Positions 1 through 64,000 of a DNA stretch of 64,000 bases are shown one piece after another. The notes beneath the pieces are model-generated. The model was not told where the DNA came from. It was given only the letters and a program-made list of their open reading frames with translations, and did no database searches. The stretch's first letter is position 1, and the number at the start of each line of letters is the position of its first letter. This stretch comes from Dicyema japonicum (Eukaryota > Dicyemida > Rhombozoa > Dicyemidae), in assembly GCA_011109175.1 (NCBI GenBank), contig RDEW01000032.1, forward strand, positions 92,404 through 156,403, read 5' to 3'. Both the position numbers and the translations under genes were made by a program.

Positions 1-1163
1 CGTGTTCTAATCTTCCATTAGGATCTTGTAAGGATAAAGGTTTTTCTTAGGTATTTTATTTCTTTTCTCACAAGAGTGAGTAGACCCGATCCTTGGCAAG
101 ATGTACGGTCGGATCTAATTTTGTTGTATCTATTAAATAGATAACTAGGAGTGTTATTTGAAAGCTTCGTTTTCTGGAGAAAGCAAATATCTACTCTGTT
201 TTTTCTCAAAAAAATAAGCAAAGTTCGGAAATTTGTCCTCTGACTTCGTTTATGTCTACGCTCTGGATTGTTAACATCTTTGGACCTGGATTTTGTTACA
301 GGCTCCTGAGGTCAACAGTTTCAATCGATAGAATGTTCCAACATTGAGAGAGTGCCGTCCAATGGAAGTCCTTTGTTTGGTAGCAAGCAAATGATTCTTT
401 TTAGATATAGTTTAGGACTTAATCCAACGGCACCAGAAACGGTGAACAACATGACGCACGCTAAATTAATTAACTTTTTTTATTATGACATCCGCTTATA
501 ATTATAATTATTTTGTCAAGATAGACAATTTTATTAATAATATAATTTCAATAAAATTGGTTTATTATTAAGAAGATAAACTCCTCGAAAATATAATCTA
601 ACTTTTAGACAACATTTGTTAAGATTTACTACTCAACTTATATAAATTTTTATATAAAACTTTAAATACTTGTGTAGTAATATCATATATTCGCAATAAT
701 TCGTCTCCTATAAGTTCCATTAGGACAGTCCATGCAAATGAAAGAGTATCAATGATTAAAACGTGGTTATGGCAAACACGTCGTTATAAGATAAAAATTT
801 TATGATTTCGCCTGTTTTCAAGAGATACCGAAAATGTTAAGTAGCTAATTTGTTAGGTATTCCAATGGGCCTGGGTTAGGTGACTCCAATTATTCTTAGT
901 TAATACATCTTAATTCTAACATGAGAACGTCATGAGAGAGTCGAATGTGATCCAAGGATCTTCTGGTTTCGCGTATATGGAATCGGGATATTTCAGAATA
1001 ATACTTGGAATTTACCTTTAAATCTCCTTTCCGTAGTAAACATGGTGAACTGGTAATTATGCAGACATAGACAGATAGTGCATGTTATGGTAAAATATAA
1101 ATAAATATATCTTATGTTTTTTTCTACATTAAGGTTGTCGATCCTTTTCACACGTTGAATTAG
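1..1163 (-). mobile_element. 5' part of a jockey/CR1-like LINE, copy 1
   Basis: This stretch is repeated at about 16959-18136 in the same orientation with roughly nine in ten bases matching by eye. The minus-strand reading frame at 18-221 resembles the start of an APE-type endonuclease (NRVDICFLQKTKLSNN, then a tyrosine/asparagine-rich stretch). The frame is broken and the element is cut at the window edge, so it is a relic. The outer part (about 470-1163) is non-coding and very AT-rich, probably 5' untranslated sequence of the element. Clade assignment is from the endonuclease pattern only. Confidence 0.7.
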
Positions 1164-1494
1164 ATGATCGACTATAAAACTGAATTTTTTTTGATATCTG
1201 TTTTGGCATATAAAGAATATTTCCCTACAAGACTTCCACAATTTTTTTCTTAAAGAGTCTTTTTTGAAAATTTATTTACTTTATGTTTTATCGTTCTCCA
1301 TGATTTTTGTAACTTAATGACCAAGTTAGTTTACTTAACTCAAATTGAAGATCGGTAAATAATAGATTTTCTTAGATAGGTGGGAATATTATTGAAATAT
1401 CGACGTTACCTTTAACAGCTGAAATCAATATCATTCATTCTCAAAAAAAAAATAATCAATTTTTTCAAAGCAAACATTAAGTAAATATTGATAA
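1164..1494. other. AT-rich spacer, no gene seen
   Basis: Poly-A and poly-T runs. I see no coding pattern in either strand beyond short chance frames. Confidence 0.5.
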
Positions 1495-1760
1495 TTATCT
1501 TTTTAAGGCGATTAGAATGCACTTTCTCACAATACCCTCACAATCTTCAACATTGACATAATTGTGGGTCAATTTTCCAAAAATAGTGACAGCAGCTCCG
1601 TAGGGATAATCAAACCATTGCAGACGTAGTGAAGGATTTGTCCCATAGACTTTCTGAATACGAACCTTTTAAGTAATTATAAATTGAATACACTATCTCC
1701 ACTGTTGAATTCATATTTCGATCGATTCACTCTATCTTTTTATTCATCCTTTTATAATAA
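1495..1760 (-). CDS. C-terminal exons of an unrecognised protein
   Basis: The minus strand from 1665 to 1495 reads an open 56-residue C-terminus that looks protein-like (VRIQKVYGTNPSLRLQWFDY, then GAAVTIFGKLTHNYVNVED and CEGIVRKCILIALKR before TAA). A 26-nt GT-AG intron at 1666-1691 joins it in frame to an upstream exon ending RSKYEFNSGDS. I do not recognise the family. It may be the tail of the integrase-like reading frame just upstream or a separate gene; joins upstream of about 1760 are not resolved. The mix of hydrophobic strands and charged residues suggests a folded domain. Confidence 0.4.
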
Positions 1761-1879
1761 AGAGAATTCTAGTCTACCTGAAGAAAATCCAATTTTTAAT
1801 CACCTTTTGTAAAATTATAGACAAAAAACCTTTACTATATGTCTCGGGGCTGTCTTTACCGTCTGGCTCTGTTAGTTCA

Positions 1880-2134
1880 GCAATATTATCCACACTTTAA
1901 AGTTTTTCTTCACCGTCTGTCTCCGTTACAGTATTTTTCACAATGGTGTTGTAGCCCGGAATCCCTCGAAATCTCTGAAAAGGACTAACACCTACAAATA
2001 AATAAAAGCACAAATCTACCTGTGGATGAGTAAGGCGTTTGATTGTATAAAAACAAAGCTTTTCGAATGTGATTTATCCACTTTGTCATCCGAAACCTGT
2101 GCTTATCCGAATGTGATTTATCCACTCTTGTCAT
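1880..2134 (-). pseudogene. Integrase C-terminal fragment (LTR-element or domesticated), with a possible intron
   Basis: The minus strand from an ATG at 2134 reads KWINHIRKALFLYNQTPYSS, then TG, then VSPFQRFRGIPGYN. This is the familiar end of a retroviral-type integrase core (tryptophan, 'YN...hssTG.SPF...G'). The two halves are separated by a 28-nt GT-AG segment at 1992-2019 whose removal restores the motif exactly. The frame then ends at a TAA near 1903 unless a further intron is used. Upstream of 2134 the catalytic DDE part is not clearly readable. It is either a decayed Ty3/gypsy-like element or an integrase-derived host gene that acquired an intron. Confidence 0.5.
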
Positions 2135-2730
2135 AGTTAGTTAACTTGGTTAGATAGGTATAAAATGAATGCTTGACGCGGAAGCAGTGATAAGAGAAGA
2201 ATGCCTAATTATTCATTTGCTCACGGATAACGCGGGAGTGCAATCAACTAATTCTCTAAATTATTAAAAATAAGACAATAATGAAACCAAACAGTTAACA
2301 ACGAATTCTTCCTAACAATCTGTAAGGAATCAACTCAATGAGTCCGCTACTTTCTCTTTTTTTTTTTTCATTTTTGGGATAAGTGATCCTATTCGGTTCA
2401 GCAGGTTCAGTGTTCTGCTTCCTATGAGTCCTGTTGTTTACAAACCGAATGCTTAAAAATGAAATTACACCGAGACTACTGAGGTATTCTTAGAAGAAAT
2501 TAGTAAACCTTGAATCGACTGTAAATAAAAATTAAGAGATTTCTTAGTAAAATAAAACAACTTGGTCTCTCACAATAAGATGCAACAAGTAACTTTATTT
2601 CAAATGAGGTCAACTAAGTATGTCAGTAAAGCACATAAAGAATTGTCAACTTAGATTCTCAGATTAGGCTTTTAAAATAAAAAATATCTATCAAGAGTAA
2701 AATATGTCAAAAATATCAATTTTAACAAAT
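2135..2730. other. Intergenic stretch, nothing firm
   Basis: AT-rich DNA between the integrase-like fragment and the 3' end of the GPATCH1-like gene. It has a poly-T run near 2360. The integrase frame may once have extended into 2135-2300 but no motif is safe. Confidence 0.4.
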
Positions 2731-4367
2731 TCAGGTTTCTTCGAATAAGTGGGCAAAAATGTTGAATTCCTTGCGTTTTCGATTAGTATTCTCTTTCTTT
2801 TCAACATTTTCAGATTTTGCGGGCATCAAATGAGCAAAGATTATATGCTCTCTGAACATTTTCGCCTCACTTGCTGCTTGACTAGAAATACAAACTACGA
2901 CGAACTCTGGGTAAGGATTTGGCACGTTGAACCGCTCGCAGAACACATTATCAGGCACCCACCTAATAACCGTCCGTTGAGCGTCCTTCCACCGATTTGA
3001 AGCGATTTCTGAAATGAATAGATTAACGTACTTTCATCAGAGTTATCTTCTTTAGACTCGGCCTCGATTATATCAGTGAGAAGCTTACTCGCCCCAAATT
3101 TAATGGACCTACCATCAGTAATCTCAGTCAGTTTCTCTCCTGGAAGTTAATATTAAAAGAAAAACCAAATATATTGGCTCTGCAGACAGGGTTTTGTGAA
3201 AACCGAGATTTTTTGGTTTCAGATTTACTTTTTTCCGACTCAAAACGACTCGCTCTTGAAGGTCGGTAGATTTTGGTTGCCAAAACAAAAGGTTGATATA
3301 TTCTTATGCTTACCAGATGGACAGCTTCCTCAAATCCCTCTATATCTCCTTCAAATTTCTTAAAATCTTGGAATAATCACAAAATTAACTTAATGGGGCG
3401 TTCTAGCCATCCAATTTGTCTTTTTCCTAGTCTTCCTCATCTCTGACATCAAAATTGTAGTTATTCATGTCAATCGAAGAAGAAATGTTATTTTCGTCAC
3501 GTTCGAATGCTCCCACTCCAAAAGCCTACAATAACGTGTCCACGAATAATGAAAGCTGGCCCTTTGAAGACAAATGTTTCTCACGATCGAGGCCTAGACG
3601 GAATTGGGCAGTTGTAACGTCAGGATCCTTACTTTTTCTGCCAGAAATTGAAATTCCGCTATATCCGAGGCCAAACAGATTGTCCTTTATTTCAAAATCG
3701 ATGACTGGCACATCAGGGGGGTCAAAATCGCTAAATGATGGAAGAGGATCAGGTCGAGGACAGCAGCCATATATCCCCAAAGAAGATTGATTTTTATTGG
3801 CGTCAGATTCATATTTTGAACTTTTTTGACCACCAAAGTTAATTTCACGTTTAATTTTGGCTCCAACTCCCTTGCCTTCTCTCCAACCGAGGGATTTTAG
3901 CAATTTTATACCCATAGCATCACTCCCATCAGCAGGACTAAGTAAAACAACAAAATATACCAAAGAGTAGTGAGTTGAGTCATCAGACAGTCGCCAGAAT
4001 TTTTCTTCGCAAATTTTGCCTGATTGTATTCTTTTTTGGTTTGAACTCTTCTTGGAGCTATCCCAAATTCTCCTAGATCCTCTTCATCTATAAACGCTTC
4101 TGGGGCATGCTCACGCAAATCAGCTTTCTTTGATCTCGAAGAAATAAAGGAAGACGAAGCCCAACCTTCCTTACACCCGACGGTGTTGAAGTATCCAGCA
4201 GAAAAACCGCCTGTGAATGCACCATGGAATCGTTGTCGTCCTTCTTTGTCTGTGACTTTTTGGTGGTAAACTGCTGTAGGGTTTAGTATAAGTTCCTCAT
4301 CTTCTTTTTCTGAAAGAGTAGTTCCGTAAACGATGTATCTGGTATCAGACATAATTTTGTGACTCAT
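2731..4367 (-). CDS. GPATCH1: GPATCH1/TGH-like G-patch protein
   Basis: RNA-processing protein of the GPATCH1 (plant TOUGH) family, expected in spliceosome-associated complexes in the nucleus. The N-terminus carries the family signature: YIVYG, GRQRFHGAFTGGFSAGYFNT, then KEGWASSSFISSR and DEEDLGEFGIAP. After a 23-nt intron (3938-3960) comes the G-patch, GIKLLKSLGWREGKGVG. Then follow NLFGLGY, AFGVGAFER and, near the end, RTVIRWVPDNVFCERFNVPN, all family landmarks. Further introns fit at 3140-3165 (26 nt) and 3009-3031 (23 nt); an 18-nt candidate at 3526-3543 is less certain. One stretch (about 3370-3430, with a TAG at 3427-3429) does not resolve into a clean splice and may hold a sequencing error. 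The start is ATG at 4367 or 4352. The C-terminus is short relative to the vertebrate protein. Confidence 0.85.
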
Positions 4368-4499
4368 GACACACAGTGAATAAATGAGGTTATTATTTAA
4401 ATTTTTTAATTTAAATCTTAACAAATAACTTAATTCATTTAATAGTTTGAAAGTATTTGTTTTATGTTGAATATTTAATTAATTACTGCTGTTTACCAA

Positions 4500-4580
4500 A
4501 TACGGGGGACGATCTGGACGAATTAAGATCACTCGCATTCGACAGAGGAAGATGGAATAGACTAACTAAGAACACTTAGC
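4500..4580 (+). mobile_element. RTE-like LINE C-terminal scrap
   Basis: The plus strand reads DDLDELRSLAFDRGRWNRL, matching the last conserved segment of the RTE-like element at 61066-63250 (DDLDNMRALARNRGAWKRM). Only about 80 nt survive. Confidence 0.55.
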
Positions 4581-4590
4581 AGGAAAGTGA

Positions 4591-5780
4591 TGGCTACTCG
4601 AGGCGGCAGAAATCACCTGACGGCTATGTAGTTATTTAATTTGTCGGTGATTTTTGGTTTATAATAATAATTGTTTATTTCGATTCTCGCGTCGTACCAA
4701 GCTGGTCTGTTTACTCGTTTAAAGTAAACTACCATGCTTGATCGCTAAACCCCAAAAGATTTAAACCACCAAATTTCGTTGTGAAATTTGATGATCTCTT
4801 AGAGAGACTTAGCTAGAATTTTCGTTTTCTAATGCTCATCAGTTTGCTATATGTTATCCAAGTTTTGTTCAACGATTTAATTTAATTCACTCTAATGAAA
4901 GACTATTAGTTAAAAGATCAAATAAAATCGTTAATCTATAAATTTAAGAACCATTCAGCCGCCGTCTTAACTCCTTGGCTATTTTTCTCACGACTGCGAG
5001 TGAGATTCGCGCAAAAAGCAAGCAGAATTAATTATATGTTAATAATATTTCTCATTTCGCAGTTGATCTTACATGATTCTGCTATGAAAAATTATCCTAG
5101 GATTTTAATATGTCGCGTGCGCGAAACGCAAATAATATTTAGATAAAACCTAAGTACAAAGAGAAAAGAAGCCCAATTTTAATAGCAAGTGCAATTCAGT
5201 AATTTGGAATCGATTCAATTCGTAGTTACATGAAAAGCTACGTATCAAATGTAAAATGAATCCAATTTTATTTGACGATTCTTTTAGAGCAAGCTTGATC
5301 GAGAAATTAGTCTTCTATTACTAGCAACAGTACAGTTTTTAAGTGGAATCTTCTATCAAAAAGACTTCAATTAACCAATTTTTTCAGTTTAAAAGAAGTG
5401 GTGGTTTCAGTAAAAATGAGTCCAATTTTTGACACAAGCCATCTGTATTGTTCTACGAATTAATTGAGACAGACTCATATTTAAAAATGTTTCATTATGA
5501 TTACATATTTTATTTTATCTGTTTATTTTATTTACCATTTACGATTCTTTATGATTAACTAGAATATGGTAGTTTTTGACTGAACGTAACGCCTGATGAA
5601 ATCAGATCTGACATTCGTGTGTTCCCATTCAAAAGATAGACTTTTCAAACGAAGATCAATTCTCGTAAAATAAATTCCACCCGTTAAGTTATAAGTATTT
5701 CTGATACGACACAGTTGTTGAATGTGGCCATTATGGTAACATAAAAATAATAGTTACAGATTAGATTGTTTTCTTATTTT
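4591..5780. other. AT-rich intergenic stretch
   Basis: No gene-like frame or recognisable element on either strand. Confidence 0.45.
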
Positions 5781-5784
5781 ATTA

Positions 5785-5872
5785 AGCACATTCAAAAAAG
5801 GGTTAATTCGTTTTAATCTTTACTAAGTTAGATTCAAAAAAAGGGTTAATTCGTTTTAATCTTTATTAAGCT
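5785..5872. repeat. Short direct repeat, two units of about 47 nt
   Basis: Two near-identical units containing 'aaagggttaattcgttttaa' lie head to tail just upstream of the junction with the truncated GPCR gene. Confidence 0.7.
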
Positions 5873-6041
5873 TCATAGCAAAAGAGAAAATTATGGCTGA
5901 AATTAATTTTTTGGTAATTGAAGAGTTCTTAGTCAACTTAGATAGTCACCAATATAATTTATATTTGAATATGACATATATAATACCATTTTCAATATTT
6001 TTGTTAGCAACAATCAATATCAATTCTTCGCTAAAAAAACC

Positions 6042-6042
6042 N
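6042..6042. other. Single N at a sequence junction
   Basis: Similarity between the two adhesion-GPCR genes runs from 9941 down to about 6043 and stops exactly here; beyond the N nothing matches. This looks like an assembly join or an unresolved breakpoint rather than a natural gene end. Confidence 0.7.
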
Positions 6043-9000
6043 CACGCGGACTCGATTTATATTAAAAGTTACTAATATCATAAGTACGTAATTCAATTTC
6101 TCCAGAGACATTACTTTTTGAAGAAAATTCTATTTTTCCTTCTACTTTTTGTTCGATGATTTCATATTTTTTATTACTATCTAGAGGAATGCCATTTACT
6201 GGATCAAAGATAGCTTTTCTTGCTATAGACGCTGTTTCATTTGATAGATTATCTATTGATTCAAGTAATTCAAAAAAATCTTTAACATTTTGACCGTTCT
6301 AATATTATTATTTAAAATCAAAAACCTCATCGGTGTGATTACTTATCAATTTATCTTAGAATTAAAAAAATGACAAACCTGCTAATTTTTCTAATTTATA
6401 ATTAGGTTCGATTATTTTAACAAAGATTTTGAAGTTTGATGAATTTCCTCCATTTAGCAAGTTATTTAAATATTCATTTAGGAAATCATCTCTCGACTTT
6501 AATAAAATATAGGTAGAATTTTCATTTGGTCTTTCACTTTGTAAATATTCAATCATCATTTGAAAATTTATAAACATATTATTTTCATTGATACAATTAT
6601 TTGAGGCAAAATTCTCCACAAAACTTATTTTTTGTGAATCGTTATTAATATTATTAGTTATGATGTTTTGTAATTTGATCATCAATTCTTCTTTTAAGGA
6701 ACCGATCAAAAAGTTCCTAAAATAGACATCAGTAGAATTGAAGGATATTATTAATTCGCAAATAGATGTATGTGAACTTAATAAAAGTTTTGATTTTATA
6801 CCGTCAAAGAAAATATCTCTATCTTCATCATGATTCTATACATTATTAGAATTTTACTTTTTTGTTAAATAAGTATTTTAAATTTCGCAAATAATTTTGT
6901 TCCTCACTAAGTGAAATGATTAATTCTTTGAGACCTATGAATTATTTATATACATACAATAATTAAATTCTTTTATACCTGCACACCAGTTTAAAGTTTC
7001 ATCAATATTTGTATAATTATTTGAAATAGATGCTAATTTTTTAAATTTATACTCGAATTCATTAATTTTAATAAATAATTGAAAGTTTGATTCACTTCCC
7101 CCATTAATCAAAATATTAATATATTCATTAACAAAATAATTATTTGAAATAGATGCTAATTTTTTAAATTTATACTCGAATTCATTAATTTTAATAAATA
7201 ATTGAAAGTTTGATTCACTTCCCCCATTAATCAAAATATTAATATATTCATTAACAAAATCATCAAACGATTTAAATAAAACATCTGTAATATTTTCATT
7301 TGGTTCTTCGTTTCGTAAATGCTCAATTATCATATCAAAATTTATAAACTTATTATTTTCATTTACACAATTTGTATTATATTCTGAATTACCAACAAAA
7401 ATTATTTCTGCTGAATTTATATTTTTTAAATAATTTTCGAAAATAATTTGTAATCTGTTTTTTAATTCCATATTTATGGTATCGTATACAAACTGTTTAA
7501 ATTGGAAATCATTAAAATTAAAGGACATTATTTGGCAAATAGACATTAAGCTCAAAAAAGGTATTGATTTTACATTTTCAAAGATATTATCTCTATTAGC
7601 ATCATTATTCTAAAAATTATGAAAAATTTACTTTTTTGTCATATAAAAATTGTAAATTTTGCAAATAATTTTGTTCCTCACTAAATAAAATGATTAAGCA
7701 TCATTAACCTAAAAATTATGAAAAATTTACTTTTTTGTCATATAAAAATTGTAAATTTTGCAAATAATTTTGTTCCTCACTAAATAAAATGATTAATTCT
7801 TTAAGACCTATAAATTATTTATATACATACATTCATTTAACTTTTTAATACTTACACACCAGTCTAACCCTCCATCAATATCTGTATTATTATTTGAGAT
7901 AAATACTATTTTTTTTAAATTATATCGATAATCAATAACTTTAAGGAAAATATCATGATTTGATTCAGTTCCACCATTAATTATATTATTTAAATACTCG
8001 TCGACAAAATAATTAGTCCATTCAGAAGTTACTAATCTTCTTGATAAATGATAAAATATCATTTTAAAATTTATAAACCTATTATCTTCATCTATACAAT
8101 CAGGATCATAGAAAGAATTATCAACAAAAATTTCAGAATCTTTTCCATTTTCATAATATTTTTCTAATATATATTGCAATCTATTTCTTAATTCTTCTTT
8201 AATGGTATCTTTTAAAAATTTTTTAAAAAAATGATCAGTTATTCTGAAGGCCATTATTTGGCAAATAGACATTTTTAAACTCAAAAAAGGTATTGATTTT
8301 ACAATTTCAAAGAAATTATCTCTATTTGTAGAAGTTATCTAAAATTATTAAAATAAGACTTTGAGGATATATAAGTGATACATATTTGCAAAATAATGTT
8401 GTTCCTGACTAAGTAAAATAATTATTTGATTAAGACCTATGAATAAATTATATACATACAGTAATTAAATTCTCTTATGCCAAGACACCAGTTTAATGTC
8501 TCAATTTGTGTAATATCATTCGAGATAGATGCCATTTTTTTCAATTTATACTCGAAATTAGTAATTTTGACAAAGATTTGGAAGTTTGATTCATTTCCAC
8601 GAATAATTAAATTTTGTATATATTCATTAACAAAATCATATCTTGAATCCAGTAAAATTTCTCTCACATTTTCATTTGGTCTTTCGGATTTCCACGAATA
8701 ATTAAATTTTGTATATATTCATTAACAAAATCATATCTTGAATCCAGTAAAATTTCTCTCACATTTTCATTTGGTCTTTCGATAGTTAAGTGTTTTAGCA
8801 TAATTTCAAAATTTATAAACTTATTATCTTCATTTATACAATCAGGATCATTAGTATAATCATTAACATAAATTAATTTTGTAGAATATGAATTAAAATA
8901 AGTTATTATACTAAATTTAAAATCGTTTCTTAATTCTTCTTTTAGTGTCTCGATTACAACACTCTTCAATCCCATAGTAGTAAAATTGAAAGCAATTATT

Positions 9001-9941
9001 TGGCAAATAGATATCTCTAAACCCAAAAAAGTATTTGATCTTAAAGCGTCATAGAAAATATTTAAATTGGTACTACTTATCTAAAAATAAGGAAAATTTA
9101 ACATGTGTGAATAAGTTATTAATATTTGGCAAATAATTTGGTTCCTGACTAAGTAAAATAATTATCTGATTAAGACCTATAAATAATTTATGTACATACA
9201 GTAATTCAATTTTCTTATGCCAAGACACCAGTTTAGTGTCTCAATATGTGCAACATCATTCGAAGTAGATGCCATTTTTTTCAATTTATACTCGAATTCA
9301 GTAATTCTGACAAAAATTTGGAAGTTTGATTCATCTCCACTAATAATAATATTTTGTATATATTCATTAACAAAATCATATCTCGAATCCAGTAAAATAT
9401 CTGTCATATTTTCATTTGGTCTTTCAATAAGTAAATGCTCAATTATCTCTTGAAAATTTATAATCATATTATTTTCATCTATACAATTAGCATTATTAGC
9501 AATATTAAAATCAAATATTTTGGAATTATTTGGAGATTTAAAACAAATTATTATATAGAATTCTAATTTGTTTCTTAATTCTTCTTTTAGTGTCTCGAAA
9601 AAAAATTTCTTCAATTTTATAGTAGTAAAATTGAAGTTAAGTATTTGGCAAGTAGATATCTCTAAATCCAAAACAGTATATGATTTTATAGTGTCATAGA
9701 AAATATTTGTATTGGTACTACCCATCTAAAAATAAGAAAAATTTAACCTGTATGAATAAGTAATTAATATTTGGCAAATAATTTGGTTCCTGACTTAGTG
9801 AATAGATTAATTGTCTAAAACCTAAGAATAATTTATATATATACATTCATTAAAATTATTTCCTAAACAATTGTGCAATCTCTCATCAATTCTATCATGA
9901 TTTGAAACTTTTATAATATGCAAACAGCAGAAAAAAAGCAT
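6043..9941 (-). CDS. Adhesion-GPCR paralogue 1, N-terminal part with five ectodomain modules (truncated)
   Basis: Paralogue of the receptor gene at 28393-31436. ATG at 9941 (in-frame TAA just upstream) starts a hydrophobic signal-like segment (MLFFCCLHIIKVS). Five tandem modules follow, main exons roughly 9725-9190, 9080-8450, 8330-7825, 7610-6970 and 6840-6385. Each carries ICQI.(A/S)F, NC..ENN.FINF, RPNEN, NEYI.N.I..G.ESNF.IF.KI and, except the last, WC.GI. Introns of 21-24 nt separate a small exon (LSQEPNYL-type) and the main exon of each module; modules start and end in phase 1. After module five, two short introns lead to the start of the GAIN-like region (ASIARKAIFDPVNGIP), and similarity ends at the N at 6042. 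No GPS or membrane part is present downstream. Direct duplications inside modules 2 and 4 disturb the frame or add residues. Probably a secreted or cell-surface ectodomain whose membrane part is lost or unassembled. Confidence 0.8.
7014..7259 (-). repeat. 123-nt in-frame direct duplication in module 4
   Basis: Two essentially identical 123-nt copies (7014-7136, 7137-7259) add 41 residues around FVNEYINILINGGSESNF. No other module has this, so it is recent or an assembly artefact. Confidence 0.9.
7600..7797 (-). repeat. 99-nt direct duplication of the small exon and intron
   Basis: The linker exon (EEQNYLQNLQFLYDKK) with its flanking 22-nt intron is present twice at a 99-nt period, leaving an extra small exon between modules 3 and 4. 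Confidence 0.85.
8595..8784 (-). repeat. 95-nt direct duplication breaking module 2
   Basis: A 95-nt block covering VREILLDSRYDFVNEYIQNL is repeated almost exactly. Because 95 is not a multiple of three, the module 2 frame breaks at the junction near 8690. Collapsing one copy would restore the frame, which favours an assembly or very recent event. Confidence 0.85.
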
Positions 9942-10310
9942 TATCGTTAATAATTAATGCGATTGCTTTTTATATAAATGTGAATTATATCGTGGAATTA
10001 TGTTAATTTTTTAGACATAATTTAGCTAGAATATACGAATTGATGATCTAAGAGATCATTACGAGAATTGCAATCCTTGCAATGGATTAACCATGGCGTT
10101 CTTTTTACTCTGAGACCTCATTTTGCTATTAATGAATGACAATCTTAATTGCTGTTATTCTAAATTATCCAATAATTTTTTTCTGAGAGAAAACGCATCT
10201 ATTAAGTTTAAACCTGTTAGATTAATGTATTGATGTGACATCAACCGAAAAAGATAGAAGAAATTATATATGTAGACTATGTTGACCTAATTTCCAAATA
10301 GAGCGTTTTT
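9942..10310 (-). promoter_or_regulatory. Conserved upstream region of adhesion-GPCR gene 1
   Basis: Several blocks match the region upstream of adhesion-GPCR gene 2 (31437-31745) in the same order, including 'gtagactatgttgaccta' near 10273 and a block around 'gaatgacaatc' near 10133. Conservation of non-coding DNA may reflect shared promoter elements or simply the age of the duplication. Confidence 0.6.
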
Positions 10311-11010
10311 GCACTAAAAAGTAACCAGATAATTCATAAAGGTCCTTATAAGATGTTCGATCTGTTTTGGATGCTTCTATATTTAGTTATTTGAAAATAA
10401 ATGATTTTATGACAATTAATAAAAATCAAGAAGTAGGTTGACCCAATTCTTTAATCTGCAATTCAGCAATCATAAATTTCTTGATAAATACTTTTATACT
10501 GTTACTTCGGAAACCAAATTTTCTACCAGAAAATGTAAAATATAATCTAATTGTGTGTCTAAAACATAACAATTTAACCAACTGTTCATTTTTAGGTCAA
10601 CTTTATATAAATATAAGATAAACAATTTAATTGATTTAAAATAATTTTTTTTAGTTTTTTTTTGATTCCCCTAATGATGAAGTTTGTGTGTTCCAGATTC
10701 GTCGGAGGTCGCATGTATTTGTTTCACTTGCTACGATGGTTTAGACGTAAAATAAACTCACTTAACCTTAACTTTTTGTTTTGGATGATCTGGTAAGAGA
10801 CCGTTCGGTTAATATTGAGTAATCTGAATGCTGAGTTGGTGTCCCGGATGACACATTTTTAAATTCACGCTTCTCTATTAAGGTAAGTGATCTTTTTGGT
10901 AAAGAGTGATTTTGTGCAAGGGATGCATCTATTTGGAAATATTTTCAATAAAACAAGTACGAATTTGTTAGAGTATTTAATTTCGACATCAACCAAGTGG
11001 AGATTTTTGA
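10311..11010. other. AT-rich intergenic stretch
   Basis: I see no gene or recognisable element. Confidence 0.4.
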
Positions 11011-11019
11011 ATGCAAAGT

Positions 11020-11520
11020 CAGAAAAGAACTGTTAAATTTCTTGTTCTAAGTTTGACCTCAATCCGTGTTCTAATTGATGAATGTCTCTTTAGCGGATTA
11101 ACTTTGATTGAATCTTTTGACCTTCAGTAATATTTTGTTGTGCTCCAAATGTAGCTCATCACCACCATCCATAACGTCGGAAAAGCGATATTTGGGAGAA
11201 AATGAGATATCAAAAAGCTGTACGTTTCTGCTGGAGAGATTCATTTAGGACGACTAGACTTTCAATCTGATTTAAAATATACTCCCCGTTCATCTAGTTT
11301 CCCGTCGACAGACCATAATAGAATTATTACATTAAAATCCTCGCACACAATTAATTTCAAAGTCTCATTATCCAATAGAAATTAGGTTGATATCCTTTAG
11401 AGCAACTTGGGAGAGGAGGAATATATAGGTATATGATTGTGTGCCCCACGTAGTTGATTGTGTTCAGGTTCGAGATGAACTCCAAATAGAGATCAGATAG
11501 AAATGTTGCGCTTTGATTTA
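11020..11520 (-). mobile_element. Decayed LINE endonuclease fragment
   Basis: The minus strand in shifting frames shows CEDFNVIILLWSVDGKLDER, resembling the jockey-type endonuclease signature 'GDFN.H...WG......RG'. Stops and frameshifts are frequent. Confidence 0.4.
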
Positions 11521-11782
11521 GTTGTGTTTTGAAAGGGATCTGTCATGTATTAGTATGATAACTATGGAGATTTTTGTAGACTTTATATATCCTGAATTGT
11601 GTCCTAAAATATTGACTTTATTGACTTTAAAATACATTCTTTGAATCTGCTAACTGCGTCTTCTACGGTGAATTAAGTTTTTCCTGTCATCTTTATCAAT
11701 TAAAATATTATATTTTTAGTAAATCAAATAAAAAAGGACAAAACATCAGTTAGCATTAGTCTTTATCAATTACAAACCAATA

Positions 11783-13140
11783 TTGGCATATTATAAACGA
11801 ATTGGGTTTAGTGTCAACGTTATGAATTCGGAACTGATCAATATTTCCTGCTCATTTCCAAACTTTTCCACTGCCTGCCAAGAATTCAGATCCCTACATC
11901 TAGGTTTCAGCATATCCTCCTTGGACAAGGTACACTTCCTTGGCTGCCTTCTCGGAAACGACAAGTTAAAAATTGCCTTACCAGTAAGAATAATGAAGTT
12001 GAAGCCTTCACAAGGAGAGTATCATCTTTAGATTCACATGTGTCTTTCTTGCTCAAGAAATGTATTTCCGTGTAGAAGAGGATGTATATTTGAGATCTTC
12101 ACCATGTTTTGAACACCGGAATGCACTATTGTCGTCTGTGATGGGATTCTAAGACGATCGACGGAGTCATTACTGAATGTCAAATTCGATGATCTGGGCT
12201 GGAGTATATGCAAACAACCTGCAAGAAATGGGGATATTGGGTTGAGATCCCACTTGAAGCCGCCCTGCCTGCCTACTTTTGATCCCTTGCAAGCTGCATT
12301 TGCTTGGCCCAAGCAGTCCTACGTAACGCAACCGGACATACCTTGGACTCGGAGCTTGACAGTGTTTTCAAGCAGTGGGGTGAGTTGGACTTGGAATTCC
12401 CGTAGACTTCACTTGCCAGAAGAGTTCGGACTCAATCGCATGTATGAGAACTCTGGAGGCCGCGAAAAAAAGCGCCAACCAAAACCGAATAGCAAGCATT
12501 AAGTCGGCCGCACATCGCGGAAATGGAGTCTGGCTCGAGGTCCTACCTTGCCCACATCAGATGACCCTCCTTGACAAAAACAGCTTGAGGATCGGGGTGG
12601 CACTGCGCTTAGGACTGGACATATGCCAAAGACACAAATGCCGTTGCGGCGGGGACGTTGATACGAAAGGATTACATCCACTCTTTTGCCGACGGAGTGC
12701 TGGTCGAGCCCCGCACCACGCAGCCCTCAATGACATCATCTTTCGAGCCCTCAAGGGTGCGGGATTTCCGGCCCAATTAAAACTATTGGGCTTAGACAGA
12801 GGCGACGGGAAGATGTCGGATGGAATGACGTTATTCCCATACTCCCACTTAAAATCACTTTTCTGGGACGCAAAGTGTGTGGATACCTTCTAAAAAACCA
12901 GATTGCTGACGGCGACGCACTCTCCTAGAGACGCAGTCGACCAGGCGGAAGTCAAGAAGATCCATAAGTACGAATCCCTCGGAGACCATTACCATTTGCT
13001 GTGGAGACAACTGGAACTGTAGGCTCGAAGACGGAAGCCTCCACAGCATTGGAAGCAAACTCGCATCAAAAAGGTGCGAGCCACGGGAGGGATTCTGGTT
13101 GAGGCAGAGGCTCGAAATGGCGATTATTAGAGGTAACGCC
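11783..13140 (+). mobile_element. 3' part of a LINE with a CCHC/PD-type endonuclease-like C-terminus, copy A1
   Basis: The 3' half, in the frame from 12444, reads LRIGVALRLGLDICQRHKCR, then CGGDVDTKGLHPLFCRRSAG, RAPHHAALNDIIFRALKGAG and GLDRGDGKMSDGMTLFP, ending near WDAKCVDTF. A C-x-C-G ... H ... C knuckle followed by a 'DGK.PDG ... WD.T..DT' core is the common end of many invertebrate non-LTR polyproteins and resembles a restriction-like endonuclease. The frame from 11783 gives a degraded RT thumb-like stretch. Multiple stops between the two show it is dead. GC content is clearly higher than the flanks. Further copies: 13401-14051, 33320-33790, 58460-58620. Confidence 0.7.
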
Positions 13141-13400
13141 TTCCCCATTCTGTCGTCCTAATTATTTCCTAATTTTTTCCAATTTTTATAAAAATAAATT
13201 AATTAAATTAAAAAAATTATTTTTTATAGTAAATCAAAAATTTATTAACAATAAAATATTATTTTTAACTATGGGGGAGAGCGGCTGAAGTAATCACTGA
13301 GTAAGCGTTTCCGCGAACAACTGCGATTCAAATTCTTTGCCTCAGTTAGACCGCTTCTCCGCACGTCTTTTTCGCGATGGGCCAATTTTCCCCCGATTTC

Positions 13401-14051
13401 CTATAGGAAAGAGGCTGTAATACTTCCGGCAGGACCAGACGTCTCGATTGCTACCGGTACAAAACGGTAGCGATTTCCAATTTCGCCATATTTCTTAATC
13501 TTGATTTTCTCGGCCAGATCGGCTGCCGATCCAGCAGACTGCACCGAGCTGATCATCATCGAGTTCGAGAAAGAGTCCACAACAGTGCAGTCCCATACGA
13601 GCGATTTTCCCTCAGTGAACGGAAAGATAGTTAACCCATCCGGTCTTTTCCCATCTCCGCGTTCCAATCCCACAGGCTCCAGTACTGCCGGGAAGCCTAC
13701 CGCTTCAAGAGCTCGCAAGACAATGTTGTTCATAGCAGCATAGCGGGGTGCTCTGCCTGCTCCTTTTGCACGAGAGCGCGTGTAGCCCTTTGGCATCGAC
13801 GATCCCTCGACAGCGACTTTNCGGGGTGCTCTGCCCGCTCCTTTTGCACGAGAGCGGGTGTAGCCGTTTGGCATCGACGATCCCTTGACAGCTACATTGA
13901 TGTTCGACGCAAACATCAGCTCCCAGGCGTTGTGCGATCCCAATTCTAATACAGTCATCGTCCAATAGGGTCCCCAGGGAGGAACACGGGACTGCATCCA
14001 GCCACGCTCCGCTCCCATTAATAAATTGGTCCGTAGATTGCTTCCAATCAT
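13401..14051 (-). mobile_element. LINE C-terminal fragment, copy A2
   Basis: The minus strand has a long open frame: PRYAAMNNIVLRALEAVGFP, LEPVGLERGDGKRPDGLTIF, SLVWDCTVVDSFSNS, AAEKIK-like helix, then VPVAIETSGPAGS. It is the best preserved copy of the domain described at 11783-13140. It contains a 78-nt direct duplication with an N, and lies tail to tail with copy A1. Confidence 0.75.
13744..13899 (-). repeat. 78-nt direct duplication around a single N
   Basis: Copies at 13744 and 13822 flank an N at 13821. The arrangement is typical of an imperfectly closed overlap in an assembly. Confidence 0.8.
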
Positions 14052-15689
14052 CTTTTATATTAAAATTTCATTTCCATTAAAACTATTAGAACTTTTTACT
14101 TCAAAAAAGTTTTACAGTAATATTCTACTACTTCATCATTATTATTATTTAAGCCAAAGATACATCGTCTTAACAAATAGCTAATATTCAGGTGATCCCG
14201 GCATCTCTCAATAATCGGGCCTTGATGCTCCGACCGCGACCCCACACAATTTCTATACGGACGGAGATTTTTCACACCTCTTATGAAAATGCTTACAACT
14301 CTCTCCCTTTGAATTTTTATTAGGTTCGTTGCCGCCAGATTAGATCCTCACGCAGCACTTGTATCGCCTATTGTTGGCTCGATTTATTGCTTGTAGAGGG
14401 TCCCGATATCTGGTGCATAAATTCTTCGAAAGTTCCTAAAAAAGCCTTTAACAAAATTGATCTTCTTTTTACAAGTTGATATGATGGATTCCATATGGGC
14501 CGAAAAGCAGAGGAAAGTATCAAAAGTTACTCCCAGTATCTTCTTCAATTTTTTTTGTACATAGGAACTCCATTGAAAGTTACATAAATTGTTTGCGTTC
14601 CCATCTTTCTATTCTTAGTGAATAGAGTGACTGCTGACATTTCGGAACATGCATTTAATCGATTTTCGCACAACCATCCATATATGTTATTTAGTATCCC
14701 TTGTAATCATTCTTGAGCATGTTCGACATTTACGTCCCTAGATGCGACAACTATGTCATTAGCATAGGAAAGTAACATGTCATTATTATTCATCAGAACG
14801 GAGAGATCACTAAGAATCAAATTAAAGATAATTGGTGGCAAAAGAGATCCTTGGAGTACACCATTGGATAACAATCTCGATCTGGAACTTTTGTTTTCGA
14901 GGCACAATTTCCCTCGGCGTCCACTTCTGAAATTTGCTATCCAAACTTTAGTGGTGCAGCAATTTCTGTCAAAAAAATTTTTGTTTGAGGATTTTCCTTG
15001 TGACAGAGTCTAATCTTTTTGAATGTCGATTCTAAACTATGACCGATTTTTCCTGTTTTGGCTTGTTCTTGTGTCCTTCAGTAATGAACTTAATTAGTGT
15101 TGTTAAAAAAAAGGTTGTTGATAATGCTTCCTTGAAGACTTGCTGGAATGTAGGTTGTGGGAGAGAAGAGTAAATAAGTTTTAAGACCAGTTTCTCCAGG
15201 ATTCTCGACAAAGCACATATAAGGGAGACTGGTCTGTAAAAGCCAAGATCGTTCTTCGGTCTTCTTGGTTTCAATATTGTACAAATTTTTAATAGTTTCC
15301 ATTGAGTCGTTATGGTATTTATAATTAGCGAGGTGTTGTAGATGATTTCAATGCATTTATTGATGTTTGTCCCAAGTGTTTCAGCAGAATAAAAGCAATT
15401 CCATCTGGGCCACATGAGTTTGATTTTTCTGAATCGATGTTGCTTTGTATACATCTTTAGGAAGAAAATAAGTCAGCGGGGCCATTTTGATTAACTTTAT
15501 GTTTATTTTTGGTTGTGTGTTAATTTTTTAATAAAAAATGTTGAATCGGATATTATGATTCATAAGTTTATTCAGATTGAGCTGACATTATTTTTTGTTA
15601 TCTCGTTTTCTGGTTTCTTAAGACGTCTCAACACTTTCCACATGTTGGATATTGAGGTCTGATTATTCGCATGAGTTTAATAATAAATA

Positions 15690-16158
15690 ATTAAGCACTA
15701 CCGCGTTGCCATAAGCATGTAAGATGACTAGGGATTGCTCGTGCAGAACACACACTTTATTTAAGTAAAGAATAGTTATTAAAACTAAGCGTAGAGGGAG
15801 AACCAAAGAATGCTCTTCACTTATTTGTTTTTTATTTTTCTTGTGTGTATGTCCTATTGCCTAGGGTTTCGCTCGTGCAGAACACACACTTTATTTAAGT
15901 AAAGAACAGTTATTAAAACTAAGCGTAGAGGGAGAACCAACGAATGCTCTTCACTTATTTGTTTTTTATTTTTCTTGTGTGTATGTCCTATTGACTATCC
16001 AATTGGGCAGTGAATCTCCACTGATGACAGCGTCACTCGTCAGTCCTTTCTGCATCGTAGATGGGTGGAAACATCCACCAGATGAACAACAACAACAATC
16101 AAACCCGTGACCTAAGCAACTTTAGCCCATCACCTAACCACTATGCCACCCTGCATGA
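15690..16158 (-). mobile_element. tRNA-derived SINE inserted in the LINE, copy S1
   Basis: The minus strand has an A-box (TGGCATAGTGG, near 16148-16138) and a degenerate B-box (GGGTTTGATT). The tail 'acacacactttatttaag' also matches copy S2 at 32178-32505. The tail is duplicated in tandem (134-nt period, starts at 15737 and 15871). Confidence 0.75.
15737..16004 (-). repeat. 134-nt tandem duplication of the SINE tail
   Basis: Two near-identical units starting at 15737 and 15871. Copy S2 has only one. Confidence 0.85.
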
Positions 16159-16327
16159 GTTTCTTCCTTCAAATTTTATTTGTGCTTTTCGTGATCAATG
16201 TTTAGTCCCCTGATTCGATTAATAACCTCTCGTGATCGATGTGTCATTTTCTTAAGGGTATTTCTTTCCATAATTAATTTTTGTTTTTGAGCCGTATTTT
16301 AATTTTTCGTCTTTTATTTATGCTTTT

Positions 16328-16611
16328 CGGTAAAATTTTTTTCAATGATTGCTATGTTGAAAGTATACAGCTCTGTCTATGCAGAAGAAATTATGCAGTC
16401 TTGAATCAACAAAATTTGCACTTCTGTAATCATAGAAATGAATAGGCTCGGTACAAAACGTGGCTCGTTCGGTAAAATTTTTTTCAATGATTGCTATGTT
16501 GAAAGTATACAGCTCTGTCTATGCAGAAGAAATTATGCAGTCTTGAATCAACAAAATTTGCACTTCTGTAATCATAGAAATGAATAGGCTCGGTACAAAA
16601 CGTGGCTCGCA
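16328..16611. repeat. 142-nt direct tandem duplication
   Basis: Units at 16328 and 16470 are nearly identical ('cggtaaaatttttttcaatg' begins both). They lie in LINE-derived sequence between endonuclease and reverse transcriptase. Confidence 0.85.
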
Positions 16612-18136
16612 GTTCAGCTTCATTATCATTGAATGGTGGTACTCCGGAGGTCATAACGGACCATCCAATTAATGATCAGGGAAAGACGAGGCGAGCAGAT
16701 TGATAAGTTCAGAGATGTCACCATGTCCTTCGTGTTGTATGGTGTCCTAGTGATCTTTTTCGGATTGTTGATGATTATTAAGTTTTGTATTTGGGATGAT
16801 AGCAGGTTAGCTCTTTTGTCAGCGACCTGGTAGAGGAAGCAAGAAGGCTGCTTCATTTCTGGTCTCCACATAAAAACATGTTCTCCAAATTGTTTAAGGT
16901 CGATAGGTCAAAGCAGAAATTTTTCCCTCAGGAGCCCGGAAGAATTCCAATTAGCTCGGTGTTCTAGTCTTCTATTAGGATCTTGTAAAAAGAAGAGTTC
17001 TCCTTAGGTATTTTATTCCTTTTCTCACAAGAGTCAGTAGATCCACTCCTTGGCCAAATAGATGGTCAGATCTTATTTTGTTGTATCCATTAAAGAGAGG
17101 AGTAGGAATGTTATTTGAAAGCTTCGTTTCCTGGGGAAGGCAGATATCTACTCTGTTCCTCTCCAAGAATAAGGACAGTTCGGCAATCTTTCCTCTGATC
17201 CCGTTTATGTCTACGCTCTGGATTGTTAACATCTTTGGACCTGGATTTTGTTACAGTCTCCTGAAGTCAACAGTCTCAATCGATAGAATGTTCCAACATT
17301 GAGAGAGTGCCGTCCAGTGGGAAGTCCTTTGGTTGGTAGTGAGCAAATGATTCTTTTTAGATATAGTTTAGGACTAAATCCAACGCCACCAGAAACGGTA
17401 AACCACATGACGCACGCTAAATTAATTAACTTTTTTTATTATGACATCCGCTTATAATTATAATTATTTTGGCAAGATAGACAATTTTATTAATATTACA
17501 ATTTTAATATAATTTGTTTATTATTAAGAAGATAAACTCCTTGAAAATATAATCTAACTTTTAGACAACATTTGTTAAGATTTACTACTCAACTTATATA
17601 AATTTTTATATAAAACTTTAAATACTTGTGTAGTAATATCATATATTTGCAATAATTCGTCTCCTATAAGTTCCATTAGGACAGTCCATGCGAATGGAAG
17701 AGTATCAATGATTAAAACGTGGGTATGGCAAACACGTCGTTATAAGATAAAAATTTTATGATTTCGTCTGTTTTCAAGAGATACCGTAATTGTTTAGTTA
17801 CAAATTTGTTAGGTATTCCAATGGGCCTGGGTTAGGTGACGACAATTATTCTTAGTTAATACTTCTTCATTCTAACTGGAGAACGTCATAAGAGAGTCGA
17901 ATGTGATCCAAGGATCTTCTGGTTTCGCGTATATGGAATCGGGATATTTCAGAATAATACTTAAAATTCACCTTTAAATTTACTTTCCGTAGTAGACATG
18001 GTGAACTGGTATTTGTATGCAGACACATTGAGAAAGTGCACGTTGTGGTAAAAAAATAAATAAAAGATAGCTGTGAATGTTAGTGATTTTTCTACATTAA
18101 GGTTGTCGATCCATTTCACACGTTGAATTAGATCAG

Positions 18137-18430
18137 GGCTTTTCTAAAAATAATCCACGGCACACATTAAAAAATTAAATTTTTAAGATGTGTAAAACTA
18201 AGTACAAAAATTGGTAATTTAATGCCCAATTTTTTATTAATAAAAAATGAAATCTTAATTATTATTGTTTTTGCATATATCATCAAGATCAGATCGAATG
18301 GTTGACATAGCGACCCGCATTTCAGCATCAATGTTTCTCAAACATTCACGTTTTTAATATTGTTCTGTAATTTTCCCAGAATAAACAAATGTATATAGGC
18401 CAACAAATGTTACATTTCAGAAAAATACGT
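18137..18430. mobile_element. Possible hAT-like terminal fragment
   Basis: The LINE repeat shared with copy 1 stops exactly at 'gaattagat', and the following sequence starts 'cagggcttttctaaaa' with 'ccacggcacacat' soon after. That pattern is typical of hAT transposon ends. I could not find the other inverted end or an 8-bp target duplication, so this is tentative. Confidence 0.3.
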
Positions 18431-18790
18431 GGATTCTTCAAATTGTAATGAAAACCGAGTTTCTTTAATAGAAAATGAGATATTATTTTCAATATTCTCC
18501 GAAAAAGCACAATTCCGAAGAGAAACAGTGTTATCTGACAAAGGTTTCTGTGAAGAGGCCTTGTCTGAACCCGTGTTGAAAAAGTGCGTCAGGAAGGTAT
18601 GGTTTGATTAGTTCAAGAATCAGATTTTCCAAAATTTTTGATGTAACACATAGTAGAGATATTTGTCTGTATGAGGCTGGTGATCCCTTTGGTCGCCCGG
18701 GTTTCGGAATTGGTCGTATGTTTGATAGCTTTCATATGAAAGGAATACAATTTTCGTTGATTGTTAAAACCTTAGCAGCCCAGGTTTCAT
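18430..18790 (-). mobile_element. LINE reverse-transcriptase fragment
   Basis: The minus strand reads SYRQISLLCVTSKILENLIL, then QHGFRQGLFTETFV: the 'YRPISLL...SKILE' and 'QHGFR' blocks of a jockey/CR1-like reverse transcriptase. It is truncated on both sides. Confidence 0.6.
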
Positions 18791-20560
18791 AACCCTTGAA
18801 GTAAAGATATCATGGATAGGCATACCCAAATGATTAAAATATTGTTTGAAAACATGTTGGACTATGCACATCAAGAAAGCTGTCTATTTTCGTAATTTTT
18901 CGAAACACAAAGAACTGGTAATTTTTATTAAGAAAATTTAAAAAAATAAAAATATTTTGATTTTTTAAATGAAAATATTACGGATCATTTATCTGAGTGG
19001 TTATGATTATTCAGTGAACATTCTTACTTCGGCCCGTTATTAATCTTCCTTGAAACAATATGAACTCCCTGTGGATCAAATAAAAGAGAACTGTTCCAAA
19101 TATCTCTGCTTATTTTGAATGAAGTTGTTTAATCTTTGCATGTGAGTTCGAATTCTTTTAATTACAACCCTTTCCTGGATTTTAGACATGGGTCATCTTA
19201 TGGTTTTCAAGATTCAGCATTGGTCAAATACATGCATGTCTCCAGATTAACTGTATCACATTTTGATTAATCGAATTGTTGAAGATCGATATTAGAATTG
19301 TTACTTACACATCCAAGATTCTTTAATAGGATGACTGGAATATTATTAGGTCCATGAGAGTACTCTATCTCGTGAAACGTAGTGTATATTTCACATCCTT
19401 CTCTGAGAAATCTACGTTCCAGCAACGGGTTCTTGCACGTAGGGCTATGTTATGCCAAACCTTTAAAGACTACTTGCTTCTCTGAGATACTAATCTGCAG
19501 GGATCTGAATGCAAAACACCCCTTATGAGTGTCACTTCAACTTGCCGACGTGAGAGGGAAAATATTGTTATCGTAAACGGACTTACTATCGATATTGAAA
19601 AATCCATCGTAAAAGACATGGACATCATTCAAAGACGCGGATTAACAAACCACCCCAAACGAAACACTCCTCAACACTTTTATCCAAAATTACCTGCTCA
19701 GTCTTCTATGAAACAAAAAGTGATCATAATCAGTTTGTGAAAATCGAGAAGAGAATTCACAGAAGTTACAATTATAAAAGGACTAAATGGACATCGACCT
19801 ACATAGCTCACATAATAATTGCAGGATATAACAGGACTTAATATATCATTTTTGGATTCATGTATTTCTTCATCAATTTAATTGCACTAGAAATTATCAA
19901 ATTAAGTACCATTTACCAATTTTTAAGGTTTGATGGAATATAATTCATAAAATAAATTCTTGATGACCCAAAAAAGTGACTTTATCCTTATTTGCCTAAG
20001 ATAACTCGAGTGTTACTATACTGTTGATTTAATTGATATTTAATTGAAAGCAGCATTTTTATGCGTCTATTCAAAACTTCACATTGTGGAAAAGTCCAAA
20101 TGTATCTCAGTATTTATCAACAAGGAATTGTATTAATTACTCTGTTTGATGACGAATTCAATATTCCATATTAATATTTATTGCTGGTAATAGATACTTG
20201 AGATGTGCGGCAGATACATTTATAGAAGAGACGATGGAGACGACTGACTAAATTATTTATCTGGGACACAACATTTATGCATCCAACACAGGGACAAATA
20301 ATGCCGATGCTACGTCTATCAGTTCCACTTGTTTTGCATAGCCTAACAAAAATGCATTAATAATAACGCCAAGGTCTAGAAGAATTCTTGAACTTAGACC
20401 TGTTTTCTGAAATACCATAGTAAGAAGAAATTAATTTTGTGAGGCTAAAGGAAATTCCTTTAAAATTCTTAAATGGGAGGTGTGGAACTTTAATTTATCT
20501 CCAGAATGTTTTAATTTCAAGTAATTTAACAATTTATAGAAGAATTTGTATGGTGTGTCA
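18791..20560. other. Intergenic stretch without a recognisable gene
   Basis: Only short frames. One at 19525-19740 (+) is open for 71 codons but has no family signature and no convincing splice partners. Confidence 0.4.
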
Positions 20561-20756
20561 ATAAATTCGAAAACAATCAGCAAGACTTTACAGTTCGACG
20601 CATTCGATTTTTAGTAGTACTCAATGCGACCCCCAAAATTTTTGAGTCGTCTAAGAATTTTCCTTTCTAATTGATCAGGTGATCCCCTGTTGGTTATTTC
20701 AGCGAATCTCGCTCGCCATCCCGAGAAAAAACAGCTCCGCAGTCATGGCGGCCGCT

Positions 20757-20990
20757 AAATGACTTTTTGACACTTAAAATTAAAATCAAGATTAACCAAA
20801 CTAACTAACTCCTTAATTGTCCCCCGGGGAATGTATAGAGGATCTTCTTGATGCCGGCAAGGCAGTGGGCGTCTCCACAGTAAGGTGTATCCAATGATGA
20901 CATTGGAGGGGAGAAAAATAATTTTGGACAAAAAAGCCACATTGAACCACACGGGTCCACGCGGCCAGTATATACTTTATTTTGTCATTA
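20757..20990 (-). repeat. Dispersed repeat B, copy 1
   Basis: The minus strand matches the plus strand at about 23240-23480: shared 'ggagacgccca' followed by a gccggcatca segment and 'gttagtttggtt'. Function unknown; probably a small non-autonomous element or LINE part. Confidence 0.6.
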
Positions 20991-21520
20991 ATAAATTTAT
21001 TATTTTAAAAAAAAACTTAAAATAAATAATTGAGTTATATTGTTAAGAGATAGTTAACCAAGTGGAACCACGTGCTCTCTTCTGCGGAAATAGATCCACT
21101 GCAGAAGTTTGGGAGACTATTCGAGACGTCTCAAGAGAAGATGAAGGATCATCTGAGGACGATCTCAGCCAAAAAAATTTGAATAACTTCATAAAATATT
21201 AAGTGAAAATATCCCCCAAGGACGTAATCATATTCTAAAAAATGGTTGCAAAAAACATTACTTGGAAATAAAAAAATGATCCCATCATCTGGAAACAACT
21301 GTCTACAATTATATTACAACGATCCAAACAGACATTAGAATCTAGCCACTTATAAAATTTTTTTAAACCGAGGATATAATACATCATTATTAATGATGAT
21401 AATGAAATCAAAAATGAAGATGATGATTCTGGAAAAAAATATTTTGGAAGAATGAAAAAAATCAAATTTTAATAGTGGGAGATAGAATTCGGTATAGTGT
21501 TCATCACCTGGTATTGGATT
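20991..21520. other. AT-rich intergenic stretch
   Basis: No gene-like pattern seen. Confidence 0.4.
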
Positions 21521-21529
21521 ATCTCAAAG

Positions 21530-21650
21530 TTTTTAAAGGTCTCCTGGATGCCCGCAAGGTAGAGGAAACGGTGATAGCAAATTTACAAACGTTTGTACTG
21601 CAAAAGACTCTGGAGAGCATTCAGGCTTAGGAGAGGCATTGAGAATAGCT
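21530..21650 (+). mobile_element. R4/Dong-like LINE C-terminal scrap
   Basis: The plus strand reads LQTFVLQKTLESIQA, which matches the very end of the element at 57405-58240 (LQSTVLKRTLESLT) and of the fragment near 56800 (TQTLVVRKTMGSMQ). Confidence 0.55.
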
Positions 21651-21699
21651 GCCCGGTGAGAAATATGGTGTAGAATATCAACCCAGGATAGCTTCTGAA

Positions 21700-22140
21700 T
21701 TTGTGGTACGGATAGACGTGAACACACTTATAAGTTCAATATATGTTTTCAAAAAGAAGAGGAGATCTAGACGGTTGTTATAAATCAATTACTTTTACTT
21801 GTGATTCATTGATTCATTCAAGCATATTTAAAAGTTTTGACAAGTATCTGTGTCATCAAGGTCAAGTTCTGAAACGTTGATTTTAGTGTAACTGTAGTGG
21901 TATGCGACATCAATAATAACGATATTCAACAAAGAATATATAATCGAGGAAATTGTCAATAAGGCAGCATAATTTCTTGAATTGATGAATCACACATTTA
22001 TTTTATAAAAATTTGATGAATATTGTACTTTCAATAATGAAGTAATATCAATACAAATAGCAATATGCAGAAATAACACAACCACGAATATGAACTACAG
22101 CGTTTATATATTATTTATTTTATTTATTCATATTTATTAA
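21700..22140. other. AT-rich intergenic stretch
   Basis: Nothing recognised. Confidence 0.4.
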
Positions 22141-22144
22141 ATTT

Positions 22145-22360
22145 TTGTTTTATTTAGAATTATATAATATCAGTCATCGTTTGAAAAATATTGATGTGAC
22201 AAGATATTGTTTCAAAATATTTAAAGGATTGTATCTGCTCAATATTTCTCCTATTACTCGACAACGCAGCAATCCGGAAAAATATTTCCGACTTCATCAC
22301 TCTGTGGCTTGGACTCTGATCGCTTTAAATTTAACCAAAAGAAGTTTCAACTACACGTAA
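22145..22360 (+). mobile_element. Possible LINE C-terminal end
   Basis: The frame reads FKIFKGLYLLNISPITRQRS followed by FRLHHSVAWTLIALNLTKRS, loosely like the last 60 residues of jockey/CR1 polymerases. Weak; could also be chance. Confidence 0.3.
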
Positions 22361-22625
22361 ATTGAGAAAAAAAGCCCACGCCTCTCCAAAATCTCATGAA
22401 AGAGAATCGTCGTGGATTCAGAAAAGCTGTACGTAGGAGTTCAGCAAAAAGCTCTCAAACTGTTGATGTCTACTGAGATCACCTAATTAGTTAGTTTAAC
22501 TCCTTTTTTATTCCCTTTTAGAATTTGGATAAAATACAGTCCGATCTCGAAAAATCAATTAAATTTAGCACCTCTATTTGAGCATTAATTTTTTATTACA
22601 TAAAATTAATTATAGATTTAAAAAA

Positions 22626-22850
22626 ATGAATATTTTAAAAGTCAAGTTTCATTTCAAATTTTTTGTGCTGATTATAATGCTTTTGAATAGTGAAACAAAA
22701 AATGAGACTGAAGATCATCTCTTAAATAGAAACATTCTGAAAGGATCTTATCTATCATGCACAATACAAGAAAGGAACTATTTTTCATATAAAAAATATT
22801 CTAACATTGATCGAAAGAGAATTCCTCTATTCAAGTTCAAATATTTGGTA
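22626..22850 (+). CDS. Possible first exon of a small secreted protein
   Basis: ATG at 22626 begins MNILKVKFHFKFFVLIIMLL, a basic start followed by a hydrophobic stretch that fits a signal peptide, then a polar acidic segment. A GT donor follows KFKYL. Downstream segments at about 22920-23000 (KEAEFSSFWNSKKFTNFFFE) and 23100-23220 (LNIKFEQYANENIFNCDEAD) look codon-like and could be further exons, but I cannot settle the joins. Family unknown. Repeat B begins where the last segment ends. Confidence 0.3.
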
Positions 22851-23239
22851 AATATTATTTATCTCTATTTAAAAGTGAAAATAAAATGAATTGATAGAAA
22901 AAGTCATGAATATTTTTAGCGTTTAAGGAAGCAGAATTCTCAAGTTTCTGGAACTCAAAAAAATTCACTAACTTTTTCTTCGAGAATGGGCTTAAATAAA
23001 TTTAAATCTTAAAATGGATGGTTGGAGAATTTCAGATGCATAAATTAAAATTCAAAGCATTTTCTGGTGAATCTACCTTTTATTATCAGGAGGTGCTACC
23101 GATTTTTTTTATTAGAATTAAATATTAAATTTGAACAATATGCAAATGAGAACATTTTTAATTGTGATGAAGCTGATTTTTTATTAAACTTTCATCATTC
23201 AAATTATTTGCACATAAATGGCCTCGTGGAGCCATGTAG

Positions 23240-23480
23240 TGCTATGTGACTATTTTGTCAAAAATTATTTTCTTTCCTTCCGATGGCGTCACTTGATCCA
23301 TCTTACTAAGGAGACGCCCAATGCCTAGCCGGCATCACAAAAATCCGACTGTTCTTCCACGGGGACAATGTCGTTATCTGGAGACAAGTTCTGGAATACT
23401 GAATCGAATCAGGATCAAGGAGTCAGTTAGTTTGGTTGCTTTTGTTATTTGTAATAATTTTTAAAATTTGTTAAACAAGT
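23240..23480 (+). repeat. Dispersed repeat B, copy 2
   Basis: See the copy at 20757-20990, which is in opposite orientation. Confidence 0.6.
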
Positions 23481-24530
23481 GAATCAACATGCGAGTTTAA
23501 ACCGACTAAAGATAGAGTATCTCTCCAGTTTAGCTGTAGCTAATTAATAATCGGAAAATAAATCCTGGATATTTCAAAAATTTGAATTTTATAGTCTTCG
23601 CGTAATGCGTAAATGACAGGAGACATTTTTGTATCCTGGCTTCATAAATTAATGAAATAAATGATTTTTTATAAAAAAAAAATCTTAATGTTATTGGATA
23701 ACGCTGCCTGCCACAAAATATCAACGTTTAGTAATTTCGATTTTTTTATTTGTTCCTAAAATACGACGACATTTCTTCAACCATCAATATCAAAAACTTT
23801 ATGTTTGCTGGAAACATAAAGGCTTACATTTTTGATTCCAGACAATCTTCATGATTTTTATGAATTCAGAAAGAAAGTGACGTTAGGAATAAATATAAAT
23901 ATGAAAAGAAAATAACTGATCACTTTAAAAAATAATGTTAATTTTGTTTATTTATCGATCTAATATGGAAAAACTATTTTTGGGGGAACCTCTGATTTTA
24001 GGCATTACGTGCCCCAATTAGAGGTCAAAGGACTAACAGTTTTTTGTATGCAAAATGGCCCTTGACTACTGAGACTAAGGTATTATTGTTTTTTTATTGA
24101 ATACATTTGTAGCTAAGTCCGAAGGAAATAATCCGCTATGATCACCAAAAACAAGTGTCCATCTATTCATTCCATTGAAAGTGAATTTCATCTCCTTACG
24201 ATGAGTTCTGGAATCGACCTCATTCCCCAGACAACATTTTCTGGATCACTGATCTATGGTAAGAATTCTTTCTAGAAACAACATAAATTTGCCCCTGTTT
24301 ATCTTGTCGAAGGTTATCAATAGGTTTATAATAAAATATTAATGTACGCCATGAACTATCTGTACATCCAAATGACGTCTCCAGTAGATCCTCCGGTGCG
24401 ACATTCGCTGTGGTTAGGGAGAAATATTCGTCGACCTTGCTCCTAATTCTATTAAAGATCGACAGTACTTTTCGAAGTAAGAAGAATTATTGAAAAAATC
24501 CGTTTTTATAATTTTCAATTTCGTTCACCA
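23481..24530. other. Intergenic stretch without a recognisable gene
   Basis: AT-rich, short frames only. Confidence 0.4.
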
Positions 24531-24534
24531 GTGT

Positions 24535-24710
24535 AACGATTTGAATTATTTGGCTTGGTGGAGCAATGTAACAAGTGCTGGGGAAAATACCTGGAGGTCC
24601 CTAGTTCGAATCTCGATAGTGTACATTCTGGCTGAAGGTTCCACACCTCCACGATGCTTTGGCTTGACGAGTGACATCATCAGTGAACATTTCACTGCCA
24701 TATCAGATCG
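24535..24710 (+). mobile_element. Diverged tRNA-derived SINE, copy S3
   Basis: It aligns with the head of copy S2 (32178-32505): a decayed A-box (TGGAGCAATGT), a B-box (AGTTCGAATCT), then 'gaaggttccac' and 'cgatgc...gacgagtgac...cactgc'. The tail is missing. Confidence 0.6.
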
Positions 24711-25150
24711 TCTATAGAGCACTTACCAAGATTACGAATGTTTTTAGTTCTTTCGAATTTGTGAAGGTTTGTTGAACGTTCTGCTTAGCCGAACATTCTG
24801 TTCCATTTGTAGATGTGAAAACATTAAAATTTTTTCATTATGTTGAGCTCTTGTTGTAGGAAGAACTGATTCCTTCCATTATTCTGTCGTTGATACATTT
24901 TCCAGTGGTTTGATGTATCCAATCAAAGTGACTTCTAATCTGGATTCTGTTATTATGCATCGTCTACACCGATGAGAATCCATCATATTTTAGTGTGTTC
25001 TTTTTTTCCAGAGATACCCAAAGCATGTTTACAAGAAACGATCAACGTCTTTTCTTCAATCAGTGTAAGTCACGAAAGTGACCATGTACCAAAGTGGAAA
25101 ACAAACGTATAATCGTCAGATAAAATAATTTATTGATTCGAAATAATAAA
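24711..25150. other. Intergenic stretch downstream of the TRAPPC2L-like gene
   Basis: No gene seen. It includes the presumed 3' untranslated region next to 25152. Confidence 0.4.
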
Positions 25151-25151
25151 A

Positions 25152-25604
25152 TCAATTATTAACGAAAGCTTTGGCGAACTGTATGAAGAATCTAAGAATG
25201 ATAGCAAAATCATACTCTGATTCTCCAAAAGATGTAAAGAAAGGGTCCTTTTTAGCGTCCACGTAAGCCTGTTGAAGCTGTTTGAACTAAGAATAACAGT
25301 TAAATTTTACATTCTCATTTATATCATGATCCTCTTGGTGATCGATTTCTGGAATAGCGAGGACGAATTTGACGCGCGTACAAGTCACGTAGGCGTACAT
25401 TTTATAGCCCTCAAGTGTAAGCACATTGCCGAAATAATTTTCTTTATGGGTAAGTAAATAATGGTCGATCAAGTCAAGACTGCAGTGAACCAGTGAATCG
25501 ATTTTAATGCTCTGAGGATCTGTCTTGTAAATAAATAATAAATTATTCTAAAGTTTATTTTTACAAAAAACCGAATTTGAAATAACAGCAACACCTCGTT
25601 GCAT
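25152..25604 (-). CDS. TRAPPC2L: TRAPP complex subunit, TRAPPC2L-like
   Basis: Small longin-fold subunit expected in the TRAPP tethering complex at the Golgi/ER. Start ATG at 25604. Two 24-nt GT-AG introns (25548-25571 and 25287-25310) join three exons into about 135 residues, close to the family's usual 140. Landmarks in order: GVAVISNS at the start (first strand), SLVHCSLDLIDH, YKMYAYVTCTRVKFVLAI, then FKQLQQAYVDAKKDPFF near the end, matching the YKVYGYVT..KVKF and F.KLH..Y.D...NPFY blocks of TRAPPC2L rather than sedlin itself. Stop TGA at 25152-25154. The segment between SLDLIDH and YKMYAYV is somewhat shorter than in other animals. Confidence 0.75.
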
Positions 25605-25609
25605 TTTAA

Positions 25610-27322
25610 AATAATTTATTTATAAATTAAAAAAATCTTTTATTAATAAAATTATATTTTTTGAAAAAAATGTATTTTATATTTACGTATTAGTGAATTT
25701 CCTAAAACACTTGCCACTTTGTGAACCACAAAAAGAACTGCCGTATGATAATCCCTACCATATCTATACTGCTTGGCGAACTGTTAGAGATTCCTGAGCC
25801 ACCACCAGATAAATCCAATCATCATCACAAAAGTAATCAGAAGACTTGTTCGGAACGACCTATTGGACAGTCTTCCTTTCTGCTGGATGAGTAGTGACTA
25901 CTATAGACAGAGAAACTGTGAGGACCATATCACAATTACGCTTTGGACACTTCCCCCTAAAATATAAATCGGGCTCTTGGCTTCCTCCACCGAACCAGTT
26001 TTAATTGATTCTTCAAGAAGTTTTCTTCTGCCCAGGACCTCCGGTGAATATCAGATACTTGTGGAAGCTTCCGAATTTGCTACTGGACGCTTGTGGACAG
26101 CCGACCTCTTACAAGTTGGGAGTTCTGGGTCAATAACTAACTATTAGTGATATTCAACATTCTAATTTTGAATGGAACAATTCTCATTTTGAATGTGAAA
26201 TGGTATAGTGACAACGCACTTCCCTCGACGATTTGCAATTAAATACTCTCAATTAGACAACTCCTTTCTCTTCTATCATTTTTCCTCTTCGCGATGAGCG
26301 ATTCGATTCTGTTTAACAGGGTCAGTGAACTTTACTATCTCCATTAATAATACAAAATAAATAGTTAATACAGTTGCATTGCTTGATCTTATTTACCTCT
26401 GTAACCGTCATGTCATGCTTAACCGTAATGGCATGCGACATTTAACATCGAATAGTTCTTTTAATCTTAGGTGGGATTAGAACTTAAACCACTGGCGTAC
26501 CAATCGCTTTTTAGTTCCAAAAGTTTGTGTATTTGATGTCTTCTGAGTAATACGAGTTTCCTTAAGAAAAGAAAAATGGCGAGACTTTTATTTGCCATTA
26601 CAAGTGAGGTACGTCACAACTCAGCCTTCCGGTCAATTAACTGCAATACGACTTAACCCTTAGTCGTAAATAATCTGTAGAGTAACTAAGACAAATAAAT
26701 ATAAGTTAATCCTATAATACTTAAAATTATTTACTTTTTAAATTTTACGAAAAATCCAATATTTAATTAATCACATTCATGCATGTGATTGGACTTGTGG
26801 GAGACACATAACCGGACCGACTACTCTGGAGGCCTCATAAAACTAAATGCGGCAAGTGGCCCTGCAAATACAGTCAGCCGCCTAGTACGAACTTGTGTTG
26901 TCACGAAGGAGAAGCACCGGAAAGGTAGTTAGTTTGGTTTTTACCGTGGTCTTGGGTGTTAAATAAATAAATACATAAGAGCTTTCACTTTTGATTATTC
27001 TTCCCTATTTCACTAGAGGGGTCTCAATAAGTGCAGAATGGATATCTTCAACCTTTTATGCTGCTTCTGGATGGACTTCTAATTAAAAGGACACCAGAGA
27101 AACTGGATACACTTAATTAGTTGTTGATTATTAACTTTCTCCATGCATCCAGAGTTAATAATAATCTCGGTTGATTACTGTTTAAATAATTGAGTTTTTA
27201 TCGATCATTACTTACTCTACTGCTATTTTACTGTTCAACATAGCAGACTTTAGTATAAGTTTTAAATTTCTATCCAAAATCACTGTTAATGTAGTTTTAG
27301 ATACGCAAAGACATTCATGTCT
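25610..27322. other. Intergenic stretch up to the assembly gap
   Basis: AT-rich. The part 25780-26130 is GC-richer and may be old transposon sequence, but I found no motif firm enough to name. Confidence 0.4.
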
Positions 27323-27823
27323 NNNNNNNNNNNNNNNNNNNNNNNNNNNNNNNNNNNNNNNNNNNNNNNNNNNNNNNNNNNNNNNNNNNNNNNNNNNNNN
27401 NNNNNNNNNNNNNNNNNNNNNNNNNNNNNNNNNNNNNNNNNNNNNNNNNNNNNNNNNNNNNNNNNNNNNNNNNNNNNNNNNNNNNNNNNNNNNNNNNNNN
27501 NNNNNNNNNNNNNNNNNNNNNNNNNNNNNNNNNNNNNNNNNNNNNNNNNNNNNNNNNNNNNNNNNNNNNNNNNNNNNNNNNNNNNNNNNNNNNNNNNNNN
27601 NNNNNNNNNNNNNNNNNNNNNNNNNNNNNNNNNNNNNNNNNNNNNNNNNNNNNNNNNNNNNNNNNNNNNNNNNNNNNNNNNNNNNNNNNNNNNNNNNNNN
27701 NNNNNNNNNNNNNNNNNNNNNNNNNNNNNNNNNNNNNNNNNNNNNNNNNNNNNNNNNNNNNNNNNNNNNNNNNNNNNNNNNNNNNNNNNNNNNNNNNNNN
27801 NNNNNNNNNNNNNNNNNNNNNNN
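27323..27823. other. Assembly gap (run of N)
   Basis: About 500 unknown bases; the length is likely nominal. Confidence 0.99.
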
Positions 27824-28075
27824 GCAACTTTAATATACGTTTCGTTTAGAATCCAAGCAATAATCCGCTATAAGTTCTGCAATTTCTTGTTGGTTAGCAA
27901 TATGTTTTTCTTTTTCATCTCGTAAAGTCAGTTTTTCTTTGGTAGTTTTCTGATTTGTCCGACAGCTTCATAAAACTTCGCATTGTCCCGTTCCTATCCA
28001 TTTGATTGAAGGTTCAACTCATCTACGAAGAATTGGGTTTGACGATTTATATCGTCATCAGTGTTTTTCACTGTG
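27824..28075 (-). pseudogene. Fragment resembling a kinesin heavy-chain coiled coil
   Basis: The minus strand reads DDDINRQTQFFVDELNLQSN, then RDNAKFYEAVGQI, then KLTLRDEKEKHIANQQEIAE with LIADYCLDSKRN before the gap. 'D.EIN.Q.Q.V..L' is typical of the conventional kinesin stalk, but coiled coils are low in information and the frames do not join cleanly. Either a real gene running into the gap with unresolved introns, or a relic. Confidence 0.3.
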
Positions 28076-28392
28076 GAACAATATTGTCATCAATAAGTTA
28101 CTCAAAATAAAAAGTAAATAACTAGAACTCAAAAACAAAAGCTGTTTTTTATTTATCAGCTAACAGAAATGGAAATCATCGGAAAATACAAGATCTGAAC
28201 AAAGAAAGTATCGATGCTTGTGAGATAAGAATACAAATCAAGTCTAAAAAGAAATTAAAAGAACTTAGAAAATCAACTGAAAATAAGTACATGTATATGA
28301 AGATATTTTTATGATTATGTTTAAATGTCAATATATGAACATAGTTAGCAAATAAAAATAAATAAACAAGAATTTTAATAACATTAGTAACA

Positions 28393-31300
28393 TTAATTTG
28401 TGTGAATTGGTCGTCTTGTAAAATTTTGTCTTTTATTGGAAATAAAATTTTTGTAGAAAATATATTTATAAGCTTGAATAAAATAATTTGATTCAGTTAA
28501 GAGTAAATTTCCATTATCATTTTCTAAGGTAAGATCTAGGGCGTTTGTTTGTTGTGCGTTATCATTTATTGGATTTACTTTTTTAGCTAACGTTTGTTTT
28601 AAATTCATAGTATTTAAAAGGAGAATGAACAAACCTTGAAAACTAACGAAGATAATAAAAAAATATTCTAACACCGTGCTAAATCTAACAAAAAATAATA
28701 AAATCCATGGAAGTCCTAAAATATTTTATAAATTTACCTGAAAAAAAAAAAACTGAAAATAAAATTTTGTTTTTAATTGATTTTGTATTTATTGGTGTTT
28801 TAATTTTTATAAATCCACACATCAAAATAATGTATAATATAAAATTTAGAAGCAGACATATTATAATAGGACCAAGCAATCCCAAATAAAAGCCAAGTCC
28901 GGTTATCAAGCATTTCCCTTCGGAATAATAAACATTTTTATTTATCATTAAAATTAAACTGACAATAAAGAGTGGAATACCTAATTACAAATAAAACTAA
29001 TATTAAACCCCAACTAATAACAAATGCTTTGACCTTCAAATATTTGATGTTGACTCCAATTACTTTGTTAAATTTTAAATAATGTACAAATGATATTATG
29101 AACATCCACAAAAATTGAGTCAAAATTCCATAGTGGAGTAAAACTCCAACTATTACGCATTCTATAAAACTTTTCTGTGAAGAATAAATGATTCCAAAAA
29201 TAAACACCATGTTCAACATCAAAATTGATGTTTTCAAATTAAGTAAAAGAATTTGAAAAATAGAATTCTTCAAAAGTCTCAATTAAATAAATAATAGCAA
29301 CCTAAATTTGATTATAAATATAATAAATGAAAATATTATAGCGACTGTGGAGAAAGAAATTCCAATTATTGTAATCACTGTAGTTTCATCATTTTTAATT
29401 TCGGAGTTAGTTATAGGACCCTAACGTGAAAATGATAATTACAAATAGAATTGCAAAACTTGTCAAATGCAGAGATTTACAGATATAAAACAAATCAGCA
29501 ATTTCTATTCTACCCGCATTTTCCCAAAGGCCAGTTTCGTTGTTGTAAAATACACACTTTGGAGTAAACCCCTGTAATTAATATGTTTTGCTACTTTATT
29601 AGTATATTCACTATAATTTGAATGTATTGGAAATTTTAATGATAAAGATTTTATTTCAAACTGAGCGACAATCGAAACTTGAAGCGATTGTGGAGATGTT
29701 CCATTTGTAGGAGTTAATTTGCTTTCATTATGAACAACCACGCGAACTCGATTTATTTATAAAATTACTTTCGGTAGGATCTTCAGTAAGTAATTCGATT
29801 TCTCCAGTAACATTATTTTTTGAAGAAAATTTTGAATTTCTTACCACTATTTTATCGATGACTTCATATTTTAGAATACTATCTGGAGGAATGCCATTCA
29901 CTGGATCAAAAATAACTTTTCTTGCTATAGACGCAGTATCATTTGATAGTTTACTAGTAGATTCAAGTAGTTTATTAAATTTTGCAACAACTTCTTTTTT
30001 CTAAAATTTCATTTAAAATCAAATAACCTCATCGCTGTTATCCGTTTTTATCAAATTATCTTAAAATTAAAAAAAATTTTCCAACCTGCTAAATTTTTGA
30101 ATTCATACTCATATTCGGCAATTTTAACGAAGATTAGAAAGTTTGATTCATTTCCTCCATTAATCAAATTATTTAAATATTCATCCACGAAATAATCTAT
30201 CGACTCAAATAAAATATCTGTAGTATTTTCATTTGGTCTTTTGTTTCGTAAATGCTCAATTAACACTTCAAAATTTATAAACTTATTATTTTCATTTGTA
30301 CAATTAGTATCATTAGCAGAATTACCAACATAACTTAATTCAGAAGAATTTCTATTATTAAAATAATTTTCGATGATATATTGTAATTTTTTTCTTAATT
30401 CTTCTTTAAGGGTCTCGTGTACAATATTCTTTAACTGGATATCAAGAAAATTGAAGGTCATTATTTGGCAAATAGAAACCTGTGAACTCAAAAAAGGTAT
30501 TGATTTTAAATTATCATAGAAAATATCTCTATTTTTATCATTAGTCTAAAAATTATGAAAATCTGACTTTTGTTGCATACAAGTAATTTAAATTTTGCAA
30601 ATAATTTTGTTCCTGACTAAGTGAACTAAGTAATTCTCTAAGACCTATGAATAACTTATATCCATACAATAATTAATTTCTTTAGATCTACACCAGTCAA
30701 ATGCTCCATCGATATTTATGTTATTATTTGAACTACTCGCTATTTTTTTTAATTGATACTTAAATTGAGTAACTTTAACAATGATTTGAAAGTTTGATTC
30801 ACTTCCTTTATTAATCAAATTATTTAAATATTCAATGACAATTTCATATTTCGAATCAATTAACACTGAGTCAAAATAAAAAATTTCATTCGGTCTTTCT
30901 TTACGTACATAATCATTTATCTTTTTAAAATTTATAAAAATATTATTTTCTTTAATACAATTATCATCATTGTTTGAAGATGAATTATCAACAAAAATTA
31001 TTTCAGGAGAATTCCTTTTATTATTATAATAATCTTCCATGACATGTAGTAATCTGTTTTGTAAATCTTTTTTTAAGGTATCGCTTACAATCTTCTTCAA
31101 ATTATTATCAGTAAAATTGAAGGCCATTATTTGGCAAATAGAAACCTGTGAACTCAAAAATGGTATTGTTTTTAAATTATCATGGAAAGTATCTCTATTT
31201 TCATCATTAACCTAAAAATTATGAACTATGAACTTTTGTTTCATACAAGTAATTTAAATTTTGCAAATAATTTGGTTCCTGACTAAGTGAACTAAGTAAT

Positions 31301-31436
31301 TCTTTAAGACCTATGAATAACTTATACACATACAATTATTAAATTCACTTCCAATTGAGCACGATGCAAATTTCTTATCAATTATTTCATCACCATTTGA
31401 AATTTTTAAAATAAGCAACCAACAGAAAAGAATCAT
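28393..31436 (-). CDS. Adhesion G-protein-coupled receptor with two novel ectodomain modules (paralogue 2)
   Basis: Complete multi-exon receptor gene. ATG at 31436 starts a signal-like segment (MILFCWLLILKIS). Two ectodomain modules follow (main exons about 31185-30680 and 30540-30080; ICQIMAFNF, NC..ENN.FINF, ESNF), then a GAIN-like region (ASIARKVIFDPVNGIP) and a GPS at about 29560-29455 (CVFYNNETGLW ... HLTSFAIL, cleavage expected between L and T). Seven membrane segments follow: TM1 after FGPITNSE; TM2 (LLLNLKTSILML); TM3 with HYGILTQFLWMF; TM4; TM5 with GPIIICLLLN; TM6 with GLPWILLFF; TM7 with FVSFQGLFILLL. These are hallmarks of adhesion/class B2 receptors. About a dozen introns of 22-26 nt are needed, e.g. 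31311-31333. The GPS lacks two of its usual four cysteines. Stop at 28393. Ligand unknown. Confidence 0.88.
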
Positions 31437-31745
31437 TATCGTTAATAATTTATGGTTTTGTTTTTATATGTAAATGTAAATTATATGCTAATTTTCGTTT
31501 CAAGCATAATTTTAGTAGAAAATACGAATAGAAGGTCAGAGATTTCTTTGCTAAAATTGCGATCCGTGCAATCGATTGATCGGCAGTTCTTTTTTTCGCT
31601 CAGACCTCTTTCTGCTATTTCTGAATGACAATCATAATTGCTGCTATTCTTAATTTCCTCATTAGAGAAGTGATGAAATAAGCGAGAATACTAAAAAAAT
31701 AGAATAATTTATATATGTAGACTATGTTGACCTAATTTCCAATAC
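31437..31745 (-). promoter_or_regulatory. Conserved upstream region of adhesion-GPCR gene 2
   Basis: Blocks shared in order with 9942-10310, ending with 'gtagactatgttgaccta' near 31720. No TATA or initiator could be assigned with confidence. Confidence 0.6.
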
Positions 31746-31793
31746 AGAGCTTCTAACACTCTCATTAAACTCTCTTGCGTTCTCAATAATCAA

Positions 31794-32133
31794 ATTAATG
31801 AAAAGATTACAGATATTTACTTCTAGCTTTACTATACAAAAAACTCTCTAAGGAAATTATGAATTGTCTACTATGTTTGTTATTGACCCTTTAATTACTA
31901 TGTGACCTATTAATTTGCAAAAGTGACGATGATTCTGAATTTCTCAATTTATAATTTTCATTAATTAATGAAAAGATTACAGATATTTAGTTCTTGCTTT
32001 ACTATACAAAAAACTCTCTAAGGAAATTATGAATTGTCTACTATGTTTGTTATTGACCCTTTAATTACTATGTGACATATTAATTTGCAAAAATGACGAT
32101 GATACTGAATTTCTTAATTTATAATTTTCAAGA
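31794..32133. repeat. 170-nt direct tandem duplication
   Basis: Units start at 31794 and 31964 ('attaatgaaaagattacaga' begins both) and differ at only a few positions. Non-coding. Confidence 0.9.
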
Positions 32134-32177
32134 AAAAACTTCCACGTTTGTGAAATTATTCAACTCTAATCTTTCAA

Positions 32178-32505
32178 TAGCTGGGTGGCATAGTGGTTAA
32201 GTGTCGGGCTAATGTGGCTTAGGTCACGGGTTCGATTTTCGCTGATGTTCACCTGGTGGAAGGTTCCACGCATCTACGATGCGGAAAAAGCTTGATGAGT
32301 GACGCTGTCATCACTGGAGATTCACTGCGGAACTGAATAGTCAAAAGGACATTCACACAAGAAAAAGAAAAAACAAAGAAGTGAAGAGTATTCATTGGTT
32401 CTCCCTCTACGATTATATATAATAACTCTTCTTTACTTAAATAAAGTGTGTGTTCTGCACGAGCTAAACCCTAGGCAGCTTATGGCAACGCGGTAGTGCA
32501 CAATT
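32178..32505 (+). mobile_element. tRNA-derived SINE, best copy (S2)
   Basis: A-box TGGCATAGTGG at 32186-32196 and B-box GGTTCGATTTT at 32229-32239, spaced as in tRNA genes. A body with 'gaaggttccac' and 'gatgagtgacgctgtcatca' follows, then a tail 'aataaagtgtgtgttctgca' up to 'gcaacgcggtagtgca'. The tRNA cloverleaf is not preserved. Other copies: 15690-16158 (opposite strand) and 24535-24710. Confidence 0.8.
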
Positions 32506-33319
32506 ATTATTTAAATTATCTTCCACTTTTTTCCTACTCCCGTAATATTCGAATCTTATCTGTAATGGGGATTCGCACGTTTTCCTAATTTGTGGTTTGA
32601 ATTATATCTATAGATGACGCAAAGGATTTAGGGGAATCATTTTTGCAACATAGGATATCTTAAGTAATTAAGTTATTTCTTTGGTTTATATACAAATGCA
32701 ATTTATTTAAACTATGCAAGTTTATGATATTAAATCCACATAGTTACAGCCATCTCACCACATCCTCTCATAAGAATCCATAGAGAACCATGACCGCGGT
32801 TTTCTAGAGAGAACCAGTAAACCCATAGGGTGATGCGAATGCCCACGCTGAGGAACGCTGATTGTTCCTAAAGAATATTGCGCATATGCTGTTTATTAGC
32901 AGAAATTCGGGGCGGATCCGCTTTTCTAGAGTTGGGGTTTGTTGCTGCTTTTTCTATAGGGTATCCACCATGGCTTAAAGCATGTCCAGAAGTGCCTCAG
33001 TTTGTGAAAATCCCACGTCGGTTTTGTTCTACATGCTGTCTTCAGTTTTTGAGGTCCAACACATTTGAGATATTTCTGGTTCAGCAAAACATGCCACATG
33101 TCCAAAAAGGTTGATATCTATAGCAGGTCCTAGCAGATTGAGAGTATACTATCAAAGGCAATCGAGTAGTTTATCCGACAAGCGTAGTTGCTTCTGCTTT
33201 GACAGGATGGTCAGTCTGACAGTTCAGAGTTTTTTCATTTGTTCGTTCAACAAAGTGTGCGTCATCAACTTAATCATCGACCAAGTAACTAATAAAGTTT
33301 CTGGACAACTTTTTGGATA
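32506..33319. other. Intergenic or transposon-derived stretch
   Basis: No gene recognised. GC rises from about 32760, probably the decayed upstream part of the LINE fragment that follows. Confidence 0.4.
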
Positions 33320-33790
33320 AAATTTTAATTTGAGTGCAGGACAATTCACAAGGCATAAGGCGATCAACCGAAATGTCAAGCAAGCTATGGAGTCTGTGGG
33401 ATACCCCGCCATACTTGAACCTGTTGGCTTGGACAGAGGAGACGGAATCACAATATTCCAATTCGAGGAGGAGAAACTTTTGGTCAGGGATGTTACTTGT
33501 GTCGACTCCCTTTGCCCATCCAACATTGTTGGGAGCGCTGTGGATACACTGCATGCCTCGGAAAAAATATGAGGGCAAAGGAGAAATACTAAGCGCTACG
33601 CGACCGATTCGCGTTTTTCCCATTGTGGTCGAGACAACCGGAGGAATAAGTGGGAAATCGCTTCCTAAAGAAACTTGGACGCTTAGATACACTAAAAGCC
33701 ACGACGCATGTGAGACCCGGTGGCTTCCCCAGTTGATCTCTGTTGCAATCGTGAGAAGCAACGCAACGTCGATAATGTCAGCGGGAACCA
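33320..33790 (+). mobile_element. LINE C-terminal fragment, copy A3
   Basis: The plus strand reads SAGQFTRHKAINRNVKQAME, LEPVGLDRGDGITIFQFEEE and RDVTCVDS: the domain seen at 11783-13140, here missing the K-R-P part of 'DGKRPDG'. Stops follow; the remainder (VVETTGGISGK in another frame) shows a frameshift. Confidence 0.65.
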
Positions 33791-33860
33791 CACGGATAAA
33801 TTTAGTTTAAATACAAAAATGATCAAAATTTAATATCAATTTTATAATTAAAATTTAAAG

Positions 33861-34910
33861 TTAAATAAAAATCGCTTTCGAGCTTTTATTCGATTTATTT
33901 GAATATCTGCTATTTCGTCGCCCAGTAATCAAGTTGACAAACTTAATGGAAATCGTTTTTAATCTGCCAACAAATAAATTCCACATATTTCTGTTATTAA
34001 TCAACACAAGGTAGAATTTTGCAGCAAAATGGGACGAATAAACGGCATAAAAATAAATCGATTTAATATGGTGGACAAAAAGCGAATATTTTATGGCCTC
34101 AAAATTCACATTAATACTTTTAGTCTTATATTCCTTTGTAACACTAATGTCGATAACGTAGATTATTGAGTAAGACAAGGCACACGTGACAAAGAATAGC
34201 GAAGTCACACACAGGTTAATCGTCAACCGAGAGAATAGGGGATTTTCTACATCGGTTATTTTGCAGAAACGAATCAATATCATGTTCAATATTATGACAG
34301 CCAAAGGAATGACCATAACCATGATTATCTGAACTACAATGAAATAATATTTCAGAAAATTCTTGAATTTTTCGTCGATGAGGATCTTACAGGAATACAC
34401 GCCAAATATGTCTCGCTCACTCTTGTAGGAAACTCCGGAAGGGATGCTTAGCAATAAGCAAACACAAATCACGACTAGAATTGCTATCCTTGCTGTCCTC
34501 CGCGAGCAGTAAATCCTTCGTAGTAACGGCTTTCTGATCGAAATGAATCTCTCAACACTGAAACAGAGGATCAGCATAGGCGAACAGTATTGACAAAAAT
34601 TGAAGAGTAATGCATTCAGTTTGCACATGAAATCACTTGAATCTAGACGATTACTTCCCAGCACAACGACTGATCGCAATCCACAGTTCGAAATGAAAAA
34701 CAGCAACTCAACAAATCCCAACGAAAACATATACAGCCCCGAAGAAAATTTCCACAGTTCAGGATTACTCCAGGTTACAATTGAAAAAATGTTTCCAGGA
34801 ATTCCCAATAAAGACCAAAATATAAGAAAAAATTTTTCCACTTGTATCACATAAGGCGGAATAATCTGTAACCTTCTTATTTCATAAATCAAGTCTGTTA
34901 GATTAGTCAT
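33861..34910 (-). CDS. Rhodopsin-like (class A) G-protein-coupled receptor, intronless
   Basis: Single exon of 349 codons from ATG at 34910. Seven hydrophobic segments are readable. TM1 has the GN motif (GIPGNIFSIVTW). A cysteine precedes TM3 and its end reads SVERFISIRKPL, replacing DRY with ERF. A cysteine in the second outer loop (YSCKILID) can pair with the TM3 cysteine. TM5 contains IPLAVIILN. TM7 reads SHFAAKFYLVLIN, so the usual NPxxY is altered to a form with alanine for proline. A basic, serine-rich tail follows. The overall pattern fits the invertebrate peptide-receptor-like groups expanded in spiralians, but ligand and subfamily cannot be told. Lack of introns, unlike its neighbours, may point to retroposition or to normal structure for this family. 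Confidence 0.8.
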   Translation of the reverse strand: MTNLTDLIYEIRRLQIIPPYVIQVEKFFLIFWSLLGIPGNIFSIVTWSNPELWKFSSGLYMFSLGFVELLFFISNCGLRSVVVLGSNRLDSSDFMCKLNALLFNFCQYCSPMLILCFSVERFISIRKPLLRRIYCSRRTARIAILVVICVCLLLSIPSGVSYKSERDIFGVYSCKILIDEKFKNFLKYYFIVVQIIMVMVIPLAVIILNMILIRFCKITDVENPLFSRLTINLCVTSLFFVTCALSYSIIYVIDISVTKEYKTKSINVNFEAIKYSLFVHHIKSIYFYAVYSSHFAAKFYLVLINNRNMWNLFVGRLKTISIKFVNLITGRRNSRYSNKSNKSSKAIFI

Positions 34911-34989
34911 GTCGATATATAATCAAAATTTTATTGTTTTTTTTAATTTAAATTATATTTTGAAATATGTTTTATTATTATTTATTTAC

Positions 34990-35260
34990 ACCGAGAAAGA
35001 AGTTAACAGTTAAAAACTAATTAAGTTTAAAAAAATTAAGTTATCGAGTTCCCCTGTCACAGAAAGAATCCTTCAGATGACACACAAGTCCATCCAGAAC
35101 CAGCATAAAAGGTAAAAGACGTCTATTCCTAGCAGTTGTGGAAACCCCTCCAGTGGAGTGGGGGAGAGAGAATGATCCAATAACAGTCAATCTGGTCCCC
35201 ACATCGACATGGATGCGGCACACAAACTCTCAATCCGAGTCGTAATGAGATCCTAATACG
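34990..35260 (+). repeat. Dispersed repeat C, copy 1
   Basis: Matches 53800-54090 (same strand) and the complement of 57080-57260: shared 'gttaacagttaa', 'acaagtccatcc', 'gaaccagcataaaaggta' and 'tccagtgga' followed by 'atgatcc'. Nature unknown. Confidence 0.65.
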
Positions 35261-36253
35261 AACGCATTCATTATCTAGAAAGATATTCAAAACCACAATG
35301 GCCTGCTTCTACGAGGCTTCTTCAAACCGTTAATTGAAGATACGTTCTGCTGTTGAACAAAAAATCCCGCCGATATGTTCGAGTTGGTCACATTGGGTGA
35401 AGTTTCATCATATGGTTAAATTATGATTTTTTAATTAATACATTTAAAAAAATACATTTAATAACCACAATTAGTTAAAAGTCAATTTTCACAACAAGAT
35501 CTCTGTTGGAGAGGAAGAGAGCCTATAATACCACGATCGCTTATCCAGGATCTCGATCATTAGGTGTAATCCTATTGCGTGCTCAATGCCTGTGGGATAT
35601 AATGGAAACCGCAATTTGTACGTCAATTAAAACATAAAAAACAGTCCAAAAGTTATATTTTTGATCAATTTTCTTTTTAATTGAATCATTGCTAATGGTT
35701 TCATACATTTGGTTAGTAATCTACGTATTTTCTAAACTTGGTATATACACAACTTTATTTTGTTTATTGGTGGTAATTTTATTAAATGGGAATATTCATT
35801 TAACAAGATTGATAAGTATTCAAAAACGTAGTGATACCACTTGCCCTATGAATCATCTGATTTGTTGATAGTACATAGAAGAGACAGTAGAGAAGAGGGA
35901 TGGCTGATTGAACGTATTATAAAAAATTTTCCCCGAATCATAGGACCGAACCGGAAATAATAGTTTATCTTCATTTTTTAAATAGTTTTTTTGTTTATTA
36001 AATTAACTCATTAATTTAAATTTTTAGAATTTTGTGGTCAGTATTATAACAATACTTTAGAATTTTAACGATTATTAATAAATTGAAAATCAATTAATAA
36101 ATTAAATAGTGCTCCAGCCCCTAAGAGACACATTCCCATGGACAATGCCACAATTAAGAGAACTAAAGCCACTTAATTTGTTTTGCCACTAAAATATTCA
36201 CTTAATACTAAGAATGACTGAACAGCTATATTTAAAATTCTAACAATAATCAA
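35261..36253. other. Intergenic stretch
   Basis: AT-rich with small transposon-like scraps; the 3' flank of the dynein gene begins at 36253. Confidence 0.4.
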
Positions 36254-39200
36254 CTAAACTGAATCTGAAAAGAAGAAAGCGGCTCCTGAAAGACTCAGCA
36301 TCTTCCTGTCTTCTTTAGAACATTCGAATGGGATGGTGCAAACAACTTCATTCCTCGATCTATCCGAATAAAGCGGTATCCCGACTTCATTATCTTCCTT
36401 TAAACTAATTTTCTAATATATTTGTCACAATGGTCAACCTCCCAGTACATATAACAATCGGGGACTCTAGTCAAAATGGGCGACCCAGCTGAACACGTGG
36501 CAAAATTATTCCCCTCAAATAGACATCCTTCTAACTCCAGTCCAGTCACTCTAACGCTCAGATTTCTCCTATTATCCTTCCAATCACATCTGAAGTCCAG
36601 TAACTCCATGTCGATATTTTGAGCGCTAAAGTTAAATTCAAGGCAAACTTGGCCGTAAGCTGTCTCAACGAATTTATGAATGTTTTGGGGCGGAGAAGGT
36701 CACCCAAATTGATTGTAGTGGAAAGCAAAGTTCCACCGGCAGCTAATTTTAGCCAATTCTCTATTTTATAGGCTTTGTGCGATAGCGACGAAATGTACTT
36801 CAGAGGACCAATCGGTCCCTCCCACTGAGAGGACCATTTTTCAGGGACCTAAGCCTTAAGACTAACTGGAACAAACCACGTGGTTAATCAGTTCTAAGGC
36901 AATTTCCAAGGTTTCATTAGAAAGGACATTCTTGCCCTTTAAATATCCACTTAAAGAAGCAAAGTCCTCCTGAATATTCTGAACCAATTTGACCGCCTTG
37001 AAAAACTCAAACTCAATAAAATTATGAATCGGGGACTTTTCCGAGTTATATTCGATTATTTTAGTATCTCTGAGAAGCAGTCGTTTGTCCTAAACACGTG
37101 AACACAACAAGACTTTATGGCAGGCCTTCCACTGATTAAGAATTGGACCGATACTTGTATTGAGGATTTCTTTGTCGAAAATAACAGATTTTGTGTCAAG
37201 TCTAAACAACAGCTTCATTCTGGAGAGGAGATCCGTGTTTTTAAAGTTCTGCATTACTTTATCCATGTTGGCCGCCAAACCAAGCACTTGAGGAGTTTCA
37301 ACGTCGGGTAAGTTGTCTATGGCTTTAACAAATTCCTAGATTATAATACTAATAGAGCAACCCTATAGGAGCATTGGTTCGGAATCGTTAGAGGACCCAA
37401 CTTTTTGCCTCCACCGGAAGACAAGACACGTGGGTCAAAATATGTAAGGATACAATGCTTCAACGTCTTCAAATCGAACAAATTGTCAATTCTACCACCG
37501 TAAACGGCTACTTCTAATATTCCGTGAATAAACTCCCACGGAATAGTACCGGAATCTGAAAATGTAAAAAACTACGACCCTGGGCATAGCAGGTCATTCG
37601 TTCAATAACATCACAGCTAATTTTAAAGTCAGAATATGAGAATTCGTAGAATTTGCTCCATCCCTGGGGAATGAATCTCCGCCTTTCTTGGAGAACAGTG
37701 TGCAAGGTTATCAAAGCTAAGAGAGCAAACGAACGAGCGGGAGTTATTTGTGAGATACAACCCTGTGGAAGAGAGCTGATACACCGCATCATGTTATTCC
37801 TCATTCCTGGCGGAGCCTACGAATAATCGCCACGTGGACCTCGTAAGTAATTTTGAGACACAACTGCAGTAAGGAACTGGGGAAGTTATGATGTTGTTCC
37901 GTGGTCATAAAAAGACGGAAATCTGAATGTACATTCTTCAAAGATGTGAGGTCCTTTAATTCTCAAAAATGTAATACCTTTTCTAAAGAAGGCAACCATT
38001 GAGTCACAAGATGAAGATTCTTAAGGCAGACCCAATCTCCGCTTTCAGCCGCCTTGTGTAAGCAAGCCACTGCAATCTCACACTGCCCTTGTCCCAACGG
38101 AATCTGGTCAATTAGTACACCACAGAAAAACCTGGTGGTATTTCTCAGAGCCAATAACGCCTTCTGCCAATTCCAAGAGTTCCTCAGAAGGATCCGAGCC
38201 CGGGGATATTATAAATAATGTATGACTGGTCGACGTGGTCACCTGCTTGTATATTTCGCTAACATTCATAATGCCGGACGATAAATCAGGGATCCCTGGA
38301 ATATTTTGTAAGCTAAACCTATGGAAGTACTGACAAATTCACTGAGAGCAGTTTGAAGACGATCAGGTCTGAGTGCTTGAATTAGTAAGCATTTTTGAAA
38401 GGATGAGATTTTCTCGAGGTTGGGGAACTCCTTCTCACATTGTGGACTTGTATAAAATCGTCTCCACAGTCCTTCATCCTCCAATTTCAAGCAGGAGTAA
38501 AATTCAGGCAAAGTATCCTATTATTGCTTATTTCAGAGTACTTTCAATGTTCGAATCGACGGCCACCTATCTTTCTCAATCCAACTTGGACATTCACAGT
38601 CTTCGGAGATCTTAAAACTATCCACAATCTGATTGAACATCTCCCATTCCTTAAACGCTTAAAACACGCGTTTTACCGATTTCCCGAAAAATTCCGGATG
38701 AAGTGAGTGCACGTAATATAATCCAATGTCAAACGGTCTTCATTAAAGATAGAGCGGCACACGTGTTCATAAACGCTTCTCTTCAATGTCTCCGACAATA
38801 ATTCCTGATATGGCTTATAAAGCTGATTATATCCCCCAGAGCCTTTGTAGTTTCTCTAGAAGTTGGTTAGTAAACAGTACAGAACACTGCGAGAGAGATT
38901 TCTGAAATATTGAAAGGAATGCGTTTAAACTGAAATAATACATATTATTCAGTTTATAAAGGTCGTCCAGTAGGAAATATACCGAAACGCTAAATTCCGC
39001 AAATTCCGTGAAAATCGACCTCTCCTTTGAGTAGACTTGATGAAGTTGCTTGGACTCGCTCAATGCTTTGCTAATGACTTGACTGCTGCTCTTGATTTTA
39101 TTCAAGGACTCCAGTAGATCCAAATCCTCGAGGATATTTCCCTTGGATTTTGTTAAATTCTAATTCTAATCAATCTCTACCCCAATTAAAGAATCTTCGA

Positions 39201-42200
39201 GTTGGATCAACTCCAAAGACAAATGATTCTCAGATTCTACCAATTCTGCCAATTTCAGTCCAAGTTCTGGTTTTTCGTGTTTAATAGTAAGTTCCAGAAG
39301 CTAAGATATAATTTAACCAGTCACGTGGTTTGCAAGGCCTGCCTTGGAAGTAGAAAAATTAATAATCGACATGAAATCCTTCATATCAGGGTGGACTTTC
39401 AACTCGATACTCCTCGTGATGAAGAAGATTCTAAAGTTCTCATTATAGTCCAATATTTTGTCCCCCAGTTCAATGGTCTGGTGGAGACCTACAATCAATA
39501 ATTATTAGAAACCCTGGATTTTTACTTCCCGCCTTATAATTGGGTATAAAATCGGTCCAATTTCATCGGCTTCCAACACTGCCAACGTTTTGCCAAATCG
39601 TACGGCCAATTCAAGGGAAGTGATAAAATTAGAGTCCTTTCAGTGAGGAATTCAAATACCTGTTGTTGTATGAACTCTATCTTTGGATGAATGCCCTTTA
39701 ACCAAGAAATCGAACGCTGTGATGGATCAATCAAGTAAGGGATCAAAATAGCCTTGGAATAAATAGATCATCAACCTGAGATAGCATCAGTCCATTCTCA
39801 TCTAAAGACGTTTCTTGCAAAATTTTGTCACTCTCAGTTCCAATAAAAGAAGAAAAGTTAAACTCTTCAACATCTAAAGAGTCCATCCATGAGTTCAGGC
39901 ATGTTTTTCTCAGTTTTTCATTAGCTGGGGGCAAATAAGTCATATAAGCAGCAGCTAGAAGGGAGTGCATCTCCAACTTCGTAATTTCCTTGTTAATGTC
40001 GTCTATCTGAGTGATCCAACGATCGTTTTCTCCCTGTAATTTATCCATCAGAGTCATAGAAGCCTTGATGACTTTGTCTGACTTTTCGAGCTCTTCTTTT
40101 AGCTTAGAAGTTTCGTGGGTGAATGATTCAAAATTTCGACGAAGACTCAGGATTTTATCATCAACTGTCTCCAATTCTCCCTTGAGAGACTTTAATCTTC
40201 TTTGAGAGGCGTCAATATTCCTGAAATATAGCCCCTGAAATTACCGCTGAAGCTCTTTTTGCTCCTTCATCATGTCTATGATTGATTCGTAGACCTTAGC
40301 GTACTGAATAACCGCCTTCGTCCACTGTGCTAAGGGAGCAGCTGCTAGTGATGCTCGCTTGGCATTCTAGTAAGATTTGATAGGATAAATACATTTTCCG
40401 TGAAGGATTCTGAGCGTTGAGCTACAATCTTTTCGACATTCTTCCAATTTTCAGGGAGGATTTTAGAAATATCAGTCGATATCAAGTCTTCTTTTATCCC
40501 ACGTGTCCCAAGTACTCTAAATTTAGATTACTAATGTATTTACTTCTTCATACTATTCCACGATACATCCTGGATTCCGAGAAGTCGAAGAACACACTCC
40601 AAAATATCTCTAACAACATCAGGAGGGACACGTAAGGATTTTATCTCCGATAAGGAATCACTAGTTATCCCCTTTATTGAGGCGTTAGCCGCTTCAATTG
40701 TAGGCTGTACAGACGCCAGCTTTCTGTCGATTGGTTTTTTCTTTTCCTCAATTTTTTTAGTCTCGTCGACTATAAGGCGTTGTAATTCGGCAATTTCTTC
40801 CCTTTGCTTAGAGGTTTCCTTAGAATTAATCACCCATTCACCTGCATCGTCTGCGTGATGCTATTCAAGGCTTCGTCGGCATTTTTCTGTTTAATAGGAA
40901 GGAGCTTTGACTTTTCAGCAGCTTCTTTCTTCAACTGTTCAACTAATATTTTGGATTCCGAAAGTTTATTCAATCCACTCTAGCAATGAGAGAGAGGAAC
41001 ACCTGTAAACGAGCCAGCTTAGAAGACAAAATATCCTTCTTTTGGTTCAATATCTTATAGTAGGCTTTTATGAAGGTTATATATTTAAAAGGGAATATCT
41101 CAATCCCGTTAGACTGACATAAAAGATGGACATCGTAAAAATTGCCAGTCTCTTTGAAATCCTTAATTTTTGGAAGCACATAGGGCGGTTGAGTTGGGTT
41201 GTTAAGCTGATGAAGCAGATAAGCAGGGATCTGAGGTAAATAAAACTAAGACCTTTCTCATAGTTTCTGTTTTCCAAGATTGTTGCCAGATTACGTTGCA
41301 ATCCGTGAAGAATACGGGATTGTTTTTCAAAATATCCGAGAAATTATCGGCCTTGTCATTCAAAAGTAGAATCACGTGCAAATTCATTCGGACCCCTTAA
41401 AATTAAATGGCAGCAGACTAGTAACGAAGAATTCATGCAGTGAGCCTTCAAAGTTTGCGTCAGAACACGTGTCTTTTAGTGAAGAGATCAACGATTCGAG
41501 TTCTCCCTTTTTATACAAATCAGGAATTTCTCCACAGGCGAGAAAATTGTTGACCATCTCATAAAAGGAGAGACTTTTCAACTGATGGTCCTTCAGTAAG
41601 AGTACTACCTCCTCTCCATCCACACCAGCACATTGTATAGCCTGGAATATCCACAAAGTCAAACCGTTTTTAAATAATCTTTAAAATGCTTCATTCGATA
41701 GTCCCTGTTTATTTTGGGAGTGATAACCTTCATTTGTTGTAGGAAAGAAGTCAAAAGAACTGCAGAAGTTCTTCCAAGTCCACTGCTTCCAATAAAAATT
41801 GCTGACCCACGTGGCTGAGTTAATATACGGTCTAGTCTGACTACATTTTCGATAAAATCATCAATGGGAATAATCCTTATGTCAGTTACCTCACGTGCTG
41901 AGATAACTAAACAAAATACCGTAGTTTTTAAGACCAGTAGAAATTATCAACGATATGTCCTCACTAGTGACTTCTGTGAGACCCTTCAAGTTGTTTGGTG
42001 ACTGGCTTAGAGAAGTGAAGATTACTAAAAATAAAAAGCTCAGCAACCATCAGTCAAGTCAGTCAAAGAATAATCCCAGTTGGATTTTATTTTCGCGCTT
42101 AAAATTCCGTTAAATTTTAATAGCAAATCAGAATCGCCTATTCGGTCCCGGAATGATCTCAAAATTTCGTTCACCAAGATTTTCAAAATCTAAGTTCAAA

Positions 42201-45200
42201 TCGGGTTCATTACATATTTCTGGTTTGATTTGCCGTCAAAATAATATTTTTCTAACCCGCAGATAATTGACTGATATTTTTAGAATTTATCGCAAATCGA
42301 GAAACTTCAACGTTAAAAGTGTTTTTCAGCTACAATTAACTTAAACTCAACTTCAAAGAAAAATTCAACCAAAAAATCGGTCAATTGGAAAATTTTGCTT
42401 TCAGAAACTTCAGTAGGACTAACAGATTTACTTTTCAGGACCGAAGACAAAAGGATAGAAAATATCTTTTTCATTTCGTGCTCATCAAGAGGCCTTGGAG
42501 TAAACAAGACAATTCTTACTCAATGTAGCAAATAGGGATCTCCGAAGTGAACCTGTCTGACAGCTGGTATCTCCCAGGCGCTGATTCTCCCGTAATCGCA
42601 CAGACAAACTGAATTCCTTCCAATAAGACAAATTCAAGGTTGGAATCATAAAATCCATTATAAGTGAAGACCTTGAATAAATATTAAATAGACTTGTTGA
42701 AGAAATGATATCAGTTGGGTGGTACCCCATTTATCAGGCTTACAAAAGTCGACATTTTTAAGATAGAAAACAATCCTCTCGCAATCCTTTGGCTTATACA
42801 CCCTTCCAGTTGTCGTCGTCATTATAATACAAAACTGGGAAAGACGTTGTATTATGTGCTCCGGGCTGGTTTGAGTACTGCAGTATAGAGTAGTCATGAA
42901 AACAGATCTCAGATCACTACAACACTTATTTAGCATTAATCTGCAGGTTTTATTAAAAATTACGTTTTTCCGCTCCCAGAAGGCCCTACCAGTATAAAGT
43001 TGTGTAAATTATAAGAATTCAGGTATTTTTTGAAGAATCCTATCTTTCGCTGTGCGGATGCAGTGTTTATAAAAGGAACAGTTAATGTACCGACGAAGTC
43101 TTCATCGATCTAAAATATATTTGGAGAAGACTAACATTATCTATGTATGGTTTAAGGTTTTTCCCATCAAAGTAATAATTGGTTGGATCCCCTGAAGGTT
43201 CTGGCTCTCCAATCAGCTCGTAAACCTTAAATAGGCTGAAATTAACATACATGTTTGGCAAGACGTTGACGGTAAATTTTATCGCCGTTACTACCGAATC
43301 CGTGAATCAAGGCAATTCCGAACTCAGTCAAAGCGTCAACTCCTTTCAAATTGGATAAGCCGTTGTTAACAAATCCCACTGTACTGACCTCAATAACTAA
43401 CTTCCTCTTAAAATCCCATAAAATGAACTTACATGTTCAAAAGACCACTGAAGGACTTTATAAAAATAATCTTTTATCCATTCTGACAAATTTTCATTAT
43501 CAGAAGAGAACCGTCTGATCCATGAAGTCAGAGAGAATCAACATTGACGGATTCATCACTAAATAAAAAAAGTTTAAAACCTAATATAAACAACCCCCAA
43601 ACGTGAGATTGTTGCTGGTGAAGCATTTCCAAGGTGATGAGTCTCGAAAATGAAATTTACGTTGTTCCCAAATTTTAGTCTTTCTCCAGAAGGTAAGGTT
43701 AGCAGATGATTGTCATCAAGTACCGAATTCAACGATTCAATCCATTCAGGATCAATATCGCCGTCACAGACAACAAAGGAAAAGACATCGGCTGATTCCT
43801 TAACGACCTGACGTGCAGCATATGTTATGATCCCATCAGTCCATTCCCTTGTGTCATAATCTATACTTCCCAACAGCTACAAAGTTAATCATTTTCTTAC
43901 CTGTGCCTTCGATATAGCTTTTGGGTTCATCGTATAAAGTCTTACTGTCTTGTTAGCTTTAATTAGAGCACTTCTCAGTATTTTCCATAAGGTTGATTTC
44001 CCTGATCCACTGGGACCGAATATGACCACTCCGATTCGTTGTTGAATTTGTTCATAAAGCTCAAATACTTTCTGAATCTAAATACGTGTTTCTTAGGAAC
44101 GACCTGTTTGGGGGACTCTGTAAGGTTCATTTCTCTGTAGCTTTGCTTAATAAAGTCATAGAGATAATTTTCGAATGTGTTTGATAACTGAATATCCTGG
44201 AAAACACTTTTGATTAAGTCGTCGAATATTAGCGAGTCGTAATGAGTTAGCTTTGAAAGAGTATTGATCCTTAAAGCCTTTACTACAATATCAAATTCAT
44301 CGGTTTTTTTATTTTCTAAATAAATTTATATTTTGAACCACTTTGGATCATTCTACCCGAGCTTTTCAAAACAGTCTTTAATGCTCGAAGTCCCCAGTCA
44401 TAGTGTTGTTGGGAGGTTAGTAAATCCCTAAAAATTAGGCTTCTAGTACTTGGCTGCTGAAAAAATTGAGACGAGCTTTTTTCCTATGGCCTTTGCTTCA
44501 GTAAATCCCTCGGAGAATAAAATAACTTCTGCAATAAGTTCATTGTCTGGTTTAGACATGACGACCGGACGGAATAGCTGCTTCAAATTATCAGGCAGTT
44601 TCTGACGACCTCCATATCCTTTACAGGCAGGATTCAGCGTGATAAAAATATTGGAGTTGAAATTTACACTAATCTGTTAGATAAATTATTCGACTGACAT
44701 TTCTTCCGAGAAGTTGGACGGTTTTATGTCGAAATTTAACCGCCTGCTGGATGATTTGAATGTGCATAGAAAGGATTGAAAGAACAGACTCTTCCAGGCG
44801 GTTAAATTCATCAAAGCATCCCCAAGCACCGCATTTTAAGAGACCGACGAAAATCCTCTCCATTGACTTTACATCGATTCCCTAATCATTATAAAAAGCT
44901 AAGTGACCTCATCACAGTTAAAGACAAGAACTTGTCTTCCTAAAATAGCGCCGAGAGCTTTAACCGACTCCGTTTTGCCCGTTCCGGCAGGTCCATACGG
45001 ATTTCCTCCCAATCCAGATACCATGGCTATGATTTATACAAAATAATGTGAACCCTGAGTTAGAGTGAGAAAGCATTTGTCCGTGAGTGGGGTATGAACC
45101 AGTTTCGGGGTATTTCCCTGATATTCGTATGAGTAATTTATATTAGAGTCCACCATCTTATAAAATATATCGCCCTTGTCAGAATAAGCTCTATTTGTGT

Positions 45201-48200
45201 TTAACACTGAGCATACCGAATTTGCTTCTGCCAATTCCAGTCGTTAATTCCACGGACTTTATCACTAATCAGCTGAGTGACCAGATTCATATTATGAACA
45301 CTGTCGAGAATGCAGTCTTTCAATTTTAGAATCAGGACTTGATCTTTGATCTTAGTTTTCTGCGCATCGCAGTAGTTTTTCAGTTGATTCTGAACTTCCC
45401 TTTTGAGCCCTTCTAGTGATCCTCCCATTATAGCCTTCTCACATTTCGCAGTAAACTGGATTGCCTCAACAAGGGAGAGGATCTTGGCTACAATCACTGA
45501 TTTACCTGCGCCGGGTAGTCATTCGGATTTATTTGACGAGTCTTATACTGCTTAATAGCATCATTCGCGAGATTTGATAGAGTTTTTACCATTTCTTTGG
45601 ATAATTTCATTAGCCAGTCCTTTAGTCAGAAACAGACAAACTTCAATTGAGTTTGTGATAGTAATTGGACAGGTCAAAGTGACTCGTTCACCTTCCAATG
45701 ATTGGATGGCAGTAATCATGTCTTGTTTTTCGTTAAATTCCACGGAATAAATTCCAGCAAATAACTTGTTGAGGTGATCTTGGATGACTGAGGGTTTTGT
45801 CGATTGGCCAATGATCTCTAGTAAATTTTCATCCCCAATAAAATAAAATCTTGGAAAATTTAATCGTTTCTCCTTAGAATTAAAGACTAAATAAACTTCG
45901 AGGTAATCATTCAAGGCTTTTTGACAGCGATAAAGCTGATCAGAAGCATTCTCTAGCTGAGTTTGGATGCCGGATCTGTTTAATAAAGAAACAACTCGAT
46001 TATCCCCATATATATCGCCCAAAATAACCCTAAAGTCAATTAGCGTAAAAACTTGAAGTCGTTGTTTGTTTTATTGAATCTTGACTGCTGAGGGAGACAA
46101 CCCTTCCCAAATATGGGCTCTAAGTGAACCCATTTTCTTTGAACAGTATTGAGCACATGCAGCAAAATATCCAACTGTCCCAGTTTTTGCTCCCAAACTG
46201 AGATTTTGTCTTCAAATAGATTATAATAAAGGAGTTCTTTGAGTGATTGGACCATCAGCTGGTTGTCTCCAATCTGAAATTAGATAAAAATCTTACGCAT
46301 GTCAGCAGTTCCTTCCACTCTTTTATGATAGATACGATTGAGTTGTCTGTTGTGGTGTAATTTGTCAAAAAAAGCGTGCAACTCAATCTCCAAATGTCAA
46401 GTTACCTCAAAGCTATTCTTATGGTAACCTCTCCTTTGGCTTTTTTGCTGAGTTCCTGTAAAATGAATGTTTTCAGAACCTTCAAATTCTCAATTTGGTA
46501 CAAAATTTAATTTGTGCTGTTTATATGGTCTCCGAGTAAAGGTTTTTGAATTGTCATGTCTTTCGTGAGTTTTATGAGGGTAAACAGCTCAATCCATAGA
46601 TCAATGTCATGTCTTCTCCAACAAACCATTTAAAGTATGGAATCGATTACTAAAATCCTAGAAAATACTACAAACTTTTAATTTGTCAATTTTCTTGGTT
46701 AATTTGATATTTACTGCCGACTTCTTCTCTTTAGCTTGTCGTTTACTCCACGAGTCGATTAGATCGGCAAATTCATCAGGATTTGTCCTATATATTAATT
46801 CGACAACCAAACCTGAATGAAATTCAATCTTCAGATTCCAATTTCTCCATTTCGAAAGATAATTCCAGTACTGTCTTCCAATTTAACTGTTTTTTACTAA
46901 TTCTTGCAACGGTAGTATCGATTTCTGGTCGAAGCGAATCCTTCATGTCATGAGATTTAAAATTTCGTTTTTGTATCGAAATTGAAAGAATTACATCAAA
47001 GATTTTAATTCCGCTAATATTTCGTTAAAATCTCTTTTCTGGTTGATTATTTGAACAGCCTTTGCTCTGAGTTGTGCGAGATCACAGTCCAAATGGAAAT
47101 CCTTAGGCATTAAATGCTTCCATCTGGATTTCAATTTTAGATTTTTTGTTATTAAGGATAATATCGGTCGACCAATTTTTTTAATAATTTTGAATGTTGA
47201 TTTAAATGTGTCAAATTTACTTGATTTTTCAACATTTTATCAAAGTTTGTTAACGTCTCATCAAATTTTTCAAATTTACTCCTTGCCGTGGTCACTGCTG
47301 ATATTCCCTTTCCGGCAACAATTTTCAACAGTTTATTCTTTCTTTCAACAAAATTTATCTCATTTCGCAACTGCGGCTAAGTATTACAGAATCTTACCGA
47401 ATCGCACTCTTTAATCCATTCCTTATGTTTCTTCGAATATTGAGCAACCTCGTCTGAATTTTGTGGCTTCTTTTCTAGCGAGGCTCGAGCCGGCTGAAAG
47501 ATTGTCACTAAATTTTTTATTTGTCGCGTGAATTGACTGCGACAAGGAAGAAACCAAAGCTTCAAAATATCTCTCCAGCAAGTCATCAATGCTTGCCTTC
47601 ATTAAAATTGTATTTATAAGAATACAGTCCACTTTAATCTCACTTGAATTAAAAACTGATAAACTTTTGAATTCTTTCAGCTTCCCGCCCTTTAGTTTTC
47701 AATTCGCGGAAATTTTCTTCAAATTCTGAAATTTCTGAGACGTTTTGATTCACAAATTCTTGCAGATCGACAGTGCTGAGTACAAACCAAGGCTGGGAAT
47801 TAATAAATCTCAGACTCTAAAATCTTGAATAATCTCCCCAAGTTTAGCGAAAATAACTTGTACTTTGTAATATACGTATTTTAATCTCTCAACGTTTAAA
47901 TATATCATTTTTAGAAAAATTTGGTTTGGCTTTCCCCCACTGACTCCCCAAAAATGTTTTGGGAGCATTATAAATTTCTTTATCTCATTTATAAAAGCCA
48001 CTCTAATTTCTTCTTAAGACAGTTTGAATTGAAGCTTATTTTGTCTAAAGTAAGTCAGTTCGCAGCCGGAAGATCAAATCCGCTTTAACAGTGGGAAAAT
48101 CATTATGGAACATTTCAAGCCCAGTCTGAAACTGAAATTCAAAAGCTTTGTATAACTGAGGGTCCCAGTGGTTCCTCCAACCTCTCATATCTTCGGGGGA

Positions 48201-50585
48201 GTATCCCTGGATATATATTTGATTCTACCTGAGCTTCTACTGAGGAAAATATCTGACGAATAATGACCATCTCACTCTTCCACTTCTCTTGGCTTCTTAG
48301 TAAATCCACATTAAATAAGTTGACCACCTATTAGTGAGTGGAATTGAGATCAACCTTATCAATTAGTTGCACGTGGATGGACCTGAGGTGTCTATTTTCC
48401 TGCGAGAGGCGTTCAGAAATATCCTTCAGTTTCTTTACGTAAGTATCGAGGTCTCTTGTGTTTTCCCACGTTAGTTCCACGTGTCCACCTATTTGTTAGC
48501 CTTAATTACACCTTGACTTTGATTGCGGACTATTTTTTCAAACGCATGTGCAGTACAAATCATTAGTGGTTTCTGACTGGCAATCATTTGGCGGTCAATA
48601 GAATTGTAGAAATGGGCGACTTTCCTCAGGGATATTCCGTAGTTGTAGTATTTATTGCCTTCGTTGACAATATCCACTATTTTTGAAGGAATTTCAAATC
48701 CCAAAGCCGAAAGATGCCGGACCTCTTCTATGAGAACCACCAGTTCATCGCTGTAGCTTACAGTTAATTTATCATTTTTATAATCCATCGTCATTATTTT
48801 ACCAGTAATGATCAATCTGGTAATTAAGGCAAAAATCACTTGCTGTCGTACAAATTGGCTCGATTTATCACGTCCTCGCACCAGTCGTTGTACTGGTCAA
48901 GTTTCAAGGTGCTTAGTTGAGATTGTAAGTCATTCAACGTCGTAATAAACTCAGAAAAGCCGTTAATTTCCCTCAAAATAGAATTTCCAATACTGATATA
49001 TTCGTTGACCTAAAATTAATACATATTCTTGCTTTATGTTGCTTCTGAATAATCCACGTAATGTAGTTGATAAACTGGGATCTATGAATTATCTGAGGAG
49101 GATCTTTTCTATTGGCGATGACGTCATAAAATTCTTCCTTTAGCTGCCTCACATGAATTTTGAGCTGAGCAAATAGACTTTCTCTAAGAACGTTAATCAT
49201 TCCAAACCTTTCGTCAATCAACCTATCCTTGATTTGGGGCTTAGCGAGCAGATCTCTAAATTGTACGATGTGGCTCAAAAACTTATGTTAGAACATAACA
49301 ACAAACCTGGTTCGGATTTTTGTTGAATTTTGTAAAATATTTCTTCAAATTTTCAACACAATCAGGAAGCAATTTCTCAATAATCTTATTGTACTGAACT
49401 AGAGCTTTTTTCCATTCAGAAAGAGAATATAAATTCGACTGAAAAGCGTTAACATCTTTAATTAACTACTTGCATACGTTTAAATGATTTGAAAATATCT
49501 TCATCACCACAAAAACCTGAACTGTTATTCCCGGCAATTTTTATTAATTGTTCGCCACATATTTTAATATTTTTAATCTAATTAAATTAACAATAATTTA
49601 CCTCTTCAATTCTTTTAGTTAATTCTATCATCATATAAGGTTTAAATTCAGTGCCTTTCCATGTATGAGAGGCTAATCTTGGCCAAAAGTTTTTAGTCTG
49701 GGATGTGCACAATTCTCCAAACCGTCCAGTGATTTTTTCGGTTTCTACAAGAATTTCAATTGCTTTGGAAAACGGGAGATCCCAAATGTTTTCTTTTGCC
49801 AATAATACTTGCAGTTGAGTAGAAATTGAGCTGTCAAATACAAGCAAAAAATGCTCCATTCGCTCTTCGGGATAAGGTTGGGTCTCATTTTGTTTCCACA
49901 AATCATCAAGGACGTCAAAACATACTTCAATAACTTCTTCAAAGTCCGAGATCTCTAATCCTTCCATTTCACTCAATTGCCTTCTCAGAGGCTCAAATAA
50001 TCGTCCGTAAACTTTTCCTTTGAGAGATTCAGATTTGTCCGATTTTGAAATCACGAGACTCCAATATTCGAATTCATCATTTGGAGTTAAAATATCTTAA
50101 TATTGAAAAAAAAGTACAGCTGTAGTTATGACCCCCTGAAGTTGATCTCTTAAGCCAATTTTGAAGTCCGGAATCAAGTTGGGTTAAAATATTTTGAAGA
50201 GTCGAATCGATTTTTATTTTGTTCGAATTTAATAAAGGACCGTATAACTGATGAATTGCATAGTAGAAAGACTTCTCGGGAGAAGACGTCAATGATGTCA
50301 TCAAAATTTTATTTCGCACGTTCTTATCCTCAAATACTGGAATTTTAAAAAAGGCCAAAGTATTTTTAGCTGATTTTTCTTCGCTAAGCTAAATTATACA
50401 ATCAAATGTTGTTTTACTTTGAGACTCATCGCTACTGTATTCGATTCTTTCTGGCAATACAAAATAGCACTTGTCTCGCTCAAAAATTGTAATATAACAT
50501 TCAGGTTTTCTTGATTTAGTGAATTTTCTGGACAATTGAAATAATTTGTTGCTGTGGAAAATATAGAGTCCTTATTTTCTTCCAT
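36254..50585 (-). CDS. DYNC2H1: Cytoplasmic dynein-2 heavy chain (retrograde intraflagellar transport motor)
   Basis: Very large AAA+ motor gene for ciliary retrograde transport. ATG at 50585 is preceded by an in-frame TAA. Landmarks in order: dynein-2-type tail ([39 protein letters not shown]), linker ([33 protein letters not shown]), AAA1 P-loop [15 protein letters not shown] near 45000 and [15 protein letters not shown]2 [11 protein letters not shown] near 44010, AAA3 GPSGSGKT near 42980, AAA4 GSSGLGRTS near 41800 (no Walker lysine), stalk coiled coils about 40970-39760, AAA5/6, and C-terminus ending ALFSLSG-like region with [49 protein letters not shown] and [12 protein letters not shown]. 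Sequence resembles DYNC2H1 rather than dynein-1 or axonemal chains. Dozens of introns of about 22-30 nt (e.g. 36413-36438, 26 nt) break it into many exons; I did not place all. Stop TAG at 36254-36256. CACGTG is strongly clustered in its 3' third. Confidence 0.93.
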
Positions 50586-50960
50586 TTAGTCTGAAAGGTC
50601 ACAAATTTTTAAAAATTCGTTTCCTTGGATACTATATTATTTGATTTTGGTTTTTTTTCAAATATTAACCAACGGGAGCATTTATTAAGTTTTAAAGATT
50701 ACCCACCGTCGACATAATTGACGCGGCGTTTTCTTCTCATAAACCGAAACCAGAACTTATTCCGATCAACTTGAGATGCCGTTGGGTTTCACGGACGTCA
50801 TGGATTTTAATTGTGATCAGAGTCGTCGAATCTTGAAAAAAACGAAGACTTCCGCTTTTCCCTACAGTTGTCTTACAACAATTAACAGAATATTAGATAA
50901 AGTTATTAAAAATTAACAAAAACGTAACAGCCGAAAGCGGGAATCAGTCATTTGGATCTG
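50586..50960. promoter_or_regulatory. Upstream region of the dynein-2 gene
   Basis: No gene seen. It should contain the promoter. I looked for an RFX X-box, usual for ciliary genes, and did not find a convincing one. Confidence 0.35.
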
Positions 50961-51570
50961 GCGCGATGAGGAATGCGGACCGTCTTGTTGCCAAATATTT
51001 TCTAAATGGAAGACGTGAACAAGTCCTATGCGACGGTATACAGTCAAAACCGAGATTCCTGTCGAATGTAGTTCTCAAAGGATCCCCATTAACACGAGTG
51101 CTGGTCAATTTGTGAATAAATCTGTCTCAAAAAATTGTCTTCTATCATACATGATGACATTCTCCATGCTTCCAGACATCAGGACTATCTACTTCCATCT
51201 AGAGTTCTGCAGGACAAGCTCACTAGCTAACCCCTTGGATTGCTCAATTACGGCTCGATGTATCGCCTTCCAGATTGTTCACGAAGTTTTGTTATGTGCA
51301 AAAGACTTAAGGACAAATCACGGCGCTTTGCCTCAGTTTATGAACAATTTATCCGACACACGATGACTTATGCAAGTCCATCGTGGGAAATGTCATTTCC
51401 CGGTCCTCAGCTCTGAAACAATACTCGGTACAAGAAGCTACAATAAGGATGATAGGACCAAAACACAGATCCAGTCTAATGAAAATATTCCAATTGAATT
51501 ATAACAAAAACTCTAGAAGATGGCCAGTCTACCGAACTCTTTCTGTCTCCTTCATGAAAGTCATATATAT
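50961..51570 (+). mobile_element. Decayed LINE reverse-transcriptase fragment
   Basis: The plus strand from 50966 reads FLNGRREQVLCDGIQSK, then LKGSPLTRVLVNL, echoing the 'VLQGSPLSPLLFNL' block. Downstream frames are broken (YHT then stops where YADD would be) and later 'ATIRMIGPKHRSSLM' continues the pattern. Confidence 0.4.
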
Positions 51571-52695
51571 CATTTAGTTTTGTTCAGATGCCATGTCAGA
51601 TGAGAAGAAGAGTACAAGACTCTCAACCCTGTCGAACTCGTCCTCTCCCTTGCCAGGTCTGGAATTACTTACTTTGTTGAGAACTTTCATTTTTTTCATG
51701 TATCCCCGAGATCCTTTGGTAATAATGATAAACTCTTATGCGTAAAACCACAGGGTTCATGAAGCCGACAGCTCATCCTTCTCCAGTGTCCTTTCTGGCC
51801 ATGTCAAGATTCCTACGTTTCTACAAGGTGCTAGGAAATCAATTCAAAGAATGGGTGGCTCATGCGAGGAATTCTGACGAGCATAAAGAAATAGAATTCT
51901 TCTACAGACACAAAAAGGGCATTTCAGGCGGTCTCTGGCAGAATAATCAAAGAAGGATCACCTAATTAGTATTTTAACCTTTCTTTCGCAGTGGTCTTGG
52001 AGTTCAAATAAAAACATCTGTTTTGAACTCAGAGCAAATGAAGAACCAGCACAAGTGTTTCGTATAGACTGACTCCTGTATCCACATCGAGCCCTTTACA
52101 GGCAAACCATGTTTTATTGAGCTTTTACAATGCGGATTTTGCTAAAGTATTCCTTCTTGTTATGTCTTCTTTGTCTTCGAGGAGGGAGTCATGCTTTTTC
52201 GTTTTGCGCCAGTACTCATCCGTCCTCTCTTCGATTCCACATTTGACTCGTAAAATAAACATCAACTAAAAAATTCGCATTCCACTGAATTTTCATTACT
52301 CAGTATTTATTATTAGCAAAATACATAGAATCACATAAACTATCATCCTGTGCAGCTTCTAACAGATGATCCTCTGAGCTCTATCAATTTCAGTCTAAAC
52401 TAGATTCGAATGCTTATTCTTTCTGAATTCTAACGTCTCCTAAGCCTATCACATTTCCCACGCTCAAGTAGACATTTATCGCAGTCGTATTCCAGCCAAT
52501 TAGTGACTTAGCTTACTGGTCTTCTTCTTATCTCTTATTTTTATACCATTGGTCTCACATTATCGAAATATAAAAGCAAGAAAATTATCATAAGTCGACC
52601 TAATCGACATGTATCATTTGCATAAGTCAATTTTTGATATATCTGGGTCAAATAAAAGTTGAAGTATAAAATAATTGACAAATTTAAATTTAAAG
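51571..52695. other. Intergenic stretch, nothing firm
   Basis: Short frames only; one of 75 codons at 51738-51965 (+) has no recognisable signature. Confidence 0.4.
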
Positions 52696-53478
52696 TTATT
52701 TACAAAACTTAAATTTTTTCTGCCTTCTGTTAGAGAACCAAATCCTTACACTACACTCCGGCAAATCCAAGTTTTTTGCAACTTCTCGAATCTCTAATTT
52801 GGAAGGATAAATGTCGTGATTGAACATTTTTTCTAACTTTTCTTTCATATTCCTGTTGAAACACCTTCTTTTCTTGGCACTCTGAAACGTGGACGACCTG
52901 ATCTCGGATTTAGAGGGAGAGTCCTTCATTATTAGTACCAAAATATTAGCAAAAATATTTCTGAATCTTTTCATGCTTATAAAAGAAAGTTTTCCACACT
53001 CAAAACGGCAGACCGTCGATTGACAAACGGGGTACCCATTCTTCTCAAGTAGCGAGGCAATGTCTGATTGCGCATAACCAAGTTTGCTACGTTCTCTCTT
53101 AAAAAAATTAGCAAAACAATATATGTCCGACTGTGGATTTTTTACTTCACAAAAACTGTCGGCCTGGAGTAGTGATCCATTCGGTTGAGGGACGTAACTC
53201 AAGGCTGAATCATTACTATTTTGTCTGGCTAAATAGTCGGTTCCTCGATGGTAATCAGGTTCACTTGAATTCAAATTGCACAGAGAGGTGTAGTTCAGGT
53301 AATTATTTGGATTCTGAACGTTAACTGCATATAAGGCATCTGTAAATGTCAAATGAGACGAGTTGCAGGAAATAATCTGGTTTCCATGGGAATAATCGTA
53401 GTAGTTTAGCCCAGGGTCATTATTGGAAGTTGTATAAGTTTCGAAATCTTTTTGTAGCCCGTTGAACTGATAACCCAT
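52696..53478 (-). CDS. Divergent POU-homeodomain transcription factor, intronless
   Basis: Nuclear DNA-binding regulator of 260 residues from ATG at 53478. The first 120 residues are Asn/Ser/Tyr-rich and probably disordered. A POU-specific domain follows at about residues 119-185 (FANFFKRERSKLGYAQSDIA, then CQSTVCRFECGKLSFISMKR). A short linker leads to a homeodomain at about 200-258 (KKRRCFNRNMKEKLEKMF ... VRIWFSNRRQKKFK). The recognition helix has serine where POU homeodomains usually have cysteine (WFCNRRQK). The POU-specific half lacks the usual 'QADVG' wording, so the class cannot be assigned; it ends right after the homeodomain. No intron is needed. Two CACGTG sites lie at 53495 and 53598, just upstream of the start. 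Confidence 0.9.
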   Translation of the reverse strand: MGYQFNGLQKDFETYTTSNNDPGLNYYDYSHGNQIISCNSSHLTFTDALYAVNVQNPNNYLNYTSLCNLNSSEPDYHRGTDYLARQNSNDSALSYVPQPNGSLLQADSFCEVKNPQSDIYCFANFFKRERSKLGYAQSDIASLLEKNGYPVCQSTVCRFECGKLSFISMKRFRNIFANILVLIMKDSPSKSEIRSSTFQSAKKRRCFNRNMKEKLEKMFNHDIYPSKLEIREVAKNLDLPECSVRIWFSNRRQKKFKFCK

Positions 53479-53799
53479 AAAGTCAATGCAAACACACGTG
53501 AACGGGAATTTGCATGATATATTCGCAACGTTACGAAACCACGTTGAACCGATATAAACTAAAAATAAAACCTGGTTTCTCTGTCAAATCAAGCGACCAC
53601 GTGTTACTGGGTTTCTTGCTGATTGAATATCCAGCATTTAAGTCAATTGTGAAAAATGCTAATCAATTTATAAGCAAACAGCCATGACGCTCTTAAAATA
53701 GAAGTTGCTAAAATTATGTAAATTAAATAAACTCTTAGCCTGCTTAATTTCAATTTTAATTTTTGCGAATTTAAAATTTTTAAAATATTATTATAATTA
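53479..53799. promoter_or_regulatory. Upstream region of the POU gene with two CACGTG E-boxes
   Basis: Palindromic CACGTG occurs at 53495 and 53598, 17 and 120 nt upstream of the start codon. Nothing else recognised. Confidence 0.4.
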
Positions 53800-54090
53800 A
53801 CCCATAACACGAGAAACGAGTTAACAGTTAACAACTAATCATGCGCATGCAGTTTCACTGCCACAACAAGAGTTTTTCAAACGTCATACAAGTCCATCCT
53901 GAACCAGCATAAAAGGTAGATGATGTCAATTCCTCGCAGTTGTGGGAACTCATCCAGTGGATGGGGAAGAAAATGATCCTTTACATTCCACCCAGGCACA
54001 GGGCGCCACCTGAGACAGGTAGATCACATAACGGCACTCTATTCGAAAAGGGAAGAGGAGGAACAGAAGAAACAAACAAAATTTTCAATC
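53800..54090 (+). repeat. Dispersed repeat C, copy 2
   Basis: Matches 34990-35260 and, in reverse, 57080-57260; here it extends to 'gaggaggaacagaagaaaca', shared with the third copy. Confidence 0.65.
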
Positions 54091-55569
54091 AAATGGCAAG
54101 ATATTGAAGACAGGACGTTTTGAGCTAATTTAACCGTTAATGTGCAATAATTAGTATATTTTTATATTCATTTCTGAAATTAAGATATCAATATATTTTC
54201 GTTAATACGTCAAGTTATTTGCATAAACTATGTTAATCTTTTAGCAATTTATTTGGAGTTTTTTTGCAAACAATTAATTCTTGTTTTTAAAAACAAAAAA
54301 TAAACGAGAGGGTGGAACTCTATAACGTTTCTTATATTTATTTACTTTCTAGTGAAAGAAACAAGTGGCTATCAAGAACGTCACAGACAAGTGCGGACGC
54401 TCCCATTGATTCGACAGGTGTATTAGGTTTAGTGCAAAACTCGTATGTGGATCGGGGCCAAGAAAAGGCGACCGTTTTCTGGTCGTCAAGAAAGAATGGG
54501 TGGCATAGTGGAGAGGACGATTATCCAATCCTGTACAGATATTAATGTAAATCCGCAACGTAGGCACGCCTATAGGACACGAACTTCTCGCGGTGGGGAA
54601 ACTTCGCTTTCGTGAATAATTGGTGGAATACGTCTCAGAAGCTTGTTGATACCAATGCTTCTAGTGGCTGTATCATGGATTGTTTTCTGTTGTGACTGAA
54701 AATGCTCTGTTTATCAGTCTCGTTTCTTATATTGAAGATATAACCTCCTAACCACAGTTCAATGACAGATAGTAACAGCTGGGAGGGATACAACGGAAAG
54801 TCCAGATTACCGAGATAGGAATCTTTTTCTTTAATTACCCTTGAAATTTCCAAACTTATTTTTCCCTCTTAATAAAAATTATGTTGTATTGGAAGTAAGA
54901 TATTTTTTGTAACTTTAGTATACCTTCCCAACTTTAACGATATCTCCATCTTTGATTGTCATTTTATGAGCATTATTGTAATGATTTTTCAGAATAACTA
55001 AAAATCACCCCCACAAAATAAGTTATCTCTTAAATTATTTTTATTCCTTCTCTCACACATGAGTCAGACATCTCTCCTCTTTTGGCAATCAATGAGATGT
55101 GCTTGTAATCTTAGATGGTCTTCAGGTTGATCGGAGGCAGAGATGATCCCATCATCAGACATTTTAATTCAATGCCTATGCTCAATTATCATACTCTCCA
55201 GAATTTTCTTTAGAACGAATGATTGAATGGATATCCTATAGGCAATTTGTCCACATACTTTTTGAAGCACTAGATAACTCCATCATAGATAAACAGAAGT
55301 TAAAAGGAAGAAGGCTAAAAGGAAGATGAACTCAGTCATATATGCTAGTTCTATGCTTATGCTCAATTATCATTCCTTTCAAAGTTTTCTTCAGTACAAG
55401 TGAGAATACGGTTCGTAGTGAGGTATTTACCGATTACGTTGTCACTAGTAAAACTCGTAATACTGTAAACAAGAAGATGAATTTTTCTTACTTTAACTTT
55501 TAGATCCAAACAAATTTAAATTAAAAGTTAAGATTAATAATTTAAAAATAATTAATTTTAAAAATTCAA
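54091..55569. other. Intergenic stretch with minor repeats
   Basis: 'gggtggcatagtgg' at about 54498 is identical to a SINE A-box region but has no B-box after it. A block near 54635 ('gttgatacc...gcttcta') recurs near 59430. Two related segments lie at 55175 and 55358 ('atgctcaattatcat'). No gene seen. Confidence 0.4.
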
Positions 55570-56489
55570 ATGGATGATTTGTATGGTGCTGTGAAGACGA
55601 AAAGATTGAGATTCAAAGGAGACAAGTAATAAATAAAATATAAGTAAATAGGCCGATAGTTAAAGAAAAATATAGCAAAAAACGTAGAAAGACATTCGAA
55701 GAGGCACCACAAGAACCAGACACAGTGGCGCATGGTATATCTTCTTGCATATGACCACAGGCGGGTGGAGACTGATCAAGAGCGTAAATGCAATCCAGTC
55801 ATCCTTCAACGTCACTTTAGAACTCCGACCAAACCAATATCTCCGTGCAATCGACAACGGAAAAACTGTTCCTGGCAAAATTCATGAGCTTGGTCTTTAA
55901 AATCCTTTACATATTAGGAGAAGAACCTGATCAAGAAGAGATATTTGCATGTGTGAGGATCGACCATAAAATTGCGCTGAAAACTGGATATGGCAAATAT
56001 TTGGGAGTCGATCTAAAAGATCAGAGCGTTGTGGGGATTGCTGATATTTACACTGAAAATGAGATGTGGTGTCCTGTATTTGAGAATGTAATAAGTTTTT
56101 TGACTTTTTAGCACAAAATGGCTTTGTTTGGTAATAATGGGATGTTTGTGACCTGGTCGGGAATAGAAAATGACCCCATTGCCTGCACCAGCCCCGCTGT
56201 GAGCGAAAATGAGGTCATTAATGTTGGGGATCTTTGTTATCTGTAGATGAGGACTAATGCGTTAGAATTCTCGAACTTTGAGGATGAAAAGTTTTATGGA
56301 ACCACATTGAGGGGGACAGAATTTAAATTTGTGTATGTCGTTAGTGTGGATTGTAGGCAACAATATCAGAGTTTCTTGAATAGGAAGATCAAGCTGAGTG
56401 AAGAAGATCAGACGGCACTTGCCCTAGCTGATGAAAAGGGGAAGTTGCACGAGGAAATGCTTAATCGTCGGTGTAAAGTTAAAATCTGA
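55570..56489 (+). CDS. FRG1: FRG1-like nuclear/nucleolar protein
   Basis: Homologue of FRG1, an actin-bundling and RNA-associated protein of nucleolus and spliceosome. ATG at 55570. Six GT-AG introns (55626-55651, 55735-55760, 55893-55917, 56088-56111, 56223-56246, 56333-56356; 24-26 nt) join seven exons into about 257 residues, the family's usual length. Landmarks: basic start (TKRLRFKGDK), HGGWRLIKS, YLRAIDNG, the fascin-like core RIDHKIALKTGYGKYLGVDL with VVGIADI, WCPVFEN, then KMALFGNNGMFV, and the end YQSFLNRKIKLSEEDQ followed by KLHEEMLNRR. The N-terminal lysine-rich tract is shorter than in vertebrates. Stop TGA at 56487-56489. Confidence 0.88.
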
Positions 56490-56639
56490 CAAATTCTGTA
56501 GTTGATTTTTTAACTTTATTGATTTTCATGTGAAAGTTGGCTTTAGGTAATAATTTGCTGATTTTTTTCCTAAAAATTTGTAGCTGTTTTATTAATAAAA
56601 ATCAAAGAGTCACAAGTAAAAGGTATTATTTTACAACAG

Positions 56640-57070
56640 CATCTAGCTCAATCTCCTCTTCTTGGGATCAGCCTCTATTGCCCGTTTAGGTTGTTCACGT
56701 GACCCCACCCCGCATTCAGAGGCTACCCTGGGTTGACATTTCCGTGCCATGTTTCTCCTCGCCAGGCATTGATATTACAATCTCCAGCTTGCATACTCCC
56801 CATAGTCTTACGCACTACTAACGTTTGTGTATATGCTTTCACCATTTCCTCAACCTTGAGGGCATCAGGTGAACCTTGATGAATCTTGAGACTATTCTCG
56901 AATAGTGATATAATAATGAAATAGACAAGGCGTTGACAAATTGATGAAGGCATGTAGTAAAATCTTTAGTATTACTATTAACCCCGTATACTCCCATAAA
57001 GAAGTTGACAGCTAAGTGCATCCCGTCACAGAACGTAAAAAGTTTATAGCCGCGTGGGGCCAACGTCAAT
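56640..57070 (-). mobile_element. R4/Dong-like LINE end, decayed
   Basis: The minus strand near 56860-56770 reads VKAYTQTLVVRKTMGSMQ, the terminal block of the element at 57405-58240. The rest of the interval holds only broken frames. Confidence 0.45.
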
Positions 57071-57079
57071 GTGGTGCTA

Positions 57080-57260
57080 TGTAGCTACTTGATTGGAGAT
57101 TTTTTTGTTTCGTCTGTTTCTCTTCTTCCCCTCTTTCATAGAGTGGCTCCCAGTACCAAGGTGACACGAAAAAGGATCATTTACATTCCTACTCCACTAA
57201 AAGGGTTTTCATAACTGCAAGGTCTTTTATCAAAAATTTTATTTTACAAATTAATTGTTT
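57080..57260 (-). repeat. Dispersed repeat C, copy 3 (inverted)
   Basis: Reverse complement of part of 53920-54090 ('atgatcc' to 'aaacagacgaaacaa'). Confidence 0.6.
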
Positions 57261-57404
57261 AATAAAAAAATTTATTACTTAAAAAATTAACCAATAACTG
57301 ATCAGTTACTTAGGAATATAATTTTATTTAAATTTTTATGGGATATTGGTTTAATTATCGATTTAATAAACTTTATTTAACAAACAATAAAAAAGTTAAT
57401 ATAT

Positions 57405-58240
57405 TTAATAATCAACAACCTTCCTCGCCAGCCTCCTCAGGCAGGTTCGATTCTGGTTGCTGAAACAACTCCGAGAGCGCCTTGTCCAATTGAACCTCTG
57501 CCCATATGGCATCTCAGGGATCTGCCTCCTATACTCCAGTGTCAGGCTCTCTAGGGTCCGCTTTAACACAGTGGACTGTAGATAGGCCTGGAGAATCCTA
57601 TCTACCCTAACTGCTTCAGATAACCCTTGTCGTACTTTGTTGCAATTCCTTCCCACGTCATTACTATAGGAATAACGAGGACCTTGCAACCAAGCATCTG
57701 CCCCATCTCGTTTGCAAGAAAGTCATACTTCCTTTTTTTCTCCACCTACACAGTCTGCAAACGGTCTTGAGACGTGATGCCATCTTCTATGATAAGGACT
57801 TGGCCAGACTCCTTATCGTGTACCACAATGTCCGGTTAATTGTGCTTGACTAGCACCGAGGTACGGATAACATTGTCTACCTTAATTTGTACCCTGGTGT
57901 TCTTTACTACAGATTGCACCTTATGAGTCCGCAACTTTCTGGTGTGGCGAATGCCATACTTATTGCATAGTAGAAGATGAAGACTCCTTACTACCTCGTT
58001 ATGCCTCCACACATAATCGTGGCAGAGCATGGATCCACATCAAGTAGCTAAATGATCAACCGACATGCTCCTTGAGTTACAGTGGGGACATGTATTTGTT
58101 GATCGACCCCAAAAAATATTGCGGTCTTGCATATACGTGTACAGCGCCTCCGATCGAGGTGAGTTGTCACTGTATTTTAGCCATATTGTCGACGACTTAA
58201 GGTCGACATGTGATTTGTTTAATGCTCTGAAGAGGACCTT
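57405..58240 (-). mobile_element. R4/Dong-like LINE, C-terminal zinc knuckle and endonuclease
   Basis: The minus strand reads, in order: LYTYMQDRNIFWGRS, a C-P-H-C ... DHLAT ... C ... H zinc knuckle, DYVWRHNEVVRSLHLLLCNK, then NxPDIVVHDKESGQVLIIED with GITSQDRLQT, KRKYDFLANEM, VLVIPIVMTWEGIATKY and LQSTVLKRTLESL. The H-N, PD, D/E and K...Y positions are those of the restriction-like endonuclease of R4/Dong-type elements. At least four stops or frameshifts make it inactive; the reverse transcriptase part is missing. Confidence 0.75.
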
Positions 58241-58459
58241 ATGATTATGATTATCGATTTATATAATCAATTAAAATTTCTATATACAATTAACAATTAA
58301 GTAAAATAGCTGATTGGCTAGAAGTCAATTAGTGAGCAATAGTTGTAAACTCATAGTCAAAAAAGGAGAAGGCTATTTAGAGTGTCCCATAAAGGAAAAA
58401 GGGATTTTTTTATCAATAAAAAATTATTTTTTATAAAGAATAAGGCGCATAAACTAATC

Positions 58460-58620
58460 AAAACGCACTTTCCTCTGCTTGCCATCACTGCATTTTGACG
58501 TGGACTAATCTCACTCGAGAGGCTAGCAAACACCCCGAAGGAATAACAACTTTCCTTTTTGCTAATGGTCGGAACCTAGTTTGGGAGGCTACGTGTATTG
58601 ATATGCTATAAAGCATTTCT
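58460..58620 (+). mobile_element. LINE C-terminal scrap, copy A4
   Basis: The plus strand in broken frames reads RGLISLERL, then TTFLFANGRNLVWEATCIDM, aligning with 'GL.R.DGK.PDG.T.FP...LVWD.T.VD' of the copies at 11783 and 13401. Confidence 0.45.
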
Positions 58621-58629
58621 AACGATGAT

Positions 58630-58985
58630 AATGATCTAAAAGCTATAAACCCTAATAATGTAAATTTCCCTAAACATTTCCAACTATGATCGAATTCTAA
58701 AGATGCTTTATTAAAAGTCTTCAGTAAAACGTATATGATTGTCGGCGTATGTACGCACGTTTGTCGCGGAAAATTTGTCTCTTCAGTCGTGGACCCAGGT
58801 CATGCTTCTAAGCAAGCCGAGTTTCAGAATAGAAGAATGTCAAAAAATAAAATAATAAACGTTACTTAATATATAATTTATGAGATTCTTCTAAAATATA
58901 ATTTAATCAGATTTTGAGCTAACGGATCAATTACAAAATTGGATGAAGTTACCATATAATAGGGGTCACCAAAGATTTTAAATCG
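58630..58985. other. Intergenic stretch
   Basis: Nothing recognised. Confidence 0.4.
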
Positions 58986-58989
58986 ATGG

Positions 58990-59225
58990 TTGGATCTGTG
59001 TGGAGCAAAAAAATATAAGAGAATTAGTTAGCTTGCTCCAAGCTCTTCTGTTCTTAGCTAGACCTCTCAGTGAGTCCAGATCGTCACCAGATATCAATGC
59101 TTTCTACACGACTTTCAGATCGTTTTGTAAAACGACCGGAGGGTTGTTCTCGGTCTTCCATGAAAGTTTTTACATTGGAGGAGGAGTTTAATCTTCCATT
59201 GCGATATTCGGGAGGGAGTGGAAAC
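58990..59225 (-). mobile_element. RTE-like LINE 3' scrap
   Basis: Nucleotide similarity to 61100-61280 in the same orientation ('tctagcta..cctctca' and 'ggtcttcca' blocks). It covers the last 70 codons of the element. Confidence 0.5.
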
Positions 59226-59489
59226 ATCGGACACCACTTGTGTCTACAAAAAAATTATTTTATTTTATTTATGTACATTTATTTTTTTGAAATAACGCTT
59301 GTGAGTTATAATTTGGTTACCAATTGTTTAGCGCTCAAAAACCGATGGCCAAAGTGAAAAGGCACAAATTTCCGGAGTATGGAAGCTTCACTTCATCAAC
59401 GTCTAGTGGTATACGTATTTGAAGCTCGTTGATACCGAGGCTTTTACGGCTTTGATTACAATTCAGTCGTCGATCGTTTGAAGGACAGA

Positions 59490-59600
59490 GACGAAAAAAT
59501 AGCGTCCTCAATTTTTGAATGGTTCAAAGAATGCGAACTTGGTCACTAAGGGTAAATGTGGCTCTCATTTTATTTTTGAAAGTCAAAGGCAGCGTGTGTT
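59490..59600 (-). mobile_element. RTE-like LINE endonuclease scrap
   Basis: The segment around 'gaaagtcaaaggcagcg' recurs at 63258-63280, next to the SDH motif of the better copy. Confidence 0.4.
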
Positions 59601-59749
59601 TTTTTTATTTAAATTGAATTTATTAACAAAAAAGCCACCTTCATAGCCATAATGAGAAAATTCAGGTAATCCCGTCTTCCCTTAGCAGTCTTCGCATCTT
59701 TTCGTTGTGTTCAGACCGTGTTCCAGCACTTGATTATTAAATTTAATTT

Positions 59750-60120
59750 TGAGTTTGAGGTGGTAGTGTATTAGTACTTCTGTTGTATTAAATCTCTACT
59801 TACCATCATGTTGGATGAAATGTTTTATAATCTAATGCTCGAGAGCATGGAATGTTAGCGTACTTAGAAGACACTGGATCACAAGACGACAAGGTTAAGG
59901 TCAAAACAGACAGGGACCGGAATTTTGAACCGCTAACGGACTCGGAGACTTCACGTAACTCGGGTATTTTTGATGCATTTGATAAGATTTTGTTGAGGGG
60001 AATGTTTGGTATGTTGGTCACTCTTATGAATACGATTTTATCCATGTCCCTAAACTTAGCTTTATTTCACCACAAAATAGTTTCATCTCCAGTGTTCGCT
60101 TTAAAACAGTATACTGTAGG
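59750..60120. repeat. Dispersed repeat D, copy 1
   Basis: About 370 nt nearly identical to 63640-64000. The plus strand is open for 125 codons here (MLAYLEDTGSQDDKVKVKTD ... hydrophobic C-terminus) but the other copy is frameshifted. Differences between copies do not favour synonymous sites, so coding is doubtful. Confidence 0.75.
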
Positions 60121-60305
60121 TACGTCTGCAGCTTCATATCTACTCCTCACTATCCTAGTAACCCTTGCGGTACTTTGTTTGCAACTCATTATTATTATTA
60201 GTTGCAACTTTTTCATATATTGTTACTAATAATAGTTAAAAAAATATTTATTAAAAAAAATAAAAATATTTATTCTTTAATTAAATTTTAGGAAGACAAT
60301 ATATA

Positions 60306-60832
60306 TTAGTCAGATTGATCTGATGTAGAAGTGAAATTATCTGGAACCTTCGGTAAAATAATACGATCATTTTCACCGAATCTACATATTATATAAATTA
60401 AAACGTTAATAAATCTCTTCTTCTTAAATACTTACTGTTCTTATTAGCGAAATCTATTTGTAAAACGTCCATCATTATCTAACATTTTAAAACAGAGAAT
60501 GCTACCCTTCAAAAAATAGATTATAGTAATACGGTGAAGCATCTTTGTAGAGGTTACAATAATTTTTCATATAATTTTTAATTACTTTAAATGCGTTGTG
60601 GACAGTAAAAATTCTATCGTATTGAATTTCGCTGAATCCCCACTTTTCATATTTTAGGTTTTTCTTAATATAATACATGAATCTCTAGGAATTCATGGAT
60701 ATACATTACTTCATTGGAAATAGAGTAGTGGAAAGAATTTTCAACGACTAGACAACCATTTACTGTTTCACCATTCATTTTAAAAAATTAACGAATAATT
60801 TCTTTTATAGTTGCCGGTTGCCCGTTCGACAT
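60306..60832 (-). CDS. Small unrecognised multi-exon gene
   Basis: The minus strand has protein-like segments that join by short introns. From ATG at 60832 (MSNGQPATIKEIIR) or 60778 (MNGETVNG) to NGCLVVENSFHYSISNEV. After a 22-nt intron comes FMYYIKKNLKYEKWGFSEIQ with YDRIFTVHNAFKVIKNYMKN, and near the end FGENDRIILPKVPDNFTS ending in TAA at 60306-60308. One join near 60500 is not clean (homopolymer T run, possible one-base error). Codon-like composition over 500 nt makes a real gene likely, but I do not recognise the family. The stretch 60835-61060 may hold a further exon (KFKFIKEIIRIRLRGLINFN). Confidence 0.45.
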
Positions 60833-61065
60833 GGAAGGCGGTCTTCAATTAACAACTTCCTGCATTTCCTTCATCGATTTAATTAAATTCATACTACTCT
60901 TGATATTAAAATTAATTAACCCCCTCAACCGAATTCTAATTATTTCCTTAATAAACTTGAACTTCCTTAGTGAGCGGCAAAAAAAGTATCAATTTACCCA
61001 GTGGCCTTCCGAATATTAGCTTGTCTATTATTTATTATTTAAGCACTTCACGAGAGCCATACTAA

Positions 61066-63250
61066 TTATAGCCCCGCATGTGCAGCAAAAGAAACAAGGT
61101 TAGATGTCATCCTTTTCCATGCTCCCCTGTTCCTAGCCAAGGCTCTCATGTTGTCCAGGTCGTCGGCATTTTTTAGATTTCTTTTGATATTGACCAGGTC
61201 TTTTTGTAAGACTATTGGCAGTGTTGTTCTAGGTCTTCCACGATAGCGGCCTTCTTGACTAACATAGTATGTTTTTATAGATATGTTAGGTGGGGATGTT
61301 AATTCTATCCTCAGCACGTGTCCGAAGAGCTTCCATCGGGATTCCAGTACTTCTAAGCTGATAGGTCTAGAGCTGCATCTCTTATATAAAGCATTCCTCG
61401 ATATTCTCGTTGGCCAAGTAATTCCTGTTATTTTTCTCAGCTGACCTCTGTGGAACGAGTCTAGTTTTTCCATATCCGCTGATGAGGTCGCCCAAATTCC
61501 AGCGTTATATAAAAGTACGGGTTTTATGAATGAGTCGTATAATAGGATTCTCATTTTCGTGTCGATACCTTTTTGATTGAGCCATGGATTCTTCAGTTTA
61601 TATAACGCAGCATTGGCTAGAGTTTTCCTACTTAAAATATCTTCGCTATCTCCCAGCAGTGAACCAAGTTTCTTTACTTGTCGCCACTTCTCTTCTAGGA
61701 CGTTACTTATCATTTTTATCTCTGTGAGTTCTGTTTTCTCTCTGTTCACAGTAAGAAACCATTTCCCTAGTACATCTGGTGCTTTTTCTAATAGGTTTTC
61801 CAGGACCTCTTTGTCTTCAGGAATTAGGTCTACATCGTCCGCGTAGATTACTTCTTCCATCTTTCCTTGGTATAACGGTCTAAGTTCCCTCATAGCGGCT
61901 TCCAAATAAATTGTGAATAGTTGAGGAGAACGAGATTCTCCTTGTGGAGTGCTCGTATTTGTTTCAAATTTTCTTGAATAGGTCTTTCCGACTCTCACAA
62001 GGAGCTCAGTGTTTAAAGTAAAATTCGAGTCATCCTTAGACTCGACTCATCAAGAAATCCGCTTAGTACCCCCATTAATACGTTCCTGTTAACCGTATCA
62101 AAAGCTTTGATAGGTCAATTCCCAGAATATTGGTGGCGTTACGGTATCTTTGATATGTTGCACACCTCCATCTGTGACTCCAGACCGCATCAGCTGTGGA
62201 TCTCCCTTCTCGAAAACCACTTTGACTATCTGGTAGGTATTTGTAAGCAGATCCTTTTATTTGTTCAAGCACACTGTTTGCCAAGACTTTGCATAATTAA
62301 TTTAGTGATATGATGGGTCGCAAATTTTCGAGCGGTCCTTTGGTTTTGTTGATTTTTTGTATGGGGATTAGTAGTCCCGTACCCAGAGGTATAGTTGAGT
62401 TAGTCGAAAACATTTCGTTTAGTAGTGTAGCGGTTTTTCCAAAAAGGGCGCCAAGGCCGTATTTCAGTAATTCTGGGTTTATCGCATCTGGTCCAAGACT
62501 TCTGTTATTCTTGAGTTTACGGCAGGCCATTTTGATTTCCTCGACCGTGATTGGTATCTCCAGGGGGTTTTAGCCTTCCAACAAATGGGTAGATTTCCAT
62601 GGTTTTGATGTTGAAAAGCTTCTCAAAGTGAGCCGCGATAGCTTCAGTTTGTTCTTCGGTGTTCAGTATCAGCTTACCGTTCTTGTCTTTTATGGTTAGT
62701 CGACTTCTGTTTGTTCGCCGCAGCAAACGGGCAGCGACGTACACCTGTGAGTTGTCTTTCACTTTGTTTACTTCTATACAGGAAGCTATTTCTTCTATGA
62801 AAAGCTTCTTGTTCAGACCCTTTATTTTTTATTTTCTTCTGACACGTTGCCTTTCGCCTTGAAGGGCTTTTATCGTATTAGTGTCAGTGGCATTTGATTT
62901 TTTCATATTTATTTCTTTTAGACTTTTCGCAAGCTCAGGAACATCTGGATGAATAGCCTTCAGGTGCATTTTACTATTCTCCCTTTTGCCAAGACATGCT
63001 TAAGCAGCTTCGTTGATGGTGTTTTTTGTGCGTTTCTTCTAACGTGGGATCCACCAATACGTCCTGCATATGAGTCTGAATGTATTGTTGATATCTCTCA
63101 GTAGTCTCCGGTTGGGAAATCAGACTTTCAGTCGCATAGTCACCTCTGATTTTCTCAAATTCGTGATTTTTGGAATTCCTTGTATTTGATGGCATGTTTT
63201 TTCAGGGTGAAGGTCGCAATAACCATCTTGTGGTCGCTGACAGTCGTCGA
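61066..63250 (-). mobile_element. RTE-like LINE, endonuclease end and reverse transcriptase
   Basis: Minus strand, in order: endonuclease end with SDHKMVIATF near 63220; linker helix; SLGPDAINPELLKYG; LRPIISLN; SQSGFREGRSTADAV near 62240; AFDTVNRN; TPQGESRSPQLFTIYLEAAM; catalytic YADDVDL near 61850; WRQVKKLGSLLGDSEDI; LLYNAGIWA; LDSFHRGQLRKITGI; RWKLFGHVLR; LARNRGAWKRM; stop at 61066. The last 310 codons are open and intact, but frameshifts break the upstream part (e.g. near 62090 and 62570). It is the youngest-looking LINE here. Confidence 0.85.
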
Positions 63251-63639
63251 GCCTTTATTTTGGAAAGTCAAAGGCAGCGGACCGGATATCAGGCGTTTTA
63301 AATTTGTGTAAAAATTAAAGACCGAATATCAACTAGTCCTGATTGAAAATTCGATTTATTTCATAATTAAAGATAAAAAATAATTTATTGACAAATTAAC
63401 TGTTTTTTAATTATAATATAAAAATTCTCGAAACGAGTAAGCCACGTTTCTGTGGACGCTCACAAGTCACACTTTCTGGGATACATGATGCTAATCTCAA
63501 GTATGTCAAAAGAAAACTGAGATGTAAAGAACATCCAGACGACTTTAGAGAAGTTGCACTCGATTGTGGAAATTAAATCAATCACCTCGATGTTTCGAAG
63601 CCCCAAAGTAAAACTATAGCTATTATGAGTTAGAAGTGG
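63251..63639. other. Element-derived or intergenic stretch
   Basis: AT-rich between the RTE-like endonuclease end and repeat D; no endonuclease core is readable. Confidence 0.4.
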
Positions 63640-64000
63640 TGATGTAGTAGTTCCTCTATTGTATTAAATCTCTACTTAGCATCATGTTGGATGAAAGGTT
63701 TTATCTTCTAATGCTCGTGAGCATAGAATGTTGGCGTACTCAGGAGACACTGGATCACAAAACGACAAGGTTAAGGTCAAAACAGACAGGGATCGGAATA
63801 TTGAACCGCTAACGGACTCGGAGACTTCACGTATCTCGGTATTTTCGATGCATTTGATAAGATATCGTTGAGGGGAATGTTTGTTAGGTTGGTCACTCTC
63901 ATGAATACGATTTTATCCATGTCCCTAAACTCAGCTTTATTTTAAAAGTTATCATCTCCAGTGTTTAAAACAGCATACTGTCGTTTTAAGACAGCATACT
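63640..64000. repeat. Dispersed repeat D, copy 2
   Basis: Near-identical to 59750-60120, with a one-base deletion (around 63838) and other small changes; continues to the window edge. Confidence 0.75.

Follow-up and report, generated by a model that had tools for sequence, protein, structure and literature searches.

A dicyemid adhesion GPCR gene with an ectodomain of unassigned tandem modules

The genome of Dicyema japonicum, as judged from its sequence, very probably encodes an adhesion GPCR whose ectodomain is built of modules that we cannot assign to a domain type. The locus, at 28393..31436 on the minus strand of the 64,000-nucleotide stretch of contig RDEW01000032.1 analysed here (hereafter the window), is confirmed at the sequence level as a real and complete adhesion GPCR gene. 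The class of the receptor is a known one; the module, and the family in which its copy number varies, are new to the sources that we searched, and no paper pairing an adhesion GPCR with a dicyemid was found in the literature searched. Dicyemids are minute parasites of octopus kidneys from which few receptors are known, and the module offers a well-delimited object for studies of structure and ligands.

Structure of the gene

Removal of 12 GT..AG introns of 22-28 nt each leaves one frame on the minus strand, which runs from an ATG at 31436 to a stop ending at 28393 and comprises 13 exons and 919 aa when intron 11 is placed as corrected here. The initial annotation had proposed about a dozen introns of 22-26 nt; there are indeed 12, and the coordinates given for the gene were exact, but the range of lengths extends to 28 nt. 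The splice sites as first placed also gave one open frame, but intron 11, originally put at 28980-28959 (22 nt), was rejected in favour of 29008-28981 (28 nt, phase 1, minus strand), which fits better. We adopt this placement because it restores the WGIP motif of TM4 (SWGIPLFIV), raises the 7tm_2 score of the C-terminal fragment from 64.0 to 75.9 bits and puts the intron at the same place as in 5/5 paralogs; the protein thereby becomes 919 instead of 921 aa long. From module 2 to the end of the gene, the same 10 introns occur in all five paralogs that carry a seven-transmembrane (7TM) region (50/50 within one residue, compared with 46/48 under the old placement), although the sequence aligner admitted introns of 20-30 nt only, so that the lengths common to the paralogs are partly built in.

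The held-out locus was scored with a Viterbi gene predictor whose training set was six genes outside the module family and whose length prior favours short introns by construction; its score was 210.6. The opposite strand scored 19.9, and 200 dinucleotide shuffles of the locus gave a mean of 16.3 and a maximum of 27.0. The held-out run adds three introns and differs in a splice near intron 11, and its score therefore backs the locus and not every junction. Short introns are also common in seven other receptor models from this genome (66 of 79 introns measure 20-30 nt, lengths that the predictor's prior favours), and the introns of Dicyema sp. have a reported median of 27 bp, compared with 57 bp in an orthonectid (PMC6543705). 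Standard or exon-by-exon annotation can easily overlook genes with such short introns.

The receptor core

The profile search places a PF00002-type seven-transmembrane region in the window receptor (Pfam 7tm_2, E 1.4e-16), at 28609..29390 on the minus strand. The C-terminal fragment of the corrected model scores 75.9 bits against a cut-off of 20.6 and covers positions 4-250 of the 250 in the profile, which bears out the full class B2 7TM region first proposed. The GPS profile of Pfam is likewise matched above its curated cut-off, at aa 563-601 (26.0 bits against 22.5, E 1.3e-5), corresponding to 29446-29562 on the minus strand and to C118:121849-121965 in the genome search, with HLT at 29461-29469. 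The HLTSFAILF sequence at aa 594 is a putative cleavage triad followed by a tethered-agonist-like sequence, and the TM3 motif (aa 690) and FQGLFI were both located in the spliced protein, as the initial annotation had claimed for all three. In the search of PDB sequences, adhesion GPCRs took the first 23 of the 44 rows, with ADGRG6 as the best match (8.4e-20). A search of public proteins through the 7TM part, in which 7993 candidates were scored, returned 11 receptors, among them Octopus and Trichinella entries, all of which (11/11) carry both Pfam 7tm_2 and GPS.

The GAIN-like region could be upheld in part: its B subdomain-like portion, including the GPS, lies at 29446..29895 (minus strand), and subdomain A was not recognised in the window receptor by sequence comparison. 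Ahead of it lies a linker of about 46 aa (29896..30059, minus strand, interrupted by an intron at 30027-30001), which is defined by position only and may form the end of GAIN subdomain A. The canonical GPS pattern of adhesion GPCRs has four cysteines. Two of the four are absent from the window receptor; those kept, C565 and C590, would bond with each other. About 575 aa precede the cleavage region, 13 N-glycosylation sequons precede the 7TM region, and the start of the protein, judged by eye, is signal-peptide-like.

The modules

The ectodomain has two helical modules of about 200 aa each, both on the minus strand. Module 1, placed by protein-to-genome alignment, spans 30723..31370 (introns 31333-31311 and 31233-31212; cysteines 26, 35, 86 and 145), and module 2 spans 30040..30701 (introns 30667-30645 and 30567-30546, with a further one, 30085-30060, near its end; cysteines 234, 242, 293 and 349). 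The module is a two-exon cassette, and the long exons of the two homologous copies are 56% identical. Across 10 modules compared, three cysteines are invariant and one nearly so, together with many conserved residues. AlphaFold, run on the long exon of module 2 and hence with the first helix missing, returned a mostly helical, compact and confident fold (pLDDT 81.9).

As in the initial annotation, the modules could not be assigned to a type by our searches. All Pfam rows for the two-module ectodomain were under the cut-off, with neither HRM nor any other Pfam domain detected; among 10 single modules searched against Pfam the best E value was 5.5e-4, in 1/10 members; and the best profile match among PDB sequences had an E value of 0.024. 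Similarly, about 5.8 billion proteins yielded no meaningful match, and the predicted fold, lacking its first helix, matched none of the PDB folds at E<=0.001. Because the searches elsewhere missed the module while 17 copies occur at seven loci of this genome, the one dicyemid genome searched, we retain the term lineage-specific. Distant copies were also sought at other class B2 loci, two of which, C1:500k and C111:24k, resembled the module by eye. C1:500k was rejected (hhalign 13.1, compared with a maximum of 18.2 in 40 shuffles), as were C124:502k, C159:227k and C113, whose hhalign scores fell within those of their own shuffles; C111:24k scored 25.2 (shuffle maximum 19.5) along a stretch of 28 residues, which is a weak hint.

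It may be that the module instead derives from GAIN subdomain A, copied repeatedly ahead of the receptor, and that it has a structural or mechanical role and is not a separate binding domain. In the single-module paralogs C118_38k and C7, a signal-like start, one module and a linker of about 46 aa are all that precedes GAIN-B, so the module sits where subdomain A would be; that subdomain has been described as a helical bundle of variable make-up, with 2-6 helices (PMC11697300), and helices also predominate in the module. Yet hhalign comparison of the module profile with the subdomain A stretches of eight of the 11 adhesion GPCRs retrieved yielded an E value of 0.28 and an alignment of at most 13 columns, which does not support such an origin, and the linker alone could form a minimal subdomain A of two helices. 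A longer GAIN alignment extends into the module at the lowest confidence only, and the PDB fold matches listed show no GAIN entry, which excludes nothing. We regard this origin as unlikely, and prefer to treat the module as a domain in its own right.

The module family and its evolution

The module query returned at least 28 matches in the genome, and all of those scored fall into seven loci, of which contig C118 has five and C175 and C7 have one each. Protein-to-genome alignment resolved these into 17 modules and two fragments, namely two modules in the window adhesion GPCR gene, five in a sister gene that also lies in the window, five at C175, two at C118_84k and one each at C118_16k, C118_38k and C7. 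A 7TM region adjoins the modules at six of the seven loci. The sister gene (6043..9941, minus strand) holds its five modules, the linker and the start of the GAIN region; its homology ends at a single N (6042), beyond which the 7TM search gave no 7TM match. It also shows short partial tandem duplications around 7632-7807, 8530-8688 and 7031-7135. Single Ns occur in the window at 6042 and 13821 and a 501-base run of Ns at 27323-27823, about 570 bases downstream of the adhesion GPCR gene, suggesting scaffold joins inside the receptor cluster.

The introns of the modules are conserved in position: one at residue 13 in 15/17 modules, one at residues 38-40 in 17/17, and a third, at residue 192, in six of the seven last modules and in no others. 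In the window gene the first two have phases 1 and 0, so that a segment bounded by two successive residue-13 introns could be copied in frame. The family very likely grows by duplication of the two-exon cassette and of whole genes, and the paralogs exchange stretches, probably by gene conversion. Indeed, identity along the window gene is mosaic, the nearest paralog switching from C118_38k over aa 474-553 (98-100% DNA identity) to C118_84k over aa 634-713 (100%); gene conversion or unequal exchange is the simplest reading of such mosaic paralogs.

Pooled dN/dS by counting, from 15 pairs of six genes and the corrected 919-aa model, was 0.79 for module 2, 1.12 for the linker, 1.06 for GAIN-B, 0.39 for the 7TM region and 0.83 for the C-tail. 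In bootstraps that ignore the shared ancestry of the pairs, the ratio for GAIN-B exceeded that for the 7TM region in 990/990 comparisons, and that for the module did so in 99.9%. Maximum likelihood, applied to the codons of the earlier 921-aa model, gave omega values of 0.53 for modules, 0.64 for GAIN-B (six genes) and 0.39 for the 7TM region (six genes); 13 of the 17 modules were used, four having been dropped for a frameshift or stop, and the two fragments were also left out. The contrast between ectodomain and 7TM region is smaller by maximum likelihood than by counting, but both methods agree that the ectodomain evolves faster, that the 7TM region is the most conserved part and that the modules are constrained coding sequence. 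Comparison of models M1a and M2a in our own code gave p values of 6.5e-5 for the modules (n=13), 0.14 for GAIN-B and 6.4e-4 for the 7TM region; since the last arises through one site and gene conversion is probable as well, positive selection in the modules is not claimed.

The number of modules varies from one to five among paralogs, and at other class B2 loci of this genome Thr/Pro-rich stalks precede the GAIN region, as might be expected if the modules were a spacer or shield that keeps the cleavage region off the membrane and has no specific ligand. Their conserved cysteines and other residues, their omega of 0.53 and the confident, compact prediction are nonetheless unlike low-complexity stalks, and we think it improbable that spacing is the whole of their role; a ligand-binding module is the reading that we favour.

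The window gene has zero frameshifts. The five 7TM-bearing paralogs (L021, L022, L023, L025 and L026) together have 20 frameshifts and four stops in their aligned parts, with three frameshifts in C118_16k, four in C118_38k, three in C118_84k, six in C175 and four in C7, and two stops in each of C118_38k and C175; C175 has further breaks in its earlier modules. In 15 of the 19 listed frameshifts two bases are left in place of a codon, and many adjoin short A or T tracts. These lesions reflect either decay or assembly error, which may affect much of the family. Should the paralogs be pseudogenes, the ectodomain ratios close to neutrality would lose some of their meaning. The cluster could even be a decaying family in which the window copy is open by chance and is not a working receptor, given that all five 7TM-bearing paralogs have frameshifts, two of the five have stops and dN/dS is near-neutral outside the 7TM region. 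However, the window copy is open across 919 codons and 12 introns, and the ratios for the 7TM region (0.39) and the modules (0.53) point to constraint. PacBio RS II and Illumina data were combined in the published D. japonicum assembly (PMC6736024); if ours is that assembly, the small indels could be errors. We consider it very unlikely that the window copy owes its open frame to chance, and treat it below as a working receptor.

Discussion

In adhesion GPCRs the GAIN region is cleaved at a site of the HL|T type, and a tethered agonist is freed by load or by a ligand. This mechanism is also described in PMC11697300 and PMC12716839. It is quite likely that the window locus is a nuclear gene for an adhesion GPCR with a tandem module ectodomain which works by GAIN cleavage and a tethered agonist as others do. 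The GAIN region would cut itself at HL|T, and the module-bearing fragment would stay bound non-covalently. Engagement of the modules, or a pull on them, would then bring the tethered agonist TSFAILF to the 7TM region and make the receptor signal. Signalling through this agonist seems to us fairly likely. We infer that the modules have a ligand, in keeping with the 'binding ectodomain' of the initial annotation, and that the module recognises a specific one is somewhat likely.

The nearest solved receptors by sequence, ADGRG6, ADGRG2 and ADGRD1, share with the window receptor an HL|T-type GPS, a tethered-agonist-like sequence (here TSFAILF), a class B2 7TM region with cysteines in TM3 and before TM5, and the WGIP of TM4; unlike them, it has unassigned modules and no HRM was found in it. 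It also departs from the canonical adhesion GPCR pattern in the two missing cysteines of its GPS. Choanoflagellate and metazoan subfamilies likewise share a GAIN/7TM core and are marked by different N-terminal domains, but the N-terminal domains named in the passages compared are of known types (PMC12716839), whereas here the tandem module is unmatched and varies in number. The Octopus receptors (P0003-P0006) share the class B2 7TM region and GPS at 25% identity over the matched part, but their ectodomain is leucine-rich and has no module; a host-derived copy was rejected on these grounds.

By the same method, PF00002 matched 14 loci of the 64.67 Mb genome and PF00001 five (six matches, two of them at one locus). 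The window receptor's own 7TM region gave 40 matches, and merging these by neighbourhood with the PF00002 search yielded 28 loci, weak fragments included, of which 15 have a GPS match within 1 kb. Dicyemids have been described as exceptionally poor in membrane receptors, with four PF00002 and two PF00001 proteins in Dicyema sp. and zero PF00002 proteins in orthonectids (PMC6543705). The Dicyema sp. proteins represent the same 7TM family in a dicyemid, but they number four, compared with 14 PF00002 loci here, and section 10 of that paper gives no description of their ectodomain. PF00002 loci thus outnumber PF00001 loci by 14 to five, and some of the former carry a domain that the searches located nowhere else. 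One might speculate that adhesion GPCRs have become the foremost GPCR class of dicyemids, whose bodies have about 30 cells, and that they carry an invented, recombining tandem module subject to diversifying pressure. The modules would then serve as a variable repertoire with which the parasites recognise the surface of their cephalopod host or tell self from non-self among themselves; this is possible but doubtful.

A second class B2 group has Thr/Pro-rich stalks (TPTTTPTP) before GAIN and comprises L028, L032, L038/L057, L053 and L065 (contigs C120, C111, C124, C124 and C159, respectively); in four of its five models the GPS is without the same two cysteines. One of the five PF00001 loci found in the genome lies in the window, 2.4 kb from the adhesion GPCR gene, as an intronless rhodopsin-type GPCR of 349 aa (33861-34910, minus strand; 7tm_1 E 2e-18) with the ghrelin receptor as its best PDB sequence (5e-7).

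The GC content of the window is 34.6%; values of 67.5 Mb and 36.7% GC have been published for D. japonicum (PMC6736024). This GC content, the genome size of 64.67 Mb (about 65-68 Mb in published dicyemid genomes), the introns of the adhesion GPCR gene and a POU-homeobox ORF in the window are all compatible with a dicyemid. A repeat at 32180-32361 (plus strand) and 16133-16154 (minus strand) has a start that, by eye, resembles a tRNA-derived SINE head; ARAGORN for tRNA and Rfam at the gathering score had zero matches in the whole window, this repeat included. Across the genome, 40 of its 1348 candidate copies were scored, and 40/40 had 88-100% identity. The window also contains, all on the minus strand, a DUF1604 ORF (3906-4424), dynein heavy chain pieces (39743-50054), a POU plus homeodomain ORF (52696-53478) and a reverse transcriptase ORF (61066-61998).
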